Positions 1 through 64,000 of a DNA stretch of 64,000 bases are shown here, in pieces. The stretch lies in assembly GCF_001425355.1 (NCBI RefSeq), contig NZ_LMQN01000012.1:130589-194588 (forward strand). The letters run 5' to 3'. This stretch comes from Chryseobacterium sp. Leaf405 (lineage in GTDB: Bacteria > Bacteroidota > Bacteroidia > Flavobacteriales > Weeksellaceae). Within the stretch, counting starts at the first letter, position 1. Each line of letters opens with the position of its first letter. Below the pieces are notes generated by a model. The model was given only the letters and a program-made list of their open reading frames with translations, was not told the origin of the DNA and searched no databases. Both the position numbers and the translations under genes were made by a program.

Positions 1-2
1 TC

Positions 3-233
3 AAGCAGATGAATGCCCTTTCAAACATGGGATTGATCAGCTGTTTCGTGGGAATGTTAACGGATTCAAGAAGTTTCTTATCTTTCCCAAGACATGAATA
101 TTTCAGAAGAGTTCTTTGTAATCTTTTCGGTGAGGAAATGAAAAAAGGCGAATTGCCAGATGATATGGAGCTAATTGGTAAAACAATTTCGGACATTTGC
201 TATCATAACGCTAAAAATTATTTCGATTTTTAA
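3..233 (+). CDS. uxaC: Glucuronate isomerase, C-terminal end (partial at window edge)
   Basis: The reading frame is already open at the window edge and ends at TAA 231-233. The 76 visible codons carry the typical C-terminus of uronate isomerase: SNMGL, then GMLTDSRSFLS, PRHEYFRR, and a final DICYHNAKNYF. UxaC interconverts D-glucuronate with D-fructuronate, or D-galacturonate with D-tagaturonate. The ATG at position 9 is internal, not a start. It is followed on the same strand by the rest of a uronate pathway, so it is probably part of that cluster. The gap of about 200 bases to kdgK is AT-rich and could hold a promoter. Confidence 0.9.
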   Translation, partial: KQMNALSNMGLISCFVGMLTDSRSFLSFPRHEYFRRVLCNLFGEEMKKGELPDDMELIGKTISDICYHNAKNYFDF

Positions 234-436
234 TTTCGAATAAATAAAATTTTAAACCATTAAGAGGATTGAAGGTTAAACTTATACTTTTTAATGGTTT
301 AAAAATCTTCAAATAATTAAGATTAATAAAAGTTTCTGCTTATTTGATCTTTTATTTTCAAAATATTAACTTAAAATAGCTTAAATCTCAAAAAAAATCA
401 TGTTTTTTGTGATTGAATAAAGAGTTAAGTAAAAAT

Positions 437-1444
437 ATGGGCAACAAAATTCTTACTTTCGGTGAAGTAATCATGAGACTTTCGCCTCCCGGAAACAAAA
501 CAATGAAGCAAAGCCACGAAATGGAATTCTTTTTTGGCGGAACTGAGCTGAATGTAGCTTCATCATTGGCAACAATGGGTTGCGACGTGACGCATATCAG
601 TAATGTTTCTGATGATTTTGTGGGAGAATCGGCACTTTCTTTCATCAAAAGTTTTGGTATTAATACAAGCTTTATCAATAAAAACGAACATCCTTTAGGA
701 TTGTATTTCCTGGAAGTTGGTTCATCAGTTCGCGCAAGCAGAATTGCTTATAACAGACTGAACGGTTCATTTGCCAATATCAAACCTGAACAAATTGACT
801 GGAAAAAAGCGTTGGAAGGTTGCCAGTATTTCCACTGGACAGGCATTAGCCCTGGAATTTCGGAAGGTGCTTACGAATCTTTGAAAGAAGGTTTATTAAC
901 TGCCCGTGAAATGGGAATCGAGGTTACAACTGATCCAGCTTACCGTTCAAACCTTTGGAAATATGGTAAAAACGGAAATGAGGTTTTAAAAGAACTCGTT
1001 TCTCTATCAACAATTTTCATCGGTGGTGTTAATGAAATTAATGAGATTTTAGGAACTCAGTTTCCATCAAATAAAGAAGGTTTCCTGGAAGCTTGTGAAG
1101 AGTTGAAAAAGCAATGCCCTTCTATTCATAAAATTTTCGACAAAATAAGAATCGGGGTTACGGCGAGTTCTCAACAAACGAAAGGACGAGCTTTGGTGAA
1201 CGGAAATTATTTTGAAACGGAATTTTTAGAAATAGATCAGGTCGTTGACAGAATCGGGACAGGTGATGCTTTTGCAGCAGGTTTAATTTATGGTTTATTG
1301 AATTTCGATGACGAAAAAGCCTTGAATTTCGCCAACGCGGCTTGTGCCATCAAACATACAATTTTAGGTGACATCAACTATTGCAGCGCAGAAGATATTC
1401 TCGAAGTAATGGCGGGAAATTCAGGAGGGCGTATTAAAAGGTAA
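437..1444 (+). CDS. kdgK: 2-dehydro-3-deoxygluconokinase (PfkB-family sugar kinase)
   Basis: A 335-residue ribokinase/PfkB-family kinase that would phosphorylate 2-keto-3-deoxygluconate (KDG) to KDPG in the cytoplasm. The N-terminal LTFGEVIMRLSPP and the GGTELNVA sugar-binding segment fit KDG kinases. The C-terminal GTGDAFAAG anion hole holds the catalytic Asp at about residue 277. An upstream in-frame ATG at 413 would add eight residues (MNKELSKN). I prefer ATG 437 because homologues begin at the conserved N-K-I-L-T-F strand. It lies between uxaC and the KDPG aldolase, the two flanking pathway steps, which supports KDG as substrate over other PfkB sugars. Confidence 0.88.
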   Translation: MGNKILTFGEVIMRLSPPGNKTMKQSHEMEFFFGGTELNVASSLATMGCDVTHISNVSDDFVGESALSFIKSFGINTSFINKNEHPLGLYFLEVGSSVRASRIAYNRLNGSFANIKPEQIDWKKALEGCQYFHWTGISPGISEGAYESLKEGLLTAREMGIEVTTDPAYRSNLWKYGKNGNEVLKELVSLSTIFIGGVNEINEILGTQFPSNKEGFLEACEELKKQCPSIHKIFDKIRIGVTASSQQTKGRALVNGNYFETEFLEIDQVVDRIGTGDAFAAGLIYGLLNFDDEKALNFANAACAIKHTILGDINYCSAEDILEVMAGNSGGRIKR

Positions 1445-1609
1445 TTGGCTTTGTCTTTTACAAGCGAAGCGACTTCGTGAACCTTAAAGCAGTTAGTAGT
1501 AAAAAAATCTTCGTGCACTCTGTGTTCAGAAAAAGATTAAAACAGCACACTAAAGGATGGATTTAATCCTATCAAAGATTATTTTTCTAACAGAATAATT
1601 TAAACAAAA

Positions 1610-2269
1610 ATGACAAAAATTCAAACAGTTACAAATGCCATTATCAATCAGGGGATTTTACCTTTGTATTATAATGCTGATGAAACGGTAACTTTAGATA
1701 TACTAAGATCGCTTTACAAAGCAGGAATCCGGGCAGTAGAATATACCAGCCGTGGGGAAGCTGCGTTGAGTAATTTTACTAAAATGGTAGAAATCCGTAA
1801 TGCGGAGATGCCGGAAATGCTTTTAGGAATCGGAACTATTAAGAATGTGAAGCAAGCTGAAGAATACTACAAAGTTGGCGCAGATTTCTTTATCAGTCCT
1901 GGTTTTGTGGCGGAAGTTGCCGCATTTTTAATTCCAAAAGATGTATTATACAGTCCGGGTTGTATGACACCGACTGAAATTATTGAAGCTGAAAGTTCAG
2001 GAGTAACTTTCATCAAATTATTCCCTGGAAATGCTTTAGGTGCAGGATTTATGAGCGCAATCAAAGACGTGTTCCCAAATCTGAAATTCATGCCGACAGG
2101 AGGAGTAGATACTACTAAAGAAAGCATCGAGAGCTGGTTTAAAGCCGGAGTTTCTGCGGTAGGAATGGGTAGCAAATTGGTTAGCAAAGAATTAATGCTT
2201 GCTAAAGATTATTCAACGATTGAAAATGAAACTAAAAAAGTACTGGATATTATTCAGACTTTAAAATAA
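1610..2269 (+). CDS. eda: KDPG / 4-hydroxy-2-oxoglutarate aldolase
   Basis: A 219-residue class I aldolase that cleaves KDPG into pyruvate and glyceraldehyde-3-phosphate, the last step of the uronate route. The Schiff-base lysine is visible in GVTFIKLFPGN (Lys136). The catalytic Glu is in VEYTSRGEAA (Glu44), and a phosphate-binding PTGGVD loop lies near residue 165. The length is normal for a (beta/alpha)8 KDPG aldolase. It is 22 bases upstream of the transporter gene, so the two are probably co-transcribed. The 165 bases before it hold no gene, only AT-rich intergenic sequence. Confidence 0.93.
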   Translation: MTKIQTVTNAIINQGILPLYYNADETVTLDILRSLYKAGIRAVEYTSRGEAALSNFTKMVEIRNAEMPEMLLGIGTIKNVKQAEEYYKVGADFFISPGFVAEVAAFLIPKDVLYSPGCMTPTEIIEAESSGVTFIKLFPGNALGAGFMSAIKDVFPNLKFMPTGGVDTTKESIESWFKAGVSAVGMGSKLVSKELMLAKDYSTIENETKKVLDIIQTLK

Positions 2270-2291
2270 TAACTAAATTCTTACAACTAAC

Positions 2292-3821
2292 ATGAGTTCA
2301 GTTAAATCTCTAAAACCGAGTCAGTACAGGTGGACGATCTGTTTGCTTTTATTTCTTGCCACAACGATTAATTATTTAGATCGTCAGGTTTTATCACTAA
2401 CATGGAAAGATTTTATTGCTCCGGAATTTCACTGGAATAACAATGATTACGGAAACATCACTGCTTTATTCTCAATTTTCTATGCAGTAGGAATGCTTTT
2501 CGCAGGAAAATTTGTGGATTGGATGGATACCAAAAAGGGTTTCCTTTGGGCAATCGGAGTTTGGTCTATCGGTGCCGTTTTACACGCATTTTGCGGAGTT
2601 GCCACCTCAGGAATCCTTACAGGAAACTGGCTGGCAGGTTTTCACGGATCTAAAGAATTAATTGGTACAGTTTCAAATACTTCAGCAATTATCAGTACAA
2701 GTGTAACATTGTTTGTCTTTGCACGTTTTGTATTGGCAATTGGTGAAGCAGGAAATTTCCCGGCAGCGATTAAAACTACAGCAGAATATTTCCCTAAAAA
2801 AGACAGAGCATTTTCTACAAGTATCTGGAATGCAGGAGCAACCGTTGGGGCTTTGGCAGCACCGCTTACTATTCCTTTCATTGCAAAATCAATGGGTTGG
2901 GAATGGGCATTTATCATCATCGGTGCTTTAGGATTTGTATGGATGGGACTGTGGGTTTTCGTATACAAAAAACCACATTTGCATAAGAGAGTCAATGAGC
3001 ATGAATTAAAATATATCAATCAGGATCAGGACGATCTTCCTAACGAAGACACTTCGGTTCCGGAGAAAGTATTTACGTTCAGAGAATGTTTCAGCTACAG
3101 ACAAACCTGGGCTTTTGCCTTTGGAAAGTTCATGACAGACGGTGTTTGGTGGTTCTTTTTATTCTGGACGCCGGCGTATTTAAGTTCAGTTTACGGAATG
3201 GATTCTACTCAAAGCGCATTGCCGTTATTTGTACTATATATGATTACATTACTTTCGATTATCGGAGGTTGGCTTCCAAAATATTTTGTGGAGAAGAAAG
3301 GAATGAACGCTTATTCAGGAAGAATGAAAGCGATGTTGATTTTCGCATTTTTCCCATTATTGGCATTATTAGCACAGCCTCTTGGCTCAGCAACTTACTG
3401 GATTCCGGTTTTAATTATCGGTATTGCAGGAGCAGCACACCAGGCTTGGTCGGCGAACATCTTCTCAACCGTTGGCGATATGTTCCCTAAAAAAGCGATT
3501 GCAACGATCACCGGAATTGGTGGAATGGCTGGAGGAATCGGTTCATTTATTATTAATAAATCTTCAGGGGTTCTATTTGATTATGCTCATAAAGCTTGGT
3601 CGACCGTAGATGGAGTTCCTTTGTTGGAAAAATATCCTCAATACATCAACGAAAGGTTACCGGACGGATTTTTTGAACAATTAGAAAAATCAGGAGCAAT
3701 CGTTAAAGACGGAATTGATAAAGGATATATGATTATTTTCTCAATCTGTGCTGTAGCATATTTAATTGCATGGACAGTTATGAAAACATTGGTTCCTAAA
3801 TATAAGGTAATTAGTAAATAA
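2292..3821 (+). CDS. exuT: Hexuronate MFS transporter (ExuT-like)
   Basis: A 509-residue major facilitator protein of the anion:cation symporter type. It begins with a first helix followed by TTINYLDRQVLSL, the hallmark of ExuT/GudP/phthalate-type carriers. About 12 hydrophobic segments can be traced, with a hydrophilic central loop near residues 225-265 (KKPHLHKR to FTFRECF). There is also an extended periplasmic or cytoplasmic loop before the last helix (about residues 440-480). Its position inside a complete uronate pathway points to glucuronate and/or galacturonate import with protons. The exact substrate cannot be read from sequence. Confidence 0.87.
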   Translation: MSSVKSLKPSQYRWTICLLLFLATTINYLDRQVLSLTWKDFIAPEFHWNNNDYGNITALFSIFYAVGMLFAGKFVDWMDTKKGFLWAIGVWSIGAVLHAFCGVATSGILTGNWLAGFHGSKELIGTVSNTSAIISTSVTLFVFARFVLAIGEAGNFPAAIKTTAEYFPKKDRAFSTSIWNAGATVGALAAPLTIPFIAKSMGWEWAFIIIGALGFVWMGLWVFVYKKPHLHKRVNEHELKYINQDQDDLPNEDTSVPEKVFTFRECFSYRQTWAFAFGKFMTDGVWWFFLFWTPAYLSSVYGMDSTQSALPLFVLYMITLLSIIGGWLPKYFVEKKGMNAYSGRMKAMLIFAFFPLLALLAQPLGSATYWIPVLIIGIAGAAHQAWSANIFSTVGDMFPKKAIATITGIGGMAGGIGSFIINKSSGVLFDYAHKAWSTVDGVPLLEKYPQYINERLPDGFFEQLEKSGAIVKDGIDKGYMIIFSICAVAYLIAWTVMKTLVPKYKVISK

Positions 3822-3976
3822 AAATTCTAAATCTTCAAGGTTTCAAAAACGTTGAAGGTTTGATAAAAGCGATAGCTTTCTCCGTTGTGTAGAACGCCTT
3901 TGCGAACGAAAAATATACAGCATAATGTCCAAAAAAAACTTGCGGACTTTGCGTTAAAAATCATCCAATAATAAAG

Positions 3977-5440
3977 ATGGAAAATCAAACAAAACAAAAA
4001 TTAAACCGCCAAAACAGCGGATTAGATACCAAACTTCCTATTAAGATCGTACAATTTGGCGGTGGGAACTTCATGCGTGGATTCACAGATTATGTGATCG
4101 ACAAAATGAATAAAGAAGCGGGATTTAATGCAGGAATTGTCAATTTACAGGCAACACCAAACGGTTCTATTCAGAAAATGGAAGATCAGGATAATTTATA
4201 CACACTTTTCAACAGAGGAATAAAAAAAGGTGAAATTATCGATCAGAAGCAGATTATTTCTGCGATTCAGAAATCTGTAAATCCTTATGCAAATTACGAT
4301 GAATTCTTAGCATTGGCAAAAGAAGAAGAATTAGAATTTATCTTCTCCAATACTACAGAAACAGGAATTGCTTACGATGAAACTGAAACTTCTTACGAAG
4401 GTCCACATAAAAATTTCCCTGCGAAAGTAGCGGTTTTATTGCACGAAAGATTTAAGCATTTTAATGGAGCGGCAGATAAAGGCTTGAGAATTATTCCTTG
4501 TGAATTAATTGAAGATAACGCATTTGCTTTAAGGAATATCATCCTAAAATATGCCCAACTTTGGAATTTAGAAGAAGAATTTGTGCAATGGATTGAACAA
4601 AGTAATTATTTTCATAATACATTGGTAGACAGAATTGTTCCGGGTTATCCAAAAGATGATGCAGAATCGTATGAAGACCAGTTGGATTATGAAGATCATA
4701 ATATGGTCGTTTCAGAAACATTCTTGTTATTTGTGATTCAGGATGCAGGAAATTTAAATGAAAGAATTCCTTTCAATAAAATTAACGAACAGATTTTGGT
4801 GGTTGATGATATTCAGCCGTACCGTTTAAGAAAAGTGAGAATTCTGAATGGCGGTCACACCTTAATGTTGGCTCCGGCGATTTTAGCAGGTAAAGAGCTT
4901 GTAAAAGAAGCGATTGATGATCAGTTTATCGGTAATTTCCTTACTGAATCAATTTTTAATGAAGTTAATCAGACGTTAGGGTTGGATGAAACTGAACTGA
5001 AAGATTTTGCTGAAGAGGTTTTTGACCGTTTCAGAAATCCGTTTATCAAACATCATTTGGCAAGCATTGCTTTGTATTTTGTTTCGAAATTTAAGGTAAG
5101 AGTTCTTCCAAGTTTGTTACAATATGTTGAAACCAATAACAAGCTTCCATTGAATTTAACATTCTCTTTGGCAAGTTTAATCAGATTCTATCAGGGAAGT
5201 TATGGCGAAAAATCTCTTCCATTGAATGATGAAGCACCAATTGTTACTAAATTTAAAGAAATCTGGGCGAATGAAGATTACGAAACCGTAGCTGAATTGG
5301 CATTAAGCGAAACCAGTTTCTGGAATACAGACCTTACTAGGGTTGAAGGCTTGAAAGCAGCAGTGGTAAAAGCATTGTACGAAATCGATCACAATGACAT
5401 GGAAACTGCTTATAAAAATTTTATTCAATTTTATTCTTAA
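3977..5440 (+). CDS. uxaB: Tagaturonate reductase (altronate oxidoreductase)
   Basis: A 487-residue polyol/mannitol-dehydrogenase-family enzyme. It reduces D-tagaturonate to D-altronate with NADH in the galacturonate branch. The Rossmann glycine motif is QFGGGNFMRGF at residues 26-36. The family segment KVRILNGGHT, with its catalytic Lys region and His, is visible near residue 290. It is 6 bases upstream of altronate dehydratase, so the pair is translationally coupled or nearly so. A fructuronate reductase (UxuB) is a formal alternative. The adjacency to UxaA and the absence of UxuA favour UxaB. Confidence 0.9.
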   Translation: MENQTKQKLNRQNSGLDTKLPIKIVQFGGGNFMRGFTDYVIDKMNKEAGFNAGIVNLQATPNGSIQKMEDQDNLYTLFNRGIKKGEIIDQKQIISAIQKSVNPYANYDEFLALAKEEELEFIFSNTTETGIAYDETETSYEGPHKNFPAKVAVLLHERFKHFNGAADKGLRIIPCELIEDNAFALRNIILKYAQLWNLEEEFVQWIEQSNYFHNTLVDRIVPGYPKDDAESYEDQLDYEDHNMVVSETFLLFVIQDAGNLNERIPFNKINEQILVVDDIQPYRLRKVRILNGGHTLMLAPAILAGKELVKEAIDDQFIGNFLTESIFNEVNQTLGLDETELKDFAEEVFDRFRNPFIKHHLASIALYFVSKFKVRVLPSLLQYVETNNKLPLNLTFSLASLIRFYQGSYGEKSLPLNDEAPIVTKFKEIWANEDYETVAELALSETSFWNTDLTRVEGLKAAVVKALYEIDHNDMETAYKNFIQFYS

Positions 5441-5446
5441 AATATC

Positions 5447-7066
5447 ATGCAAAAGAAAGTACTGAAAGTAAATCCTAAAGACAACGTTATTGTAGCGCTG
5501 TTGGATTTACCTGCCGGAGAATCGGTGCATCTAGACGGTACAGATTACACGGTTGTAAAAGATATTAAGGCAAAGCATAAATTTGCTGCCGTAGATTTTG
5601 AGGATGGCGACCATATTATCATGTATGGCGTAATCGTTGGAAAAGCAAACCAATCCATCAAAAAAGGCGAGGTGATTACCACCGAAAACGTAAAACATCA
5701 AAGTGCAAAAGTCGTAGGTAAAACCGATACGTTGGGCTGGACTCCACCCAATGTTGACAAATGGAAAGACCGTACTTTCATGGGTTACCACCGTGAGGAC
5801 GGACAGGTGGGAACGGAAAACGTTTGGCTCTTCTTTCCTTTGGTATTCTGTGAGAACAAGAATATCGAAACACTGAAAGATATTTTCGAAAAAGAATTGC
5901 TTCACGATAAAGCAAGCAAACATCAATTGTTACTTCGTTCGTTATTAAATGGCGGAGCAGATTCTGATGTTGCGGTGGAAGAAGAAGAACAGGATACAAG
6001 AATATTTAAAAATATTGATGTAAGATTCATCACGCACCAAGGTGGTTGTGGCGGAATCCGTCAGGATGCCGAAGCACTGGGAAGACTATTTGCCGGATAT
6101 GTGAACAACCCGAATGTTGCGGGTGCTACGGTTCTTAGCTTAGGCTGTCAGAATCTTCAGGTGCAGATTTTTATGGATGCCCTTCACGCATTAGCTCCCG
6201 ATAATAAGAAACCGATTGTTGTTTACGAACAGCAAAAATCTGGTACAATCGATGCGATGTTGACGGGTGTGATTAAAGATTCTTTTGAAGGAATTAAACA
6301 GACTAATAATATAGAGAGAAAACCAGCCTCAATCACGAAACTGAATATTGGTTTGGAGTGTGGTGGTTCAGACGGTTTTTCAGGAATTTCTGCCAACCCG
6401 GTTTTGGGTGAAGTTTCCGATATTATGGCAGCAGTGGGCGGAACAACGATGCTTGCTGAATTCCCTGAATTGTGTGGAGTAGAGCAGGAGTTGGTCAACC
6501 GTTGCATCAATGATGAAGATGGTGTAAAATTCCTGAAGCTGATGAAAGATTTTGAAGCATCTGTCGTTGCGGCAGGATCAGGTTTTGATATGAATCCGTC
6601 TCCCGGAAACATCAAAGACGGTTTGATTACCGATGCCATGAAATCTGCAGGAGCCTCAAAAAAAGGTGGTTCTGCACCAATTGTTGAAGTGCTGGATTTT
6701 ACTGAATATGCTACAAAACCAGGTCTCAATCTTCTGTGTACTCCCGGAAATGATGCCGAATGTACCACCGCTTTGGTGGGTTCAGGAGCAACAGTCGTTC
6801 TCTTCACGACAGGTTTGGGAACACCGATGGGAAATCCTATTGCTCCGGTGGTGAAGATTTCTTCGAATACGGTGTTGGCAGAAAAAATGTCAGACATCAT
6901 CGACTTTAACGCAGGAACAGTAATTAGCGGAGACAAAACAATTCCCGAAGCGGCAGACGAACTGCTGGAACACATCATTAAGATCGCAAGCGGTGAAGAA
7001 AAAACTAAAGCTGATCTACTTAATCAAAATGATTTTATCCCTTGGCGACGAGGCGTTAGTTTATAA
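5447..7066 (+). CDS. uxaA: Altronate dehydratase
   Basis: A 539-residue UxaA/GarD-family hydrolyase that dehydrates D-altronate to KDG, feeding the kinase upstream. The first ~95 residues form the small SAF-like N-terminal domain. The catalytic part carries HQGGCGGIRQDAE (about residues 197-209), LSLGCQN, and LECGGSDGFSG near residue 303, with conserved cysteines that suit the family's metal site. It is the last gene of the uronate run and is followed by a good terminator at 7110-7148. No uronate regulator is visible in the window. Confidence 0.92.
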   Translation: MQKKVLKVNPKDNVIVALLDLPAGESVHLDGTDYTVVKDIKAKHKFAAVDFEDGDHIIMYGVIVGKANQSIKKGEVITTENVKHQSAKVVGKTDTLGWTPPNVDKWKDRTFMGYHREDGQVGTENVWLFFPLVFCENKNIETLKDIFEKELLHDKASKHQLLLRSLLNGGADSDVAVEEEEQDTRIFKNIDVRFITHQGGCGGIRQDAEALGRLFAGYVNNPNVAGATVLSLGCQNLQVQIFMDALHALAPDNKKPIVVYEQQKSGTIDAMLTGVIKDSFEGIKQTNNIERKPASITKLNIGLECGGSDGFSGISANPVLGEVSDIMAAVGGTTMLAEFPELCGVEQELVNRCINDEDGVKFLKLMKDFEASVVAAGSGFDMNPSPGNIKDGLITDAMKSAGASKKGGSAPIVEVLDFTEYATKPGLNLLCTPGNDAECTTALVGSGATVVLFTTGLGTPMGNPIAPVVKISSNTVLAEKMSDIIDFNAGTVISGDKTIPEAADELLEHIIKIASGEEKTKADLLNQNDFIPWRRGVSL

Positions 7067-7109
7067 GAAATTTTATAATTATTGTTTTAATTATATAAAT
7101 ATTAGGGTT

Positions 7110-7148
7110 GAAAATGCTTCTTGCTTCGGTAGGGAGCATTTTCTTTTT
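7110..7148 (+). terminator. Rho-independent terminator after uxaA
   Basis: The arm GAAAATGCTTC (7110-7120) pairs with GAGCATTTTC (7134-7143) and is followed by a T run. It closes the uronate cluster. Confidence 0.8.
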
Positions 7149-7170
7149 GTAGATAACGCAGAATCGATAG

Positions 7171-7237
7171 CGCGGATTTGCAATCCGTGCTTAGAATAAT
7201 GTTTGCAGAAAGTCACGTCACGGATTGTAAATCCGCG
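7171..7237. repeat. Inverted repeat, dispersed palindromic element
   Basis: CGCGGATTTGCAATCCGTGC at 7171-7190 is inverted at 7218-7237 with few mismatches. Each arm also holds its own short GGATT/AATCC palindrome. The look is that of a REP-like dispersed element, and similar 'GCGGATTTGCAATCC' units are, as I recall, common in flavobacterial genomes. It lies between the uxaA terminator and the orphan parA promoter. Confidence 0.7.
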
Positions 7238-7311
7238 ACATTGCGATTTTATAATATTTTCCGTGTTTTTTTATGAATTCCCAGTATTATGTCGGTATAT
7301 TTTCTTTTTTG

Positions 7312-7319
7312 TATATTTG
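7312..7319 (+). promoter_or_regulatory. -7 promoter box (TATATTTG) for the ParA-type gene
   Basis: An exact TAnnTTTG match, the Bacteroidetes -7 element, 20 bases before the ATG at 7340. Confidence 0.55.
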
Positions 7320-7339
7320 ATTAATTAAAACTAATAATT

Positions 7340-8389
7340 ATGACAAACAAAAGCTACGTAATGTGGAACAATAAAGGGGGTGTAGGTAAAAGCACTATTA
7401 CTTTTCATATTGCATCTGCTTATGCGGAACAAAACCCTGATAGAGATGTTGTGGTAATAGATATGTGCCCTCAAGCTAATGTATCTTCAATGTTAATGGG
7501 GGGAGGAAGAGAAAGCGAAGATGCACTTCAAGATCTAATATCAAAGCCTGAACCACAAACTATAGTTGGTTATATTACTGCAGAAACTTTAACAGGCAAT
7601 GCTGATATTAACCAATTTATTACTAGGGTTTCATCAATTAATTCAAATTTATCTGAAAACCTATACTTAGTTTCAGGTGATGGTAATCTTGAGTTAATTG
7701 CACCTCTACTTTCTCAAAGAGCTGGAGCAACTCCTTTATCTTCTGCTGACAATCCTTGGATTAAAATCCATACTATTATTAAAAATCTTACTGAAAAAAG
7801 AGTTATTGAAGAGCGACCATGTACTTATTTTATCGACACAAATCCAAGCTTTGCAATATATACCCAACTTGCAATTGTTGGTGGACAAGAGTTATTAGTA
7901 CCAGTAAATGCCGATGATTCATCTATTTTTGCTATTACGGGCTTATTTAACTTGATCTGGGGTAGTACTGAAATACATCCAGTATATGGCAAGTACACAT
8001 TTGCAGAAAAAGCCAAAGACCATGGTCTAAGTTTACCAAAGATATCATATCTATTAGGAAATCGATTTACTCAAAAAATTGGTGCGGCAAATGCCTTCAA
8101 AGCTTTATCTGATGAAGCAATTGGCAGAATGTTTACTGAATATGAAGATGATCCTAATAAATTTGAAAATAGAGGTGCGACAATTAGAACAAAAGATGAT
8201 TTTGAACATGCATATAGTGTTGAGCTTCGTGATTTTAATAGTGCTGGAGTAGTAGCTGCTAATCAAGGCATTCCATTAAGCAAAATGACCAAACATACTT
8301 ATGAAGTTTATGGTATGAAAATTCAAGTTTCAAAAGAGCAGAGAGAACTTTGTAAAAAAGCTATTGACTACCTTGTTGCAAAATTATAA
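7340..8389 (+). CDS. Orphan ParA-family P-loop ATPase
   Basis: A 349-residue ParA/MinD-type ATPase. The deviant Walker A KGGVGKST is at residues 12-19, the VVIDMCPQAN segment follows with Asp41, and a Walker-B-like FIDTNPS lies near residue 165. No ParB, replication initiator or centromere-like iterons are next to it, so this is not an obvious plasmid partition locus. It has its own promoter and terminator. Palindromic repeats lie on both sides, and its codon use looks more AT-rich than that of the uxa genes. A stand-alone acquired gene is plausible. Its cargo or partner is unknown. Confidence 0.8.
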   Translation: MTNKSYVMWNNKGGVGKSTITFHIASAYAEQNPDRDVVVIDMCPQANVSSMLMGGGRESEDALQDLISKPEPQTIVGYITAETLTGNADINQFITRVSSINSNLSENLYLVSGDGNLELIAPLLSQRAGATPLSSADNPWIKIHTIIKNLTEKRVIEERPCTYFIDTNPSFAIYTQLAIVGGQELLVPVNADDSSIFAITGLFNLIWGSTEIHPVYGKYTFAEKAKDHGLSLPKISYLLGNRFTQKIGAANAFKALSDEAIGRMFTEYEDDPNKFENRGATIRTKDDFEHAYSVELRDFNSAGVVAANQGIPLSKMTKHTYEVYGMKIQVSKEQRELCKKAIDYLVAKL

Positions 8390-8400
8390 ATAACATACGG

Positions 8401-8433
8401 GCCTTCTTATCTCTATAAAATAAGAAGGCTTTT
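8401..8433 (+). terminator. Terminator after the ParA-type gene
   Basis: GCCTTCTTAT (8401-8410) pairs with ATAAGAAGGC (8420-8429), followed by TTTT. Confidence 0.8.
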
Positions 8434-8536
8434 ACCCTAAACTTGCGCAAGTATTATACTCGTACCTCCAATACTATCTGAACCCTCAGGTATTGTAATT
8501 ATTTAGTGAGGAGCTGGGATTAGATAGCTACCCCAC

Positions 8537-8599
8537 GCTGGCGCGAGCATCCTGCTCGTGCCCATTCAAAAAAGACACGAGCGAGACGCTCGCGCCAGC
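8537..8599. repeat. GC-rich inverted repeat (REP-like)
   Basis: Two 26-base arms, 8537-8562 and 8574-8599, are inverted copies differing at a few positions. Both contain GCTGGCGCGAGC and a GCTCGTG core. The arms are far richer in GC than the surroundings. This type of GCGCGAGC...GCTCGTG palindrome recurs in many bacterial genomes and looks like a dispersed extragenic palindrome. Confidence 0.75.
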
Positions 8600-8619
8600 A
8601 AAACAAAAAACAGGTATTT

Positions 8620-9025
8620 CCACTTTCTGAACCCCAATCGACACATCCAAAACTTATCCGACACGTTCTGAATAAGTCCCAATACGTTCCACAAAGCTTC
8701 CGATACATTGCACAACCTATCCCAACACGTTCATCAGAAGTCCGGCGGGGTTATCAATGCCTTCGATGGGGTAACGTATTTCTCTGAACACGTTACCTAA
8801 CCTATCCCGACCCGTAAAAGATACTTCCGGATAGGTAAAAGACCACTCCCAACCTATTCCAAACGTATTCCGAATGGTAAGCAACCCCGCCCGACGATTA
8901 CACAACGTCTCCAGATGATTACACAACGTCTCCAAACCTATGGTGGACGTATCAGGAAGAGTAAATAACCTCATCCGACTATTGCAAAACCTATCCGAAG
9001 GCGTGAACGAGATAGAAGAAGCATA
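8620..9025. repeat. Degenerate 21-bp tandem repeat array, probable decayed heptad-repeat gene
   Basis: About 400 bases of GC-richer sequence are built from imperfect units near 21 bp. These include versions of AACCTATCC-n-ACACGTT, and an exact duplication GATTACACAACGTCTCCA near 8897 and 8918. The spacing is seven codons. On the + strand the 3' part reads as heptads (LHNVSKP, MVDVSGR, VNNLIRL, LQNLSEG, VNEIEEA) and stops at TAA 9023-9025. In-frame stops (for example TGA just before LHNVSKP) and a frame change upstream prevent a full ORF. The - strand is also open for 85 codons (8717-8974), which may be incidental. Either a decayed repeat protein or a non-coding repeat; I could not decide. Confidence 0.55.
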
Positions 9026-9056
9026 AAAATACCCCTCCGTATCAGTGGGAGGGGTA
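9025..9056 (-). terminator. Terminator of the 9073-9561 gene
   Basis: On the minus strand TACCCCTCC and GGAGGGGTA form a perfect 9-bp stem, followed by TTTTT. Confidence 0.85.
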
Positions 9057-9072
9057 AATGATAATTTGTGTG

Positions 9073-9561
9073 TTACTTTTTTGCTTCGGGTGGAGCAGTG
9101 GTCGTTGCGTTTTTCAGGAAGAACTGCTTGAGGTCTTTATACTTGTCCTCAAATCCCGGTGACGCTGTTCCTGCTTTGTACGTTGTGTAAGAATAATCTA
9201 CCAATGCCGACTGATAATTGTCGTAATCGTGGAGCGTTTTGGCATTGTTCAGTCTTGTGATGATGCTTTCGAGCCTGCTGATCATCGTTTCCATATTGTT
9301 TCGGGAACTGTGATCCTTATTGAATTCATCCCAGTCAACTTCGGGAGAGCTCAGGTTGGGCTGGCTGCTGTTGTAGTCTGATACTTTGTTTACGAAGAGC
9401 TTGTTTTGCTCGTTGATGCTTCCGTAGCGTTTACGGTCTTCTGCAGAAAGATTGATTGTGATTTCAGCAAGTGCTGTTTCCAATGCTGCGATAGCATCCT
9501 GTGCCGCAGTGATTTTTGCAGTGCTCAAATGGGTGGAGTTTAGATTTGTTAATCCCATCAT
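9073..9561 (-). CDS. Hypothetical protein, helical, 162 residues
   Basis: I do not recognise a named domain. The protein looks entirely helical. An Ala-rich segment (residues ~15-35, AAQDAIAALETALAEI) is followed by acidic/amide-rich stretches with SRLESIITRLNNAK, and the tail is Pro/Ala/Lys-rich (TTTAPPEAKK). There is no signal peptide or membrane helix, so it is probably cytoplasmic. It starts at the ATG at 9561 (the next codon is also ATG) and has its own strong terminator. Similar short proteins of unknown role occur in Chryseobacterium, as far as I recall. It sits beside the decayed 21-bp repeat array. Confidence 0.75.
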   Translation of the reverse strand: MMGLTNLNSTHLSTAKITAAQDAIAALETALAEITINLSAEDRKRYGSINEQNKLFVNKVSDYNSSQPNLSSPEVDWDEFNKDHSSRNNMETMISRLESIITRLNNAKTLHDYDNYQSALVDYSYTTYKAGTASPGFEDKYKDLKQFFLKNATTTAPPEAKK

Positions 9562-9709
9562 TTTTGATTTTAAAGGTTATTATTGTATGACTAAAATCGT
9601 GTGTTTTTAAATAATGGAAACTAAGGTAGAGAAAATTTCAATACATCAGGAAGAATTTTTTGGATAGATCGACAATCATTACATGATACATTTTGATAAA
9701 AATACAGAA

Positions 9710-9735
9710 AGGGCTGAAATGAAAATTTCAGCCCT
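9710..9735 (-). terminator. Hairpin after the NTF2-like gene
   Basis: AGGGCTGAAAT (9710-9720) and ATTTCAGCCCT (9725-9735) form an 11-bp perfect stem. Downstream on the minus strand the sequence is T-rich. It probably ends the SDR/NTF2 transcript. Confidence 0.65.
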
Positions 9736-9770
9736 GAATATATAAATATTGGGTTTTCAGGTAATTATTT

Positions 9771-10088
9771 TTACTCTGTTACTTTTAAGTTCTGAATTTT
9801 TCCGTCGGCAATTGTAAAGTGAAATTGTAATACAATTGGGCTTCCCGGAAATGTCCCTGCAATTTTCGCCGATAAGATATCTTCTTTTTCATCAAACGCT
9901 ACAGGTTCCATCGTGGCTCTGTAATCTTTGTTGGATTTATCAATCCACTGTTCTATTGCTGCTTTTCCGTTATGAGTCTTGCCTTCATCAAGTACTTGTG
10001 CATCTTCAGCGAAGCAGTTGGCATAGGCAGCACTGTCAAATTCATTTTGGGTCTTTACTAATTCCTGAATTACTGTAGGTAAGTTCAT
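9771..10088 (-). CDS. NTF2-like / SnoaL-like protein
   Basis: A 105-residue single-domain protein of the nuclear-transport-factor-2 fold. The pattern is a leading helix (VIQELVKTQNEFDSAAYANCFAEDAQV), then NGKAAIEQWIDKSN, followed by beta strands ending in FHFTIADGKIQNLKVTE. These cone-shaped proteins bind or turn over small hydrophobic molecules, but no catalytic residue can be assigned here. It lies 24 bases after the SDR gene on the same strand, so the two are probably co-transcribed and under the divergent HxlR regulator. Confidence 0.82.
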   Translation of the reverse strand: MNLPTVIQELVKTQNEFDSAAYANCFAEDAQVLDEGKTHNGKAAIEQWIDKSNKDYRATMEPVAFDEKEDILSAKIAGTFPGSPIVLQFHFTIADGKIQNLKVTE

Positions 10089-10112
10089 CGTATTTTTATT
10101 TTTTTAAGATTA

Positions 10113-10904
10113 TTAAATTGTCGGTACGGTTCCGCCGTCGATTACATATTCGGTTCCGGTTAAGTAGCTGGCTCTTGGGGAGACAAGAAAACCAACAAAT
10201 TCAGCAACCTCTCTCGGTTCGGAAGGTCTGCCAAAAGGGATTCCGCCCAAAGCATCCATCGCGCCCTGCTGTGCTTCTTCTACGGTACTGTTGGCATTTC
10301 TTGCAATTTCACCCAACCATGCTTTTGATGCTGATGTATTGATCCACCCCGGTGAAACTGTAAGAACACGAACTCCTTTTGGAGTTACTTCATTCGAGAG
10401 ACTTTTGCTGTAATTTCTCAATGCTGCTTTGGAAGCGGCGTAAGGCAAAGTAGAATCATATAAAGGAAGCTTGCCCTGAATAGAAGCAATGTGGATGATT
10501 ACGCCACTTTTTCTTTCGATCATTTGGGGTAAAAATCCTCTGTCTAATCGTACGGGAGCAAGTAAATTAGCTCTTAGTGTAGATTCCCAGTCTTCATCCG
10601 TTAAAGCGTTAAAGCCACCGGCAGGAGTTGTAGAAGAACCAAGGTTATTGATCAGAATATCCAGTCGCCCATATTTTGATAGTACTTCACCGATTAATTT
10701 CTCTGATCCTTCTGTTGTGCTTAAATCAGCAGCGATGAAATGCAGATTGCTGTTTTCTTCTTCCGGCGTATTTCTTGCCGAAATAATCACGGTTGCGCCG
10801 GCTTGCAATAGTCTTTCTGCGATGGCTTTTCCCGTTCCTTTTGTACCACCTGTTACCAATGCTATTTTGCCTGATAATTCATTGTTAAAATTAAACTGTT
10901 CCAT
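10113..10904 (-). CDS. SDR-family oxidoreductase
   Basis: A 263-residue classical short-chain dehydrogenase. It has the NAD(P) motif GGTKGTGKAIAERL near the N-terminus, the INNLGSS segment in the NNAG position, a catalytic Ser in VIIHIASIQGKLP, and YAASK (Tyr and Lys) near residue 160. The C-terminal YLTGTEYVIDGG is typical. NNLG replaces NNAG, a small variation seen in some members. It is divergent from an HxlR-type regulator, an arrangement common for enzymes that deal with quinones, aldehydes or other electrophiles. The substrate is unknown. Confidence 0.88.
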   Translation of the reverse strand: MEQFNFNNELSGKIALVTGGTKGTGKAIAERLLQAGATVIISARNTPEEENSNLHFIAADLSTTEGSEKLIGEVLSKYGRLDILINNLGSSTTPAGGFNALTDEDWESTLRANLLAPVRLDRGFLPQMIERKSGVIIHIASIQGKLPLYDSTLPYAASKAALRNYSKSLSNEVTPKGVRVLTVSPGWINTSASKAWLGEIARNANSTVEEAQQGAMDALGGIPFGRPSEPREVAEFVGFLVSPRASYLTGTEYVIDGGTVPTI

Positions 10905-10946
10905 TTTTAAATTTGTTTATAGGACAAAATTGGGGTATAAAAACAG

Positions 10947-11005
10947 TTTGTACAAGTACGGAATTACGATTCAGATAGGGATAAATTATTCCCCTATTGT
11001 ACAAA
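10947..11005. promoter_or_regulatory. Paired palindromic sites in the SDR/HxlR divergent promoter
   Basis: TTTGTACAA at 10947-10955 and TTGTACAAA at 10997-11005 are reverse complements with starts 50 bases apart, about five helical turns. An imperfect GGGATAA...TTCCC palindrome lies between them near 10978. They sit between the divergent SDR and HxlR genes, as expected for an autoregulated operator. Confidence 0.55.
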
Positions 11006-11019
11006 TCGGAACATAGGTT

Positions 11020-11027
11020 TACATTTG
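11020..11027 (+). promoter_or_regulatory. -7 promoter box (TACATTTG) directly before the HxlR gene
   Basis: An exact TAnnTTTG. Only 4 bases separate it from ATG 11032, so the mRNA is probably leaderless or nearly so. Confidence 0.55.
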
Positions 11028-11031
11028 CTTT

Positions 11032-11406
11032 ATGTATGAGAGAAAAATAATTCCGAATTTAAATTGCGGTCTTGATCTGATCGGTGAAGTGCTTTACGGC
11101 AAATGGAAAATACGTCTGCTCTGGTTTATTGATCAGGGACATCAGCGACCGAGTGAATTGCAGCGTAAAATCCCTGATGCTACAAGACGGGTTTTAAATA
11201 TTCAGCTGAAAGAGCTGGAAGATCATGAATTGATTACCAAGAAAATTTATCCTGTAGTACCGCCAAAAGTAGAGTACAGCCTTACCGAATTGGGTAAAAG
11301 CGTTATTCCTATAATTTTGCAGTTGGGAATCTGGGGCGACGAAAACGAAACGCATTTACGAACCGTTATTTTGAAGCGTTTAAATGCAGAAAGTGAATCG
11401 CTTTGA
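11032..11406 (+). CDS. HxlR-family transcriptional regulator
   Basis: A 124-residue winged-helix regulator. It carries the family signature CGLDLIGEVLYGKWKIRLLW near the N-terminus, RPSELQRKIPDATRRVLNIQLKELE as recognition helix region, and the wing VVPPKVEYSLTELGKS. A single Cys near residue 13 sits where redox-sensing members of the family carry a reactive thiol. It is divergent from the SDR/NTF2 pair, with two palindromic sites between, so it probably represses that pair and itself. The inducer is unknown. Confidence 0.9.
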   Translation: MYERKIIPNLNCGLDLIGEVLYGKWKIRLLWFIDQGHQRPSELQRKIPDATRRVLNIQLKELEDHELITKKIYPVVPPKVEYSLTELGKSVIPIILQLGIWGDENETHLRTVILKRLNAESESL

Positions 11407-11418
11407 TACGGCTATGAT

Positions 11419-11817
11419 TCAAAAAAGTAACGTTGTTAAAAAAGGTAAAAATAAAGTCAATACTGTGAAAGCGGCATCTCCTGTATGTAATCTTCTGTAC
11501 TCACCTTGTTCCCAGCTTGATTGCATATAGCCCGTCATCAGTGGCTCGTTTCCGAATAGTATAAGAAACAAGTTTCTGAATATCCAATGATAAATCATAA
11601 AGAATAGCGGCAAAAATGTCCATGTTGCAGCATTTCCGTTTACCATCTTTAATGATTCACGGTTAATATTAAGATAACCAAATAAAGCAATTAAGATGGT
11701 GAATATTAATAGTATGAAAAATGTTTTTTTGTTCTTAAGTATTTTATAGAATAACCACAAAATCATTTGACCAATAACGCCAAGCGAAATATAAATAGAT
11801 TGATGATCCAAATCCAT
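11419..11817 (-). CDS. Hypothetical small membrane protein
   Basis: A 132-residue protein with about four hydrophobic segments: residues ~10-26, 31-48, 62-88 and 114-131. There is no recognisable motif or signal cleavage site, so it is likely an inner-membrane protein. It is convergent with the HxlR gene, whose stop lies 13 bases away. It is 22 bases downstream of the LacI-type regulator on the same strand and may share its transcript. Function not assigned. Confidence 0.7.
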   Translation of the reverse strand: MDLDHQSIYISLGVIGQMILWLFYKILKNKKTFFILLIFTILIALFGYLNINRESLKMVNGNAATWTFLPLFFMIYHWIFRNLFLILFGNEPLMTGYMQSSWEQGEYRRLHTGDAAFTVLTLFLPFLTTLLF

Positions 11818-11839
11818 CTTTGTATATACTAAAATAACA

Positions 11840-12868
11840 TTATCTCCTTTTCGAAGATTTTCTGATGTAAAGCTGCGGTGCTAATACAACTTTTTTCTCA
11901 GTAGAAACCCCTGAACCATTTTCTTTGATACTTTCCATAAATACCTGTCCTGCCATTTTTCCCATCGTAACGGGAGTTTGGTCTACCGAACTCATCGGAA
12001 GCTCCATGAATTGGGTAAAAGGTTCATTTGAAAACCCGATCACCGCTACTTCTTCCGGGATTTTAATTTTACGTTTTTTCAGTTCCTGACAAGCGCCCAA
12101 GGCTGCAAAATCACTGGAAGAGAAAATAGCATCAGGAACAGATTTTCTTTCCCAAAGCGTTTTAATAGCCTCAATTCCGGCATCAATCGAACTGCCGGTG
12201 ATAATGATATTTTCGTCTTTTAAAGATAACTGATGATCAATAATAGCCTGTTTATACCCGTTTAAACGATTCTGATAAATTTCAAGGTTAAGATCCCCTG
12301 CAAAATGACAGATGTTTTTATATCCTTCTTTGATTAAATGTTCCGTCGCCGAATATCCGCCACGGTAGTCATCAATCGTCACCGTGCTGATGCCGGCGAT
12401 GTCTTTTTTACGGTCGAAAAAGATAATTGGTGTATTGGTGGTATCTAAAATACTCTGGATATGTTCCGTATCAACAGTCGTTTTGGAAACAGACATGAAA
12501 ATGCCGTCTACCTGAGCATTCAGTAACGTATTCATGTGTTTTTTTTCTATGTTTACGTCTTCATGACTCTGGCAGATAATTACATGATAACCAAACGGAG
12601 ACAATTCTTCCTCAATTCCCCTGATAACGGATGAAAAGAAATTGGTATTCACGAAGGGAACGATAATTCCGACGTTTTTTGTTTCCCCGCTTTTTAAGGC
12701 TTTGGCAAGATTATTCTGCTTATAGTTCATTTCTTTGGCAGTCGCCTTTACCAGATCTTTGGTTGCCTGACTGATCCTCGGATGGTCGTTTAATGCCCTG
12801 GAAACAGTTGCCACACTTACATTAAGCTTTCTCGATATGTCGTATATGGTGGCACTTTTTTTATTCAT
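11840..12868 (-). CDS. LacI-family transcriptional regulator
   Basis: A 342-residue LacI/GalR protein. The N-terminal HTH reads ATIYDISRKLNVSVATVSRALN, followed by the hinge helix segment NLAKALKSGETKNVGIIVP. A periplasmic-binding-like effector domain fills the rest (DAIFSSSDFAALGACQELK, AVIGFSNEPFTQ, SSVDQTP). It lies downstream of the sugar porter and xylose isomerase on the same strand, separated by a terminator and 345 bases. It may control the xylose genes. No matching operator was found by eye, and a role in the uronate genes cannot be excluded. Confidence 0.88.
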   Translation of the reverse strand: MNKKSATIYDISRKLNVSVATVSRALNDHPRISQATKDLVKATAKEMNYKQNNLAKALKSGETKNVGIIVPFVNTNFFSSVIRGIEEELSPFGYHVIICQSHEDVNIEKKHMNTLLNAQVDGIFMSVSKTTVDTEHIQSILDTTNTPIIFFDRKKDIAGISTVTIDDYRGGYSATEHLIKEGYKNICHFAGDLNLEIYQNRLNGYKQAIIDHQLSLKDENIIITGSSIDAGIEAIKTLWERKSVPDAIFSSSDFAALGACQELKKRKIKIPEEVAVIGFSNEPFTQFMELPMSSVDQTPVTMGKMAGQVFMESIKENGSGVSTEKKVVLAPQLYIRKSSKRR

Positions 12869-13158
12869 AGAAGTTTTTTCTAACTGTTTGTGTATATCAG
12901 ATTACTATACATTATTGGAGTAAATTTAATCAAATTATGTATATCCAAATGGAAATAAGATGTATTTTATAGAAGTTTAAGTTTAATTAAAATTCAATAA
13001 AGTGCAAAATATATTTAAATGCTTAATTCTCTTTATATTAAAATAGGCCTCACTTAATATAAAACCAAGAATTTGTTAAAAATAAGTTGTTTTTATATTC
13101 AAAAATGATGGCTTATATGAATTAAAATTACCTAAAACGGATAATTATTTTAACCAAA
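12869..13158. other. AT-rich intergenic region, no gene seen
   Basis: About 290 bases of very AT-rich sequence between the xylose transporter terminator and the LacI-type gene. It should hold the minus-strand promoter of the regulator. I see no ORF, RNA or clear repeat. Confidence 0.6.
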
Positions 13159-13183
13159 AGAGACACCGAAAACCGATGTCTCT
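13159..13183 (-). terminator. Terminator after the sugar porter gene
   Basis: AGAGACATCG and CGGTGTCTCT (minus strand) form a 10-bp stem with one G-T pair and a T-containing tail, just past the stop of the transporter. Confidence 0.75.
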
Positions 13184-13213
13184 TAATAACTAACTATTGA
13201 TGTAAAAAATATT

Positions 13214-14635
13214 CTACTTTTTCCAAAGTTTTTCAATTTCTTCCAGAGATTTTCCTTTAGTTTCCGGAACCATCTTCCAGACAAAAAACAGTGAAAGAAT
13301 GCTCATTACTCCATAGAAACCGTACGTAAAAGCCCCACTGAATTCCATCATAAACGGATAGGTGGAAGAAATTAAATAATTCGCAGCCCATTGTGCCGCA
13401 ACCGCAATAGCAATTGCCGACCCTCTGATTTTATTTGGGAAAAGTTCTGAGATTAAAACCCAGCAGATGGGTCCCCAAGACATCATAAAAGATGCGGTGT
13501 AAATGATGATGAAAACCAACGTAGCAATCCCGATAATCTGCATGTATGAGAAAATAGCAATGGCAAACATTCCAATCGCCATACCAATAGAACCGACGAT
13601 CAATAAAGGTTTTCTTCCCCATTTATCAACCGTGAAAATTGCTACAACCGTGAAAACAACATTTACAAGTCCCATCACAACGGTTTGAAACATTGAAGCA
13701 TCTTTATGTACGCCCATGCTTTCAAAAATTCTCGGAGCATAGTATAATGCCACATTAATTCCTACAAATTGTTGAAATATAGAAAGCAATATTCCGATCA
13801 CAATTACTGTTTTACCGAAAGCGAAAATTTCACTTTTGTTTTCTGCAACCGTTCCTTTGATTTCATTAAAAATCTCCTTGCCTTGGTTTTCACCATTAAT
13901 TTTAGTTAAAATTTTGAGCGCTTCTGCATCTTTTTTAATGAAAGTTAAATATCTCGGCGTTTCAGGAACAAAGAATAATAAAATCCCAAACAATGCCGCA
14001 GGAATCGTTAATGATAAAAACATATAACGCCACCCGATATCATTGATCCATTCGATAGATTTTCCGTCTGCAATTCCCCAGTTCACAAAATAAACCACCA
14101 ACATTCCGAAGATAATCGCAAACTGATTTAAAGAAACCAATCTTCCACGAACTTCTGCAGGTGCGATTTCACCAATATACATCGGACAAACGGCAGAAGC
14201 CAGTCCAACTCCGATTCCCCCGATAATTCTGTAAAAATTGAAAGCAAGCAAAACTCCCATTGAATGTTCACCCTGTTTAAAGAATAAAAATTCCGGATAA
14301 GCTGCTCCCAAAGCACTGATGAAAAATAAGAATGCAGCAAGCATCAATGATTTTTTTCTTCCCAATTTAGTCGAAAAATATCCTGATACCGCTCCTCCGA
14401 TGATACAGCCGATCAATGCGCTGGAGATTGTTGCTCCATGCGCAAGAGAACTTAATCCCAAGGGAATGATCAGATATTCCTGGATCGATTTTTCTGCTCC
14501 GGAAATTACCGCAGTATCATACCCAAACAAAAGTCCGCCTAACGTTGCCACCAAAGTCAGTACGGTGACGTAGGTCATGTTGATTTCCGCTTTTGTCCCA
14601 GAGGAATATTTTGGTCCGGAATCTATTATTTGCAT
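13214..14635 (-). CDS. xylE: Sugar porter MFS transporter, probably D-xylose:H+ symporter
   Basis: A 473-residue sugar-porter (SP) family carrier with 12 predicted helices. SP motifs are visible: GYDTAVISGAE in helix 1, GRKKS between helices 2 and 3, RIIGGIGVGLASAVCPMYIGE, and PAEVRGRLVSLNQ. QQFVGIN is in helix 7, and PETKGKSLEEIE at the end. Related carriers move xylose, glucose, arabinose or galactose. The adjacent xylose isomerase, 64 bases upstream on the same strand, makes xylose the likely substrate. Confidence 0.85.
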   Translation of the reverse strand: MQIIDSGPKYSSGTKAEINMTYVTVLTLVATLGGLLFGYDTAVISGAEKSIQEYLIIPLGLSSLAHGATISSALIGCIIGGAVSGYFSTKLGRKKSLMLAAFLFFISALGAAYPEFLFFKQGEHSMGVLLAFNFYRIIGGIGVGLASAVCPMYIGEIAPAEVRGRLVSLNQFAIIFGMLVVYFVNWGIADGKSIEWINDIGWRYMFLSLTIPAALFGILLFFVPETPRYLTFIKKDAEALKILTKINGENQGKEIFNEIKGTVAENKSEIFAFGKTVIVIGILLSIFQQFVGINVALYYAPRIFESMGVHKDASMFQTVVMGLVNVVFTVVAIFTVDKWGRKPLLIVGSIGMAIGMFAIAIFSYMQIIGIATLVFIIIYTASFMMSWGPICWVLISELFPNKIRGSAIAIAVAAQWAANYLISSTYPFMMEFSGAFTYGFYGVMSILSLFFVWKMVPETKGKSLEEIEKLWKK

Positions 14636-14699
14636 AGTTTCATCTAGTTTTAATTATGGTTAAAATTTGAACATTTCAATGTAAAATATTCAAAATATT

Positions 14700-16031
14700 T
14701 TATAAATATTGGTTAATCAGGCTTTCTAAATATTCCTGCTTACCGCTTTCTCTTCCAACTTCTCCCAGAAGACTTTCAGCGTGAAAAGCAAGATCAGTTA
14801 AAGAAAGTTTTCCTTCTTCGAAATCTTTTCCTTTTCCACCATCGAAAGAAGAATATCTGTTGGTTCTGATTTCAGAATATTTTGATTTTTCTAATATTTT
14901 GTCGGCAGCTAGGAAAGCTCTTGCAAAATTGTCCATCCCGCTGATGTGTGCTACGAAAATATCCTCAAGATCTGTAGAGTTTCTTCTGATTTTAGCATCG
15001 AAATTCACCCCTCCGCCTTGAAAACCTCCAGCCTGGATGATTACCAACATTGCTTGCGTCATTTCATATAAATCAACTGGGAACTGGTCTGTATCCCAAC
15101 CATTTTGGTAATCTCCACGGTTTGCATCAATACTTCCCAATACATTATTATCTGCCGCAACCTGAAGTTCGTGCTCGAACGTATGCTGTGCTAATGTTGC
15201 GTGATTTACTTCAAGATTTAGTTTAAAATCATTTAATAAATCGTACTGACGAAGAAAATTAAGACACGTTGCAGCATCAAAATCATACTGATGTTTTGTA
15301 GGTTCCATTGGTTTTGGCTCAATGAAGAAAGTTCCTGTGAAACCTTGTGCACGTGCATAATCTTTAGCTAAGTGTAAAAATTTTGCCATGTGTTCCTGCT
15401 CACGCTTCATATTGGTATTAAGCAAAGACATATAACCTTCACGACCACCCCAGAAAACGTAATTTTCTCCACTTAATTTGATCGTTGCATCTAATGCGTT
15501 CTTTACCTGTCCACCAGCGTAAGCTAAAACATCAAAAGAAGGATTGGTGGCAGCACCATTCATGAATCTTGGGTTCGAGAAACAGTTTGAAGTTCCCCAA
15601 AGCAGTTTAACTCCAGAAGCAGTTTGTTTTTCTTTCGCATAATCTGTGATGAATTCTAATCTTTTTGTTGATTCTTTGAAATTATCAGCTTCATCAATCA
15701 AATCGTAATCATGGAAACAATAGTAAGGAACGCCTAATTTTGTGAAAAATTCGAAAGCAGCATCCATTTTTTCTGTAGCTCTTTGTTTGGCATCAGAAGC
15801 TGTTAACCAATCAAACTGCTGTGTTCCTGCTCCGAAAGGATCTCCTCCTGTTGCGCAGAATGTATGCCAGTACGCTGTAGCAAATTTGAAATATTCTTTC
15901 ATCGTTTTACCACGAACTACCAAATTCTCGTCGTAAAATTTAAATGCTAGCGGATTATCAGACTCTCTACCTTCAAATTGAATTTTTTCAATCCCTTTAA
16001 AATATTCTTTGTTACCAAATGTAATTGCCAT
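14700..16031 (-). CDS. xylA: Xylose isomerase
   Basis: A 443-residue class II xylose isomerase that converts D-xylose to D-xylulose with two divalent metals. The catalytic His is in FHDYDL (His107 from the chosen start). Metal and substrate segments [26 protein letters not shown] and GSIDANRGD are all present. The ORF can extend upstream to 16097. I chose the ATG at 16031 ([11 protein letters not shown]) because family members begin there and the extra 22 residues look unlike protein. Xylulokinase is not in this window. Confidence 0.95.
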
Positions 16032-16483
16032 TATATGTTTGTTTAAAATATTAAGTTCTTTAATGTAATCGATTGCACTTCTCAATTGGATTCCCAAAAA
16101 ATATAACCTTTACATAAAATGCTATTGGGAATTTTTAATATAAAATCAAATTTTCAATGGTATTTATTGATGAAAATTGATGTTTTATTAATAATTGAAT
16201 GTCTTTAAAAGTAATAATTTTATATTATATGCAACAGAATTTTATTAATATCTTATTTTGTATGATAAGGTGTGGTTTATCTATTTGTTTTCTAATATAT
16301 TGTTGATTGTTTTTTGATTAAAAATTTAAGATAAAATCGTCGGAAAACTAAATTTTAGATTATATTTTTTTTACCAAAAAGTAATCTTATGAGCAATTTT
16401 TCTCTATTTCTGAATTTTTTATAAAAAGTATTTTGAGCGGATGACTTTTAAAAATCCCATGAATTATATTCACTAAAAACTTT
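16032..16483. other. Divergent intergenic region of xylA and the DUF434 gene
   Basis: About 450 bases of AT-rich sequence that should carry the minus-strand xylA promoter and the plus-strand promoter of the DUF434 gene. No gene or obvious repeat was seen. Confidence 0.6.
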
Positions 16484-16491
16484 TACATTTG
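16484..16491 (+). promoter_or_regulatory. -7 promoter box (TACATTTG) before the DUF434 gene
   Basis: An exact TAnnTTTG ending 3 bases before ATG 16495. The transcript should be leaderless. This also argues against the upstream TTG start at 16489, which lies within the box. Confidence 0.5.
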
Positions 16492-16494
16492 AGG

Positions 16495-17208
16495 ATGAAT
16501 AACAGAAATCGTGGTAAAAACACTGGCGACGATACATTATTTGGTTCAGAGAAGCAGATTGGAAAACTCAAATCGGCGATTACGGATATGCAGTATTTGT
16601 TGAGTCGGAATTATGCAGAAAAAGCTTCCTCCGATTTGGTTGGAAATCATTACCGCTTGAAAAGTCGACAAATCCAGGCTTTGCGTGGCGCTTCAGCTTC
16701 GGAAATTCAGATTCAGAACAGAAAATCAAAGCAGCTTACAATTTCAGATTTAAAAGGTCAAACGATTTATCTCGATGGTTTTAATGTTTTAATTTTATTG
16801 GAAAGTTTGCTTTCTGATGCTTATATTTTTGAAGGAGCTGATGGATGTTTCCGGGATCTTTCCGGTGTTCATGGAACGTACAAAAGAGTGAATCAAACTC
16901 AAAAAACGATTGAATTAGTCGCTGAATTTTTTAAAAAATCACAGTCAGATAAATTAATTTGGATTTTCGATAAACCTGTTTCCAACAGCGGAAGAATTAA
17001 ACATATTATTTTGGAATTTGCTCAGGAAAATAATCTCAACTGGAATGTTGAATTAGAATTTAATCCGGATAAATTTTTAGCTGAGCATGCTGAAATTTCC
17101 GTTTCTTCCGATGCATGGATTTTGGATCACTGCAAAAATTGGTTTAATCTTATTGGATATTTGATTGCAGAAGAAAAGCTTTCCGTTAATCTTATGAAAA
17201 TGTTGTAA
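16495..17208 (+). CDS. DUF434 domain-containing protein
   Basis: A 237-residue cytoplasmic protein. The N-terminal ~60 residues match the DUF434 pattern (LLSRNYAEKASSDLVGNHYRLKSRQIQAL). The C-terminal part has TIYLDGFNVLILLE, LIWIFDKPVSNSGRIKHII and SSDAWILDHC, which gives a PIN/NYN-like arrangement of acidic residues (Asp in LDGFN, FDKP and DAWILD). That would suit a metal-dependent nuclease, but the link is inference. The next gene starts at its stop codon (coordinates meet at 17208), so they are coupled. The TTG at 16489 is rejected as start because it overlaps the promoter box. Confidence 0.82.
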   Translation: MNNRNRGKNTGDDTLFGSEKQIGKLKSAITDMQYLLSRNYAEKASSDLVGNHYRLKSRQIQALRGASASEIQIQNRKSKQLTISDLKGQTIYLDGFNVLILLESLLSDAYIFEGADGCFRDLSGVHGTYKRVNQTQKTIELVAEFFKKSQSDKLIWIFDKPVSNSGRIKHIILEFAQENNLNWNVELEFNPDKFLAEHAEISVSSDAWILDHCKNWFNLIGYLIAEEKLSVNLMKML

Positions 17209-17858
17209 TGATGAATTTTGAAGAATTAATTCCCTTATTTTCTGATAAATGGAAAGCAAAATATCAGAAGATTTTATTTGAAGAACATCTATTAAGTTTA
17301 AGTGAAAATATTCAGAGATTTAAAGAACAAACATTCGATTGGGATTTCCCTTTCTTTAATGAAGAAGTTAAAATTGATCGTGCTGAAAGTTTCAATAAAT
17401 TCATTAATATTTTTGAATCTGAAGATTCTGACGAAATTAAAGCAAAGCAATTGGAAGAGATTCCTTTTGAATATTGGCTGAACATTTTAGGTCAAAGAAT
17501 AACGTCTGCAAGTCTTCGTGATGAAAATGCAATTCCACCTTTGAAATGCTTACTTATTGAATCCTGCGAAAAACCTTTCAACAACGAAATTACCATTGCC
17601 CAAAGAGCCTGGGAAAAACACGTTGGAAGATTGGACGATCCGTTTTGGGGTGAAGTAAAAGGAAATAATCAGCAGAAACAGCAAATCGTAATGGAAAAAA
17701 TTAATTATATTTTAGATCATAAAACCTGGTGGAATGTCTTCTTTCATTATAAGCATGAATTGGTTTTTGAGGTCAGAGAAAAAGACGGTCACGGAATTCG
17801 TTGGAGCCACGGTGGGAAACATTTAATCGGGTTCCTTGAGTTTTTTATTAATGATTAG
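17208..17858 (+). CDS. Hypothetical protein, 216 residues
   Basis: Not recognised. The protein is acidic and aromatic-rich, with no signal peptide or membrane segment. Notable segments are FDWDFPFFNEE, GQRITSASLRDENAIPPLK, and a C-terminal GHGIRWSHGGKHLIGFLEFF with several His and Trp residues that could form a site. Its start overlaps the stop of the DUF434 gene by one base, so the two are made together and probably work in one process. Confidence 0.72.
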   Translation: MMNFEELIPLFSDKWKAKYQKILFEEHLLSLSENIQRFKEQTFDWDFPFFNEEVKIDRAESFNKFINIFESEDSDEIKAKQLEEIPFEYWLNILGQRITSASLRDENAIPPLKCLLIESCEKPFNNEITIAQRAWEKHVGRLDDPFWGEVKGNNQQKQQIVMEKINYILDHKTWWNVFFHYKHELVFEVREKDGHGIRWSHGGKHLIGFLEFFIND

Positions 17859-17889
17859 TCTGATGGAATTTTTAAAATATTTCTTTTTC

Positions 17890-17925
17890 TGCGTAAAAAG
17901 ATTGCGCATTGTAATGATAATTTTG
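17890..17925 (+). promoter_or_regulatory. TGCGTA/TGCGCA operator-like motif with TAATTTTG box
   Basis: TGCGTAAAAAGA (17890-17901) is followed by TGCGCATT and, at 17918-17925, TAATTTTG, a TAnnTTTG-type -7 box. Nearly the same ~36 bases occur at 38688-38723 before the Y-RNA array. Related TACGCA/TGCGTA sites lie before the Ro60 gene (36295) and the HTH gene (40405-40460). It is 37 bases before the ATG at 17963. Confidence 0.6.
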
Positions 17926-17962
17926 TCAACGTAAAATGTTTCTCCTTTAACTCTCAAATAAT

Positions 17963-18295
17963 ATGAAAAATCTATATAATAAAGGAACTTTCAGAAGCTT
18001 TGAATGGGGTGAAATCGGGCCTTATTTAAAGAAACATGGAAATAAGAAATGGAGGAGAACAGAAAAATCTGCAATAGAAGATCAGCTTAGAGAAACAACT
18101 AAATTTTTTAAACAGAGGAAAAAAAGACGAAAATTAATCTGGGTTAAAATCACTAGAGAAATCAACGGCAGAACAGATTCAGAATACAGAAGTTTTTATT
18201 CCGAGAAATCATTTAAAAGCTCAATAAGCCGAGCGCATATAACAAGATATTTTTTAATTAATAATAACAAAAATAAAAATGAACACCTATTTTGA
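17963..18295 (+). CDS. Hypothetical basic protein, 110 residues
   Basis: Not recognised. Very basic: WGEIGPYLKKHGNKKWRRTEKS, then TTKFFKQRKKRRKLIWVKI, and a further basic C-terminus. There is no signal peptide. The composition suits a nucleic-acid-binding protein, but that is inference only. Its last 17 bases overlap the start of tatD. It has the TGCGTA-type promoter shared with the Ro/Y-RNA island, which is the best clue to its role: perhaps an outlying member of the same regulon. Confidence 0.6.
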   Translation: MKNLYNKGTFRSFEWGEIGPYLKKHGNKKWRRTEKSAIEDQLRETTKFFKQRKKRRKLIWVKITREINGRTDSEYRSFYSEKSFKSSISRAHITRYFLINNNKNKNEHLF

Positions 18296-19064
18296 TATTG
18301 GTATCAATTTAACCAATAAACAATTTCATAATGAACATGAAGAAATCATCAATCGAGCTCTCGACAATGGAGTAGATCAGATGATTCTTACAGGAACAAG
18401 TATAAAAATAAGCAAAGAATCGGCTGAAATAGCAGAAAATTATCAGGATATTCTCTTCTCAACAGCGGGCATTCATCCTCACGATGCAAAATCTTTCAAT
18501 AATGAAAGTATCAATGAATTAAGAAAACTTTTAAAACAAGATCACGTGGTTTCTGTTGGAGAATGCGGATTAGATTTCGATAGAGATTTTTCGCCCAGAC
18601 CTATTCAGGAAAAATGTTACCGTGCTCAACTCGAATTGGCAATTGAAGTGAATAAACCACTTTTTCTTCATGAAAGATCGGCTTTTAAAAGGTTTAACGA
18701 AATTACAGATGAATATATTTCAAAACTTCTGAAAGCCGTTGTTCACTGTTTTACCGGAACTTTAGACGAAGCGAAAAATTATCTTGATAAAGGATTTTAT
18801 TTAGGATTTACAGGCGCAATAAGTGATCAGAACAGATTCAAACATTTGGAAGAAGTCATTAAATATTTTCCGCTTGACAGAATAATGATCGAAACTGATG
18901 CACCTTTCATGCTTCCGAAAAATATGCCCCGAATGCAAAACCGCAGAAACGAGCCTTCATTTTTACCTTATGTTGCGCGAACAATTGCTGATATGAAGAA
19001 GATCACTATTTCTGAAGTAGCCGATAAAACCACAGCAGTCGCTATAAATTTTTTCATAATATAA
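18279..19064 (+). CDS. tatD: TatD-family metal-dependent hydrolase/DNase
   Basis: A 261-residue TIM-barrel hydrolase close to E. coli TatD in its signatures: FDIGINLTNKQF at the N-terminus, TAGIHPHDAKSF, SVGECGLDFDRDFSPRP, HCFTGT, IETDAPFMLP and QNRRNEPSFLP. TatD acts as a 3'-5' exodeoxyribonuclease on DNA and also on RNA, and is linked to DNA-fragment and RNA turnover. Its start overlaps the preceding small gene. The C-terminus ends INFFII, slightly short of the usual NTxxLF ending but not truncated in any key residue. Confidence 0.92.
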   Translation: MNTYFDIGINLTNKQFHNEHEEIINRALDNGVDQMILTGTSIKISKESAEIAENYQDILFSTAGIHPHDAKSFNNESINELRKLLKQDHVVSVGECGLDFDRDFSPRPIQEKCYRAQLELAIEVNKPLFLHERSAFKRFNEITDEYISKLLKAVVHCFTGTLDEAKNYLDKGFYLGFTGAISDQNRFKHLEEVIKYFPLDRIMIETDAPFMLPKNMPRMQNRRNEPSFLPYVARTIADMKKITISEVADKTTAVAINFFII

Positions 19065-19097
19065 AAAGAGCTCTACTGATAAAGTAAAGCTCTTTTT
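19063..19097. terminator. Bidirectional terminator between tatD and deoD
   Basis: AAAAAGAGCT (19063-19072) pairs with AGCTCTTTTT (19088-19097). There are A and T runs on both sides, so it serves the convergent genes. Confidence 0.85.
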
Positions 19098-19115
19098 AGT
19101 TATAATATTTTATGA

Positions 19116-19826
19116 TTACAAACTCTTAATCGCCGCTTCCAGTGCCAATTCCATCATTGGTTTCAATGCTGTTTCTCTTTGGTCGGCAGAAATTTTTTCG
19201 TGCGTAGGAATAATATCCGTTACCGTAAGAATAGTCGCTGCATTTTTTCCTAAATGTTTTGCATTGGCAAATAATCCGAATGCTTCCATTTCTACAGCGG
19301 GACAGTTATATTTAGTGGCAATTGTAGGAATAGCCGGATCTTTTCTGTAAAAAATATCACTACTGTGAACGTTGATTGCTTTAGTTTTTAAAGATAAATC
19401 TTCTGCAGTGGTATTGATTGTATCAAAAATATTTCCTTGGTGCGAAAGAATTTCATCTTCAATTTCCCATGCATATTTTGCGTACGTACTTTCACTCGCT
19501 GCCTGCTCAACATTCAGAATGTCAAAAGTTTTTAAATCTGTTGTGTAAGCACCACACGTTCCGATTCTGATGATCGTTTCAACTTCATATTCGGTGTACA
19601 ATTCAAAAGAATAAATTCCGATACTCGGAAAGCCCATTCCGCTGGCGCCCACCGTGATTTCTTTACCTTTATATAGACCTGTATAATAGAAAATTCCTCT
19701 TGTTTTGCTTACCAGTTTTGCATTTCCAAGATAATTTTCAGCAATATACTGTGCACGAAGCGGATCTCCCGGCTGCAATACTACTTTGGCAATTTCTCCT
19801 TTTTCTGCACTAATGTGAATACTCAT
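19116..19826 (-). CDS. deoD: Purine-nucleoside phosphorylase, DeoD type
   Basis: A 236-residue hexameric-type nucleoside phosphorylase for purine salvage (nucleoside plus phosphate to base plus ribose-1-phosphate). Signatures visible: VVLQPGDPLRAQYIAENYL, TVGASGMGFPSIGIYSFELY, IRIGTCGAY, CPAVEMEAFGLF, and TDIIPTHEKISADQRE. The Asp in TVTDI is in the purine-binding position. The ORF extends upstream to 19856, but the ATG at 19826 (MSIHISAEKG) is the family start. A TATCTTTG box lies on the minus strand close before it. Confidence 0.94.
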   Translation of the reverse strand: MSIHISAEKGEIAKVVLQPGDPLRAQYIAENYLGNAKLVSKTRGIFYYTGLYKGKEITVGASGMGFPSIGIYSFELYTEYEVETIIRIGTCGAYTTDLKTFDILNVEQAASESTYAKYAWEIEDEILSHQGNIFDTINTTAEDLSLKTKAINVHSSDIFYRKDPAIPTIATKYNCPAVEMEAFGLFANAKHLGKNAATILTVTDIIPTHEKISADQRETALKPMMELALEAAIKSL

Positions 19827-19962
19827 AATTTTATTTTCAATATGCAAAGATAACAATTATGTGAAAATGAGGAATCAATCCATTGTACTTATGAATTTTT
19901 TCATCATTTTTAATTAACGATTAACTTGTGACTCAAAATTGAAAATTCACAAATAATATTTC

Positions 19963-19970
19963 TATTTTTG
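19963..19970 (+). promoter_or_regulatory. -7 promoter box (TATTTTTG) of the bpX operon
   Basis: An exact TAnnTTTG, 4 bases before the ATG at 19975. It is probably the single promoter of the six-gene operon and gives a leaderless mRNA. Confidence 0.5.
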
Positions 19971-19974
19971 TTAG

Positions 19975-20610
19975 ATGATGGAAAGTAAATCCCCATTTTT
20001 AGACACGCTTTTTCTGCTTAGGAAGGATGAATGCATCACGATTTTCTCGGATTTAAAAGAAATTTCAAAAGGAGAAGAAAAAGATGCGGCAGATTATTTT
20101 GAATCCGAATTCGAAAAAGAGCGGCTGGAGTTTCTGTCAGATCAAATTATCTGTGATAAAGAAACAGCGGTTTGGGCAGCAAAAGTGATGTATCACAGTG
20201 TACAGTTATACTTAATACGGGAAAATACGGCGAAAAATTTAAGTACTTTAATTCCTGATTTTAAGGGCGAAAGAAATGTTTCATCTTTATTGTCAGCAGA
20301 TTTATCATTACGGTTTTTACCACAAATCATCATGGCTTTACAGAGTGTTGATCCTGAGGATTCTTTAATTAAAATGCTGGAACAAATTTTAACACAGTTT
20401 CATTATTCAGGAATCGGATTTGATCTGAATTTGGATACAATTAATTGGGAAGAAGAATTAAAAGATAAAACATACAGAAAATTATACCTTGAAAGAATTG
20501 TAGAAAAGAAGGCGTATAAACTGGCAGAAATTCCTTACATCAATCATCTGTTGATGGCTGAGTTTAGAATGTATAAAGACCATTTCTGGAGAGAATTGAA
20601 AAAAATATAA
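19975..20610 (+). CDS. MoxR-vWA-bpX ternary system, small bpX-type protein
   Basis: A 211-residue cytoplasmic, mostly helical protein with no known catalytic motif. It has LRKDECITIFSDLKEI near the start and LRFLPQIIMALQSVDPED in the middle. As first gene of the operon with a MoxR ATPase and a vWA protein, it most likely corresponds to one of the bpX accessory families (named bpX0-bpX6) of the ternary conflict systems described by Kaur, Burroughs, Iyer and Aravind. I infer that from position; which bpX it is cannot be told by eye. The start is ATG 19975 or the adjacent ATG 19978. Confidence 0.68.
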   Translation: MMESKSPFLDTLFLLRKDECITIFSDLKEISKGEEKDAADYFESEFEKERLEFLSDQIICDKETAVWAAKVMYHSVQLYLIRENTAKNLSTLIPDFKGERNVSSLLSADLSLRFLPQIIMALQSVDPEDSLIKMLEQILTQFHYSGIGFDLNLDTINWEEELKDKTYRKLYLERIVEKKAYKLAEIPYINHLLMAEFRMYKDHFWRELKKI

Positions 20611-20620
20611 AATAAAATTA

Positions 20621-21754
20621 ATGACTCAAAATATCAATAAATTAAACACCGTCCTTAATTATGTAAAAGATACCTTCGTTGGTAAAAACGATGTCGTCGA
20701 TTTATTGGGAATCTGTCTTTTGGCAAGGGAAAATGCATTTTTGTACGGACCTCCCGGAACTGCAAAATCGGCGATCGTAAGAACATTGGCAAAAACGGTG
20801 AGAGACGGGAAAAACTTCGAATATCTTTTAACCCGTTTTACCGAACCGAACGAGATATTCGGACCTTTTGATATCAGAAAATTAAAGGAAGGCGAATTGT
20901 TGACCAACACAGAAGGAATGATGCCGGAAGCATCGATGGTATTTCTTGACGAGATTTTCAATGCTAATTCTGCGATTCTGAATTCGCTTTTGATGGCTTT
21001 AAATGAAAAGATTTTCAAAAGAGGAAAAGAAACAAAAAATCTTCCTGCATTGATGTTCGTGGGAGCGAGTAACGTCCTTCCCGAAGATGAAGCTTTGAAT
21101 GCATTGTTCGATCGTTTTTTAGTGAGAATTAATGTAGATTATGTACATCCGGATCTGCTTCAGCAGGTACTTTTGGCCGGAAGAAAAATGGAAAGTAATG
21201 TAGATACAGAGGTTCCTGAAATTCTTTCAAGTGAAATCAAAGAGCTTCAGAATTTGTGCAGAACAATTGATCTGAAATCGATTTATGAAGTATATTTAAA
21301 TACAATTATCAGTCTCAGAAATACAGGAATTGCGATTTCCGACCGCCGAGCCGTAAAACTGCAGAATCTGATTGCTGCAAGTGCTTTAATTTGTGGGAGA
21401 AATGAAGCTATTCTTTCGGATCTTTGGGTATTAAAACATATTTGGGACACTGAAGAACAGATTGAAATTCTGGAAGGAATTATCAACAGAACAATTGAAA
21501 AAGACGACAGCAATCAGTCTCATCCACAGGCTTTACAGAACAAAACGCCGAATCCGGAGGAAGTAATGAAAGATGTGAAAATTTTGATTGATAAATGGGA
21601 AACAGGAAGTTTAAGTTTTGAAGAACAAAATGTGATCAAAGATAAATTACGATACCTGCAGACCCGTTGCGACTGGATTAGAAATCCTGAACAAAAACAA
21701 TATATTCAACAGGAAATTGAAAGTTTATGGCAGAAAATCCTTCAGACCGTATAA
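20621..21754 (+). CDS. MoxR-family AAA+ ATPase
   Basis: A 377-residue AAA+ ATPase of the MoxR/RavA clade. Walker A GPPGTAKS is at residues 43-50. The clade-specific RFTEPNEIFGP segment is at 72-82, and Walker B MVFLDEI at 106-112. Sensor 1 lies in FVGASNVLPE, and sensor 2 in ISDRRAVKLQ. MoxR proteins act as chaperones that remodel partners through a vWA protein, here the product of 22461-24854. The stop overlaps the next ORF by 28 bases, so translation is coupled. The C-terminal ~80 residues are helical, as in RavA. Confidence 0.93.
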   Translation: MTQNINKLNTVLNYVKDTFVGKNDVVDLLGICLLARENAFLYGPPGTAKSAIVRTLAKTVRDGKNFEYLLTRFTEPNEIFGPFDIRKLKEGELLTNTEGMMPEASMVFLDEIFNANSAILNSLLMALNEKIFKRGKETKNLPALMFVGASNVLPEDEALNALFDRFLVRINVDYVHPDLLQQVLLAGRKMESNVDTEVPEILSSEIKELQNLCRTIDLKSIYEVYLNTIISLRNTGIAISDRRAVKLQNLIAASALICGRNEAILSDLWVLKHIWDTEEQIEILEGIINRTIEKDDSNQSHPQALQNKTPNPEEVMKDVKILIDKWETGSLSFEEQNVIKDKLRYLQTRCDWIRNPEQKQYIQQEIESLWQKILQTV

Positions 21755-22470
21755 AAGAATTCTGGGCAGAACTTCCACGAGCTGATGAAGATTTTCTGGG
21801 TGCAATTCGTGACTGGAAAAATGTTCAGATAGCAATAGATGATGGGGTTATATGGCTTAAAAATTTTACTGAAGAACAGTCTGTTTCCGCAGAAATTCAG
21901 CAGTTGCCTAATTTTTTGTTGTATGAATTGAGAGACGGATTGCTGTTTCAAAAAAATGCCTTGGTTCCGAGTAAAAAAGTGAGAACGGCTTTGCTGTGGA
22001 CTCCGATTGATAAAGCATTAAAACTAACTTTTCCTGTTTCAAATAATAATTTCTTCAGAATTGATGAAAAAGTAAGAATTCAATTAAAACCAAGCGAAGA
22101 CGAGCAGCCCGCAACCGCTTTGCTAAGTTCAATTTCTGAAATTAAAGATCAAATTATTGAGCTTCCGAAATTTAAACTTGAAAAAATCGACTGGATAGTC
22201 ATTGATAATAATGCTTTGTTTTTGGGAACGCCTTTATTAAGCTTTCCTGGAAAAACATATTGGCTGAAAGACGCACATCTTTTGCCGACAGGTTTTGATT
22301 TTGAGTTTAAAAATGTAAGTATTTTGCTTCAAAAAACACACAATCAAGAACTTGATAAATGGCTTATATGGAATGAAGACGGAAGTTTTTTAAGTATTAA
22401 TAAAGATAATTTCCGAAAACTGTCTTTAAGTTCATTTCGTCTGACTGAAAAATCGCAAGAATGGATGTAA
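21727..22470 (+). CDS. bpX-type component of the MoxR-vWA system
   Basis: A 247-residue protein with no catalytic motif. It is rich in predicted beta strands (VQIAIDDGVIWLKNF, WIVIDNNALFLGTPLL, WLIWNEDGSFLSI), in line with a half beta-propeller or jelly-roll type adaptor. It begins inside the MoxR gene (28-base overlap), and its end overlaps the vWA gene by 10 bases. The tight packing is the main evidence that it is a core part of the ternary system. No signal peptide, so the complex should act in the cytoplasm. Confidence 0.7.
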   Translation: MAENPSDRIKEFWAELPRADEDFLGAIRDWKNVQIAIDDGVIWLKNFTEEQSVSAEIQQLPNFLLYELRDGLLFQKNALVPSKKVRTALLWTPIDKALKLTFPVSNNNFFRIDEKVRIQLKPSEDEQPATALLSSISEIKDQIIELPKFKLEKIDWIVIDNNALFLGTPLLSFPGKTYWLKDAHLLPTGFDFEFKNVSILLQKTHNQELDKWLIWNEDGSFLSINKDNFRKLSLSSFRLTEKSQEWM

Positions 22471-24854
22471 AAGATTATTTTCAATCATACGAAGATTATT
22501 TCTGGGAATGGAAAACAGATGAAGATGTTCCCGATTCCTCCGGTTATAATGAAAACAACCTTATTTCGTTTCCGAATATTGGGGCTGTTGTTTATAGACC
22601 TTATTTGATTGAGATTTTAAAGGAACTTCAACTGATTGGGTTGCCAATTTTGAGTCCTCTTTTATTAGTTTTATATTCTACTAATGAAGGATATTTAGAC
22701 CTTAGATGCGTCAAAAGAGGAATGAAACAAAATCCTCTGACATTGCAGAAATATGTTGGAGATTTGATAAATCCTGCATTTCAATTTTTAGAAAAATTAC
22801 AATATTTACCAGATAATTATAAAAAGGGTAGAAATAGAATTCTTCTTTTGCAGACAATATTTACTCATACATTTGATAATGTTTCTATAAAACAATCGGA
22901 ATATATCTTAAATGGGTATTTAAGAAATCCATACAAAATTGCTGATTCAGCACGAAAAGTGAAAATTAGTGTTGGTACTTTTTCTAAAGATGTAAGAATC
23001 CTGGCTAATCTGAATAGTGAATTCCCAACCACAGAATCCATCATTGAGACAATGAAAGGAATCGTCGATATTCCCGAATTGAAAGACGAAGTTGTACAGG
23101 AAGAAACTACCATTGAAACCGACAAAGATTTTGTTCAGCAATTAATTGAAGAACCAAAAACTTTTCAGGTCGGAAGTTTAATTAAACGAATCTGGAGTGG
23201 TCTAAAAATCCCGATGCGCCATCTTTCTCCCGGTGAACAGCCGATTGGCGGAGTTTCTGATATGACCAACAAAGGCGATTTGCACCGAATGCTTTTGTCG
23301 GAATTTGCCAATGAAGATGAGGTTTTCATGAACCGTGTTGCGAATAATGAAGCATTGTATATTCAGCGTGAAATTCCGCCGGAGGAAAATATTTTTGAGA
23401 GAATTATTTTAATTGATACATCTTTAAAAAACTGGGGAACTCCGAAAGTTTTGTCATTTGCATCGGCGATTGCAGTCATTAAACATCCAAAAGCACATTC
23501 CGAATGTAAAGTTTTTGCGTTGGGACAAACCAATGTTCCAATTTCTTTGAGCAAGATGGAAGAAGTGGTTGAAAATTTAAACCAGGTAAGTTCGGTGTTG
23601 GAAGTTTCGCAAGCGCTCAAAAAGTTTTTCAATGAAAAACACACGGAAAAAGATCTGGAAGTTTTTTTCATCACCAATCAGGAAAATTTAGAAAATCAGA
23701 ATGTTCAGAAAATCATTCATGAAAACAGAGACCGCCTGAAATTTTTGGTCACTACTTCTGCAACTGGTGAACTTAATTTTTACAAACATCATAATGGAAC
23801 GAGAAAGCACATTCAGAAAATTGTACTTCCTTTAAAAGAATTGTGGGCAAACCCGCCTCAAAAGAAACAAGAAAAGCAAGATAACTCCGCTAATAGTAAA
23901 AAAGCTGATCTTCCGCTTAATTATCCATTGTTATTTCCTACGCCCTTACATCGTATTGCAACCTTTTTGTATGAAGGTGAATTTTTTATTTTAAGCAATA
24001 AAAAACAGTTACTCAAGACCTATTTATCATCAAACTATTATGACAGAAATCACTACGACCACTTTAAAATTCATCGTGGATGCGAAGTTTTATTTGAAGA
24101 TATTTCTATAAAGCCAAAAGGAAAATTTGCATTAGCGAGAAACAGGCAACAGCACTATATTCTTTGTCAATTTGATGGGGATAAGCATATCATTTCAAAA
24201 CTGAATCTGAATACAAAAGAATATTCTGAACTGAATCTGACAGGGAAAAATATTCCTTATAAATCTGAATTAATTTATTTTAATAAATATTTTTATCTTT
24301 TAAATGATGATGAAAAGATTTATTCATTTAACATCGAGGGAAATATTTCTTCGGAATATGTAATTAATGAAAACATAATTTCAAAACATCATTCAAAAGT
24401 TAAGATAGAATTAGATAAACTCAATAAAAGTGGAATTACTATTTTAAGCAATTTCAATAAAATAGGAATCAACACACAGAATAATCTGGTAATTTCGGGG
24501 AACGAACTTATTACTGGAGAAGATCCTTCACTGAAATTGCATAAAAACAGATATGATATTACGCTTTTTGCTTATCAGAATAAAAACCGTTTTATCTTTT
24601 CAGACGGAAGTGAAATCATTACCGACACTCGTGGAATGCTAACTTTTAAAAGCAGTAACAACAGTATTCCGACTTTCTACATTCCGTCAACGGTCTACGG
24701 CAATCTTTCGATTTCTAGCAATGCGGAATTTGGCGGCTCAGAATATTATCTGCCTGAAAGTTCTTTATTGAAATTAAAAAAAATAAAAGAAATGTACTCT
24801 GAGTATTTAAGAGCATTTATCGATATAATTTTGGAGTATGCAGTTGATAATTAA
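22461..24854 (+). CDS. vWA plus beta-propeller-like protein of the MoxR-vWA-bpX system
   Basis: A 797-residue protein in three parts. Residues ~1-230 are an N-terminal alpha/beta region. A vWA-like domain follows near residues 310-480 (RIILIDTSLKNWG at 314, then a Rossmann pattern through VFFITNQENLEN and RLKFLVTTS). The C-terminal ~300 residues are beta-rich repeats (FNIEGNISSEYVI, FIFSDGSEIITDTRGM) that look like propeller blades. The MIDAS motif is altered: DTSLK instead of DxSxS, so metal binding may be weakened. It overlaps both neighbours. It is the probable MoxR client or effector platform. The propeller call is inference from strand periodicity. Confidence 0.8.
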   Translation: MDVKDYFQSYEDYFWEWKTDEDVPDSSGYNENNLISFPNIGAVVYRPYLIEILKELQLIGLPILSPLLLVLYSTNEGYLDLRCVKRGMKQNPLTLQKYVGDLINPAFQFLEKLQYLPDNYKKGRNRILLLQTIFTHTFDNVSIKQSEYILNGYLRNPYKIADSARKVKISVGTFSKDVRILANLNSEFPTTESIIETMKGIVDIPELKDEVVQEETTIETDKDFVQQLIEEPKTFQVGSLIKRIWSGLKIPMRHLSPGEQPIGGVSDMTNKGDLHRMLLSEFANEDEVFMNRVANNEALYIQREIPPEENIFERIILIDTSLKNWGTPKVLSFASAIAVIKHPKAHSECKVFALGQTNVPISLSKMEEVVENLNQVSSVLEVSQALKKFFNEKHTEKDLEVFFITNQENLENQNVQKIIHENRDRLKFLVTTSATGELNFYKHHNGTRKHIQKIVLPLKELWANPPQKKQEKQDNSANSKKADLPLNYPLLFPTPLHRIATFLYEGEFFILSNKKQLLKTYLSSNYYDRNHYDHFKIHRGCEVLFEDISIKPKGKFALARNRQQHYILCQFDGDKHIISKLNLNTKEYSELNLTGKNIPYKSELIYFNKYFYLLNDDEKIYSFNIEGNISSEYVINENIISKHHSKVKIELDKLNKSGITILSNFNKIGINTQNNLVISGNELITGEDPSLKLHKNRYDITLFAYQNKNRFIFSDGSEIITDTRGMLTFKSSNNSIPTFYIPSTVYGNLSISSNAEFGGSEYYLPESSLLKLKKIKEMYSEYLRAFIDIILEYAVDN

Positions 24855-26481
24855 ACCTTTTCCGAAAAATAATTATCCTAAAAAAGGACTTTTAATAAAG
24901 GGGTCTTCACCTTTGACGTGGCTTCGGGAGATGGAAATATTGGGAATTGATTTAAGCAGTGTAAAATCTTTCCCGATTCCTTCTAATGAACCGAATGTGT
25001 TGTATGGCTGTTTTTTGATTTTTTCGGATCTTGCTCCAAACGAAATTGGAAGAAATGCTTATTTCCAATGTGTTGATGATACATTATTCATTCCTGAAAA
25101 TACTACTTTTTATCCTAAAATAAATCCCGAAGACTGGCAAAATATCGATGCTGAATTTCTTATTATGCATCCTGATTTTGGTTTGGTGAAATTAAATGAA
25201 GAAATAAATTGGCTTTCAATTATTCAAGACCCTGAACAGTCTCAGGAAAAAATTCGGAAACCTTCAAATGGAGTGAAAATTCCTCAGAAAATCGAAAGTT
25301 ACACCGTAGAAATCGATGAAGAGAAGATTCTTGAAGAACTTCAAAAGCCACAGACAGAAGAGGAATGGATGAAAACTTTGCCTTTCGATATGAAAAAAGT
25401 ATTGGCAGGCAACAAAAAGGAAATTGAAAAGTATTTAGAATACATAGAAAAATATCCCGAAAGAGCGGTTGAGCAAGGAGTTCCGCTGGATGTAATGGGC
25501 ACTTCGAGAGGTGATGGTTTTGGAAAATTTAAATTTGGCGTCAGTTGGCTTGATAATTTGTTCGGTAGATTTTCTGGAAACAATGCAGAAAATTCAAAGA
25601 AGAGAGATTATCGATGGCTTTTGCTTGCTTTTTTTATCATTGTTGCGATTGCAAGGATAAGTTTTAGTTCAAATAAAATTAATTCTGATTCTAAAAATTT
25701 AGCTAATAATAATTCTCCTGCCTCATTGGCTTTTGCGTCAGGAATTACTGAGATCGATATAAAAATTGATTCGATGTATCGAAAGGAAAGAGGAAAGCTG
25801 ATCAATGATTATGAACTTGCCAATTCAAAATATTCACAAAAGAAATCGATAAATGATGTTGAAAAAGAGGTGGATAGATTTAGGATAAAGGAAAAAAAGT
25901 CTAGAGATTCTCTGAAAACAATTTATAAAGATAAAATTTCAAAACAAATTAAAGAAAAATCTAAAACCTATCATAAAAAAATATCAGATTCTCTAAGAAA
26001 ACGCAATAGGGGTAAACCTGCCGACAGTGCTACTGTGAAAAGTATCTGGAATAGAAAGCAAGTATTAATGATCGATTCTTTAGGCAAATTATATGGAACG
26101 TTCGATATACCTACTGATCCTTCGGTAGTTTCCAATAAAAAAATAAATGAGGGCAGTTTTTCTGAAAACTCATATTCTGAAAAAGATGTTTCAATTTCAG
26201 AAATTATCTGGCTGTTGATTTTTATGATGGGTTCTGTGGGAATCTATTTATTTTTTTTCAGGAAAAGAGCTCTGAATATCGGAGGAGATAATGTTCCCTC
26301 GGGAATCAAGGTTTTTCTGATGATGGTTCTGGTTGGTTTACTGGCTTATATTTTCTATCCTCTCATCACAATGTTCGGCTACAACTGGTTTGTCTGGATG
26401 TTGATTATTGGTGTTATATTCCTTCTTTACCGTTTGTTCAGTGAAGATAAAACTATTTTAAAAACTGATAAAGATGAATAA
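24838..26481 (+). CDS. Membrane-anchored bpX-type protein of the MoxR-vWA system
   Basis: A 547-residue protein. The N-terminal ~150 residues resemble a conserved bpX domain (PFPKNNYPKKGLLIKG, SSPLTWLREMEILG, GCFLIFSD). A linker rich in EEEWMKTLPFDMKKVLAG and EKYPERAVEQGVPLD follows. Membrane helices lie at about residues 257-277, 452-474 and 488-534, with a charged coiled-coil-like stretch between (KKSINDVEKEVDRF). It overlaps both neighbouring genes. It would tie the otherwise cytoplasmic complex to the inner membrane. The large charged loop between the helices (about residues 280-450) may be periplasmic. Confidence 0.72.
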   Translation: MQLIIKPFPKNNYPKKGLLIKGSSPLTWLREMEILGIDLSSVKSFPIPSNEPNVLYGCFLIFSDLAPNEIGRNAYFQCVDDTLFIPENTTFYPKINPEDWQNIDAEFLIMHPDFGLVKLNEEINWLSIIQDPEQSQEKIRKPSNGVKIPQKIESYTVEIDEEKILEELQKPQTEEEWMKTLPFDMKKVLAGNKKEIEKYLEYIEKYPERAVEQGVPLDVMGTSRGDGFGKFKFGVSWLDNLFGRFSGNNAENSKKRDYRWLLLAFFIIVAIARISFSSNKINSDSKNLANNNSPASLAFASGITEIDIKIDSMYRKERGKLINDYELANSKYSQKKSINDVEKEVDRFRIKEKKSRDSLKTIYKDKISKQIKEKSKTYHKKISDSLRKRNRGKPADSATVKSIWNRKQVLMIDSLGKLYGTFDIPTDPSVVSNKKINEGSFSENSYSEKDVSISEIIWLLIFMMGSVGIYLFFFRKRALNIGGDNVPSGIKVFLMMVLVGLLAYIFYPLITMFGYNWFVWMLIIGVIFLLYRLFSEDKTILKTDKDE

Positions 26482-27490
26482 GCAGAAATTTATAGACAAA
26501 TTCATGGCGGCATTTTTTATTCTGGTGATCATCAAAGTCATCGGAATTTTGGCGCAGCTCTTTCATCAGAGTTTTTGGAGTGTTATCGGGACATTATTCA
26601 TTTTTGCCATCGTTGCTTTCATCATTTTTGCGGTGATTATCCGTCTGGAGAGTAAAGAAAAAGCAGGAAATTCTCTGGGAAGAAAAAATGGTGGCGGAAA
26701 TTTCTACGTTGAATCTTCACTTTTCGATAAAATCAGAAATAAGTACGAAGGATTAGCTGAAAAATATATCGCCGAAAAAGATTACAGAAAAGCGGCAAAA
26801 GTGTATATGAATCTGCTTCAGGACAATTATCGTGGAGCGAAAACTCTGGAAGATGGTGGTTTGTATAATGAAGCTGCTGCAGTTTATCTTAAAAAATTAA
26901 ATAATAAATCGGAAGCCGCTAACTGTTTTGAAAAAGCGAAACAATACAAAAAAGCCATCGATCTTTATAAGGAATTGGAACAAAAAGAAAAAGTAGGGGA
27001 TTTGTACAGACAAATTAATGATGTTAAAAATGCAAATGCCTATTATCAAATGGTTGTAGACGATTTTGTAACCAACAGTCAGATGGTAAAAGCTTCTTTG
27101 ATTTACCGTAAAAAAATGGAAATTCCAGACGAGGCTCAGAAAATTTTACTGAAAGGCTGGGAAGAAGATAAAGATGCTTTTAATTGTCTGAACAATTATT
27201 TTACGAATATTTTTGATGTTAAAAAATTGGAGTTGGAAATTCAGAATCTATATCAGAAAGTTCCTGATTATAAGAAGATCACTTATCTCGAGGCGATGAA
27301 GCATGAGTTTAAAAAAGATCCGAAACTTCAGTCAACGACCAGAACTATTGCTTATGAAATTATCTCTGAAAAAATAGCCACCCGTTCCGAAATTGTAAAT
27401 GAATTAAAACATTTCAATCCTGATGATGAGGTAATTTTGAAGGATATTTCAAGGTATAAGACTGGGAGAAATAGGATGTTTAGGAATTGA
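26474..27490 (+). CDS. Membrane protein with TPR-like repeats, last gene of the bpX operon
   Basis: A 338-residue protein. Two hydrophobic helices (about residues 10-28 and 35-56) are followed by a cytosolic region of helical hairpins with TPR-like spacing: GLAEKYIAEKDYRKAAKVYMNLL, GLYNEAAAVYLKKL, AANCFEKAKQYKKAIDLYKEL and ANAYYQMVV. The C-terminal ~100 residues are helical and unassigned. The start overlaps the previous stop by 8 bases. TPR repeats usually bind partners, so it may be the scaffold of the membrane end of the system. The ending RNRMFRN is followed by an inverted repeat rather than a clear terminator. Confidence 0.78.
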   Translation: MNKQKFIDKFMAAFFILVIIKVIGILAQLFHQSFWSVIGTLFIFAIVAFIIFAVIIRLESKEKAGNSLGRKNGGGNFYVESSLFDKIRNKYEGLAEKYIAEKDYRKAAKVYMNLLQDNYRGAKTLEDGGLYNEAAAVYLKKLNNKSEAANCFEKAKQYKKAIDLYKELEQKEKVGDLYRQINDVKNANAYYQMVVDDFVTNSQMVKASLIYRKKMEIPDEAQKILLKGWEEDKDAFNCLNNYFTNIFDVKKLELEIQNLYQKVPDYKKITYLEAMKHEFKKDPKLQSTTRTIAYEIISEKIATRSEIVNELKHFNPDDEVILKDISRYKTGRNRMFRN

Positions 27491-27503
27491 ATATATTCAT
27501 AAT

Positions 27504-27596
27504 GTTTGTCATGACGAACTGTAGGTTAAGCAATCTAAATTAAAGTTCTTTTTTAGATGAGATTGCTTCATCACTACGTTTCTCGCAATGACGAAA
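27504..27596. repeat. Long inverted repeat (dispersed palindromic element)
   Basis: TTTGTCATGACGAA with AAGCAATCT on the left is mirrored by AGATTGCTT and CGCAATGACGAAA on the right. The element can form a long interrupted hairpin after the bpX operon. The GTCATTGCGA...GCAATCT type recurs in many bacterial genomes. Confidence 0.7.
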
Positions 27597-27620
27597 TGTA
27601 AAACTTTTAAGAAAAATATT

Positions 27621-27628
27621 TATCTTTG
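27621..27628 (+). promoter_or_regulatory. -7 promoter box (TATCTTTG) for a small ORF
   Basis: An exact consensus box, 13 bases before the ATG at 27642. Confidence 0.55.
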
Positions 27629-27641
27629 CTCCAATATAATT

Positions 27642-27770
27642 ATGACAATACAAAGAGCACATATCAGTTTAAATCTATGCGATCGCCCTGTACTAAAGGG
27701 ATCGTTTGGATATGAATGGATGATATGGAATGAGGCAAAATGTGCTTACTTTGGAAATTATTTACTGTAA
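27642..27770 (+). CDS. Small ORF, 42 residues
   Basis: MTIQRAHISLNLCDRPVLKG... through YEWMIWNEAKCAYFGNYLL. Not recognised. It is supported as a real gene by a consensus promoter box just upstream and a perfect hairpin terminator 31 bases after the stop, which together make a compact transcription unit. There is no signal peptide. Two Cys and several aromatics are present. The upstream in-frame ATG at 27588 would begin within the repeat and before the promoter, so it is rejected. It lies at the border of the tRNA-like array. Confidence 0.5.
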   Translation: MTIQRAHISLNLCDRPVLKGSFGYEWMIWNEAKCAYFGNYLL

Positions 27771-27800
27771 CTCGTAAAAATTTAATCAAAATACTGCAGA

Positions 27801-27827
27801 AACGCCTCGATTATCGGGGCGTTTTTT
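27801..27827 (+). terminator. Terminator after the 42-residue ORF
   Basis: AACGCC-TCGA / TCGG-GGCGTT stem with a TTA loop, then a six-T run. Confidence 0.85.
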
Positions 27828-28156
27828 GTGTTTTTAAGGCAGAAATTATTTAGAATGAAAAAAAATAATCATAAAAGTGAAAATTATTTAATCAACAATG
27901 AAAAATTAATAAGAAAATAGAACGTGATAAGTAACCCGATGAGAGACAGTCATTTAGTTATTAAAAGTATCTGCAAGGCATTGCGGACAGAAATTCTCTA
28001 TTCTAAATTTTAAATTTAATTTATTGATTTTCAGTTAGTTGATTGAAAAATAAATTTGTGAGTTTAAAAAATACGTCCTTACTTTGCAACCGAAAATTAA
28101 GAACAACACGTTTTTACTCTTTTTCAAAAAAACAATTTTAACATAACAAGAATATA

Positions 28157-28282
28157 ATGAAACATTTACATAACATATCTAATCAGTATTCAAGACAACA
28201 CGGACAAGAGCCGATGGGATTTGTATGTATTCTTGATAGTGAATTTGTGGATAAAAGGTGCTTATATAAATGGGTCAGCTAA
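28157..28282 (+). CDS. Small ORF, 41 residues
   Basis: Reads MKHLHNISNQYSRQ..., then GFVCILDSEFVDKRCLYKWVS. Not recognised. It is flanked by a promoter-like CTTACTTTG at 28079 and a strong terminator at 28306-28336. That makes it a second isolated mini-gene in front of the tRNA-like array. Two Cys residues are 15 positions apart. CTTACTTTG also occurs before the Ro60 gene (36322), a hint of shared control. It could be a peptide or merely an open stretch in a small RNA. Confidence 0.4.
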   Translation: MKHLHNISNQYSRQHGQEPMGFVCILDSEFVDKRCLYKWVS

Positions 28283-28305
28283 TATAGCGACACCTCTAAA
28301 AATAT

Positions 28306-28336
28306 AAAGCGCCTCCCGAAAAGAGGCGCTTTTTTT
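28306..28336 (+). terminator. Terminator upstream of the tRNA-like array
   Basis: AAAGCGCCTC (28306-28315) pairs with GAGGCGCTTT, followed by T6. Confidence 0.85.
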
Positions 28337-28338
28337 AT

Positions 28339-28411
28339 GGTTTCTTTAGCTTATTTGGTAAAGTGTCGGTCTGTGGAACCGAAGAACAGGGTTCGATCCC
28401 CGGAGAAACCC
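28339..28411 (+). tRNA. tRNA-His-like (anticodon GTG)
   Basis: A 73-nt cloverleaf. The acceptor is GGTTTCT/AGAAACC (7 bp). The D stem GCTT/AAGT includes one G-T pair. The anticodon stem TCGGT/ACCGA encloses loop CTGTGGA, and the T arm CAGGG-TTCGATC-CCCGG has one A-G mismatch. The discriminator is C, as in tRNA-His, but no G(-1) is encoded. It directly follows a terminator, and CCA is only partly encoded. It is either a functional divergent tRNA or a tRNA mimic. Confidence 0.6.
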
Positions 28412-28506
28412 CAAAATACGAATGGTTAATAGTGAATTTTGTTTCACAAGTAATTTTAAAAATTGACAAGCAAAGCGCATTGACAATTGACCATTTACAA
28501 TAAAAC

Positions 28507-28579
28507 AATCTCATAGCTCAATGGTTGGAGCATCGGTCTGATACGCAGAAGGTTGAAGGTTCGAGTCCTTCTGGGATTA
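28507..28579 (+). tRNA. tRNA-like, Ile-type (GAT), imperfect anticodon stem
   Basis: 73 nt. Acceptor AATCTCA/TGGGATT, D arm GCTC/GAGC and T arm GAAGG-TTCGAGT-CCTTC all pair well. The anticodon stem TCGGT/GCAGA has a G-A mismatch and a T-G pair around loop CTGATAC. The body is tRNA-like, but decoding ability is doubtful. Confidence 0.5.
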
Positions 28580-28585
28580 CAAAAA

Positions 28586-28657
28586 GATCTATTGAGGTAA
28601 TGGCTAACCTGCCTGACTGTCGCTCAGGCACTGCGAGTTCGATTCTCGCATAGACCG
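28586..28657 (+). tRNA. tRNA-Asp-like (anticodon GTC)
   Basis: 72 nt. Acceptor GATCTAT/ATAGACC with one A-C mismatch, D stem AGGT/ACCT, strong anticodon stem CCTGA/TCAGG with loop CTGTCGC, T arm GCGAG-TTCGATT-CTCGC, discriminator G as in tRNA-Asp. Only 6 bases after the previous tRNA-like sequence, so probably on one precursor. Confidence 0.6.
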
Positions 28658-28729
28658 CAAAGATTCACGGAAAATCTCCGATCCGACTGTCTCTCGGAAA
28701 AGAATTTTGAAGTGAATCTGCAAACTGGA

Positions 28730-28790
28730 AAGATAACGGTGGTTGTTTACCCGTCTTGGACGCGGGAGGTCGCAAGTTCGAAATGTAAAA
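28730..28790 (+). other. Degenerate tRNA-like sequence (Pro-type, TGG)
   Basis: The anticodon stem CCCGT/GCGGG (28750-28754, 28762-28766) with loop CTTGGAC, followed by AGGTCGCAAGTTCGAA, matches the 3' half of a tRNA-Pro. The T stem and acceptor do not close. It is a tRNA relic or a different fold. Confidence 0.4.
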
Positions 28791-28970
28791 CATTCATGAA
28801 TACCTTTATAAGAATAAAAAAGAACAATGAACAATCTTGCTTTCCAGACGAAAAAAGTGAATATTCAAAGGTGAATTTTGTTTCGCAGGTGAAATTTTAA
28901 AAAATTGACAAGCGAAGCGAATTGACAATTGAATATTCACACAAAATTAATTGTTTCGAAAGAGAAAAGA

Positions 28971-29027
28971 AAAGGTTTGTCGAGAGCAGAAGATCTTACA
29001 AAACACAATATAGACAGGCTTTTTTTT
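28971..29027 (+). ncRNA. Stem-loop RNA family, copy 1
   Basis: AAAGGTTTGTC pairs with GACAGGCTTT (one bulge). The loop carries CGAGAGCAGAAGATCTTA, and a T run follows. Two further copies follow at 29092 and 29344, with a shared loop motif GAGnGnAGAAGwTCTTA. Function unknown; it also acts as a plausible terminator. Confidence 0.5.
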
Positions 29028-29091
29028 AACTCAAAAGAAGTAAACATGAAGATGAAAATTAATGAGTAGACATTATGTATAAATTTTAGGT

Positions 29092-29157
29092 AAAATAAAG
29101 CTTGTCAAAGCGCAGAAGTTCTTACATCAATAAAAATTAAGATAGGCTTTATTTTTT
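29092..29157 (+). ncRNA. Stem-loop RNA family, copy 2
   Basis: AAATAAAGCTTGTC pairs with GATAGGCTTTATTT over ~14 bp with wobble pairs. The loop contains AAAGCGCAGAAGTTCTTACA, then a T run. It lies 144 bases (start to start) before the Cys-type tRNA, nearly the same offset as copy 3 to the Tyr-type tRNA. Confidence 0.55.
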
Positions 29158-29235
29158 AGAATAGAATTTAAAGGTTAGAAATTAGAAGTTAGTTTAAAAA
29201 TTACTTATTACTAATCGTTTATGACTCATGAAAAC

Positions 29236-29317
29236 GATGGTTCGCCGAAGTGGAAGAGTCGGGGCGGTTTGCAAAACCGTTGTGAAAACTGAGTGGGTTT
29301 GAATCCCATAACCATCT
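29236..29317 (+). tRNA. tRNA-Cys-like (anticodon GCA) on a long-variable-arm body
   Basis: 82 nt. Acceptor GATGGTT/AACCATC (7 bp), D stem CCGA/TCGG, anticodon stem GCGGT/ACCGT with loop TTGCAAA, T arm GTGGG-TTTGAAT-CCCAT. The variable region is about 12 nt, longer than expected for tRNA-Cys. The 5' half (CGCCGAAGTGGAAGAGTCGG) closely matches the Tyr-type tRNA at 29501, suggesting duplication with a changed anticodon. Confidence 0.6.
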
Positions 29318-29343
29318 CAAATAACTAAAATGAGATTAGTTCC

Positions 29344-29423
29344 GAAGAAAAAATAAAAGTTTGTCGAGCGTAGAAGTTCTTATATCAAACTAAAAATTAA
29401 AGACAGGCTTTGTTTTTCTTCAC
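29344..29423 (+). ncRNA. Stem-loop RNA family, copy 3
   Basis: GAAGAAAAA, AAAG and TTTGTC on the 5' side pair with GACAGG, CTTT and TTTTTCTTC on the 3' side, giving a stem near 19 bp. The loop has CGAGCGTAGAAGTTCTTA, as in copies 1 and 2. Confidence 0.55.
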
Positions 29424-29500
29424 AAAAATTAAAAGTTAAGAATTGGAAAATTAGTATGAAATATTACTCATTACCAATTACTTATTACTCATGAAAAAAG

Positions 29501-29584
29501 GGAAGTACGCCGAAGTTGGAGAGTCGGGGCAGACTGTAAATCTGTTGCTTTATTGCTGAGTAGGTTCAAATCCTACTACTTCCA
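29501..29584 (+). tRNA. tRNA-Tyr (anticodon GTA)
   Basis: 84 nt, class II. The perfect acceptor is GGAAGTA/TACTTCC, the D stem CCGA/TCGG. The anticodon arm has a CAGA/TCTG core with loop CTGTAAA. A long variable arm (TTGCTTTATTGCTGAG) is followed by T arm TAGG-TTCAAAT-CCTA and discriminator A. It is the best-formed tRNA of the cluster. Confidence 0.75.
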
Positions 29585-29586
29585 CA

Positions 29587-29660
29587 AACCGCTGATAATG
29601 TAATGGCAGCATGCAGGAAATGTACTCTTGTTGTTCGGGTTCGACTCCCGGTCAGATGGT
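29587..29660 (+). other. Degenerate tRNA-like sequence
   Basis: A good T arm (TCGGG-TTCGACT-CCCGG) and a D-like GTAATGGCAGC are visible. The acceptor pairs only as ACC/GGT plus TGA/TCA, and the anticodon loop AATGTAC lacks U33. Probably a tRNA relic or mimic, immediately after the Tyr tRNA. Confidence 0.4.
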
Positions 29661-29703
29661 CAAATGACATATTAATCAATTAATAACCTTAAAATTAATA
29701 ACC

Positions 29704-30012
29704 ATGAAAGATACTCTTAAATTAATAGGATTGGCAGTAGTTTCCATGGGAGCCGTAGCCAGAAGCTGTGTGAAAACAGGCGCAAGAGTTGCGGAATTTT
29801 CTGAACCGATGCTTATGGAAACACGTTATATGAAAAACGCAGGGACATTAGAAAGAGAAGGAGTAACGGCAACTGATGCATTGAAAGGTTTGAAAACAAC
29901 GAAAGATGCAGTTGATATTACGGATGCAGTAGGAAAATTAAATGAAATTAATGAAAAAGACACAATCAAAAATGTTAAACAAAAGAAAGCCAAAAAAAGA
30001 ATGAAAAGGTAG
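29704..30012 (+). CDS. Hypothetical protein, 102 residues
   Basis: Not recognised. It has a mildly hydrophobic N-terminus (LKLIGLAVVSMGAVARS), a middle region with EGVTATDALKGLKTTKDAVDITDAVGKL, and a strongly basic C-terminus (KNVKQKKAKKRMKR). There is no convincing signal cleavage site. The basic tail would suit RNA binding, given the tRNA-like array 44 bases upstream and the RNase-H-fold gene 23 bases downstream, but that is inference. Confidence 0.6.
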   Translation: MKDTLKLIGLAVVSMGAVARSCVKTGARVAEFSEPMLMETRYMKNAGTLEREGVTATDALKGLKTTKDAVDITDAVGKLNEINEKDTIKNVKQKKAKKRMKR

Positions 30013-30035
30013 CTTTCACTAAAACACTTGAAAAA

Positions 30036-30521
30036 ATGGAAACGCAACAACAAAAATGGCAAAACATGACGGGAAAAATTTTCCAACATTCTATCACACA
30101 GTTGGTAGAAGAAGCCATCATCCACGAAAAGGCAAATGGACACCGACTGAAAGTATGTGTGGGTTCAGACTCCCACGTTTACGGTGATGCCATCAATTAT
30201 GCTACGGCAGTTGTCTTTATTCGTGAGGGAAAAGGAGCGTTTACCTTTATTAGAAAAGAAAGAGAAATTCAGAAGATCAGTATCAAAGAGCGAATGCTGA
30301 ACGAGGTGAACAAATCCGTAGAAATCGCTTATGCAATTTGCTCTATTCTGGAAACGTATGATGTGGAAATGGAGGTACACGCAGATATTAACACCGATCC
30401 GGAATTCAAATCCAATGTAGCTTTGAGAGACGCAATGGGATATATTCTGGGAATGGGATATGTGTTTAAAGCAAAACCTTATGCATTTGCGAGTTCAAAT
30501 TGTGCTGATATGATGGTGTAA
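30036..30521 (+). CDS. RNase H-like fold protein, YkuK/DUF458 family
   Basis: A 161-residue protein of the DUF458 (YkuK) family, a predicted ribonuclease-H-superfamily member. The first catalytic Asp is in VCVGSDSHVYGDAINYATAVVF. Further acidic positions lie in VEMEVHADINTDPEFKSN and near the C-terminus in SSNCADMMV. The family is poorly characterised. Placed between a tRNA-like array and RNA-repair genes, it is a good candidate for an RNA-processing nuclease here. The start at 30036 has no competitor nearby except M11. Confidence 0.82.
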   Translation: METQQQKWQNMTGKIFQHSITQLVEEAIIHEKANGHRLKVCVGSDSHVYGDAINYATAVVFIREGKGAFTFIRKEREIQKISIKERMLNEVNKSVEIAYAICSILETYDVEMEVHADINTDPEFKSNVALRDAMGYILGMGYVFKAKPYAFASSNCADMMV

Positions 30522-30522
30522 T

Positions 30523-30573
30523 AAAGCTGGAACTGGAAGGTTTTTAGCATTATGAATATTAACTTCCAGCTTC
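30523..30573 (+). terminator. Hairpin after the YkuK-type gene
   Basis: AAAGCTGGAA pairs with TTCCAGCTTC about 30 bases on, but no clear T run follows. It may be a weak terminator or processing site. Confidence 0.4.
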
Positions 30574-30609
30574 AATCCAAAAAATAGAAACCTTAAAAAA
30601 CAAGTAACC

Positions 30610-31386
30610 ATGTATTTTTTAATTCAAGCTAATGTGTATTTAGATCCCGATCATTACAAAATTTTTGATGCTTTGGAAGAATTAAGTATTGATTACAGCG
30701 TAATTAATATTTCTCCAACTGCTGAAAAAATCGACTTCGAAACAGAGCGAAAAGATGTTTTCGTCTATGGTTCAGTGACGATTGCAAGATTGGCAAAACA
30801 AAATATCGATTGGTCTCCCGGTTCTTTTTACGGAGGTAATCATTTGTATGAAGTGTATTCCAAATATTATGTTGAAAACCTTTTGAATCATAAAGTTTCC
30901 ATACACAAAATTTCAGATGAATTGATTTGGAAGAAGGATGAATTAAAATTCATTAAACCTTACAATGAAGCGAAAATTTTTACAGGAAAAGTTTTCAATG
31001 AAACAGAATGGAAAGATTTTGTTTTTGAAGCCTTGGAAAATCAGGTTAACAGAATTAATGAAGATTCTTTAGTTCAGATTTCAGAAGCAAAGCGAACAGT
31101 AAAAGAAGCTAGAATATGGATTGTTGGCGGACAAATTATCGATGCAGGATATTATAAATTTAATGATAATGCTCCTTTCGAAGAAAATGTTTCACAAGAC
31201 GGATTGAATTTTGCCAATGAAATGATTCAACTTTTTAATCTTGAAGAAGCTTTTGTAATGGATATTTGTTTAACCGATGAAGGCTGGAAAATTGTTGAAA
31301 TCAACTGTATCAACAGTTCAGGATTTTATCCAAATACAAACGTGAAAAGTATTATCAAAGCTTTGAATATTTACTTTTCCAATTAA
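30610..31386 (+). CDS. ATP-grasp domain protein, R2K clade
   Basis: A 258-residue ATP-grasp enzyme of the type described as R2K clade (formerly DUF4343). It has a divergent N-terminal pre-ATP-grasp domain (VYGSVTIARLAK, SPGSFYGGNHLYEVYSKYY) and a C-terminal ATP-grasp with AFVMDICLTDEGWKIVEINCINSSGFY. The E-x-N magnesium ligands are seen in VEINC. ATP-grasp enzymes join a carboxylate to an amine or thiol. In Aravind-group surveys, R2K members are linked to peptide tagging and to RNA-repair loci. It is 12 bases before the cREC gene, and the three genes to 32364 form an operon. Confidence 0.8.
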   Translation: MYFLIQANVYLDPDHYKIFDALEELSIDYSVINISPTAEKIDFETERKDVFVYGSVTIARLAKQNIDWSPGSFYGGNHLYEVYSKYYVENLLNHKVSIHKISDELIWKKDELKFIKPYNEAKIFTGKVFNETEWKDFVFEALENQVNRINEDSLVQISEAKRTVKEARIWIVGGQIIDAGYYKFNDNAPFEENVSQDGLNFANEMIQLFNLEEAFVMDICLTDEGWKIVEINCINSSGFYPNTNVKSIIKALNIYFSN

Positions 31387-31398
31387 AAAATTAAAGCA

Positions 31399-31770
31399 AT
31401 GGAACTTACAAAAAGGTTATTGTTTCTGGATGATATTAGATATCCGATTGAAGTATATCATTATATCAAACAGGAGATTTTCCTCAGAAAAGACTGGCAT
31501 ATCGTTCGGAATTACGAGCAGTTTGTCAACAGAATTTTGGAAAAAGGATTTCCCGAAATGATCTCTTTTGACCACGACCTTGCCGATGAACATTATTTAG
31601 AACCGAATTCTCAGGAATTTGTCGAAAAGACAGGCTACGATTGTGCGAAATGGCTGGTAAAATATTGTATGAATAACTATTTAGACTTACCAAAATTCTA
31701 TTGTCATTCAATGAATCCGGTTGGAAAGCAAAATATTGAAAGCCTTTTAAGGAATTTTAAAAACTACTAA
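31399..31770 (+). CDS. Cyclic-phosphate-processing receiver-like domain (cREC)
   Basis: A 123-residue single-domain protein with a receiver-like fold pattern: RLLFLDDIRYPIE at the start, EMISFDHDLADEHY, KTGYDCAKWLV, and FYCHSMNPVGKQNIESLL. The D-D-x-R, FDHDL and HSxNPxGxxNI motifs match the 'cyclic-phosphate processing receiver' family that Burroughs and Aravind (2016) proposed acts on 2',3'-cyclic phosphate ends in RNA repair. It sits 3 bases before the RNA ligase gene, as expected if it prepares ends for ligation. The biochemical role is prediction from the literature. Confidence 0.82.
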   Translation: MELTKRLLFLDDIRYPIEVYHYIKQEIFLRKDWHIVRNYEQFVNRILEKGFPEMISFDHDLADEHYLEPNSQEFVEKTGYDCAKWLVKYCMNNYLDLPKFYCHSMNPVGKQNIESLLRNFKNY

Positions 31771-31773
31771 AAA

Positions 31774-32364
31774 ATGAAAAAAATAAGTACATTATTCAAA
31801 AAAGATATAAATAATTTAGGAAGAGTTATTAACGAAATTAATCCTGAAAACAACTGGGTTTTTGATGGGAAAGCGATTGCTACACAAAAGTTTGATGGTT
31901 CTGCATGTGCAGTGATCAACGGTAAATTATTCAAAAGATACGATGCGAAGAAAGGAAAAACAGCTCCTGTAGGTGCAATTCCATGTCAGGAAGCAGATCT
32001 TATGACCGGTCATCATCCGCATTGGGTAGCGTGTAATATTGATAAAAAAGAAGATCAATACTTTTGGGAAGGCTTCAACGCTTTGGCTGAATTGGGTAAG
32101 GTGGAAGATGGAACGTACGAGCTCATTGGTGAGAAAATACAAGGAAATCCTGAAAATATCAAAGGTCATTTATTGGTAAAACATGGAAATAATATTCTTA
32201 GTTTAGAGAGTTTGGATTTTGAATGGATCAAAAACTTTTTGAGCAATCCTGAGAATAATATGGAAGGTATCGTTTTCCATCATATTGCTGACAACCGTAT
32301 GTGTAAGATCAGAAAATCTGACTTTGGTGTACGTAGAAAATCAGCAAAAGAAGGTATTGTTTAA
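31774..32364 (+). CDS. RNA ligase, DUF5565-type
   Basis: A 196-residue compact nucleotidyltransferase. The ligase motif I is KFDGSA with the adenylated Lys39. Downstream elements GTYELIGEKIQG (motif III/IIIa region), EGIVFHHI (motif IV), and CKIRKSDFG (motif V, Lys/Arg) are in order. The length is about that of a bare catalytic core, without OB-fold or C-terminal domain. It resembles the DUF5565 RNA ligase group named in RNA-repair surveys. It is coupled to cREC (3 bases) and ATP-grasp, and a terminator follows. It probably seals broken tRNA or other RNA. Confidence 0.83.
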   Translation: MKKISTLFKKDINNLGRVINEINPENNWVFDGKAIATQKFDGSACAVINGKLFKRYDAKKGKTAPVGAIPCQEADLMTGHHPHWVACNIDKKEDQYFWEGFNALAELGKVEDGTYELIGEKIQGNPENIKGHLLVKHGNNILSLESLDFEWIKNFLSNPENNMEGIVFHHIADNRMCKIRKSDFGVRRKSAKEGIV

Positions 32365-32373
32365 AATAAAGAT

Positions 32374-32405
32374 TAAGTTTCGGTAATTTATTATCGAAAC
32401 TTTTT
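32374..32405 (+). terminator. Terminator after the RNA ligase gene
   Basis: AAGTTTCGGTAA pairs with TTATCGAAACTT, then T4. It ends the ATP-grasp/cREC/ligase operon. Confidence 0.8.
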
Positions 32406-32503
32406 ACGTGTTAAATTGAACCACATAATTTTATATTGAGTTTGTCATTCGGTAAGAATCTTAGTATCAAAAATAGAAAGTGGTTAATAAAAAATTAGAA
32501 AAA

Positions 32504-33448
32504 ATGTTACAAGCAGAAATAAAAAGTCTTTTGAAAGAAGACATCAGTATATTAATAAAAGTACCCAACTCGGCAAAGCATTATCTGTGTGATTGCGGGG
32601 AAGCGAGTTTGTTGACGGTGAAAGAAGTTCAAGCTGTTTCGGCGGTATTCATCAGTCATACTCATATTGATCATTTTTCAAATTTTGATGGAATTTTCAG
32701 ACATCAGATCGGAAGCGGAGATAAAATTGTGATTTGTGGACCGAAAAATATTTATCAACAAGTTGAAGCAAGATTAAAATCTTACACTTGGAATTTAATT
32801 GATGAGAATGCGATTGAATACGAAATCAGAGAAATTGTTTCAAAAGAAGAAATCAATGTGTATAAACTTCTTCCGCCATATTGGAATATTGAATTCATTA
32901 AAACTCAAAATTTTCTTTTTGAAGACGAATATGTGAATGTTGACTTTGCGATTTTGGATCATAAAACAGATTCTATCGCTTATTTATTCAAAGAAAAAGA
33001 TACAGTAACTTTCAATGAAAACGGTTCGGAATTCAAAAAAGGAAAATGGATCAGCGAGTTGAAAACAGCTTTTGAAAATAATGATTCCGACAAAGAAATT
33101 GAGGTTGAAGGAACGATTTACAAAGCTGCAGATTTATTTCATTTATTGACAAAAAATGCAGGCTATAAATTAGGAATCATTATGGATCATGCCGTTTGTG
33201 AAGACAATTATGAAAAGATAAAAACAGTTTTCAAAAAAGCGGATATGATGTATATCGAGACGTTTTATAAAGATGAAGATCAGGAATTTGCAAAAATAAA
33301 TTATCACAGTTATGCCTCTGCATCGGGGAAAATAATGAATGAATGTAATGTGAAAGAGGCAATACCGATTCACTTTTCAAGAAGATATGTGGAAAGTGAT
33401 AAACTGGAAATTGAAACGGCTTTTTATAAAGCATTTCAGGGAAATTAA
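32504..33448 (+). CDS. Metallo-beta-lactamase-fold hydrolase (RNase Z-like)
   Basis: A 314-residue MBL-fold protein. The metal-binding HxHxDH is in AVFISHTHIDHFSNFDG near residue 60, with GIIMDHAVCEDNY and a late His in AIPIHFSRRYV completing the usual set. The pattern, with a leading CDCGEASL strand, resembles the tRNase Z/RNase Z side of the family. A role in RNA 3'-end trimming fits the neighbourhood. The ORF can begin at GTG 32480, but ATG 32504 is preferred. It has its own leader after the ligase terminator. Confidence 0.8.
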   Translation: MLQAEIKSLLKEDISILIKVPNSAKHYLCDCGEASLLTVKEVQAVSAVFISHTHIDHFSNFDGIFRHQIGSGDKIVICGPKNIYQQVEARLKSYTWNLIDENAIEYEIREIVSKEEINVYKLLPPYWNIEFIKTQNFLFEDEYVNVDFAILDHKTDSIAYLFKEKDTVTFNENGSEFKKGKWISELKTAFENNDSDKEIEVEGTIYKAADLFHLLTKNAGYKLGIIMDHAVCEDNYEKIKTVFKKADMMYIETFYKDEDQEFAKINYHSYASASGKIMNECNVKEAIPIHFSRRYVESDKLEIETAFYKAFQGN

Positions 33449-33479
33449 ATTAAAAATCAACAGTGAAAGTTACCTGAGA

Positions 33480-33583
33480 TTTTAACACTTAAGTTTTTGA
33501 AAATCTTTGATTTTCTTCTGATGTGAACTAAATGTTTTCAAACTATTAAACTTTAAAAACTAATATGTTCTTAAGTGTTAAAA
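33480..33583. repeat. Long hairpin between the MBL and phosphoesterase genes
   Basis: TTTTAACACTTAAG at 33480-33493 is perfectly inverted at 33570-33583 (14 bp). Inner TTTTTGAAAA and TTTTCAAA segments can extend the stem. It could be a processed RNA, an attenuator or a bidirectional terminator. Confidence 0.5.
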
Positions 33584-33624
33584 AAATCTTTTGCGATTAA
33601 ATAACAATTATTAAAACAAAAAAA

Positions 33625-34188
33625 ATGAAGCCAAACATATTTTTTACAGCAGACCACCATTTTGGTCATGAAAATATTATAAAATTCTCCGAAAGACCTT
33701 TTGAGTCTTTGGAACAGATGAATGAAGAACTCATCAAAAGATGGAATGAAAGAATCGGCAAGGACGATACTGTTTACTATTTGGGCGATATGAGTTTAGG
33801 CAAACCTGATTTCACGAAAGAAATTTTAGATCGATTAAACGGAAATATCCATTTAATAAAAGGAAATCATGAAGGTGCGGCATTGACTTATCCTAAACGA
33901 TTTGCTTCGATCAGAGATTATCATGAATTGAGAATCGATGAACATGAAAATAGTAATGGCAAACAAAAAATCATTCTTTTTCATTACGCCATGAGAACCT
34001 GGAACGGTTCGCATCGAGGAGTTTGGCAGCTCTACGGACATTCGCACGGTACTTTGTCCGATGACGAAATGGCTCTAAGCATCGATGTCGGAGTAGATTG
34101 TCACAATTTTTATCCGGTTTCTTACGAAGAAGTGAAGGATTTGATGAAAAAGAAAAAATGGACGCCGCCGTTTGCGCCAAGAAATTAA
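33625..34188 (+). CDS. Calcineurin-like metallophosphoesterase
   Basis: A 187-residue single-domain metallophosphoesterase. All core motifs are present: FTADHHFGHENI (D-x-H), YYLGDMSLG (GD), IKGNHEG (GNH[DE]), ILFHYAMRTW and YGHSHGTLS. Members of this short clade remove phosphates from varied substrates, and similar proteins occur in RNA-repair and phage contexts. Here it may process 2'- or 3'-phosphate ends made by RNA cleavage. That is inferred from neighbours. It is followed 48 bases later by the exonuclease pair. Confidence 0.87.
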   Translation: MKPNIFFTADHHFGHENIIKFSERPFESLEQMNEELIKRWNERIGKDDTVYYLGDMSLGKPDFTKEILDRLNGNIHLIKGNHEGAALTYPKRFASIRDYHELRIDEHENSNGKQKIILFHYAMRTWNGSHRGVWQLYGHSHGTLSDDEMALSIDVGVDCHNFYPVSYEEVKDLMKKKKWTPPFAPRN

Positions 34189-34236
34189 TTGAGTGATATA
34201 TTTTGAAAATCATTCATCAATTAATGTAAACAAATT

Positions 34237-34782
34237 ATGAAAACAACAAACAAGATATTAGTCGTCGATATAGAAGCCACCTGTTGGGAAAATGACAGAA
34301 TTCCTATCGGTCAAAAAGTCGACATTATAGAAATAGGAATTTGCGAACTGGATAGGGCAACCAACGAAATATCCAATAAACAAAGCATCTATGTAATCCC
34401 TGAAAGATCGAAAATAAGCAGATTCTGTACAGATCTTACAGGAATTACGCCGCGACTGATTAAAGAAAAAGGAATTCATTTTGAAGAAGCCTGTGAAAAA
34501 ATTAGAGATGAATATGACTCGTCTTCTCTTATTTGGGCCGGTTTTGGGGAATTCGATAAAGAACAGATCATGCAGCAGTGTGATTATTTCGGAATCGAAA
34601 ATCCTTTCTCGGAAAATTACCTGAATATTATGAATCAATTCAAACATTATAATGGACTTCATAAAATGATGGGTTTAAAAAGAGCGTTGAAATTCCTGAA
34701 TATGGATTTTGAAGGAAATCATCACAGCGGAGCAGACGATGCTTACAATGCCGCCAAAATTTTAAGGGAGATTTTGCGGTAA
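34237..34782 (+). CDS. DEDDh 3'-5' exonuclease (ERI-1/KapD-like), copy 1
   Basis: A 181-residue single-domain exonuclease of the DEDDh class. Motif I is VVDIEATCWEN. The exo II Asp region is ASLIWAG-like (SSLIWAGFGEFDKEQI), and exo III is HHSGADDAYNAAKI with catalytic His and Asp. The TCW after DIEA and the FCTDLTGITPRLI segment point to the ERI-1-like, RNA-acting branch rather than DNA polymerase proofreading. A paralogue follows 27 bases downstream, so the pair probably arose by tandem duplication. Confidence 0.88.
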   Translation: MKTTNKILVVDIEATCWENDRIPIGQKVDIIEIGICELDRATNEISNKQSIYVIPERSKISRFCTDLTGITPRLIKEKGIHFEEACEKIRDEYDSSSLIWAGFGEFDKEQIMQQCDYFGIENPFSENYLNIMNQFKHYNGLHKMMGLKRALKFLNMDFEGNHHSGADDAYNAAKILREILR

Positions 34783-34809
34783 ATTACTAACAATAAACAA
34801 TTTAAAGAA

Positions 34810-35358
34810 GTGAAAACAACAGACAATATATTAATTATAGACCTCGAAGCTACGTGTTGGGATGACCACCCGCCAAGAGGTCAGGAAAGTGAAATCATAG
34901 AAATCGGAGTTTGTATTATGGATGCAAAAACCGGTAAGATTTCCAAAAATGAAGGAATTTTGGTGAAACCTCAATACTCGAAAGTGAGTCCGTTTTGTAC
35001 GGAGCTGACCTCCATTACGCAACAAATGCTTGATGAAGAAGGGATTTTGCTGGAAGATGCATTAGATATTCTCAGAGCGGAATATGATTCTGAAGACCTG
35101 ACTTGGGCGAGTTACGGAAACTACGATCTAAATATGCTTCAAAATCAGGCGAGAAGATTTAATATCGATTATCCTTTGAGTGATGATCATATTAATGTGA
35201 AAACGTTATTCGGGCAAATGCATCCGACTGTTCGTAAAAGTGTTGGCATGGCAAGAGCTTTAGGCGAACTGAATTTTACGCTTGAAGGCACGCATCACAG
35301 AGGTGTAGATGATGCTAAAAATATTGCAAAAATTTTGCATTGGTGCTTACAACAATAA
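34810..35358 (+). CDS. DEDDh 3'-5' exonuclease, copy 2
   Basis: A 182-residue paralogue of the preceding gene, with the same motifs: IIDLEATCWDD, FCTELTSITQQML, LTWASYGNYDLN, HHRGVDDAKNIAKI. It starts at GTG (34810). The start is supported because it aligns with the N-terminus of copy 1 (MKTTDNI against MKTTNKI). All four acidic positions and the His are kept in both copies, so neither looks decayed. They may differ in substrate. Both lie upstream of the Ro60 gene, and 3'-5' exonucleases (RNase PH, RNase II, PNPase) are known partners of bacterial Ro. Confidence 0.87.
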   Translation: MKTTDNILIIDLEATCWDDHPPRGQESEIIEIGVCIMDAKTGKISKNEGILVKPQYSKVSPFCTELTSITQQMLDEEGILLEDALDILRAEYDSEDLTWASYGNYDLNMLQNQARRFNIDYPLSDDHINVKTLFGQMHPTVRKSVGMARALGELNFTLEGTHHRGVDDAKNIAKILHWCLQQ

Positions 35359-35391
35359 TGTAACGATTTAGTAATCTGAAATATGACAATG

Positions 35392-35417
35392 ACTCCCTTT
35401 CAATAAGGGAGTTTTTT
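35392..35417. terminator. Terminator shared by the exonuclease and VOC genes
   Basis: ACTCCCTT pairs with AAGGGAGT, followed by TTTTT on the + strand. It overlaps the 3' end of the convergent VOC gene. Confidence 0.8.
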
Positions 35418-35861
35418 ATTTTTCTTCAGCCATTCTTCATAGGAAAGTACACCCAATTCAGGTTTTCCTTCGCCTTCTAAAATTGAGATGAATTCCAGTT
35501 GATTTCCATCAGGATCATTAAAATAAATCGCCAAGGCAGGCATCCATGCAAAAACCATGGGCTGAACTGATTCATTTTTAAGAAAATTGTAAGGCTTTAA
35601 GTTTTTATTTTTCAGAAAATCAACAGAATAATTCAGAATATCTTCTTTATCTGCTGTAAAGGCAAAATGTCTCGTCTGCAAATTTTCTTTCTGTTCCCAC
35701 AAACCTAACATGGATTCTTTATTTTTTCCGATCCATAGAAAAGCAATCGGGCGAGTTTCATCTTTATGAGCGAATTCCAATCCTAAAATTTCAGTGTAAA
35801 ATTGAATTGCATTTTCCAAGTTGCCTACCTGAACGTGAGTTTCATATAATCCTTTAATCAT
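35400..35861 (-). CDS. VOC-family (glyoxalase/bleomycin resistance-like) protein
   Basis: A 153-residue vicinal-oxygen-chelate protein with two beta-alpha-beta-beta-beta modules. The N-terminal YETHVQVGNLENAIQFYTEILGLEF carries the first metal His. IYFNDPDGNQLEFISIL holds the second-half Glu. TRHFAFTADKEDI gives another His. Metal-dependent activity is therefore possible, but the substrate (glyoxal, fosfomycin-like, aromatic) cannot be told. It is the only minus-strand gene within the RNA island and seems unrelated to it. Confidence 0.85.
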   Translation of the reverse strand: MIKGLYETHVQVGNLENAIQFYTEILGLEFAHKDETRPIAFLWIGKNKESMLGLWEQKENLQTRHFAFTADKEDILNYSVDFLKNKNLKPYNFLKNESVQPMVFAWMPALAIYFNDPDGNQLEFISILEGEGKPELGVLSYEEWLKKNKKLPY

Positions 35862-35987
35862 CGTTTAAAATTTTAATGAAACAAAACTATATAAAGGATT
35901 TTCAAAAACTCCCAATTCCCAATTCCTTTATATAAAATGAGTAATAGATAGATTTTATAGTTTGTTTAGAATCTATTTTTTATTAAT

Positions 35988-36226
35988 AAGGCTGTTTAAA
36001 CTTTCCCTGTTTCCTGTTTTAATTAAAACAGCTTGTTTAAACTAAAATGATTTTCTGATTTTGCTTAAACAGGTTGTTTCTACTTTCCCGGTTTTCTGTT
36101 TTAATTAAAACAGACTGTTCAGACTAAAATAGTTTTCTGATTTTGTTTAAATAGCTTGTTTCTACTTTCCCGGTTTTCTATTTTAATTAAAACAGACTGT
36201 TTAAACTAAAATGATTTTCTGATTTA
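35988..36226. repeat. Three tandem 82-bp repeats upstream of the Ro60 gene
   Basis: Three copies with a period of 82 bases (CTTTCCC at 36003 region, 36083 and 36165). Each holds the perfect palindrome CTGTTTTAATTAAAACAG or a one-base variant, and ACTAAAATGATTTTCTGATTT. There are no spacers of unrelated sequence, so it is not CRISPR. It may be a multi-site regulatory region or a repeated small RNA. Confidence 0.75.
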
Positions 36227-36294
36227 TTTATTTTACAGTATCATCTACTCCTTGAAATGACAAAAAAATAAAACTTTTTCATAAAAAATTCTGC

Positions 36295-36330
36295 TACGCA
36301 AAAACATTGCGTAAAAGCACACTTACTTTG
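36295..36330 (+). promoter_or_regulatory. TACGCA/TGCGTA operator and promoter of the Ro60 gene
   Basis: TACGCAA-N5-TTGCGTA is a perfect inverted repeat (36295-36313). CTTACTTTG, close to the -7 box consensus, ends at 36330, 59 bases before ATG 36390. The half site is shared with 17890, 38688 and 40405-40460. Confidence 0.6.
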
Positions 36331-36389
36331 TATAAGAAATGAGAGAGGAAGTGATAATCTTCCAAAATGTTTAACAAAAAACAGTAACC

Positions 36390-37907
36390 ATGAAATTTAA
36401 TTTTTTAAGAAAAGAAAATAAAGTAGTAATGAACTACGAAGGGGCAAAAGCATATACAATGACACCTGCAGAAGAACTATACAGTGCTGTTGTTACAACA
36501 GGATTATCAAACACTTCTTATGAAAAGGGAAATGACAGATTGAGGAGAATTCAAGCTCTTATTCAGAAAAACGATCCTGAGTTCGTTGCAAAATTGGCAG
36601 TTTATGCAAGAAAAGATATGTATTTACGCTCAATTCCGTTGGTTTTGACGACTGAATTGGCAAAGCAAACTTCAGGTACAGACTTGGTAAGCAGAACCGT
36701 TGACGGAGTTATTCAAAGAGCAGACGAAATCACAGAATTGTTGGCATATTACCAATTGGCAAACGAAAGAACAGATTTGAAAAAATTGAATAAACTTTCA
36801 AAACAAATCCAAAAAGGTCTGGTAAAATCTTTCAATAAATTTGATGAATACCAATTCGCAAAATACAACAGAAAAGCAGAAGTGACATTGAAAGATGCTT
36901 TGTTTTTGGTTCACCCGAAAGCAAAAGATGAAAATCAACAGGCTATTTTTAACAAAATCGTCAACGATTCATTGGAAGCTCCATATACTTGGGAAGTTGA
37001 GCTTTCAGTGTTGGGTCAGACAAAATTTGCCGACGATACAGAAAGAAAATCAGCTTTCAAAAGCAAATGGGAAGAATTGATTTTCAGCAACAAATTGGGT
37101 TATATGGCAACTTTACGAAACCTTAGAAATATTTTGGAAGCCAACGTTTCTTCAGATGCGATGTACAAAGTATGCAAGTATTTGGCGGATGAAAAAGCGG
37201 TAAGAAATTCAAAACAATTGCCATTCAGATTTTTGGCAGCGTATAGAGAATTGAAAAATATCGATTCAAAATATACTTCATCTATCTTGGAAGCGTTGGA
37301 AGATGCGGTGATGGTGAGTGCAAAAAATATCAAAGGTTTTGGTTTCGAAACTTCTGTGGTTATAGCGGCAGACGTTTCTGGTTCGATGCAGCAACCGGTT
37401 TCTCCGAAATCTAAAGTATTGTTGTATGATATTGGTTTGCTGATGTCGATGATGTTGCAGTCAAAATGTAAAAACGTGATTACAGGTATGTTCGGTGACA
37501 CTTGGAAAAGAGTTCCGATGCCTAAAAACGGTATTTTGAGAAATGTAGATGCATTTTACAAAAGAGAAGGCGAGGTGGGTTATGCTACAAACGGTCATCT
37601 GGTGATTGAAGATTTGATCAATAAAAAAGAAAAAGTAGATAAAATTATGTTGTTTACCGATACCCAAATGTGGGATACTGGCGGATTTTCAAATGCTTTC
37701 GGAAACTCATGGAACCGATATAAAAAGATTAATCCAAATGCAAAATTGTATATTTTTGATTTGGCTGGTTACGGAAAACAACCTTTGGATGTCAGAAAAA
37801 ATGATGTATATCTAATTGCAGGTTGGTCCGACAAAATCTTCGACGTACTGAATGCTTTGGAAGACCGAAAATCTGCTGTAGAAATGATTAAAAAAGTAGT
37901 GCTTTAA
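36390..37907 (+). CDS. rsr: TROVE/vWA protein, bacterial Ro60 (Rsr) orthologue
   Basis: A 505-residue Ro60-family ring protein. Residues ~15-310 form the TROVE HEAT-repeat ring (YSAVVTTGLSNTSYEKGNDRLRRI, VAKLAVYARKDMYLRSIPLVLTTELA). A C-terminal vWA domain follows, with an intact MIDAS DVSGSM at residues 328-333, MLFTDTQMWDTGG and a GW near the end. Ro binds Y RNAs on its outer surface and misfolded RNA ends in its cavity, and in bacteria it steers RNA to 3'-5' exonucleases. The length is close to Deinococcus Rsr. Downstream lie eight Y-RNA-like RNAs, which strongly supports the call. Note that rsr is the Deinococcus name. Confidence 0.95.
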   Translation: MKFNFLRKENKVVMNYEGAKAYTMTPAEELYSAVVTTGLSNTSYEKGNDRLRRIQALIQKNDPEFVAKLAVYARKDMYLRSIPLVLTTELAKQTSGTDLVSRTVDGVIQRADEITELLAYYQLANERTDLKKLNKLSKQIQKGLVKSFNKFDEYQFAKYNRKAEVTLKDALFLVHPKAKDENQQAIFNKIVNDSLEAPYTWEVELSVLGQTKFADDTERKSAFKSKWEELIFSNKLGYMATLRNLRNILEANVSSDAMYKVCKYLADEKAVRNSKQLPFRFLAAYRELKNIDSKYTSSILEALEDAVMVSAKNIKGFGFETSVVIAADVSGSMQQPVSPKSKVLLYDIGLLMSMMLQSKCKNVITGMFGDTWKRVPMPKNGILRNVDAFYKREGEVGYATNGHLVIEDLINKKEKVDKIMLFTDTQMWDTGGFSNAFGNSWNRYKKINPNAKLYIFDLAGYGKQPLDVRKNDVYLIAGWSDKIFDVLNALEDRKSAVEMIKKVVL

Positions 37908-37951
37908 AAGGCACTGCTTTTAAAATAAAACTAATAACCATTAATTTTTTT

Positions 37952-38041
37952 AGGAGCTATTTCCCGCTTTCCACTATATCTTTTTCGCCAACGCTTTTTC
38001 CAAGCCATTGCAGAAAAAGGATGTCGTTGCAATCGGGGCTA
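37952..38041. repeat. Dispersed intergenic element, copy 1
   Basis: GGAGCTATTTCCCGCTTTCC, TATATCTTTT, AAAAAGGATG and CAATCGGGGC occur in this order. A related element with TTTCCGGCTTTCACT and CAATCCGGGGC is at 62742-62840. It is probably a non-coding flavobacterial repeat that follows genes. Confidence 0.6.
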
Positions 38042-38058
38042 ATTTAAAATAACTAATT

Positions 38059-38511
38059 ATGAAAAATATAACTTTAGATTTTATAAAAGGAATTTTATAT
38101 ACATATGCAGACTTAAATACTCCAGATAGTAATTTATCTTATAAATATGAAATAATCGAAATGGAATTAGAAAAAGATGAATCTATTTTTTTAGAAAATC
38201 AATTTCAACTTCCAGAAGAATGCTTATTTACTATTGAAGATATTAACTTTGAAGAATTTCAAAAGTCTCTAAATAATTGGTTCTTTAAAAATGGTGAAAT
38301 TTCTAATTTACAAATCGATGAAAGAAGAGAAGATAATTATATCGAATTATTTTTCAATAACTTAAATGATTTGATATATATTAAAAATATTAAAACAGTG
38401 GAATTTAGCTATGCCAATGAAGCGTATTATGAATTAGGAATTTATTATGAATATTTTTTCATAGAAGGAGATAAGAATAAATATCTTGTCTATTTTAAAT
38501 ATGAAGATTAA
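38059..38511 (+). CDS. Hypothetical acidic protein, 150 residues
   Basis: Not recognised. Very acidic and aromatic, with many Ile, Asn, Tyr and Phe (NNWFFKNGEISNLQID, EFSYANEAYYELGIYYEYFF). There is no signal peptide or membrane helix. The gene is markedly AT-richer than the Ro60 gene, which suggests recent acquisition. The composition resembles immunity-type proteins of polymorphic toxin systems, but no toxin gene is adjacent. It sits between a dispersed repeat and the first Y-RNA-like RNA, whose 5' stem begins 2 bases after its stop. Confidence 0.62.
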   Translation: MKNITLDFIKGILYTYADLNTPDSNLSYKYEIIEMELEKDESIFLENQFQLPEECLFTIEDINFEEFQKSLNNWFFKNGEISNLQIDERREDNYIELFFNNLNDLIYIKNIKTVEFSYANEAYYELGIYYEYFFIEGDKNKYLVYFKYED

Positions 38512-38512
38512 T

Positions 38513-38590
38513 AAAACAAGCCGATGCCGTGAAAAGAAATCCTTCGAAATCTAATTGAATATGAGTCTTTTCGTCAGATTGCTCGGTTTT
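38513..38590 (+). ncRNA. Y-RNA-like RNA 1 (short form)
   Basis: The outer stem AAAACAAGCCGA/TCGGTTTT pairs with a bulge. Then come TGCCGT opposite TTGC, and inner stem GAAAAGA/TCTTTTC (7 bp) with CCTTCG just inside. There is no tRNA-like module. Same architecture as the seven copies that follow. Confidence 0.7.
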
Positions 38591-38672
38591 AACAATGTCG
38601 TATGTAAGAATTCCATCGTCAAACTTAAAATTTGAATATCAACAAACTCTTACAATTTATTACTTGGTTTTT
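38588..38672 (+). ncRNA. Y-RNA-like RNA 2 (short form)
   Basis: TGTCGTA is opposite TTAC. The inner stem is TGTAAGA/TCTTACA (7 bp), and the outer AACAA pairs with TTGGTT around a bulge. CATCG takes the place of CTTCG, and an inner TCAAA/TTTGA hairpin fills the loop. Confidence 0.6.
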
Positions 38673-38687
38673 AAAATAAATTTCAAC

Positions 38688-38723
38688 TGCGTAAAAAGAA
38701 TGCGCATTAAAGCAATAATTTTG
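38688..38723 (+). promoter_or_regulatory. Promoter/operator of the Y-RNA array
   Basis: TGCGTAAAAAGA, then TGCGCATT and TAATTTTG (38716-38723, a TAnnTTTG box). This is nearly identical to 17890-17925. It is 35 bases before Y-RNA-like RNA 3 and likely drives copies 3-8 as one precursor. Confidence 0.65.
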
Positions 38724-38757
38724 CTTTAACAAAAAACAATAACCATAAAAACTTAAA

Positions 38758-38892
38758 AAAGTAAGTGTCGTAAAACAGAATTTCTTCGTTAAGGGACAGC
38801 AATACAGGTTCGAATCCTGTTTCCGGACATTCGGAATGGCGTAAATGGTATCGCTCTGTGAGTAAGTCTCTGTTTGATTTTTACCTTACTTT
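38758..38892 (+). ncRNA. Y-RNA-like RNA 3 with permuted tRNA-like module
   Basis: Outer stem AAAGTAAG/CTTACTTT (8 bp), TGTCGT opposite TTAC, inner stem AAACAGA/TCTGTTT. Inside, in order: T arm ACAGG-TTCGAAT-CCTGT, capped acceptor TTCCG/CGGAA, D-like arm GGCGTAAATGGTATCGC. This is tRNA order permuted, with the Y stem in the anticodon position, as in YrlA RNAs. Confidence 0.8.
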
Positions 38893-38969
38893 AAAACAAT
38901 CGATGCCGTAAGAAAGAGTTACTTCGACTCCAAATTGTAAAGCCTCTTTCAAATTTTTTGCTCGGTTTT
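38893..38969 (+). ncRNA. Y-RNA-like RNA 4 (short form)
   Basis: Outer AAAACAATCGA/TCGGTTTT with a bulge, TGCCGT opposite TTGC, inner GAAAGAG/CTCTTTC (7 bp), TTACTTCG inside. It abuts copy 3 directly. No tRNA module. Confidence 0.72.
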
Positions 38970-38980
38970 AAAAAAATATA

Positions 38981-39126
38981 AAATAATCAAGTGTCGTTTT
39001 AGAATCATACTTCGATATTTAATCTTTGGGTCACAGGTTCGAATCCTGTCTTTTCTTCGGGAAAAGTAGCTCAGCTGGTAGAGCAAAAGCACTGAAAAGT
39101 ATTCTATATTTTTACCTTGATTTTAT
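38981..39126 (+). ncRNA. Y-RNA-like RNA 5 with permuted tRNA-like module
   Basis: Outer ATCAAG/CTTGAT, TGTCGT opposite TTAC, inner TAGAAT/ATTCTA. The module reads T arm ACAGG-TTCGAAT-CCTGT, capped acceptor CTTTTC-ttcgg-GAAAAG, then a canonical D arm AGCTCAGCTGGTAGAGC. Confidence 0.82.
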
Positions 39127-39127
39127 A

Positions 39128-39231
39128 ATAAAGAGTGTCGTAGTAAAGACTTACTTCTTGGTGTAATTTTGGTTCGAGTCCAAACAATCTTGCAAAAGAT
39201 TGGGAAGTCTTTCAATGAGTTACCTCTTTTT
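39128..39231 (+). ncRNA. Y-RNA-like RNA 6, T arm and acceptor only
   Basis: Outer AAAGAG/CTCTTT, TGTCGT opposite TTAC, inner AAAGACTT/AAGTCTTT (8 bp). Inside are T arm TTTGG-TTCGAGT-CCAAA and a CAATCTT-GCAA-AAGATTG hairpin in the acceptor position. A D arm is missing. Confidence 0.72.
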
Positions 39232-39242
39232 TAATTTAAATA

Positions 39243-39392
39243 AAAACAAGTGCCGTAGAAAAGTGTTACTTCGCTCATTACGACGGGGTCACGGGTTCGA
39301 GTCCCGTCTCTTCCACAAAGAAAACACAAATATATAGGAAGAGTAGCTCAGTTGGTTAGAGCACGACTAACTTTTGATTGTTGCCTTGTTTT
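39243..39392 (+). ncRNA. Y-RNA-like RNA 7 with full permuted tRNA
   Basis: Outer AAAACAAG/CTTGTTTT (8 bp), TGCCGT opposite TTGC, inner AAAAGT/ACTTTT. The module has T arm ACGGG-TTCGAGT-CCCGT, then the 3' acceptor CTCTTCC, a 21-nt linker, and 5' acceptor GGAAGAG (perfect 7 bp). The D arm AGCTCAGTTGGTTAGAGC follows. It is the clearest circularly permuted tRNA of the array. Confidence 0.85.
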
Positions 39393-39397
39393 ACCAT

Positions 39398-39535
39398 AAA
39401 AAGTGTCGTAGAGAAAAGATACTTCGTCACCATTTTAAGGGGAGGAATAATGAAGCAGGTAAATCTCTGCAAGATTATTCGGTTCGACTCCGGCAAGACG
39501 CTGCCCCGCTTTTCTTTTCTCGTTTTTACCTTTTT
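39398..39535 (+). ncRNA. Y-RNA-like RNA 8 with a variant module
   Basis: Outer AAAAAG/CTTTTT, TGTCGT opposite TTAC, inner AGAAAAG/CTTTTCT (7 bp). The insert differs from the others: GGGG...CCCC closes a GAATAAT/ATTATTC hairpin and a T-arm-like CGG-TTCGACT-CCG. It is the last copy before the terminator. Confidence 0.72.
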
Positions 39536-39543
39536 CAAATAAG

Positions 39544-39574
39544 AAGCCGATGAAATTATGTTCATCGGCTTTTA
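39544..39574 (+). terminator. Terminator of the Y-RNA array
   Basis: AAGCCGATGAA pairs with TTCATCGGCTT (11 bp perfect), followed by TTT. It lies 9 bases after the last Y-RNA-like unit. Confidence 0.85.
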
Positions 39575-39598
39575 TATTGTTGTCAATTAAGGAAATGA

Positions 39599-39940
39599 TT
39601 ATTTAACTTTTATGTCTTCTAATTCTTTTTCGAATAATTTTCTCCATTTAGCAATCGTCGTTCTGCTTATTTTATATTGTCGGGACATATAACTTGTAGA
39701 AAAATCATGCTTTTTTTGATATTGCAAAAGTTTAAGGATCGTTTTTTTATCGTACGTCTTCAACTGCTGATTGTTTCTGATACTTTCTTTTGATTGTTCA
39801 AAGATCAGATCATTAAAATTCAGAATTTCTTCCGTAGTTTTTAAACCATTCAGAAGTTTTTGGATTTTAGGATTTTCTAGCTTCTCAGGATGATCGTCTT
39901 TCAACATATCCTGATAGATTTTCTTATAATTAGGGCGCAT
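39599..39940 (-). CDS. HTH (transposase-like) DNA-binding protein
   Basis: A 113-residue protein with a C-terminal helix-turn-helix (LLQYQKKHDFSTSYMSRQYKISRTTIAKWRKLFEKEL) of the kind found in transposase OrfA proteins. The N-terminal half is helical and acidic. There is no DDE catalytic domain nearby and no terminal inverted repeats, so a mobile element is not supported. The start at 39940 (MRPNYKKIYQD) is preferred over 40021, which would overlap the upstream gene by 74 bases. It is 7 bases after that gene, so the two form an operon and probably act as a regulator pair. Confidence 0.75.
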   Translation of the reverse strand: MRPNYKKIYQDMLKDDHPEKLENPKIQKLLNGLKTTEEILNFNDLIFEQSKESIRNNQQLKTYDKKTILKLLQYQKKHDFSTSYMSRQYKISRTTIAKWRKLFEKELEDIKVK

Positions 39941-39947
39941 TTCGATT

Positions 39948-40373
39948 TTAATTTGGTTCGTTTTTTTGCAGCCAACGGTGAAGAGTACTCTTCGGAATAG
40001 AATATTCTTTGATGATTTCACTTTGCGTCATTTCACCCGAGTAAATCTTTTTCATAATAAAGTCCTTAATTTCCTGAGTATAAATGTTTTTTCTGAAATA
40101 AGGTATTTTATCAGATTTCGGCTGTGTGCTTTTGTTCACGGCAGAAGGCGGAGAATACAAAATTAGGTGTGAGCTGAAAAGTCTGAAAAAATCATATTCC
40201 AGTAATTTAGACCATCTTAGAAGAAGGTCAGTTTCTATAGATCTGCTTTTATAGGTGTTTTCAACAAATTCTTCATCTTTTTTAAGGAAATTGCAGATTC
40301 TCTCCATTGGAATTCCTAATTCCTCAACTTTTTCTTTTATGAAATTTCCTATATGAATTTCTTTATATAACAT
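39948..40373 (-). CDS. HTH DNA-binding protein, probable regulator of the Ro/Y-RNA island
   Basis: A 141-residue protein with two predicted DNA-binding parts. The N-terminal helical region is Cro-like (IGNFIKEKVEELGIPMERICNFLKKDEEFVENTYKS). A C-terminal transposase-type HTH follows (TQEIKDFIMKKIYSGEMTQSEIIKEYSIPKSTLHRWLQ). Similar pairs are common in Chryseobacterium as 'helix-turn-helix/transposase' genes. Here its own promoter region carries three or more TACGCA/TGCGTA half sites, the same element found before the Ro gene and the Y-RNA array. That suggests autoregulation and control of those targets (inference). Confidence 0.75.
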   Translation of the reverse strand: MLYKEIHIGNFIKEKVEELGIPMERICNFLKKDEEFVENTYKSRSIETDLLLRWSKLLEYDFFRLFSSHLILYSPPSAVNKSTQPKSDKIPYFRKNIYTQEIKDFIMKKIYSGEMTQSEIIKEYSIPKSTLHRWLQKNEPN

Positions 40374-40404
40374 TGTATTTAAATCTTAATGTCTGTTGTA
40401 ACAA

Positions 40405-40460
40405 TTTACGCACCGCAAAGTAATAATAAAACTAATTAGATTTAAAAATGCGTATTGCGT
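40405..40460 (-). promoter_or_regulatory. Promoter and TACGCA sites of the HTH gene pair
   Basis: On the minus strand TACGCA-A-TACGCA, then further downstream ATTACTTTGCGG and TGCGTAA, lead towards ATG 40373. At least three copies of the half site are visible. The remaining ~360 bases up to the SulP promoter are AT-rich with no gene seen. Confidence 0.55.
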
Positions 40461-40821
40461 ACAATAATTTTCAGTTCGTAATAATCAACTTTTATAAATA
40501 AAATGAGATCATTATCTCAGACTTATTTATGAACTTTTATTGAGTATAATAAAAATACCGTCTTTCAATTTTTCTCACAGAATATTTTTATATTTTCTGG
40601 CTTGTAAATAAGTTATGCGATACCTTATTTCTCTGAATTCAAATATAGAAAAAAATACATACGATTAATTATTATTGTAATATAAAATTTTAAAAATAAT
40701 GTTTTGTGGCTTACAAAATACTTTGTATAAAGGTTTTTGTATTAAAATAAAAATATAATAACTCCTTTTTTTATTGTTAAATTACAGAATAGAAAAAATC
40801 TGTAAAGAATTTCAAAGTCCA

Positions 40822-40829
40822 TATCTTTG
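40822..40829 (+). promoter_or_regulatory. -7 promoter box (TATCTTTG) of the SulP gene
   Basis: An exact consensus, 6 bases before ATG 40836, suggesting a leaderless mRNA. It also argues against the TTG at 40827 as start. Confidence 0.55.
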
Positions 40830-40835
40830 CCGTTC

Positions 40836-42374
40836 ATGAAAAATACTATTGCACTATTCGATTTTTCGAAAAAAATCGATTATAAAAACGAAATTTTAGC
40901 CGGATTCACCGTTGCAATGACGATGATTCCGGAATCGCTTTCATTTGCAATTCTGGCGGGGCTTTCTCCGTTAACGGGTTTGTATGCTGCTTTTATGATG
41001 GGATTGGTAACCGCAATTTTAGGCGGTCGTCCCGGAATGGTTTCTGGTGGAGCAGGAGCAACTATTGTGGTTTTAATAGCTTTAATTAAAACTCATGGTG
41101 TAGAATATCTTTTCGCAACAGTTGTTCTTGCTGGGATTTTTCAATTATTGGTCGGAGTTTTCAAGTTGGGAAAATTTGTAAGATTAATTCCGCAACCTGT
41201 TATGTATGGATTTTTAAATGGCTTGGCTGTGATTATTTTTATGGCTCAGGTCGAACAGTTTAAAATTACAGATGCAAATGGAGTAGTCAGTTGGCTGCAA
41301 GGTTCTTCTTTATATATCATGTTAGGATTAACAGCTTTAACGATCGCCATTGTTTATTTTTTTCCTAAAATAACTAAAGTAGTTCCCGCTTCTTTGGTTG
41401 CCATTTTAATTGTATTTGCCCTTGTTTTAGGATTTAATATTAATACAAAAACGGTTTCAGACATTGCCAGTATAAGCGGAAACCTTCCGAGTTTTCATAT
41501 TCCTGCCATTCCTTTTTCACTGGAAACGTTACAGATTATTTTTCCTTACGCAATGATTATGGCAGGAGTTGGATTGATTGAATCATTATTAACGTTATCA
41601 ATGGTTGATGAAATTACTAATTCCAAAGGAAATACAAATAAAGAATCTGTTGCACAAGGTTTAGCGAATATCACTAATGGTTTCTTCGGCGGGATGGGAG
41701 GTTGTGCAATGGTTGCCCAGACTTTGGTGAATTTAAATGCAGGTTCAAGAGCCAGACTTTCGGGGATAATTGCTTCTATTACGATTTTAATTATCATATT
41801 AGTTGGCGCTCCTTTTATTGAAAAAATTCCGATGGCTGCTTTGGTTGGAGTAATGATGATGGTAGCGATCAGTACTTTTCAGTGGGTTTCGATCAGAATT
41901 GTCAATAAAATGCCGAAATCCGATATTTTTGTGGGAATTACCGTTGCTTTAATTACGATTGTTCTTCACAATTTAGCGTTAGCCGTTTTGGTTGGAGTAA
42001 TTATTTCGGCATTGGTTTTTGCCTGGGATAATGCGAAAAGAATTCGTGCAAAAAGGTATACCGACGAAAATGGAGTTAAATATTACGAAATTTCCGGACC
42101 CTTATTTTTCGGGTCTGCCACAACATTTACAGATAAATTTGATCCTGTAAACGATCCCGAACAAGTGGTTATCGATTTTAAGGAAAGTCGTATTGTCGAT
42201 ATGAGCGCGATTGATGCTGTGGATAAGCTTTCAAAGAAATATGCAGAACAGGGAAAGAAATTACATTTGAAACACTTAAGCAAAGATTCTGTTAAGATGT
42301 TGAAAAATGCCGAAGCCGTAATTGAGGTAAACATTCAGGAAGATCCAACGTATAAGGTAATGCCGGAGAAATAA
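40836..42374 (+). CDS. SulP-family anion transporter with STAS domain
   Basis: A 512-residue SLC26/SulP permease with 10-14 hydrophobic helices. The family pattern is visible: MTMIPESLSFAILAGLSPLTGLYAAF, GMVSGGAGATIVVL, IPQPVMYGFLNGLAVIIF and MAALVGVMMMVAISTF. A C-terminal STAS domain follows from about residue 415 (GPLFFGSATTFTDKF, VIDFKESRIVDMSAIDAVDKL). SulP members carry sulfate, bicarbonate or other anions; the substrate cannot be told here. ATG 40836 is chosen because a promoter box covers the upstream TTG. It is monocistronic. Confidence 0.92.
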   Translation: MKNTIALFDFSKKIDYKNEILAGFTVAMTMIPESLSFAILAGLSPLTGLYAAFMMGLVTAILGGRPGMVSGGAGATIVVLIALIKTHGVEYLFATVVLAGIFQLLVGVFKLGKFVRLIPQPVMYGFLNGLAVIIFMAQVEQFKITDANGVVSWLQGSSLYIMLGLTALTIAIVYFFPKITKVVPASLVAILIVFALVLGFNINTKTVSDIASISGNLPSFHIPAIPFSLETLQIIFPYAMIMAGVGLIESLLTLSMVDEITNSKGNTNKESVAQGLANITNGFFGGMGGCAMVAQTLVNLNAGSRARLSGIIASITILIIILVGAPFIEKIPMAALVGVMMMVAISTFQWVSIRIVNKMPKSDIFVGITVALITIVLHNLALAVLVGVIISALVFAWDNAKRIRAKRYTDENGVKYYEISGPLFFGSATTFTDKFDPVNDPEQVVIDFKESRIVDMSAIDAVDKLSKKYAEQGKKLHLKHLSKDSVKMLKNAEAVIEVNIQEDPTYKVMPEK

Positions 42375-42452
42375 AATCTGTAAAAAAGTAATTCACAATT
42401 CACCTCTGTAACCCAAACAAGGACTGCAAAATAAATTTACAGCCCTCGTTTT

Positions 42453-44519
42453 TTAGATTAATAATGTATTAGCAATAAAATCGGGCACCAAAGCATAGTG
42501 CGACAACTTCATGCTGATCGAAGCTCTACCGCTCGTCAACGTTCTCAGATCAGAAATATATCCGAAAGTAGAAGCCAAAGGGACTTCCGCTGTGAAGATT
42601 TTTCTTCCTGATTTTTCATCAATCGAAGTGATGATTCCTTTTCGTTTGTTGATATCGGCGGTCACAACTCCGGTGTATTCTTCAATACTTTGAATTTCAA
42701 CCTGCATAATCGGTTCCAATAATTTTGGTTTACAACTTTTGGCAACGGCTCTGAAACCGTCTCTTGCCGCCATTTCAAAATCATAAGCTCCGGAATCTTC
42801 GGAATGAGTCGACCCATCCAAAAGCGTAATTTTCATGCTTTCTAAAGGATTTCCACTTAATGCTCCGTTTTCCATCGCTTCTCTGAAACCTTTTTCAACA
42901 GACGGAATAAATTCATTCGGAACAACTCCACCTTTGATTTTATTAATAAATTCTAAACCAATTCCATCGTCATTTCTCGGTCCGATCTCAAAAGTAATAT
43001 CAGCAAATTGCCCGCTTCCACCGTTTTGTTTCACGAGTTTTTCTCTGTGAGTTTTGGTTTCCGTTAAAATTTCTCGGTAGGAAACTTTAGGTTTTCCCTG
43101 ATTGATTTCAATTCCGTGATTCAATCTGATCTTTTCTAACGTAACTTCAAGATGCAATTCTCCCAAACCGCTCAGCAAAGTTTCTCCAGTCTGTCTGTCT
43201 CTTTCAACAACTAACGACGGATCTTCTTCCTGAATTTTTGCCAAAACCAATCCAAAAGATTTTTCAGCAGCATTCGTTTTCGGTTCAATTGAAACTCGAA
43301 TAACCGGAGCCGGAATCGTGATGGATTCAAGCAAAACAGATTGTTCAAGACTTGATAAAGAATCTCCTGTTTTCGCATCTTTTATTCCTGTTAAAGCGAC
43401 GATATCACCTGCTTTTCCTTCCTCAATTGTTAACGTTTTGTCCGACTGCATCTGCAAAATTCTCGAAATTCTGAAAATTTCACCCGTTCTTACATTCTGA
43501 ACCGTATCGCCGGATTTTATCTTACCAGAATAAATTCTCAACATTGAAAGTTTACCCATATGTTTATCAATAACCACTTTGAAAACCAATCCTGAAAAGG
43601 TTTCTTCCTCACTTCTTTCCAATTCAATCGTTTCTTCCGTTTTCGCATCTTTTCCTTTAATAGAAGGTAATTGGTTCGGAGCTGGAAGATAATTGACGAT
43701 AGTATCAAGTAAAGGTTGGACACCTTTATTCTTAAAAGCAGAACCACATAAAACAGGAACTAAACTTCTTGCCTGACAAGTTCTTTGGATCGCTTCAACA
43801 ATCATTTTTTCGGAAATTTCGTTTTCGGAATTCATAAAAGCTTCAAAGAAAGTTTCGTCAAATTCTGCTAATGTTTCCATTAATTGTAATCTGAATTCAT
43901 CAGTTTCCGCTTTATAATTCTCAGGAATTTCCTTTTCAATAATCATTTCTCCGTTTTCATCAATCCAATACAAAGCTTTTTGTTTAATTAAATCGATAAC
44001 GCCTTCAAATTGATCTTCAGAGCCAATCGGAATTTGTAAAGCCAAAGGAACTGCATTGAGTTTGGTTTTAATTTCATTCAAAACGGCAAAGAAATCAGCT
44101 CCGATTCTATCCATTTTATTGATAAAACAGATTTTTGAAATTCCATGTTTTTCTGCTTGAAACCAGACATTTTCCGTTTGCGGCTGAACTCCCGAAGAAG
44201 CGCAGAAAACGGCAACAACACTGTCTAAAACTCTTAACGAACGCTCAACTTCCACTGCAAAATCAATGTGTCCCGGAGTATCGATAATGTTGATATTGAA
44301 AATATTATTATCCTTTTTCCATTGCGTGGAAATCGCAGCAGATTAAATGGTAATTCCTCTATTTTTCTCCTGAATATCTTTATCCATCGTAGTATTCCCT
44401 TCATCTACGTTTCCAATTTTATGGATCATTCCTGTGTAATAAAGCAATCTTTCCGTTAAAGTTGTTTTGCCTGCATCGACGTGTGCTATAATCCCTATAT
44501 TTCGTGTGTTGTATTTCAT
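42453..44519 (-). pseudogene. Elongation factor G paralogue with an in-frame TAA at codon 59
   Basis: From ATG 44519 the frame reads [20 protein letters not shown]... (P-loop) and [18 protein letters not shown]. It then hits TAA (plus-strand TTA at 44343-44345), and continues in the same frame as SAAISTQW, IIDTPGHIDFAVEVERSL, through all EF-G domains to 42453. Total length would be 688 codons, normal for EF-G. In homologues the stop position is usually Gln (GITIQSAA), so a single CAA to TAA change explains it. A restart at ATG 44255 would lack the P-loop and switch I. It may be an inactivated second EF-G, or a base-calling error. Confidence 0.85.
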
Positions 44520-44767
44520 TTTTTTTAATTTAATTGTTGATTTTTAGGTTGTTTTGATGTTTTAAACGAAAAGTTCTTTTTAAAACTGTTTTATTTAAGA
44601 GAGCAAAGATTTGCGACAAAGTCAATGATGAAGGAAGCTTCTTACAATCAATGAAATTGATTCGAATTTTTGCTTACTTTCTTATTCAGTAAGAAAATTT
44701 TTCTTTGCGTTAAAAATGTAGACAACCAACTTGAGTTTTCGAAAGCTGGAAATAGGGTAGCAAAAAA

Positions 44768-44790
44768 AACCTATCTGAACAGATAGGCCT
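44768..44790 (-). terminator. Perfect hairpin terminator, minus strand
   Basis: CCTATCTG/CAGATAGG (8 bp) with an AA/TT loop. On the minus strand it is followed by a run of seven or more T. It closes a small transcription unit that contains the 28-residue ORF at 44824-44910. Confidence 0.8.
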
Positions 44791-44823
44791 TCATTATATT
44801 TTTTGTTGTATAAAGGTCGATCG

Positions 44824-44910
44824 TTATTCAGATAAATATTCAGTGCTACCAAAGTACACAGCTCTGATAGGATGGCTTAAAGAAATTATATTTATCATTT
44901 TTGTTGACAT
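44824..44910 (-). CDS. Possible small ORF, 28 residues
   Basis: Reads MSTKMINIISLSHPIRAVYF then GSTEYLSE and stops. It lies between two minus-strand terminators, so something small is transcribed here. The ORF itself has no homology I recognise, and a promoter is only approximate (TATAATTTCG). It could equally be a small RNA. Confidence 0.3.
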   Translation of the reverse strand: MSTKMINIISLSHPIRAVYFGSTEYLSE

Positions 44911-45013
44911 TGTTGATTGTTAATCGGTTGCGAAATTATAAAAAATATTTAAACCTCAAAAATATTTTTCAATTTTTTTGAAGAGCTTAGGAATTTAGAT
45001 TAATGAAAAATAA

Positions 45014-45045
45014 AAAACCGCCTCATATTGCTATGAGACGATTCT
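45014..45045 (-). terminator. Terminator after the LamG protein gene
   Basis: Minus strand: CGTCTCATA...TATGAGGCGG stem with a short loop, then T6 and a T-rich tail. Confidence 0.8.
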
Positions 45046-45062
45046 CACTAATTTTATTTCAT

Positions 45063-45998
45063 TTACTTTTTTAGGAATTTTTGTGTTTTTACCCCGTCTA
45101 TTTCTATAAAATAAGCACCTTTTGCTAATTCGGAAATATTTATTTTTTCTTCTGTTGAAATTTGTCCTTCAGATAATAATCGACCGTTCGTATCTGTAAT
45201 TTTATAAGGTTTTGCACCTTTCAATGCGAAGTTGATTTGAATGTAATCGATTGCAGGATTGGGAACAAGAGTTCCGGAGATCAGTTGAGATTTTACTTCA
45301 TTCGTAGATAATGTAGCTGAATATAACTGACTGATTTCATTGGAAGTAAGTACTCTGCTCCAAACACCGATGTCGTCCAGATTTGCGGCAATATATCCTC
45401 CGCTAATTGCTCTGCCGATATAAATTGGCAACGATGCCTGAGTTGTAGCCGTGTAGGTATTGGTCGTAGTTCCGATAGAAACTCCATTTTTATAAAGCTG
45501 CATGGTCTGGTTATTGTAAACGGCAACGTAATGCTCCCACTGCGTAGTAGAATAATTAGAACCGTTCAGCCACGTCCAGGATTGCCCTTGTTTATTGGTT
45601 CCGTATATAGTTTTGGAGGTATCACACTGCAAAAGCCAAATGAAATTTGAAGCGGCATTTGATCCACTCATTAGCGCTACTCCTTCAGCATTTCCCGTTT
45701 TTTTAATCCAAAAAGAAATGGAATGAGCACCTGTTTGCGAAAAACTATACGATAATGCATTATTGGTAAGATAACTGCTAGTGCCGTTAAAAGAATAAGC
45801 TGCGTTTGCAGTTCCGTTTCTGTCGGTGGTAAGTGTTGCACTGGTTACAGTAAGATTATTATTGTTTCCACTGGAGTCGTTGGCATTTCCGGTGAATCCC
45901 CACCATGCAACAAGTCCGGAAGATGGTACGTAATTTGGAGTTTGGGCATAGAGGGAGATTGCCAACAATACAGAGGATAGCAGAGAGATTTTTTTCAT
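45063..45998 (-). CDS. Secreted LamG-domain protein with T9SS C-terminal sorting domain
   Basis: A 311-residue exported protein. Signal peptide MKKISLLSSVLLAISLYAQ, then a LamG/concanavalin-like domain (residues ~27-225: GLVAWWGFTGNANDSSGNNNN, AYSFNGTSSYL, ISFWIKKTGNAEG, DDIGVWSRVLTSNEISQLY). The C-terminal ~75 residues are a type A sorting domain for the type IX secretion system (LVPNPAIDYIQINF, GRLLSEGQIS, LAKGAYFIEIDGVKTQKFLKK). LamG domains bind sugars or cell-surface ligands. It should end up on the cell surface or be secreted. Confidence 0.9.
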   Translation of the reverse strand: MKKISLLSSVLLAISLYAQTPNYVPSSGLVAWWGFTGNANDSSGNNNNLTVTSATLTTDRNGTANAAYSFNGTSSYLTNNALSYSFSQTGAHSISFWIKKTGNAEGVALMSGSNAASNFIWLLQCDTSKTIYGTNKQGQSWTWLNGSNYSTTQWEHYVAVYNNQTMQLYKNGVSIGTTTNTYTATTQASLPIYIGRAISGGYIAANLDDIGVWSRVLTSNEISQLYSATLSTNEVKSQLISGTLVPNPAIDYIQINFALKGAKPYKITDTNGRLLSEGQISTEEKINISELAKGAYFIEIDGVKTQKFLKK

Positions 45999-46236
45999 AA
46001 GTTATTCATTTTTAGTATATCAAAAATAAATATAATATTTCAATTATGAATGGTGAAATCTTATTTTATTTGATTTTTAAATAAAATTTATGCCAATGTT
46101 TTAAATATTTATTATCTCATAATGAGTATTTTTATTAATTGTATATTTTTAGTTTTACGATTGAGTTATTTGAAATGCTCAGATATGATAAATCTTAAAT
46201 ATTCTTAAAATAAATCAGCATTAGTATAAAAATTCT

Positions 46237-46244
46237 ATCTTTGG
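46237..46244 (+). promoter_or_regulatory. -7 promoter box (TATCTTTG) of the Ter cluster
   Basis: An exact consensus 102 bases before the first Ter-associated gene. The long leader contains a 16-codon ORF (46273-46323, MYRTNSYLKHLFRKKS) of unknown meaning. The rest of the 45999-46346 gap is AT-rich and empty. Confidence 0.5.
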
Positions 46245-46346
46245 GAGTAATTGACATTATAAAGACGCACCGATGTATAGAACCAACAGTTATTTAAAAC
46301 ATCTTTTTCGGAAAAAAAGCTAAATAAAATTTTTAACTAAACCATT

Positions 46347-47012
46347 TTGAAAACAGATATAGACATCCACAAACACTCACATTTTTCTTTTGATTTGTGG
46401 CTTACTTTAATAAAATCTCATCCTGAATTTAAAGCAAAAAGAGTTGAGCTTTTTTCTTCGTTTTTTGAAGTGAATAAACCAATTGACGAAGTGGCGAAAG
46501 TCGTAAAATATTACGATGATCTTTGTAATAATATCAATGAAGTAATTGGAGGAAATGTGGATACTTTTGAGATCTATTTATTGATTTTAGGATCTTTAAA
46601 TGTTGACTTAAAAACTTTAAACAAAGATATTCTCAACCAGTTTTACCAAAAAAGTGAAGACTTGTTTTTAGAATATAAACCAGTTGTGATTTTCGAAAAT
46701 TTACATCAGTTTTTTGAAGAAATTAAAAATCAGGATAAGACCATCAATATTTTAAGCAATACAGGTTTTATCAAAGGAACGACGATGAGAAAATTTCTGA
46801 TTCAGGAAAATTTAGATCAGTATATTGATTTTCATATTTATTCTGATGAAATCAATTGTTCAAAACCTAATCCTCTTATTTTTCAGGAAGTTAAAAATAA
46901 AGTTAAACAAAATCTACAGCTCAGCCAGATTTTACACATCGGAGATAATCCGATTGCAGATTATAAAGGAGCAAAAGATTTTGGTTTCAGCGCACACCTA
47001 CTTACACACTAA
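46347..47012 (+). CDS. HAD-superfamily hydrolase of the Ter cluster
   Basis: A 221-residue haloacid-dehalogenase-fold phosphatase. Motif I is FSFDLWLTLIK (DxW/DxT position). Motif II is INILSNTG, and motif III/IV are CSKPNPLIF and ILHIGDNPIADYKGAKDFG. The start is TTG 46347, since no ATG fits before the conserved first strand. In the Ter-dependent systems described by Anantharaman, Iyer and Aravind, HAD and PRTase genes beside TerD form a predicted nucleoside-metabolite module. The next gene here is a PRTase, 8 bases on. Confidence 0.85.
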   Translation: MKTDIDIHKHSHFSFDLWLTLIKSHPEFKAKRVELFSSFFEVNKPIDEVAKVVKYYDDLCNNINEVIGGNVDTFEIYLLILGSLNVDLKTLNKDILNQFYQKSEDLFLEYKPVVIFENLHQFFEEIKNQDKTINILSNTGFIKGTTMRKFLIQENLDQYIDFHIYSDEINCSKPNPLIFQEVKNKVKQNLQLSQILHIGDNPIADYKGAKDFGFSAHLLTH

Positions 47013-47020
47013 ATATTAAT

Positions 47021-47845
47021 ATGAATAAAAGATACAGCTTACACCACATTCACTCGGCGGAAGAATTTACGTTTTCACCCGCTGAATACAGCTATTTCAA
47101 GTATGGAGATAAATTGTATGCAGAAAAATTTGCCAAAGAATTATTCGAAGGATTTGTTGCTCAGCACGAGGAAATTTTAAACACAGATAAAGAAATTGTG
47201 GTTCTGCCAAGTCCGTATATGGCAATTCCGACGGCTTCTAATTTTTTGTGCTTTTACTTCAAAAAACAATTGGATTTTTACCTGTTTCAAAAAGGAAAAA
47301 GATCCAGTATTTTATCTAAAATCAACAGAAATCATACTTATACGACAGATTACGGAAATTTAAGTTTTGAAGACCGTAAAAATCTGATCGCCAATGATAC
47401 CTATTATCTTGATAAAGATTTCTTAAAAGGAAAACTTTGTATTTTTATTGATGATATCAAGATCACAGGAAGTCATGAATTTACGGTAAATAAAATTCTT
47501 GACGAATACAATGTTCAGGCAGACTTTTTGTTCATGTACTACGCAGAACTGATGAATTTTGAACTCGATCCTAAGATTGAAAACTATTTTAATTACTATG
47601 CCGTAAAAAATGTTGAACACATTGTGGAGGTAATGATAAAGCCAAGTTTTCAGTTCAATACCAGGATTGTGAAATATATTTTAGGTTTAGATTCAGGTAA
47701 TTTTGAGTATCTTACGTCTAAAGTATCAAAAGAACATATGGATAATCTGCTGGAGCTTGCCATCAGCAATAATTATCACTTAATAAAAGATTACGAAAAT
47801 AACATTAACACTTTAACGCAAACAGAATTAAATTATGGCTATTAA
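47021..47845 (+). CDS. Phosphoribosyltransferase-family protein of the Ter cluster
   Basis: A 274-residue type I PRTase-like protein. The PRPP-binding signature is LCIFIDDIKITGSHEFTV (acidic pair plus TGSH) near residue 145. An upstream KEIVVLPSPYMAIPTASNFL strand-loop is present too. The C-terminal ~90 residues are helical and specific to the Ter-linked group. Its end overlaps terD by 11 bases. Together with the HAD protein it would make or salvage a phosphoribosylated compound, as predicted for Ter systems. No substrate is known. Confidence 0.82.
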   Translation: MNKRYSLHHIHSAEEFTFSPAEYSYFKYGDKLYAEKFAKELFEGFVAQHEEILNTDKEIVVLPSPYMAIPTASNFLCFYFKKQLDFYLFQKGKRSSILSKINRNHTYTTDYGNLSFEDRKNLIANDTYYLDKDFLKGKLCIFIDDIKITGSHEFTVNKILDEYNVQADFLFMYYAELMNFELDPKIENYFNYYAVKNVEHIVEVMIKPSFQFNTRIVKYILGLDSGNFEYLTSKVSKEHMDNLLELAISNNYHLIKDYENNINTLTQTELNYGY

Positions 47846-48389
47846 CTTACAAAAAGGACAGAGAGAAAACATAAACGCCCCAAAATTCACTGTAGGATTG
47901 GGTTGGGATACCAACAATACTTCTACAGGAACGGCTTTTGACCTTGATGCTTCTTTATTTTTATTGGGAGAAAACAAAAAATTGGTTTCAGACAATCATT
48001 TTATTTTTTACAATAATCTTGAATCTCCTGATAAATCGGTAATTCATACAGGGGATAACCTGACGGGTGAAGGAAGCGGAGATGATGAGCAAATTAAAAT
48101 TGATTTGAATAAAATTGATCCTGCAATTAAAGAAATTACCGTTGTGGTAACGATTCACGAGGCAGATGCCAGAAAACAAAATTTTGGACAGGTAAGAAAT
48201 TCTTTTATCAGAATTTTCAATACAGATACGAATGAAGAGATCTTAAAATATGAATTAGATGAAGATTTCTCCATCGAAACAGCAGTAGAATTCGGAAGAA
48301 TCTATAACAAAAACGGAGAATGGAAATTCGAAGCTGTAGGAGCGGGACAAAGAGATGGACTTGATAAATTTGTATCAATTTACCAATAA
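47835..48389 (+). CDS. terD: TerD-family calcium-binding stress protein, copy 1
   Basis: A 184-residue TerD-domain protein. The hallmarks are MAINLQKGQRENI, LGWDTNNT, AFDLDASLFLL, VIHTGDNLTGEGSGDDEQIKIDL and FGQVRNSFIRIFN. The acidic loops bind calcium in family members. TerD proteins are cytoplasmic or membrane-associated and are involved in resistance to tellurite, phage and other stress. It overlaps the PRTase gene and touches the telA start (one shared base), so the operon is tightly coupled. A second TerD is at 50447. Confidence 0.94.
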   Translation: MAINLQKGQRENINAPKFTVGLGWDTNNTSTGTAFDLDASLFLLGENKKLVSDNHFIFYNNLESPDKSVIHTGDNLTGEGSGDDEQIKIDLNKIDPAIKEITVVVTIHEADARKQNFGQVRNSFIRIFNTDTNEEILKYELDEDFSIETAVEFGRIYNKNGEWKFEAVGAGQRDGLDKFVSIYQ

Positions 48390-49477
48390 TGGATAATCAG
48401 CAAACACCCAATACGGCGCCTGCCTTATTAGACAGAGACGGGAATGTTAATCTTAATCAGCTTCCGGCAGAAGAGCGTCAAAAATACGAAGTTCTTGCCA
48501 ATGGAATTGATGAGACAAATCCTGGTTCGATTGTTAATTTCGGATCAGATCTTCAGAAAACATTAGCCAATCAGAGTGACAGCTTTTTAGGAAACGTAAG
48601 AAAATCGAATTCCGGAGAAGTAGGAGAATTGATCAATAATTTATTGGTTGAATTGAATTACGTTGATGTAGACGAATTGAACAGCAAAAATTCAGTAAAA
48701 GGATTTTTAAGCAGATTGCCTTTCATGAAAAAGGTCATGACGCAGGTAGAAAATCTTTTTGCCAAATATGATAAAATTGTTAATAATATCGATCAAATCT
48801 CGCATAAAGTAAACGCAGGAATTATCACTTCTTCTAAGGATAATGCTGTTTTGCAGACGATTTTCGACAGCAATGTAAATTCCATCAAACAAATTGAAGG
48901 TCTTGTGATTGCCGGAAATATAAGAATGGAAAGAGCATCTAATGAATTGGCAGAAATGGAAGCTAATGTTCAGAATTATGCAGATTACCAGATTGCCGAC
49001 AAAAGAGATTTTATCAACAGATTAGACAGAAGAATGGCGGATCTTAAAGTGGTTCGTTTGATTATGATGCAGTCTCTTCCGCAGATCAGATTAGTGCAGA
49101 ACAACAACGTTTCGATTGCCGAAAAAGCACAGACTATTCTTACAACGACACTGCCGGTTTGGAAAAATCAGCTTTCGTTGGCGGTAGCGATGCACAGACA
49201 GCAACAGAATATTGAAGTTCAGCAGAAAGTGTCTTCCACAACGGAAGAAATTCTTAGAAAAAATGCAGAACGTTTAGGTCAGAATTCTGTAAATGTTGCC
49301 AAAGCAAATGAGCAGACGATTGTTTCTGCGGAAACATTGAGACAAACAACGGCGATGTTAATCAATACATTGAATGAGGTGAAACAAATCCAACAGCAAG
49401 GTACTGAAAACAGAAGAAAACTGGATCAGGATCTTCAGACGCTGGAAAGTGAATTAAAAGCAAATATCAGAGGATAA
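48389..49477 (+). CDS. telA: TelA-family toxic anion resistance protein
   Basis: A 362-residue all-alpha, coiled-coil protein of the TelA/KlaA/YaaN family. Typical stretches are LNQLPAEERQKYEVLANGID, FLSRLPFMKKVMTQVENLFAKYDKI, and a C-terminal helix with SVNVAKANEQTIVSAETLRQTTAMLINTL. It has no membrane segment. TelA proteins co-occur with TerD and are linked to tellurite and antibiotic/envelope stress tolerance. The start codon ATG shares a base with the terD stop TAA. Confidence 0.92.
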   Translation: MDNQQTPNTAPALLDRDGNVNLNQLPAEERQKYEVLANGIDETNPGSIVNFGSDLQKTLANQSDSFLGNVRKSNSGEVGELINNLLVELNYVDVDELNSKNSVKGFLSRLPFMKKVMTQVENLFAKYDKIVNNIDQISHKVNAGIITSSKDNAVLQTIFDSNVNSIKQIEGLVIAGNIRMERASNELAEMEANVQNYADYQIADKRDFINRLDRRMADLKVVRLIMMQSLPQIRLVQNNNVSIAEKAQTILTTTLPVWKNQLSLAVAMHRQQQNIEVQQKVSSTTEEILRKNAERLGQNSVNVAKANEQTIVSAETLRQTTAMLINTLNEVKQIQQQGTENRRKLDQDLQTLESELKANIRG

Positions 49478-49483
49478 CAGAAA

Positions 49484-50428
49484 GTGAGCGATGAAGTTGA
49501 AATCATAATGTCACAAAGTAAAAGGAGATTAACAAAGCTTAATCTTCTTTCCAATTTCTTTGAAAATGTTGATATAATATCGATTTACATAAAAACGGAT
49601 ATTATTCATCGGCTGTTTGAAGAAAATAAGACATTGGATTACAATAAGCTCGAGCTTTTCCATCTTCAGTACACCGACAGTCTGATAGAATTGCTCACGA
49701 AGATCAAAAGGAAAAAAGAAAATGATCTTCTGGCGGTTATTAATGAGATTAATATTAATAATCAATATATTATTGCTTTTGAAGAAAAGATTGATGATCA
49801 TTTTGAGACAGACAGAAAAATATACAGTGGTAAATTTTCGCAACATCTGAAAAGCCTTTACAATGATCTGATAGAGAACAGAAATTCATTGAACTGGAAT
49901 GATGTTTTGTATTTTCAGAGGAAATACGGAGCGGAATTTTACAGAACAGATGCTGATGAAAGTAAACTAAAACCTGAATCGGCACCCTTCTACCAGTATC
50001 AGGATTATTGTATTGAAAAAAGATTGTTGGGGAAACTTAATATTGAAGGTTTCAGAGTTCGTTTTGTATGTGGATTCAGAATTGGCATTAATGAATATGA
50101 ATTGTTTAAAATCTTTCAGACTGAGGATTATTTCATTTTTAATGTTGAGGAAAAAAAGTTATACTTAATTGATGATGAATTGTCAGATTTAAATATAACC
50201 GAAAACGAATCTAACCAGATTGCCATTCTTAATGAATTGAAAAGAAGGAATCAGGATTTGGAAGAATCCATTGAAGAACGAAAACGTACTTTACCCGATG
50301 ATGTAGGATCTGTTTTAAAAGACTATCTTAGAAATCTGGAAAGGATTGATATTATGAGTAAAATATTCGATGTGAATGAAGAAACCAATATTCTTCGTGC
50401 CATGTTGAATTTGAATTTAAATAATTAA
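49484..50428 (+). CDS. Hypothetical Ter-cluster protein, 314 residues
   Basis: Not recognised. It has a helical N-terminal ~130 residues (LTKLNLLSNFFENVDIISIYIKT, LFHLQYTDSLIELLTKIKRKKEN), a central beta-containing part near residues 165-225 (KLNIEGFRVRFVCGFRIG), and a coiled-coil end (ELKRRNQDLEESIEERKRTL). It starts at GTG 49484; ATG 49508 is a possible alternative. Its place between telA and the second terD, with 6 and 18 bases of spacing, marks it as a real member of the operon. Confidence 0.72.
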   Translation: MSDEVEIIMSQSKRRLTKLNLLSNFFENVDIISIYIKTDIIHRLFEENKTLDYNKLELFHLQYTDSLIELLTKIKRKKENDLLAVINEININNQYIIAFEEKIDDHFETDRKIYSGKFSQHLKSLYNDLIENRNSLNWNDVLYFQRKYGAEFYRTDADESKLKPESAPFYQYQDYCIEKRLLGKLNIEGFRVRFVCGFRIGINEYELFKIFQTEDYFIFNVEEKKLYLIDDELSDLNITENESNQIAILNELKRRNQDLEESIEERKRTLPDDVGSVLKDYLRNLERIDIMSKIFDVNEETNILRAMLNLNLNN

Positions 50429-50446
50429 AAATATAAACATAGAAAG

Positions 50447-51055
50447 ATGGCTATTAACTTACAAAAAGGGCAGAGAATAAACCTGACGAAAGAAAATGGT
50501 ACAACACTTACACAGGCTTGTGTAGGAATCAATTGGGGAGCAATTGAGAAAAAAGGGCTTTTCGGAACTAAAAAAGAAGCAGTCGATTTAGACGGAAGCT
50601 GTATTTTATACGACACCAACAAAAATGCAACGGAAGTTATCTATTTTGGTAACCTAAAATCCAGAAACGGTTCTGTAAAACACAGTGGAGACGATTTAAC
50701 AGGTGACGTAAACGGAGATGACGGTTTAGATAATGAAGTAATTACGATAGATTTTAGTCAGTTAGACTCAAATGTAGAACACGTTGCTTTGGTTCTGAAC
50801 AGTTACAAAGGTCAGGATTTCGGAACAATTCCTTTCGCGTCAATCCGTATTTATGAAGGAACTCCTACGAATGTGAGAGAGGTTTTCGCTAAATATGATA
50901 TTGCCAACGACGCATCTTTCAGCGGACACGTTGCGATGGTAATGGGAGTTTTCTACAAAAGAAACAATGAATGGAAATTCAATGCAATTGGAGATCCTAC
51001 TTCAGACAAAAAACTTGAGCAGACGATTCAGACCGTTCAGCAGAAATATTTGTAA
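50447..51055 (+). CDS. terD: TerD-family stress protein, copy 2
   Basis: A 202-residue TerD paralogue. It has the same opening MAINLQKGQR as copy 1. Then come VGINWGAIEKKGLFG, AVDLDGSCILYD, VKHSGDDLTGDVNGDDGLDNEVITIDF, FASIRIYEGTP, and WKFNAIGDPT. The calcium-type acidic residues are kept. The longer spacing and GLFGTKKEAV insertion place it near the TerZ/TerE-like subgroup. It is followed by a hairpin terminator before the TerC gene. Confidence 0.93.
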   Translation: MAINLQKGQRINLTKENGTTLTQACVGINWGAIEKKGLFGTKKEAVDLDGSCILYDTNKNATEVIYFGNLKSRNGSVKHSGDDLTGDVNGDDGLDNEVITIDFSQLDSNVEHVALVLNSYKGQDFGTIPFASIRIYEGTPTNVREVFAKYDIANDASFSGHVAMVMGVFYKRNNEWKFNAIGDPTSDKKLEQTIQTVQQKYL

Positions 51056-51104
51056 AAAGTAATATTGAATGGGCTTTAGCCCGCTTTTCGAATAAAAATA
51101 AAAT

Positions 51105-51139
51105 AAGCAATAATTGTATTCTGTGCAGTTATTGCTTTT
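51105..51139 (+). terminator. Terminator between terD copy 2 and terC
   Basis: AAGCAATAA pairs with TTATTGCTT, followed by TTT. It may be partial read-through, since TerC belongs to the same functional group and no separate consensus promoter is obvious after it. Confidence 0.6.
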
Positions 51140-51163
51140 ATACTAATAACACAAAAAATTAAA

Positions 51164-52210
51164 GTGGGACAAAACAGTAGTATTTTAGATCTTCATCCTG
51201 GATTGGTTTGGGGATTTGCGATAACCGTAGTTATCATGTTGCTCCTTGACTTAGGGGTTTTTAACAAAAAAAGTCATGAAGTTTCTTCTAAAGAAGCGAC
51301 AATATGGTCTATTGTATGGATTTCACTTTCTATGGTGTTTTCCGGAGTCGTATATTGGGTTTACAATTCAGATCTCGGACCTAACAGCCATGAAATTGCC
51401 GTACAAAAATTAACAGAATATCAGGCAGCTTATTGGGTAGAGAAGGCACTTTCTGTGGATAACTTATTCGTATTTATCCTGGTTTTCGGTTTCTTTAAAG
51501 TACCGAAATATCTTCACCATAAAGTTCTTTTCTGGGGGATTATCGGTGCGCTGATATTTAGAGCAGTCTTTATTTTTGCAGGGGTTGGATTAATTAATCT
51601 TACTTATTTACCGGAAATGACTGTTTTCGGTCAGGCAGTGAAAATTAATATTGTGATGGTTCTTTTTGGTTTGTTCCTTGTCTATGCAGGTATCAAATCT
51701 TGGGGAGGTGGTGACGACGGTGATGATGAAGATTACAGCAACACGGCAGGTGCAAAATTAATTAAGAGATTCTGGAAAGTTTCCGATAATTATGTAGGAG
51801 ATAAATTCTTCACTGTACAGAACGGAATGAAAATGGCGACGCCCCTTTTGGTTGTTGTTGCAGTAATTGAGTTTACGGATGTATTGTTTGCCGTAGATTC
51901 TATTCCGGCGATTTTTGCTATCTCAAACGATCCGTTTATTTTGTATACATCGAATATTTTTGCAATTTTAGGGTTAAGATCTTTGTATTTCCTATTGGCA
52001 AATTTCATTCATATGTTCAGCAAATTACCTTATGGCTTGGCGGTTATTCTGACTTTCATCGGGGTAAAAATGCTGATCGCACCATGGATTCATATTTCGT
52101 CTCCGGTTTCTTTAGGAATCGTGGGTGGAGTATTGGTAATTTCAGTGATTCTATCGCTTATTTTCCCTGATAAAAAAGAAGATGAAGAACAGGAAAAGAT
52201 TGAAGAATAA
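51164..52210 (+). CDS. terC: TerC-family integral membrane protein
   Basis: A 348-residue TerC protein with about nine membrane helices. Typical signatures are the acidic residues inside helices: VIMLLLDLGVFNKKSHEVS, AAYWVEKALSVDNLFVFILVF, and VVAVIEFTDVLFAVDSIPAIFAISND. TerC proteins are linked to metal (for example manganese) export or insertion and to Ter stress systems. It starts at GTG 51164, since no ATG fits. A charged C-terminal tail (KKEDEEQEKIEE) follows the last helix. Confidence 0.93.
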   Translation: MGQNSSILDLHPGLVWGFAITVVIMLLLDLGVFNKKSHEVSSKEATIWSIVWISLSMVFSGVVYWVYNSDLGPNSHEIAVQKLTEYQAAYWVEKALSVDNLFVFILVFGFFKVPKYLHHKVLFWGIIGALIFRAVFIFAGVGLINLTYLPEMTVFGQAVKINIVMVLFGLFLVYAGIKSWGGGDDGDDEDYSNTAGAKLIKRFWKVSDNYVGDKFFTVQNGMKMATPLLVVVAVIEFTDVLFAVDSIPAIFAISNDPFILYTSNIFAILGLRSLYFLLANFIHMFSKLPYGLAVILTFIGVKMLIAPWIHISSPVSLGIVGGVLVISVILSLIFPDKKEDEEQEKIEE

Positions 52211-52230
52211 GATCAATTATCATAAAATAG

Positions 52231-52262
52231 AAAGGCTTTACAAATTGTAGAGCCTTTTTTAT
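52231..52262 (+). terminator. Terminator after terC
   Basis: AAAGGCTTTAC pairs with GTAGAGCCTTT, then a T run. Confidence 0.8.
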
Positions 52263-52304
52263 TTCAAATTTCACTATTGCTTGCAAAGCAAAATTTACCC
52301 TTCA

Positions 52305-53303
52305 CTATTTATATTTTAGTAGTTTATTAATTTTGAGTCTCGTTTGCAGTGAAGTTTTATACGCTTCATCTCTTAATTTCTGAATTTTTCCGACAGGCTG
52401 AAAATACGGATTGCTTTCAAAAGGATTAAATGAAAGCATCTCGTTGTCGCAGGAGCGAGCATCAAGCAAAGAATCTTTATTAATAATGATTTCTCCGATT
52501 TTGATAAAAGGCGATTTTTTCCATTCCACATTCAGTCTGTTAATGGGCTGATCATCTAAATTGTAACAGATTTGAATCAAAACATCGGCTCTGAAATTAT
52601 TAGATGTAAGATATTCTTCGATAGCGTCCTTTGTTGCTAATTTTTTTCCGAAATTTTTACTGACAGATGTTGGACTGAGTTTAATTTTAATCATATTTTC
52701 TCCCAAACGATACGCTCCGACAGAATGAAAATCAAAAGACAGAAAAAAGTCATTTCTTTTGGTCCAAAGTTTGAAAATATTTTTAATAAACGAACCTGTA
52801 AGCGTAGAAGGAATCACTTTTACAATCTGCATCATTAAAGAAAATGAACTCCATTTTTTAATAAAAAAACGATTTACAGAAGTAAATAATTTGAGAAAAA
52901 CGCTTACGGAATTTATTGGAAACAAAGGAAAATTCACCAATGGATAATTGGCAATCATATTTCCGTTTTCATCTTTTATCCGTACTGCAAAACCATAAGC
53001 AGGAATATCTTTTTTACTTTTATTGATTTTCAGGTGAGCGTTGGAGAAACGTATTTTCAGATTGTATTTTTCTTTATCAAAAAACTTATGCAGTTCTTCC
53101 GGCACGTTTTTATCAATTAAAAATTCTCCTCGGGCAACGGCATAGGTTTTGGCGTGTGCATTTCGGGTTGCAAAATTTACATCGCTTACAGATGGAGACT
53201 GTTCTACAAAATCGGCAATACTTTTTTTGTTGATTTCAAGGAGTTCTTTTTCCTCGTCAGTCAGTCTGTCAAATTTCTTGTTATATTTTAGTGGAATTGG
53301 CAT
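52305..53303 (-). CDS. Catalase-related (heme) protein
   Basis: A 332-residue protein of the catalase-like superfamily. The distal His lies in NAHAKTYAVARGEF near residue 50. RFSNAHLKINKSKKDIPAYGFAVRI gives the first strands of the barrel. The proximal Tyr pattern is in GKIQKLRDEAYKTSLQTR near residue 310, preceded by LSFNPFESNP. It is shorter than classical catalases (~480) and matches the small clade of catalase-related peroxidases. No signal peptide. It is convergent with terC and may add to oxidative-stress defence. Confidence 0.82.
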   Translation of the reverse strand: MPIPLKYNKKFDRLTDEEKELLEINKKSIADFVEQSPSVSDVNFATRNAHAKTYAVARGEFLIDKNVPEELHKFFDKEKYNLKIRFSNAHLKINKSKKDIPAYGFAVRIKDENGNMIANYPLVNFPLFPINSVSVFLKLFTSVNRFFIKKWSSFSLMMQIVKVIPSTLTGSFIKNIFKLWTKRNDFFLSFDFHSVGAYRLGENMIKIKLSPTSVSKNFGKKLATKDAIEEYLTSNNFRADVLIQICYNLDDQPINRLNVEWKKSPFIKIGEIIINKDSLLDARSCDNEMLSFNPFESNPYFQPVGKIQKLRDEAYKTSLQTRLKINKLLKYK

Positions 53304-53492
53304 TTAGTTTTTAAAATTCAATTATAACGCCAAGTTTCGACAAAAGTGTTAACAGAGTATTACAATTATTTGAATTTTTCAAATTACAAAAGATGTAAAT
53401 GAATATTTTGTATTTAATATGTTGAAATTTAATTATTTGTATAAAAATTATTCTAGAATATTTTAATTAAAAAACATCACATTTCAAATTCT

Positions 53493-53500
53493 TATCTTTG
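53493..53500 (+). promoter_or_regulatory. -7 promoter box (TATCTTTG) of the FKBP gene
   Basis: An exact consensus, 14 bases before ATG 53515. Confidence 0.55.
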
Positions 53501-53514
53501 CAAAAAATTATAAT

Positions 53515-53949
53515 ATGGGAGTAGCAGATATGTTATTTAAGCGTAAAAAAGAATTGGCAGAAAAAAACCTGAAAGACGGTCAGGAATACATGGTTGAATA
53601 CGGCAAAAGAGAAAGCGTAGTAGAATTACCAAGCGGTTTACAGTACGAAATCATCACTGAAGGTGACGGCGAAAAACCAGGACCGAAATCTACCGTAAAA
53701 TGCCATTACCATGGAACTACAATTGCTGGAAAAGTTTTTGACAGCTCTGTAAAAAGAGGAACGCCTGCATCTTTTCCATTAAACAGAGTCATTAAAGGGT
53801 GGACGGAAGCTTTACAATTAATGCCTGTTGGAAGCAAGTGGAGATTAATCCTTCCTCCGCATTTGGCTTACGGAGATCAGGAAATCAGCAAAGAAATCGG
53901 ACCAAACAGTACATTGGTTTTCGAAGTGGAATTGTTGGGGATTAAATAA
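53515..53949 (+). CDS. FKBP-type peptidyl-prolyl cis-trans isomerase
   Basis: A 144-residue cytoplasmic prolyl isomerase. A short helical N-terminus (residues 1-40) is followed by one FKBP domain: LPSGLQYEIITEGDGEKPGPKSTV, GKVFDSSVKRGTPASFPLNRVIKGWTEAL, WRLILPPHLAYGD, and STLVFEVELLGI. The active-site aromatic and Asp positions are kept. There is no signal sequence, unlike the periplasmic FkpA type. The gene is monocistronic, with its own promoter and terminator. Confidence 0.94.
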   Translation: MGVADMLFKRKKELAEKNLKDGQEYMVEYGKRESVVELPSGLQYEIITEGDGEKPGPKSTVKCHYHGTTIAGKVFDSSVKRGTPASFPLNRVIKGWTEALQLMPVGSKWRLILPPHLAYGDQEISKEIGPNSTLVFEVELLGIK

Positions 53950-53972
53950 TTTTTTATTTTTATCAATACATT

Positions 53973-54003
53973 AAATTTACTCATTTTCGGGTAAATTTTT
54001 TTA
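53973..54003 (+). terminator. Terminator after the FKBP gene
   Basis: AAATTTAC pairs with GTAAATTT, with a following T run. Confidence 0.65.
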
Positions 54004-54068
54004 TTTGTGTATATTCGTGATTGAGTATCATTTCGTATTTTCCAATATTGATTTCTAAAATAGATTAA

Positions 54069-55019
54069 ATGAAAAGACTAATTTACCTTTTAGCAATTTT
54101 TGGTTTTCTTACTTCCTGTGTTTCAAAGAAAAACCAGACGATTAAACAAAATATTCTTACGCTGAAGGACAGCTATTGCAAAGCGCCTTTTCAGTATAAT
54201 TACGGAAATAAAATTCCATCTTATAATTCAGATTCAATTATTTTGGCAAATAAAGAGTTGAAAGGATTATTTTCTGATCAAAGTATTTTGATTTTAAATG
54301 CATTGGATAATCTGGATGAGGTGCATGATATTATGGAACTTAAAAAAAGCAACTCGTTAGAATCACAGGTTAAAGTTTTACAGCTTAAAAGTAAAATCAA
54401 CAGTAAAATAACTATTGCTTTAACCGAATTAGATGCCGTTGCTGCAGAATTTGACTGTGAAGGTGAACGGGTGGCTCAAATTGGAAATTATGTTGATAAC
54501 CTGAATGATTCAAGGAATAATAAACTTATTTTGTTTTCAATTATTACGGGAGCGGCCGCTTCTATTGCCGGAGGAATTGTAAAAGATAACGCCTGGAGTA
54601 ATGCCATTGACATCAGTGGAGGTATTTTGGGAGCTGGTTTTGGATTAGCAACATTAAATCCGAAAGGTAAAAAAGTAGAATTTATCCATCAGAGGAATCT
54701 TTTAAGAGATGTCTGGAAAGAAAAACTTGAATCACCCAACTTTCCGCCTTTTGTATGGTATATGTACACAGAAAAAAAGTTTTCTAATAAAGAAGGGGTA
54801 CCGATTATCCAAAGTATTAAGAAAAGATGGCTCCATTTCCAGTTTGATAATAATCTGGACGCTGCCAATCAGTCTGTTATTTTCAGTGACGGTGGTTTCT
54901 ATCGTGCGGATGACCTCAACAACAGAGCCGCAATGCTGAATCAGATGCAGTCGGCAACAAGAACGATCAATCAGAATATTAATTATTTACTTTTAGATTT
55001 AGACAGATTAATTCTTTAA
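54069..55019 (+). CDS. Hypothetical lipoprotein, 316 residues
   Basis: Exported lipoprotein: MKRLIYLLAIFGFLTSC has a hydrophobic segment and a lipobox (LTSC, Cys17), with SKK next. The rest is mostly helical (LNALDNLDEVHDIMELKK, LQLKSKINSKITIALTELDA). A hydrophobic/glycine stretch ITGAAASIAGGIVKDNAWSNA near residue 160 could be a membrane-active or structural hairpin. No known domain. It is followed by an operator and the Rrf2 gene. Confidence 0.75.
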   Translation: MKRLIYLLAIFGFLTSCVSKKNQTIKQNILTLKDSYCKAPFQYNYGNKIPSYNSDSIILANKELKGLFSDQSILILNALDNLDEVHDIMELKKSNSLESQVKVLQLKSKINSKITIALTELDAVAAEFDCEGERVAQIGNYVDNLNDSRNNKLILFSIITGAAASIAGGIVKDNAWSNAIDISGGILGAGFGLATLNPKGKKVEFIHQRNLLRDVWKEKLESPNFPPFVWYMYTEKKFSNKEGVPIIQSIKKRWLHFQFDNNLDAANQSVIFSDGGFYRADDLNNRAAMLNQMQSATRTINQNINYLLLDLDRLIL

Positions 55020-55027
55020 CAAAAATT

Positions 55028-55052
55028 AATTGTAATAAATTTTGTTACAATT
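55028..55052. promoter_or_regulatory. Operator of the Rrf2 gene
   Basis: AATTGTAA-N9-TTACAATT, a perfect 8-bp inverted repeat, sits just upstream of a TATCTTTG box (55063-55070). Its reverse complement matches 55512-55536 at nearly every position (23 of 25 by eye). Confidence 0.7.
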
Positions 55053-55083
55053 AAAAATTGCATATCTTTGCAAAGTAATTACA

Positions 55084-55494
55084 ATGAACAATACAAGATT
55101 TGCTACGGCAATACATATTATGACTTTATTGGCGGATAGCCCACAGGACTGGCTAACCTCCGAATGGATGGCGGGAAGTATTAATATAAATCCCGTAGTT
55201 GTCCGTAAAGAATTGAGTGTTTTGAGGGAAGCGGGGCTGATTATAAGCCGACAAGGAAAAGAAGGAGGAACCCAACTTTCAAGAAATGCAGATTCAATAA
55301 CAATTTCGGAAATTTATTTAGCGGTAAAGAATACGGAAGTGTTGGGAAAGAAAAATCAGAATCCGAATCCTATTTGTACTGTAGGAAGAGATATCAACGA
55401 TCATTTGAATAATCTTTTTACTGAAACAGATAAATTGGTTATTGATTTTTTAGGAAATAAAACATTGAAAGAATTTACCGATCAATTTGCATAG
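55084..55494 (+). CDS. Rrf2-family transcriptional regulator
   Basis: A 136-residue Rrf2/IscR-type winged-helix regulator. RFATAIHIMTLLADSPQDWLTSEWMAGSININPVVVRKELSVLREAGLIISRQGKEGGTQLSRNAD covers the HTH and wing. One Cys lies in NPNPICTVGRD; the three-Cys cluster of IscR is missing, so an iron-sulfur cluster is unlikely. ATG 55084 is chosen over TTG 55042, which overlaps the operator. Two near-identical operators, before this gene and before 55555, suggest it represses both. Confidence 0.9.
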   Translation: MNNTRFATAIHIMTLLADSPQDWLTSEWMAGSININPVVVRKELSVLREAGLIISRQGKEGGTQLSRNADSITISEIYLAVKNTEVLGKKNQNPNPICTVGRDINDHLNNLFTETDKLVIDFLGNKTLKEFTDQFA

Positions 55495-55511
55495 GAAAAT
55501 TTTTTAACTAT

Positions 55512-55536
55512 AAATGTAACAGAATTTATTACAATT
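55512..55536. promoter_or_regulatory. Second Rrf2-type operator, before the NAD(P)-binding gene
   Basis: TGTAA-N9-TTACA, almost the reverse complement of the site at 55028-55052. It is 18 bases before ATG 55555. Confidence 0.7.
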
Positions 55537-55554
55537 TAATAAAATAAAATTATT

Positions 55555-56205
55555 ATGAAAAAAGTAGCCGTAATCGGAGCAACAGGTTTTGTGGGAACAC
55601 AGGTAGTAAACGAATTGGTAAACAGAGGATACGCTGTTGAAGCTATTGTAAGAGATGTTTCAAAAGTTCAGCAGAACGACAACGTTATTGCAAAAAGTAT
55701 CGACGTAAGTAATGTAGATGAATTAGCAGAAGCTTTAAAAGGAAATGATGCCGTAATCAGTACATTCAATGCAGGATGGACGAATCCAAATTTATATAAT
55801 GATTTCTTGACAGGATCAGAAAATATTGAAAAAGCAGTTGAAAATTCCGGGGTAAAAAGATTCATTACTGTTGGTGGAGCAGGAAGTCTTTTCATCGACG
55901 GAAATCAATTGGTAGACGGTCCGGATTTTCCGGCGGAAATCAAACCGGGAGCAACAGCAGCGAGAGATTATTTAAATAAAATTAAAGAAAATAATACGTT
56001 AGATTGGACGTTTTTCAGCCCTGCCATCGAAATGCATCAGGGAACAGCTGGAGTCAGAACAGGAAAATACAGAACGGCATTGGAAAATCCGGTATTTAAT
56101 GAAGAGGGAAGAAGTGTACTTTCTGTGGAAGATGTTGCAGTAGTTTTAGTTGACGAATTAGAGCAGAATAATCACATTCGTGAGCGTTTTACAGCAGCTT
56201 ATTAA
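55555..56205 (+). CDS. NAD(P)H-binding oxidoreductase (NmrA-like atypical SDR)
   Basis: A 216-residue atypical short-chain dehydrogenase with a clear Rossmann motif (VAVIGATGFVGTQVVNELVNRG). The later segments are AVISTFNAG, KRFITVGGAGSLFIDGNQLVD, DWTFFSPAIEMHQG and ISVEDVA-like (LSVEDVAVVLVDELE). The YxxxK catalytic pair of classical SDRs is absent, as is usual in this clade. It is probably the main target of the upstream Rrf2 regulator. The pairing occurs often in Bacteroidetes and firmicutes. Substrate unknown. Confidence 0.87.
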   Translation: MKKVAVIGATGFVGTQVVNELVNRGYAVEAIVRDVSKVQQNDNVIAKSIDVSNVDELAEALKGNDAVISTFNAGWTNPNLYNDFLTGSENIEKAVENSGVKRFITVGGAGSLFIDGNQLVDGPDFPAEIKPGATAARDYLNKIKENNTLDWTFFSPAIEMHQGTAGVRTGKYRTALENPVFNEEGRSVLSVEDVAVVLVDELEQNNHIRERFTAAY

Positions 56206-56228
56206 ATAACAATACTCTTGTTGAAAAA

Positions 56229-56259
56229 CTTACGGCGGCACCAAAGGTGCCGCCGTAAG
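56229..56259 (-). terminator. Perfect GC-rich hairpin, terminator for the M23 gene
   Basis: A 14-bp perfect stem CTTACGGCGGCACC with loop AAA. On the minus strand a TTTTT run follows. It may act for both convergent genes. Confidence 0.8.
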
Positions 56260-56278
56260 TCTCAATATATCAATCATT

Positions 56279-57289
56279 CTATAAATTCATAAACAACTTC
56301 GGATTCACCGGAGTATTATTTTTGTGTACTTCATAATGAAGGTGAGGTCCTGTAGAACGTCCCGAATTTCCAGATTTTGCAATCACCTGACCTACTTTTA
56401 TTTTATCATTCGTTTTAGCCACCAATTGTGACAAATGTCCATACAATGTTGCCAGGCCATTTCCGTGAGAAACGATAACACAATTTCCATAACCGCCTTT
56501 CTGACCGGAGAAAATAACGGTTCCGGCAGCAGTTGCAATAACATCAGATCCAAAAGGAACCGCAATATCCAATCCTTTATGAAACTGCATCTGGTCGGCT
56601 TCTGCGGGTGGGTTATTTTTTTCTGTTGATACTTTTGGAGAATTATTTGAAGCGACAGAAGTGGTAGATGGAGCAGATACGGCTGGTGTAGCTTTTGGCG
56701 TTACCATTACTTTCACTTGTCTTTTTTCCCCGTAACTGTCGGTTACTTCAATGATTTTTTCTACGGGTTCAACTTTTACTTCAGGTTTTGTCGTTGCTGC
56801 TAAAGGTTTTGCTGATGATGTAGTAGACTTTACCGAAGCAAATACAGTTTTGAATGGAATAGGGTTTTTTCTGATTCCGAAATTAGATGAAATATACCCT
56901 TCGGTTGGCATTCCAAGAGGAACCTGCGTCAATTTTTTTTGAAGATCCATCAGGTATTGACTGTATCGGTTGGCTTGTTTAGCAAGATAGATAGAATTCG
57001 AAATGCTGTCTTTGCTGAGAACTGTAACTTTTTCACTTGCAACATCTTTAGATTTCAAAAAAGAGTTCAGTTGTGTCACAGTCTGATCTACCAAAGTAAG
57101 ATCTGTCTTCATTTTTAAGTAATCTACACTGTCTTTTTCAGTGTTTATTTTTACAAGGTTTACTTCATAGTTTTTATCATCCTTCTGCGAATAAAGCTTT
57201 GCTATGAAAATCCCCTGTGCGAAAACTACTAGTAAAAGTCCTCCAAGAAGGATATTTACGTTCCTTTTACGGCTTAGAAATTTTTTCAT
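56279..57289 (-). CDS. M23-family (LytM) peptidase, membrane anchored
   Basis: A 336-residue envelope protein. An N-terminal membrane helix (ILLGGLLLVVFAQGIFIAKL) is followed by a coiled-coil stretch (residues ~40-125), a Pro/Thr/Ser-rich linker, and a C-terminal M23 domain. The zinc ligands fit: FHKGLDIAVPFG (H...D) and GPHLHYEV (HxH). So it is likely an active peptidoglycan endopeptidase or an activator of amidases. It acts in the periplasm. It is divergent from gpsA. Confidence 0.92.
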   Translation of the reverse strand: MKKFLSRKRNVNILLGGLLLVVFAQGIFIAKLYSQKDDKNYEVNLVKINTEKDSVDYLKMKTDLTLVDQTVTQLNSFLKSKDVASEKVTVLSKDSISNSIYLAKQANRYSQYLMDLQKKLTQVPLGMPTEGYISSNFGIRKNPIPFKTVFASVKSTTSSAKPLAATTKPEVKVEPVEKIIEVTDSYGEKRQVKVMVTPKATPAVSAPSTTSVASNNSPKVSTEKNNPPAEADQMQFHKGLDIAVPFGSDVIATAAGTVIFSGQKGGYGNCVIVSHGNGLATLYGHLSQLVAKTNDKIKVGQVIAKSGNSGRSTGPHLHYEVHKNNTPVNPKLFMNL

Positions 57290-57489
57290 TTTCTTCTTCT
57301 TAGTGTAATTAAACGGTTTTAAGGTTGCAAATTTAATTAAAAATAAACTTTGAGACCTATTTTTAACGAAACTTTAGTTATTTCTATAATTAACGGTTAA
57401 TTAGATATTTAATTGTATTGATGTGTTAATTTTATTTAAAAATGGTTATTATCATGTCTTTAAATATTTCGCTTCAATCTTTGTTTTAA

Positions 57490-57497
57490 TATATTTG
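57490..57497 (+). promoter_or_regulatory. -7 promoter box (TATATTTG) of gpsA
   Basis: An exact TAnnTTTG, 17 bases before ATG 57515. Confidence 0.5.
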
Positions 57498-57514
57498 CAG
57501 TTCACATTTCTATT

Positions 57515-58552
57515 ATGGCTAAAAAGAAAACCAATACAGAACCGAATCCTAAAAAGAACAAAAATGAAGTGGCAGTAGGTGTTGTCGGAAGCGGAAGTTT
57601 CGCAACGGCTATTGTGAAAATGCTTGTTGAAAATTGTAAAGTCGTGCATTGGTGCGTAAGGAGTGAGTATGTAAAGGGGGCAATCGAACAGCGAGGTCAC
57701 AATCCAAGTTATCTTACAGCGGTAAATTTTAATTTGAAGAATTTAAAACTGACAACCGATATCAACGAATTGGTTTCTGCTTGTGATATTATCGTTTTGG
57801 CTACTCCGTCTATCTATCTTTCGGATACGATGGATAAAATGAACTGTGAGTATAAAGATAAAATTTTCGTTTCTGCAATTAAAGGAATTATTCCAAAAGT
57901 AAACGATGTCGTGGCGCATTATTTAAGAGACGAGTTTAAAATAGGTTTCAGAAATCAGGCAGTGATTGCCGGTCCTTGTCATGCCGAGGAAGTCGCCATG
58001 GAAAGACTTTCTTATCTTACAGTAGCAACGGTGGAAGACGAAACTTCTCAAAAATTGCTGGACATCTTTAATTCTGATTTTATTAAAATGCATTCCAGTA
58101 AAGATATTTTAGGAAATGAATACAGTGCGATTCTGAAGAATATTTTTGCCATCGGAGCAGGAATTGCAAGCGGTTTAGGGTACGGGGATAACTTTACTGC
58201 AGTTTTCGTTTCAAATGCAATCCGTGAAATGGAAACTTTCCTTGAAGCCATTTATGAAGCGCCGAGAGATGTGAATGAAAGTGCTTATTTAGGAGATTTA
58301 TTGGTAACGGCCTATTCATTATTTTCACGAAACAGAAGCTTAGGAAACCTCATAGGAAAAGGGTATACCGTAAAATCTGCCATTCAGTCGATGAATATGG
58401 TTGCAGAGGGATATTACGCTGCAGATTCTATTTATAAAACAGCAAAACAGAAAAATCTGGAACTTCCGATTATTGATACGATTTACGGAATTTTGTATGA
58501 AGGGAAAAATGCAGAAAAACAATTCAAAAAGTTAACGACTAAGTTAAATTAA
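57515..58552 (+). CDS. gpsA: Glycerol-3-phosphate dehydrogenase [NAD(P)+]
   Basis: A 345-residue enzyme reducing dihydroxyacetone phosphate to sn-glycerol-3-phosphate for phospholipid synthesis. Signatures are VGVVGSGSFATAIVKML (Rossmann), IIVLATPSIYLSD, VSAIKGI, IAGPCHAEEVAMERL, and the catalytic Lys in YSAILKNIFAIGAGIASGLGYGDN. A Lys-rich N-terminal extension (KKKTNTEPNPKKNKNE) precedes the domain. The substitution of Ser-Phe (GSGSFA) for the usual GxGxWG is within family variation. Confidence 0.93.
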   Translation: MAKKKTNTEPNPKKNKNEVAVGVVGSGSFATAIVKMLVENCKVVHWCVRSEYVKGAIEQRGHNPSYLTAVNFNLKNLKLTTDINELVSACDIIVLATPSIYLSDTMDKMNCEYKDKIFVSAIKGIIPKVNDVVAHYLRDEFKIGFRNQAVIAGPCHAEEVAMERLSYLTVATVEDETSQKLLDIFNSDFIKMHSSKDILGNEYSAILKNIFAIGAGIASGLGYGDNFTAVFVSNAIREMETFLEAIYEAPRDVNESAYLGDLLVTAYSLFSRNRSLGNLIGKGYTVKSAIQSMNMVAEGYYAADSIYKTAKQKNLELPIIDTIYGILYEGKNAEKQFKKLTTKLN

Positions 58553-58774
58553 TAGAATATTTAACAGATTGAATAGGTAAGTTCATTCAATTTGTCGAGA
58601 TGTTTAGAAAAGTAATTTGATTAATCGTTTCAATTCCTGTTAATCGATAATTTCCATCGTATTATTTAGTATAATAAAAACTTTATTTTCTATCCCGAAA
58701 TTCATTGTTAAAATTTTGAAACGGTCTGTGGTTATTAAAAACTTTTACCGAAATTTGATGTAAAATTTAGTTTT

Positions 58775-60277
58775 ATGCCACACCTTATAAGCAGAACACC
58801 AAAACCAAAATACGACGTCGTGTTAATTGGAGGTGGGATAATGAGTGCAACATTAGCAACATTACTTCATGAATTTGATCCTAATCTTGAAATTGCTATT
58901 TTTGAAAGATTGGGAAGGTTTGCCAAAGAAAGTACAGCAGCCTGGAATAATGCAGGAACAGGTCACTCAGCATTTTGTGAGCTTAATTATACTCCTGAAA
59001 AACCGGATGGAACCATCGAGATTTCCAAAGCGGAAAGCATCGCCGAACAGTTTGAAATTTCAAAGCAATTCTGGTCATATTTAGTTGCCAAAGGATATAT
59101 TAAAGAACCTAAAGATTTTATTAATTCGTGTCCGCACATGAGTTTGGTTTTCGGTGAAAAAGATGCTGAATATCTTAAAAAACGTCATGATAAAATGTCA
59201 GAATCTGCTCTATTTAAAGGAATGGAATTCTCAACTGATCATGATAAACTGAAAGAATGGATTCCATTGGTGATGAGCAAAAGAAACCAATCGGAAGTAA
59301 TGGCAGCGACTAAAATGGATTTGGGAACCGACGTAAATTTCGGAACGCTGACAAGAAAAATGGGGAGACATTTGCTGGAAGATTCCAATGTTGAGGTTTT
59401 CTTGTATCATGAGGTAAAAGATGTCGATCCAAAACAAAACGGAACGTGGGGAATGAAAGTGAAAGACAGAATAAACAATCATAAACAGGAAGTTGAAGCA
59501 GATTTTGTATTCATCGGAGCCGGTGGTTACGCATTGCAATTGCTTGAAAGTTCGGACATCAAAGAAAGTGAAGGCTACGGAGGTTTTCCAGTTTCCGGGC
59601 AATGGCTGGTAACTCACAATCAGGAATTGGTGGCAAAGCATCAGGCAAAAGTGTATACACAGGCAACTGTTGATGCTCCGCCAATGTCTGTCCCTCACTT
59701 AGATTTAAGAATTATTGATGGTGAAAAGGCTCTTCTTTTCGGACCTTTTGCAGGATTTTCAACTAAATTTTTAAAAGAGGGCAGTTACCTGGATTTACCT
59801 GAAAGCGTGAATACAAAAAACTTAAGATCCCTTGTGGGAGCATGGTGGCATAATCTTCCTTTAACGAAATATCTGATTCAGCAAGTTGCCATGACAAAAG
59901 CTCAGAGAATTCAGCATTTAAGAGAATTTATTAAAGATGCAAAAGAAGAAGACTGGGAATTGAAAATTGCCGGACAAAGAGTTCAGGTCATTAAAAAAGA
60001 TGAAAAAACCGGTGGGAAATTAGAATTCGGAACCGAGGTTGTAGTGAATAAATCAGGTACCATTGCCTCATTATTAGGGGCCTCTCCAGGAGCATCAACA
60101 GCAGTTTATGCGATGCTGAATGTGCTTGAGAAATGCTTCCCAGAAAAGCTTCACGGAGAATGGAATGAAAAACTATTGGAAATGATTCCTTCTTACGGTC
60201 AGAAATTAGCAGAGAATCCTGAACTTACCGAAAAAGTAAGAAATTACTCGAAAGAAAAATTAGAACTTGAATATTAA
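58775..60277 (+). CDS. mqo: Malate:quinone oxidoreductase
   Basis: A 500-residue FAD-dependent, membrane-associated enzyme that oxidises malate to oxaloacetate and passes electrons to the quinone pool. The FAD motif is VVLIGGGIMSATLATLL. Family segments WNNAGTGHSAFCELNYTP, GFPVSGQWLVTHN, FGPFAGFSTKFLKEGS, and LLGASPGASTAVYAML are present. The length is normal. It stands alone, with 220 bases of empty AT-rich sequence before it. Confidence 0.95.
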   Translation: MPHLISRTPKPKYDVVLIGGGIMSATLATLLHEFDPNLEIAIFERLGRFAKESTAAWNNAGTGHSAFCELNYTPEKPDGTIEISKAESIAEQFEISKQFWSYLVAKGYIKEPKDFINSCPHMSLVFGEKDAEYLKKRHDKMSESALFKGMEFSTDHDKLKEWIPLVMSKRNQSEVMAATKMDLGTDVNFGTLTRKMGRHLLEDSNVEVFLYHEVKDVDPKQNGTWGMKVKDRINNHKQEVEADFVFIGAGGYALQLLESSDIKESEGYGGFPVSGQWLVTHNQELVAKHQAKVYTQATVDAPPMSVPHLDLRIIDGEKALLFGPFAGFSTKFLKEGSYLDLPESVNTKNLRSLVGAWWHNLPLTKYLIQQVAMTKAQRIQHLREFIKDAKEEDWELKIAGQRVQVIKKDEKTGGKLEFGTEVVVNKSGTIASLLGASPGASTAVYAMLNVLEKCFPEKLHGEWNEKLLEMIPSYGQKLAENPELTEKVRNYSKEKLELEY

Positions 60278-60343
60278 AAAGTGAATGGTAAATGGTCAAT
60301 TGTGAATTTAAAAAATTGACCATTCACTATTGACCATAAAATT

Positions 60344-60745
60344 ATGTCTGAAACACTCGTAAAACCAATCATTGTAAAAGAACTTCTGGAATCTCTTCAG
60401 GCGAAAGTGCAGGAAGAGCAGCAAGTCATTGTGCATTGTTGTTTTCCCGCATCACCATTTTTAGGAAATCTGATCAGAATCTGGAATTCAACCTACCTTA
60501 TTGATAATCAGTCTGATCATGAAAGTAAATTAATTCATGCAGAGAATATCACTATTTATCCCAATTGGACACCTGTTCCTTTTATGAGAGATTTCTGGTT
60601 TACATTGGTTTTTTCCGGACTTCCAAAAGATTGTAAAAGTTTTGATTTAAAAGAAGTCATTCCCGAAGAAGGCGGTTTTTTTGTGGAATCTATTAAAAGA
60701 AACTCCTCGGACGTTTATCGTGTGAAAATTTCTGAATCTTTTTAA
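60344..60745 (+). CDS. Hypothetical protein, 133 residues
   Basis: Not recognised as a named family. It is a compact alpha/beta protein with VIVHCCFPASPFLGNLIRIWNSTYLIDNQSDHESKLIHAENITIYPNW and FMRDFWFTLVFSGLPKDCKSFDLKEVIPE. Two adjacent Cys and two His might form a site. No signal peptide. An inverted repeat (GGTCAATT/AATTGACC) lies just before it. It is spaced 15 bases from the DUF1684 gene, so the two are probably co-transcribed. Confidence 0.7.
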   Translation: MSETLVKPIIVKELLESLQAKVQEEQQVIVHCCFPASPFLGNLIRIWNSTYLIDNQSDHESKLIHAENITIYPNWTPVPFMRDFWFTLVFSGLPKDCKSFDLKEVIPEEGGFFVESIKRNSSDVYRVKISESF

Positions 60746-60760
60746 TTTATTTAAAAATCA

Positions 60761-61375
60761 ATGAAAAAATATATATTGATATTCTTACTTCTTCCTTTGT
60801 TTATCTTTTCCCAAAAAGATTCTAAAGAAGATTTTGAAGTTAAAAAATTTCAGAAAGAACTGAATGAAGAATATTTAAATCCTAAAGAAACGCCTTTGCG
60901 TGGAGATAATTTCACGAATTTTAAAGCGCACCCTTTCTTTCCGATTGATTCAAAATACAGAGTGACGGCAAAGTTTGCAAAAACTGAAAATGCGGAACCG
61001 TTCGAATTACCCACATCTTCAGGAAAAACAAAATCGTACAGAGAATATGGTAAAGCAACGTTTGAATTAGACGGAAAATCTTACACTTTAACATTGTATC
61101 AAAGTTTAGCTTTAATTAAACAGAAGAAATATAAAGATTATTTATTCCTGCCTTTCCGTGATGCTACGAATGAAAAAGAAACCTACGGCGGCGGAAAATA
61201 TATGGATTTAACAATTCCCAAAGGAAATACAATTGTTTTGGATTTCAACAAATCTTATCAGCCTTACTGCGCATACAATGCATACGATTACAACTGCCCG
61301 ATTGTTCCTGAGGAAAATAAATTGCCGGTAGAAATTCGTGCGGGAGTGATGTATGAAGATATCTATCATCATTAA
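60761..61375 (+). CDS. DUF1684-family exported protein
   Basis: A 204-residue protein with a signal peptide (KKYILIFLLLPLFIFSQ). A DUF1684 domain follows, with SREYGKA-like KSYREYGKATFELDGKSYTLTLYQ, YLFLPFRDATNEKETYGGGKYMDL, LDFNKSYQPYCAYNAYDYNCPIVPEENKLPVEIRAG. The Cys-containing PYCAYN..YNCP motif is the family signature. Members are secreted or periplasmic with unknown function. The next gene begins 4 bases after its stop. Confidence 0.88.
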   Translation: MKKYILIFLLLPLFIFSQKDSKEDFEVKKFQKELNEEYLNPKETPLRGDNFTNFKAHPFFPIDSKYRVTAKFAKTENAEPFELPTSSGKTKSYREYGKATFELDGKSYTLTLYQSLALIKQKKYKDYLFLPFRDATNEKETYGGGKYMDLTIPKGNTIVLDFNKSYQPYCAYNAYDYNCPIVPEENKLPVEIRAGVMYEDIYHH

Positions 61376-61378
61376 TGT

Positions 61379-61852
61379 ATGGTTAGCTTACGATTTTTCA
61401 ATCAAGAGGATTTTCCTGATTTAAATTATCCACTGACCGAACTTCAGTTGGAATATACTTCATCCGCCGAATTTGCATTAAAAAGAATTGCAGAAAGAAA
61501 CACCGATTTAGAATTTCCTGTCACCATTTTCAAAAATAAAAAACCTGTAGGCTTTTTCACCTTAGATTTTGGTGAAGATAAATTGGATATAACTGATAAT
61601 CAAAATTCAACATTGTTACGATCATTATCCATCAATCCTGAATTACAGGGACAAGGAATCGGAAAAGTTGCCATGCTTAAAATCGACGATTTTATTAAAG
61701 AAAATTTCAAAGACTGTAAAGAAATTGTTTTAGCTGTAAATCAAAACAATATTTCTGCTTACGAATTATATCTAAAAGTCGGTTATCAATATGACGGAAA
61801 AAACCGAATGGGCAGGAGCGGAATGCAATATTTAATGTACAAAAAACTTTAA
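61379..61852 (+). CDS. GNAT-family N-acetyltransferase
   Basis: A 157-residue Gcn5-type acetyltransferase. Motif A is LRSLSINPELQGQGIGKVAML (the Q/RxxGxG/A pyrophosphate loop). LAVNQNNISAYELYLKVGYQYDG is the conserved C-terminal alpha4/beta6-7 region. VGFFTLDFG gives strand 4. The substrate is not evident. It is translationally close to DUF1684 (4-base gap). Confidence 0.9.
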   Translation: MVSLRFFNQEDFPDLNYPLTELQLEYTSSAEFALKRIAERNTDLEFPVTIFKNKKPVGFFTLDFGEDKLDITDNQNSTLLRSLSINPELQGQGIGKVAMLKIDDFIKENFKDCKEIVLAVNQNNISAYELYLKVGYQYDGKNRMGRSGMQYLMYKKL

Positions 61853-61926
61853 GAAATTTTTAATTCAAAATTTTCATGTTTGGCGTGATACTTTCAACTA
61901 AATTTGAGTAACATCAAATAATAAAT

Positions 61927-62736
61927 ATGGAAATATCACTTCGCAATCAGGTTGCCGTGGTCACAGGAGCATCCAGCGGCATTGGTTCAGGAATCGCAAA
62001 ATCGTTGGCTTCAGCAGGGGCAACAATCATTGTCAATCATTCTTCTGAAAGATCTACCGACGAAGCAAAAGCTGTTTTAAAAGAAATTACCGATGCCGGC
62101 GGAAACGGAATTACCTATCAATGTGATGTTTCCAAAGAAGACCAGGTCGTAAAAATGTTTCAGGATGTAGTATCACAATTTGGGACGGTAGATATTCTCA
62201 TCAATAATGCAGGCGTTCAGAAAGATGCAAAATTTACAGAAATGACACTTGATCAATGGAATACTGTCATCGGAATCAATTTGACGGGTCAGTTTCTGTG
62301 CGCAAGAGAAGCCATCAAAGAATTTCTTCGCCGTGGTATCGATACTTCTCGTTCCGTCGCTTGCGGAAAAATCATTCATATCAGTTCAGTTCACGAAATT
62401 ATTCCGTGGGCGGGTCATGCCAATTATGCTTCGAGCAAAGGAGCGATCAGAATGTTGATGCAGACCTTGGCTCAGGAATATGGTGCAGATAAAATTAGAA
62501 TCAATTCTATCTGTCCGGGAGCTATTCAAACGCCTATTAATAAAGATGCCTGGAGTACTCCGGAAGCTTTAAACTCATTATTAAACTTAATTCCTTACAA
62601 CAGAATCGGGCAGCCGCAGGATATTGGAAATCTGGCAGCTTTTATTGCCAGTGATCTTGCAGATTACATTACCGGAACGAGTATTTTCGTAGATGGTGGA
62701 ATGACAACTTTTGAAAGTTTTTCAACGGGTGGATAA
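61927..62736 (+). CDS. SDR-family oxidoreductase, probably glucose 1-dehydrogenase type
   Basis: A 269-residue classical SDR. NAD(P) motif TGASSGIGSGIAKSL, NNAG in DILINNAGVQ, catalytic Ser in IIHISSVHE, YASSK (Tyr/Lys), and a C-terminal YITGTSIFVDGG. The overall pattern resembles Bacillus-type glucose 1-dehydrogenases. The next gene is an MGH1-like glucosidase, so oxidation of the released sugar would make biochemical sense (inference). Confidence 0.87.
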   Translation: MEISLRNQVAVVTGASSGIGSGIAKSLASAGATIIVNHSSERSTDEAKAVLKEITDAGGNGITYQCDVSKEDQVVKMFQDVVSQFGTVDILINNAGVQKDAKFTEMTLDQWNTVIGINLTGQFLCAREAIKEFLRRGIDTSRSVACGKIIHISSVHEIIPWAGHANYASSKGAIRMLMQTLAQEYGADKIRINSICPGAIQTPINKDAWSTPEALNSLLNLIPYNRIGQPQDIGNLAAFIASDLADYITGTSIFVDGGMTTFESFSTGG

Positions 62737-62741
62737 CTTTT

Positions 62742-62840
62742 TGGCGCACATTTCCGGCTTTCACTACTCGCTTTTTTGTACTTTGGCTTTTCCCTCGGCT
62801 TACAAAAAGAGCTCAGACAGGCCGTTCAATCCGGGGCGCA
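62742..62840. repeat. Dispersed intergenic element, copy 2
   Basis: It shares TTTCCGGCTTTC-type and CAATCCGGGGC blocks, in the same order, with the element at 37952-38041. No ORF of substance overlaps it. Confidence 0.6.
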
Positions 62841-62887
62841 GTCAGTCGTAATTTCAACAGCAATTTTTTTATTAAATTTTATTCAAA

Positions 62888-64000
62888 ATGAATTCCGAAA
62901 AAGAAAGACTATCCGATGTTACCTGGAAAAAATGGGGACCTTACGTCAGCAACCGTGAATGGGGCGTTGTACGTGAAGATTACAGCGCAGATGGCGATGC
63001 GTGGAATTACACCAATCACGATATTGCCGAAGCAAAAACCTACCGCTGGGGCGAAGAAGGAATTTGCGGAATTTGTGATGATCTCCAAAAGCTGGTTGTT
63101 TCCGTAGGATTTTGGAATAAAAAGGATAAAATGGTGAAAGAGCGGTTCTTTGGTTTGTCAAACGAACAGGGAAATCATGGTGAAGATGTAAAAGAATATT
63201 TTTATTATTTGGATTCTACACCGACGCATTCTTACATGAAGATGCTGTACAAATATCCTCAAAATACCTTTCCTTATGATGATCTGATTACAAAAAATGC
63301 ACAGAGAAGCAAACAGGAAACGGAATACGAACTAATCGACACCGGAATTTTTGATAAAAATGAATACTTCGATATTTTTATTGAATATGCTAAAGAAAGT
63401 CAAAGTGATATTTTAGTCAAACTGACGATCGTCAACAAATCTGAGAATGCAGCTCCGTTACTTATTTTGCCGACAATTTGGTTCAGAAATACTTGGAGTT
63501 GGGGTTATGATAATTACAAACCACAAATGAATTCCGAGGATGGGAATTCTATAAAGATCAACCATAAAGATTTACAGGTAAAAAATATGTATGCAAAACA
63601 ATCTGAAAAAGTTCTGTTTTGCGACAATGAAACTAATAACGAAAGACTTTATCAATCTTCAAACAAATCAAAATATACCAAAGACGGAATCAATGATTTT
63701 GTCATTAACGGAAATTCGCAATCAGTCAATTCCAGAAACATAGGAACAAAAGCATCATTTTTAATTGATGAAAATTTTCAGCCAAAAGAAACAAAAACTT
63801 TTGAATTCAGGATTTCAGATAAAGACTTAAATCAACCTTTTAAAGATTTCGACGAAATTCTTACAGCGAGACAAAATGATGCAGAAGAATTTTATGAAGA
63901 AATTCAGGACGGAATAACTACGGATGATGAAAAACTGGTTCAGCGACAGGCTTTTGCAGGAATGCTCTGGAACAAAATGTTTTATCATTACAACGTTGAA
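62888..64000 (+). CDS. MGH1-like glycoside hydrolase/glucosidase, N-terminal part (cut by window end)
   Basis: An open frame from ATG 62888 to the window end, at least 371 codons. The N-terminus WKKWGPYVSNREWGVVREDYSADGDAWNYTNHDIAEAKTYRWGEEGI, with later GNHGEDVKEYFYYLDSTPTHSYMKMLYKYPQ, matches the mannosylglycerate-hydrolase (MGH1)-like/GH63-type glucosidase family. The catalytic (alpha/alpha)6 part starts near the window end (LVQRQAFAGMLWNKMFYHYNVE). No signal peptide, so it acts in the cytoplasm. It is found next to an SDR sugar dehydrogenase. Confidence 0.87.
   Translation, partial: MNSEKERLSDVTWKKWGPYVSNREWGVVREDYSADGDAWNYTNHDIAEAKTYRWGEEGICGICDDLQKLVVSVGFWNKKDKMVKERFFGLSNEQGNHGEDVKEYFYYLDSTPTHSYMKMLYKYPQNTFPYDDLITKNAQRSKQETEYELIDTGIFDKNEYFDIFIEYAKESQSDILVKLTIVNKSENAAPLLILPTIWFRNTWSWGYDNYKPQMNSEDGNSIKINHKDLQVKNMYAKQSEKVLFCDNETNNERLYQSSNKSKYTKDGINDFVINGNSQSVNSRNIGTKASFLIDENFQPKETKTFEFRISDKDLNQPFKDFDEILTARQNDAEEFYEEIQDGITTDDEKLVQRQAFAGMLWNKMFYHYNVE

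What the first reader, a model, noticed from the sequence alone, without database searches (positions are those of the whole stretch)
38513..39535. Tandem array of eight Y-RNA-like ncRNAs downstream of a Ro60 gene
Seen: eight consecutive units in which the 5' and 3' ends pair (outer stem of 5-8 bp or more). Each has TGYCGT on the 5' side facing TTRC on the 3' side, then a 6-8 bp inner stem and, in most, an ACTTCG motif. The inner-stem sequences all differ but all pair. Position 3 covaries perfectly: TGTCGT with TTAC in five copies (38588, 38758, 38981, 39128, 39398), TGCCGT with TTGC in three (38513, 38893, 39243). That is direct evidence for selected RNA structure. Known: Ro60 proteins bind Y RNAs through such an end-closing stem. 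Most bacteria with Ro carry one or two Y RNAs, so an eight-member array is unusual.
Basis: partly seen in the sequence, partly recalled or inferred. Interest (0 to 1): 0.93.

Follow-up and report, generated by a model that had tools for sequence, protein, structure and literature searches.

The report
Ro60 Y-RNA array with mimic modules
Downstream of a Ro60 RNA-binding-protein gene, this Chryseobacterium-type genome carries a tandem row of eight small Y-type RNA genes that share one protein-docking stem but display different inserts, several looking like rearranged transfer RNAs and, in related species, like a piece of 23S ribosomal RNA.

Summary
In detail: eight stem-closed units at 38518-39535, + strand, with the TGYCGT/TTRC covariation in all eight; a strict scan of the 64 kb finds one weak hit elsewhere. 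The Y RNA reading is well supported. Of 80 named relatives, 78 have 2-13 scanned units downstream of Ro60; the two others end 186 and 1651 bp after it. Position 3 is a Watson-Crick pair in 472 of 552 units. A model of the last unit hits 76 of 82 genus genomes with Ro60 and 3 of 36 without a match. So eight units are normal here.

The units are one scaffold with different modules. In 140 units the T-arm and D-arm motifs both occur, always in permuted order, with sub-threshold Rfam YrlA matches. One class, absent from the window but present in 17 of 80 relatives, carries up to 33 nt identical to 23S rRNA.

Best explanation: a co-regulated, polycistronic set of Ro60-docking Y RNAs that present translation-RNA mimics as adaptors or baits in RNA surveillance. 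Expression, Ro60 binding and function are untested.

The parts
36390..37907 (+). Ro60 (TROVE + vWA_Ro60) gene, 505 aa
   Evidence: Pfam TROVE E 1.7e-29 and vWA_Ro60 9e-07; PDB 9l5y/9kop 'TROVE domain-containing protein' E 8e-29 and Ro60 1yvp E 0.002; 82 of 118 genus genomes have an orthologue at E <= 1e-100
36295..36330 (+). Inverted repeat TACGCA...TGCGTA followed by TTACTTTG (Bacteroidota -7 type, recalled): putative operator and promoter of Ro60
   Evidence: TGCGTA or TACGCA in the 250 nt upstream of Ro60 in 69 of 79 relatives against 3 of 79 and 0 of 79 in two control stretches; inverted repeat at 36294-36314 also listed
38518..38589 (+). Y RNA unit 1 (class 0, short, no tRNA module seen)
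   Evidence: 7-bp outer stem, C-G at position 3
38591..38669 (+). Y RNA unit 2 (short, by its look class 0; left out of the clustering by its score); outer stem interrupted
   Evidence: TGTCGT 38596 / TTAC 38660
38688..38723 (+). Leader with TGCGTA...ATGCGCAT and TAATTTTG: putative second operator and promoter inside the array
   Evidence: ACTGCGTAAAAAG found within 5.4 kb downstream of Ro60 in 48 of 80 relatives and in 0 of 80 upstream stretches; sequence
38758..38892 (+). Y RNA unit 3 (class 3, permuted tRNA-like module: T arm 38804-38820, acceptor-like hairpin, D-arm-like part)
38898..38967 (+). Y RNA unit 4 (class 0, short)
38985..39122 (+). Y RNA unit 5 (class 1, permuted tRNA module); Rfam YrlA 40.2 bits at 39025-39088, gathering score 69
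39130..39229 (+). Y RNA unit 6 (class 2, T-arm-like hairpin plus second hairpin)
39243..39392 (+). Y RNA unit 7 (class 1, permuted tRNA module); Rfam YrlA 37.2 bits at 39284-39365
   Evidence: two-sided changes in outer, T-like and acceptor-like stems over 35 aligned orthologues
39398..39535 (+). Y RNA unit 8 (class 4, GGGGAGGAATA module with a T-arm-like hairpin)
   Evidence: 13 of 33 pairs with two-sided change over 29 aligned orthologues including Flavobacterium
39542..39573 (+). Intrinsic terminator-like hairpin closing the array
   Evidence: 13-pair stem followed by a T run; 6 terminator-like sites in 36200-40600 (both strands) against a mean of 1.9 in shuffles
39599..40373 (-). Two overlapping genes for small HTH proteins, often found after the array; candidate regulators
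   Evidence: weak HTH matches; found in 51 and 49 of 80 relatives within the stretch held; TGCGTA-type sites upstream in the window

Best explanation
The locus encodes a Ro60 ribonucleoprotein whose RNA part is a library. One transcript (or two, starting before Ro60 and at the internal leader) runs through the tandem array to the terminator and is cut into eight Y RNAs. Each Y RNA folds its ends into a common docking stem: a 6-8 bp helix, one bulged U, two pairs including the covarying Y-R pair, then an asymmetric CGU loop. Ro60 binds this stem. The other end of each RNA shows a different module: a permuted tRNA body resembling one tRNA or another, a T-arm-like hairpin, or in some relatives a piece of 23S rRNA. 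The modules act as substrate mimics. They bring particular tRNA- or rRNA-handling enzymes (PNPase, modification or repair enzymes) to Ro60, or compete for nucleases that attack those RNAs, so that Ro60 surveillance is tuned to several translation RNAs at once. Shown here: the structures, their conservation, the mimicry in sequence, and the linkage to Ro60. Inferred: polycistronic transcription and processing, control by the TGCGTA sites and HTH proteins, Ro60 binding, and the adaptor or bait role.
For: Array linked to Ro60: 78 of 80 named loci have at least 2 scanned units; the 2 others have 186 and 1651 bp downstream. Co-occurrence: model R1 (unit 8) hits 76 of 82 genus genomes with Ro60 and 3 of 36 without a match, Fisher p 1e-19 with species counted as independent; six of the 76 have only weak best hits (E 1e-4 to 6e-4), so 70 of 82 at E < 1e-8; one of the 3 (G061) has a Ro60 cut by its contig end. 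Docking stem: position 3 Watson-Crick in 472 of 552 units against 2-23 of 552 when the partner is slid. Module structure: cells with two-sided change 33 vs 6.6 shuffled (unit 7 class), 64 vs 16.6 (unit 8 class), 28 vs 9.0 (23S class), reached by 0 of 500 shuffles each. Permuted order: 140 of 140 units with both motifs have T arm before D arm, in 76 of 80 loci. tRNA mimicry: YrlA sub-threshold matches in the window and 43 in 20 of 20 arrays scanned; the first non-self matches of a 1751-base part of the G013 array in its own genome are four 23S genes (E 2e-6), then tRNA genes. 23S mimicry: 33 nt identical, E 5e-10. Polycistronic layout: 325 of 466 gaps between units are 40 nt or less, median 10; terminator-like hairpin after the last unit. 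Precedent from passages read: YrlA is a DusA and TruB substrate, and Y RNA tethers the Ro60 orthologue to PNPase (PMC8394870; PMC4726728); YrlA suggested as competitive inhibitor of an anticodon nuclease (PMC7790460).
Against: No expression or binding data exist in these tools. YrlA scores stay below the curated threshold (best 41.1 vs 69). 48 of 552 scanned units are neither Watson-Crick nor wobble T-G at position 3, some of them probably chance hits of the scan. The inner helix as I drew it for unit 7 is poor (58.9% of cells paired). The number of further pair types does not exceed shuffles in the three structure tests (421, 204 and 78 of 500 shuffles at least as high), and the shuffles do not allow for relatedness. 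Three window units have no tRNA-like module that I can see, and unit 8's class matches no tRNA or rRNA tested. The RNA repair proteins are found near Ro60 in only 3-28 of 80 relatives within the 6 kb held, so the link to repair is weak.
Confidence: 0.72

Rival explanations
1. Decoy only: the array soaks up anticodon nucleases, rRNA-cleaving toxins or modification enzymes, and Ro60 merely stabilises or stores the decoys.
For: Different tRNA-like modules and a 23S piece would cover several targets. In the window an RNA repair cluster (cREC_REC, R2K ATP-grasp, RLIG1-like ligase) and extra tRNA genes lie about 1-8 kb upstream of Ro60. Hughes et al. 2020 propose YrlA as a competitive inhibitor (passage).
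Against: The permuted modules, as I read them, lack an anticodon loop, the usual nuclease target; the same paper found no YrlA cleavage (passage). The docking stem is kept across 78 loci, which a pure decoy would not need.
Confidence: 0.2
2. Ordinary multi-copy bacterial Y RNAs: the modules vary by drift, with one YrlA-type member doing the known job and the rest redundant.
For: tRNA-like Y RNAs bound by Ro60 orthologues are known (PMC8394870 passage; Chen 2014 recalled). Unit number varies between species.
Against: Classes recur across the genus, by eye in similar order. Stems of three classes show two-sided changes. The class-5 core ACGGYCCTAAGGTAGC is kept in 9 of 9 units grouped by overall similarity and, allowing C at its second base, in 16 of 17 long units of the 80 named loci. 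Drifting copies would hardly keep such features.
Confidence: 0.2
3. A graveyard of tRNA and rRNA fragments produced by recombination, not functional RNAs.
For: Degenerate tRNA-like genes also lie upstream (28339-29659).
Against: Conserved docking stem, compensatory changes, linkage and co-occurrence with Ro60. Where both motifs are found, T arm precedes D arm in 140 of 140 units.
Confidence: 0.03

Closest known systems
Bacterial Y RNAs / YrlA (Rfam RF02553; Salmonella YrlA, Deinococcus Y RNA)
   Same: Beside Ro60; 5' and 3' ends pair; T-arm, acceptor and D-arm in permuted order in several units; Rfam YrlA matches below threshold
   Different: Scores under the gathering threshold; tandem arrays of 2-13 units with several module classes, including units with no tRNA part seen, a 23S-like class, and lengths from about 67 to 230 nt
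Salmonella rsr-yrlBA-rtcBA RNA repair operon (PMC7790460, passages)
   Same: Ro60 and Y RNA genes; RNA repair genes nearby in the window
   Different: No RtcB, RtcA or RtcR match among the 20 window proteins scanned with Pfam; the repair genes are another set (cREC_REC, R2K ATP-grasp, RLIG1-like ligase) and not always close
Vertebrate Y RNAs (PMC4726728, passages)
   Same: Helix plus single bulged nucleotide near the Ro60 site; several Y RNAs with different loops
   Different: [quoted passage not shown] no Rfam Y_RNA match here at E up to 5

Membership tests
Bacterial Y RNA | Encoded next to a Ro60 orthologue | tested here: met
   Window; 78 of 80 relatives; co-occurrence 76 of 82 vs 3 of 36
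Bacterial Y RNA | 5' and 3' ends form a conserved basal stem | tested here: met
   Stem and covariation; that Ro60 binds it was not testable
Bacterial Y RNA | Length about 90-150 nt (PMC8394870 passage) | tested here: inconclusive
   Units 3, 5, 6, 7, 8 are 100-150 nt; units 1, 2, 4 are 70-79 nt; class-5 relatives 222-232 nt as scanned
Bacterial Y RNA | Stable transcript bound by Ro60 in cells | not testable with these tools
   No expression or binding data
Rfam YrlA RF02553 | Score at or above the curated gathering threshold (69 bits) | tested here: not met
   Best 40.2 bits in the window, 41.1 in relatives
Rfam YrlA RF02553 | tRNA-like domain with T arm, acceptor, D arm in permuted order | tested here: met
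   Alignment of unit 5 to model positions 23-85; T before D in 140 of 140 units with both motifs; acceptor-like and T-like stems covary
Rfam Y_RNA (vertebrate) | Match to the family model | tested here: not met
   No match at E up to 5 in 28000-40000
tRNA gene cluster | ARAGORN or over-threshold Rfam tRNA genes inside 38513-39535 | tested here: not met
   None from ARAGORN or over the Rfam threshold; one sub-threshold Rfam tRNA match at 39060-39192, 20.9 bits

The most novel reading that the evidence does not exclude
The array is a modular panel of Ro60-tethered mimics of the translation RNAs: several tRNA types and, in about a fifth of the relatives examined, the helix 69-71 region of 23S rRNA (helix names recalled). 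Y RNA mimicry would then not be limited to tRNA, and each module would direct Ro60 to, or shield from attack, a different RNA of the translation machinery.
Probability: 0.45. Interest if true: 0.87.

Novelty: new variant of a known kind. Interest (0 to 1): 0.74.

Why it matters
What Y RNAs do besides binding Ro60 is an open question. Here nature has run the comparison: one docking stem, many modules, kept in nearly 80 sequenced relatives. The 23S-like class is a concrete, testable link to rRNA; the reference lists of two papers seen in passages cite a role of the Deinococcus Ro60 orthologue in 23S rRNA maturation. The arrays offer a natural set of constructs to find out which enzyme each module recruits or traps. 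The covariation data also outline a putative Ro60 docking motif for this lineage from hundreds of units.

Tried and rejected
Other rRNA origins: ten other units of G013 aligned to its rRNA operon did not exceed the best of 15 shuffles each (two equalled it). The class-5 unit (taken from L169) did (77 vs 48), but its part beyond the 23S stretch did not (37 vs 45). Over 544 units, 15-mers shared with the rRNA operon fall only at the one 23S site (15 units) and at the spacer tRNA (10 units); shuffled units 0.4 of 544.

tRNA identity of each module was tested in one genome (G013) against 39 tRNA sequences, 34 of them from part of its 83 tRNA matches and 5 from the window. Class 1 is clear (Gly(gcc) 3' half 22 and Met(cat)/Asn 5' half 20-21, control maximum 12), class 6 fairly (Arg(tct) 3' half 19 vs 14), class 2 slightly (15 vs 12), the Glu-like D arm weakly (14 vs 13). 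Classes 0, 2b and 4 do not exceed their controls, so I claim no identity for them.

The invariance of the class-5 core in alignment A2 is partly by construction, because those 16 sequences were picked with a pattern of that core. I re-counted on sets picked without it: 9 of 9 (grouped by similarity) and, with the looser pattern, 16 of 17 long units; the exception, L173, has one change in the core.

Phage link: a viral-contig scan gave only two distant Ro60 relatives, 30-31% identical. Defence library: PADLOC matched 1 of 10 window proteins, a generic exonuclease model. Two unit-8 hits in genomes without a Ro60 orthologue match (G017, G085) sit beside glyoxalase, HTH and SulP homologues with no Ro60 in the stretch fetched, so they look like relics after Ro60 loss; G017 keeps only a distant Ro60 paralogue elsewhere.

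Literature: searches listed no paper whose title or abstract start describes Y RNA arrays in Chryseobacterium or a 23S-like Y RNA. The library holds open-licence papers only. The main papers (Chen 2014, Sim and Wolin 2018, Burroughs and Aravind 2016) are not held, so prior description there cannot be excluded. That several Y RNAs per species occur, at least one tRNA-like, is recalled from the Chen 2014 abstract.

Full report
What is there. Ro60 is at 36390-37907. A 150-aa gene without a Pfam match (38059-38511) separates it from the array. The array holds eight units on the + strand; their motif positions are, and every unit pairs position 3 as T-A (five) or C-G (three). The only other strict match in 64 kb is a 5-bp hit on the minus strand. 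Unit 2 has an interrupted outer helix. A terminator-like hairpin follows the last unit.

More than chance. In 28 downstream regions a scan that leaves position 3 and its partner free gave 205 hits, against 9.5 on average in 50 rounds of Markov shuffles, 8 in stretches upstream and 7 on the antisense strand. L032 gave none; its contig ends 198 bp after Ro60. In 80 named loci the scan gave 552 units in 78 loci: C-G 253, T-A 218, T-G 32, other combinations 49, one of them G-C. The partner slid by one or two bases gives 2-23 Watson-Crick cases of 552; part of that drop reflects the fixed neighbouring bases, so it illustrates and does not test alone. Among the Watson-Crick units, six orthologous groups of four or more contain both T-A and C-G forms, so the pair has switched within groups.

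Structure of the units. Alignments were tested with named structures. Unit 7 class, 35 sequences: 8 of 31 pairs have a two-sided change, 33 cells against 6.6 in shuffles, carried by the acceptor-like, T-like and outer stems; the inner helix as drawn is poorly supported. Unit 8 class, 29 sequences: 13 of 33 pairs, 64 cells against 16.6. The 23S-like class, 16 sequences: 10 of 61 pairs, 28 cells against 9.0 (structure taken from the same alignment, so it leans towards it). The count of further pair types does not exceed shuffles in any of the three, and the shuffles ignore relatedness. For units 7 and 8 I used 35 of 61 and 29 of 36 sequences found, the window included.

Modules. Clustering of units from 26 relatives and the window gave recurring classes: short units without a tRNA part (class 0, 55 units in 26 loci), permuted tRNA-like modules (class 1, 52 in 26; class 3, 26 in 21; class 6, 3 in 3), T-arm-like hairpins (class 2, 32 in 24), the GGGGAGGAATA module (class 4, 20 in 20), the 23S-like class (class 5, 9 in 9), and three singletons that are probably chance or cut hits. 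In the 80 named loci, 140 of 544 units carry both a T-arm and a D-arm motif, with the T arm first in 140 of 140, in 76 loci. Rfam YrlA matches two window units with 40.2 and 37.2 bits and gives 43 matches in 20 of 20 arrays scanned, 28.7-41.1 bits, all under the gathering score of 69. When 1751 bases of the G013 array are searched against its own genome, the first non-self matches are its four 23S genes (E 2e-6), then tRNA genes (E 0.001 to 0.04, with one other place among them).

The 23S-like class. In genome G027 a unit shares 33 identical bases with all four 23S genes (E 5e-10), inside the LSU rRNA matches; the same 33 bases occur in the window genome's 23S. Among the 80 named loci, 17 have such a unit by length and similarity; 16 of the 17 contain A[AC]GG[CT]CCTAAGGTAGC and L173 has one change in it. 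The alignment of the 16 was selected by that core, so its invariance there is partly by construction; in the nine units grouped without it, nine have it. The predicted fold includes a UCGU-AACUAUA-ACGG hairpin, which resembles helix 69 of 23S rRNA (helix names recalled). In 544 units the only 15-mers shared with the rRNA operon are at this site (15 units) and in the spacer tRNA D arm (10 units). The window's own array does not contain this class.

Linkage and spread. Of 118 genus genomes, 82 have the Ro60 orthologue and 79 match the unit-8 covariance model at E up to 0.001: 76 of the 82 and 3 of the 36 others. Six of the 76 have weak best hits only. Of the three, G061 has a Ro60 cut by its contig end; G017 and G085 keep glyoxalase, HTH and SulP homologues but no Ro60 in the stretch fetched. 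Outside the genus, one search found 22 genomes; I scanned 19 of them (G232 and G237 were not fetched, G413 was fetched but not scanned). By eye, 15 of the 19 have at least one plausible unit, up to six per locus; L275 and L281 gave none, and the single hits of L282 and L285 look like chance.

Control and transcription. Between scanned units the gap is 40 nt or less in 325 of 466 cases, which leaves little room for separate promoters there and suggests a long precursor that is cut. A TGCGTA or TACGCA hexamer stands before Ro60 in 69 of 79 relatives (controls 3 and 0 of 79), a related leader lies downstream of Ro60 in 48 of 80 and upstream in 0 of 80, and the same hexamers stand before the two HTH genes in the window. 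I infer that the HTH proteins control Ro60, array and themselves; this is not shown.

Surroundings. Upstream lie an RNase H-like protein, an R2K ATP-grasp, a cREC_REC cyclic-phosphate receiver, an RLIG1-like ligase, a metallo-beta-lactamase fold protein, a calcineurin-like phosphoesterase and two RNase_T exonucleases, and a row of tRNA and tRNA-like genes. Within the stretches held these proteins are found in 3-28 of 80 relatives. Other genes sit inside some arrays: a 279-aa protein with a weak SMI1_KNR4 match (E 0.015, below the cut-off), a DUF6584 protein (E 4e-46) and a 73-aa protein without match.

How it most likely works. The established part comes from passages read: bacterial Ro60 orthologues bind the Y RNA basal stem, the tRNA-like end of YrlA is modified by DusA and TruB, and in Deinococcus a Y RNA tethers Ro60 to PNPase (PMC8394870; PMC4726728); YrlA has been suggested to inhibit an anticodon nuclease (PMC7790460); a TROVE protein with a tRNA-like partner has been called a platform for RNA repair (PMC7824862). 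From the anatomy here I infer that the common stem is for Ro60 and the varied ends are for different partners. Adaptor and bait roles cannot be told apart with sequence alone.

Known or new. tRNA-mimicking Y RNAs with Ro60 are known. In the listings I could obtain I found no description of diversified arrays in this group or of a Y RNA carrying 23S sequence, but the key papers are not held. I therefore rate it a new variant of a known kind.

Noticed in passing
window 28725-28849 (tRNA-Pro(tgg)-like gene); L129, L130, L131, L172, L168:163 and 292, L187:4430; Y RNA units in L037, L134 and L160: A related insert of about 50 nt sits at the same T-loop position (after GTTCRA) in tRNA-like genes that by eye read Pro, Gln, Arg, Asp and a Glu/Arg type, and in class-1 Y RNA units of three genomes. 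Spliced intron and mobile mini-element are both open; two copies of a similar stretch outside tRNAs in G018 (L132, L154) hint at a mobile origin.
   Followed up: partly
L160, L168, L175, L176, L008 (class-6-type Y RNA units); L124:2048: A shorter T-loop insert (about 22 nt) in class-6-type units and in a degenerate tRNA-Arg-like stretch; the same sequence also occurs outside tRNAs (L172:3935), like a dispersed repeat.
   Followed up: partly
window 28339-29659; G013:C1:4031939-4034919: A row of divergent extra tRNA genes and tRNA-like genes upstream of the RNA repair cluster; G013 has such genes for about ten amino acids, several clearly different from its other copies. Might be a spare tRNA set.
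   Followed up: partly
L035 and L036, 3.2 and 4.1 kb before the Ro60 stop codon (about 1.7 and 2.6 kb upstream of its start): A separate permuted tRNA-like RNA with an 8-bp closing stem and without the Ro60 motif (read by eye).
   Followed up: no
window 37956-38044, minus strand: Flavo-1 RNA (RF01705, 63.6 bits) directly after Ro60; over threshold in 10 of 20 relatives' downstream stretches too.
   Followed up: no
window 20621-24854 and 46347-49477: MoxR-vWA-beta-propeller ternary system proteins (bpMoxR; bpX0 with bpX1) and a Ter-type cluster (HAD, PRTase_3, TerD, TelA) flank the region.
   Followed up: no
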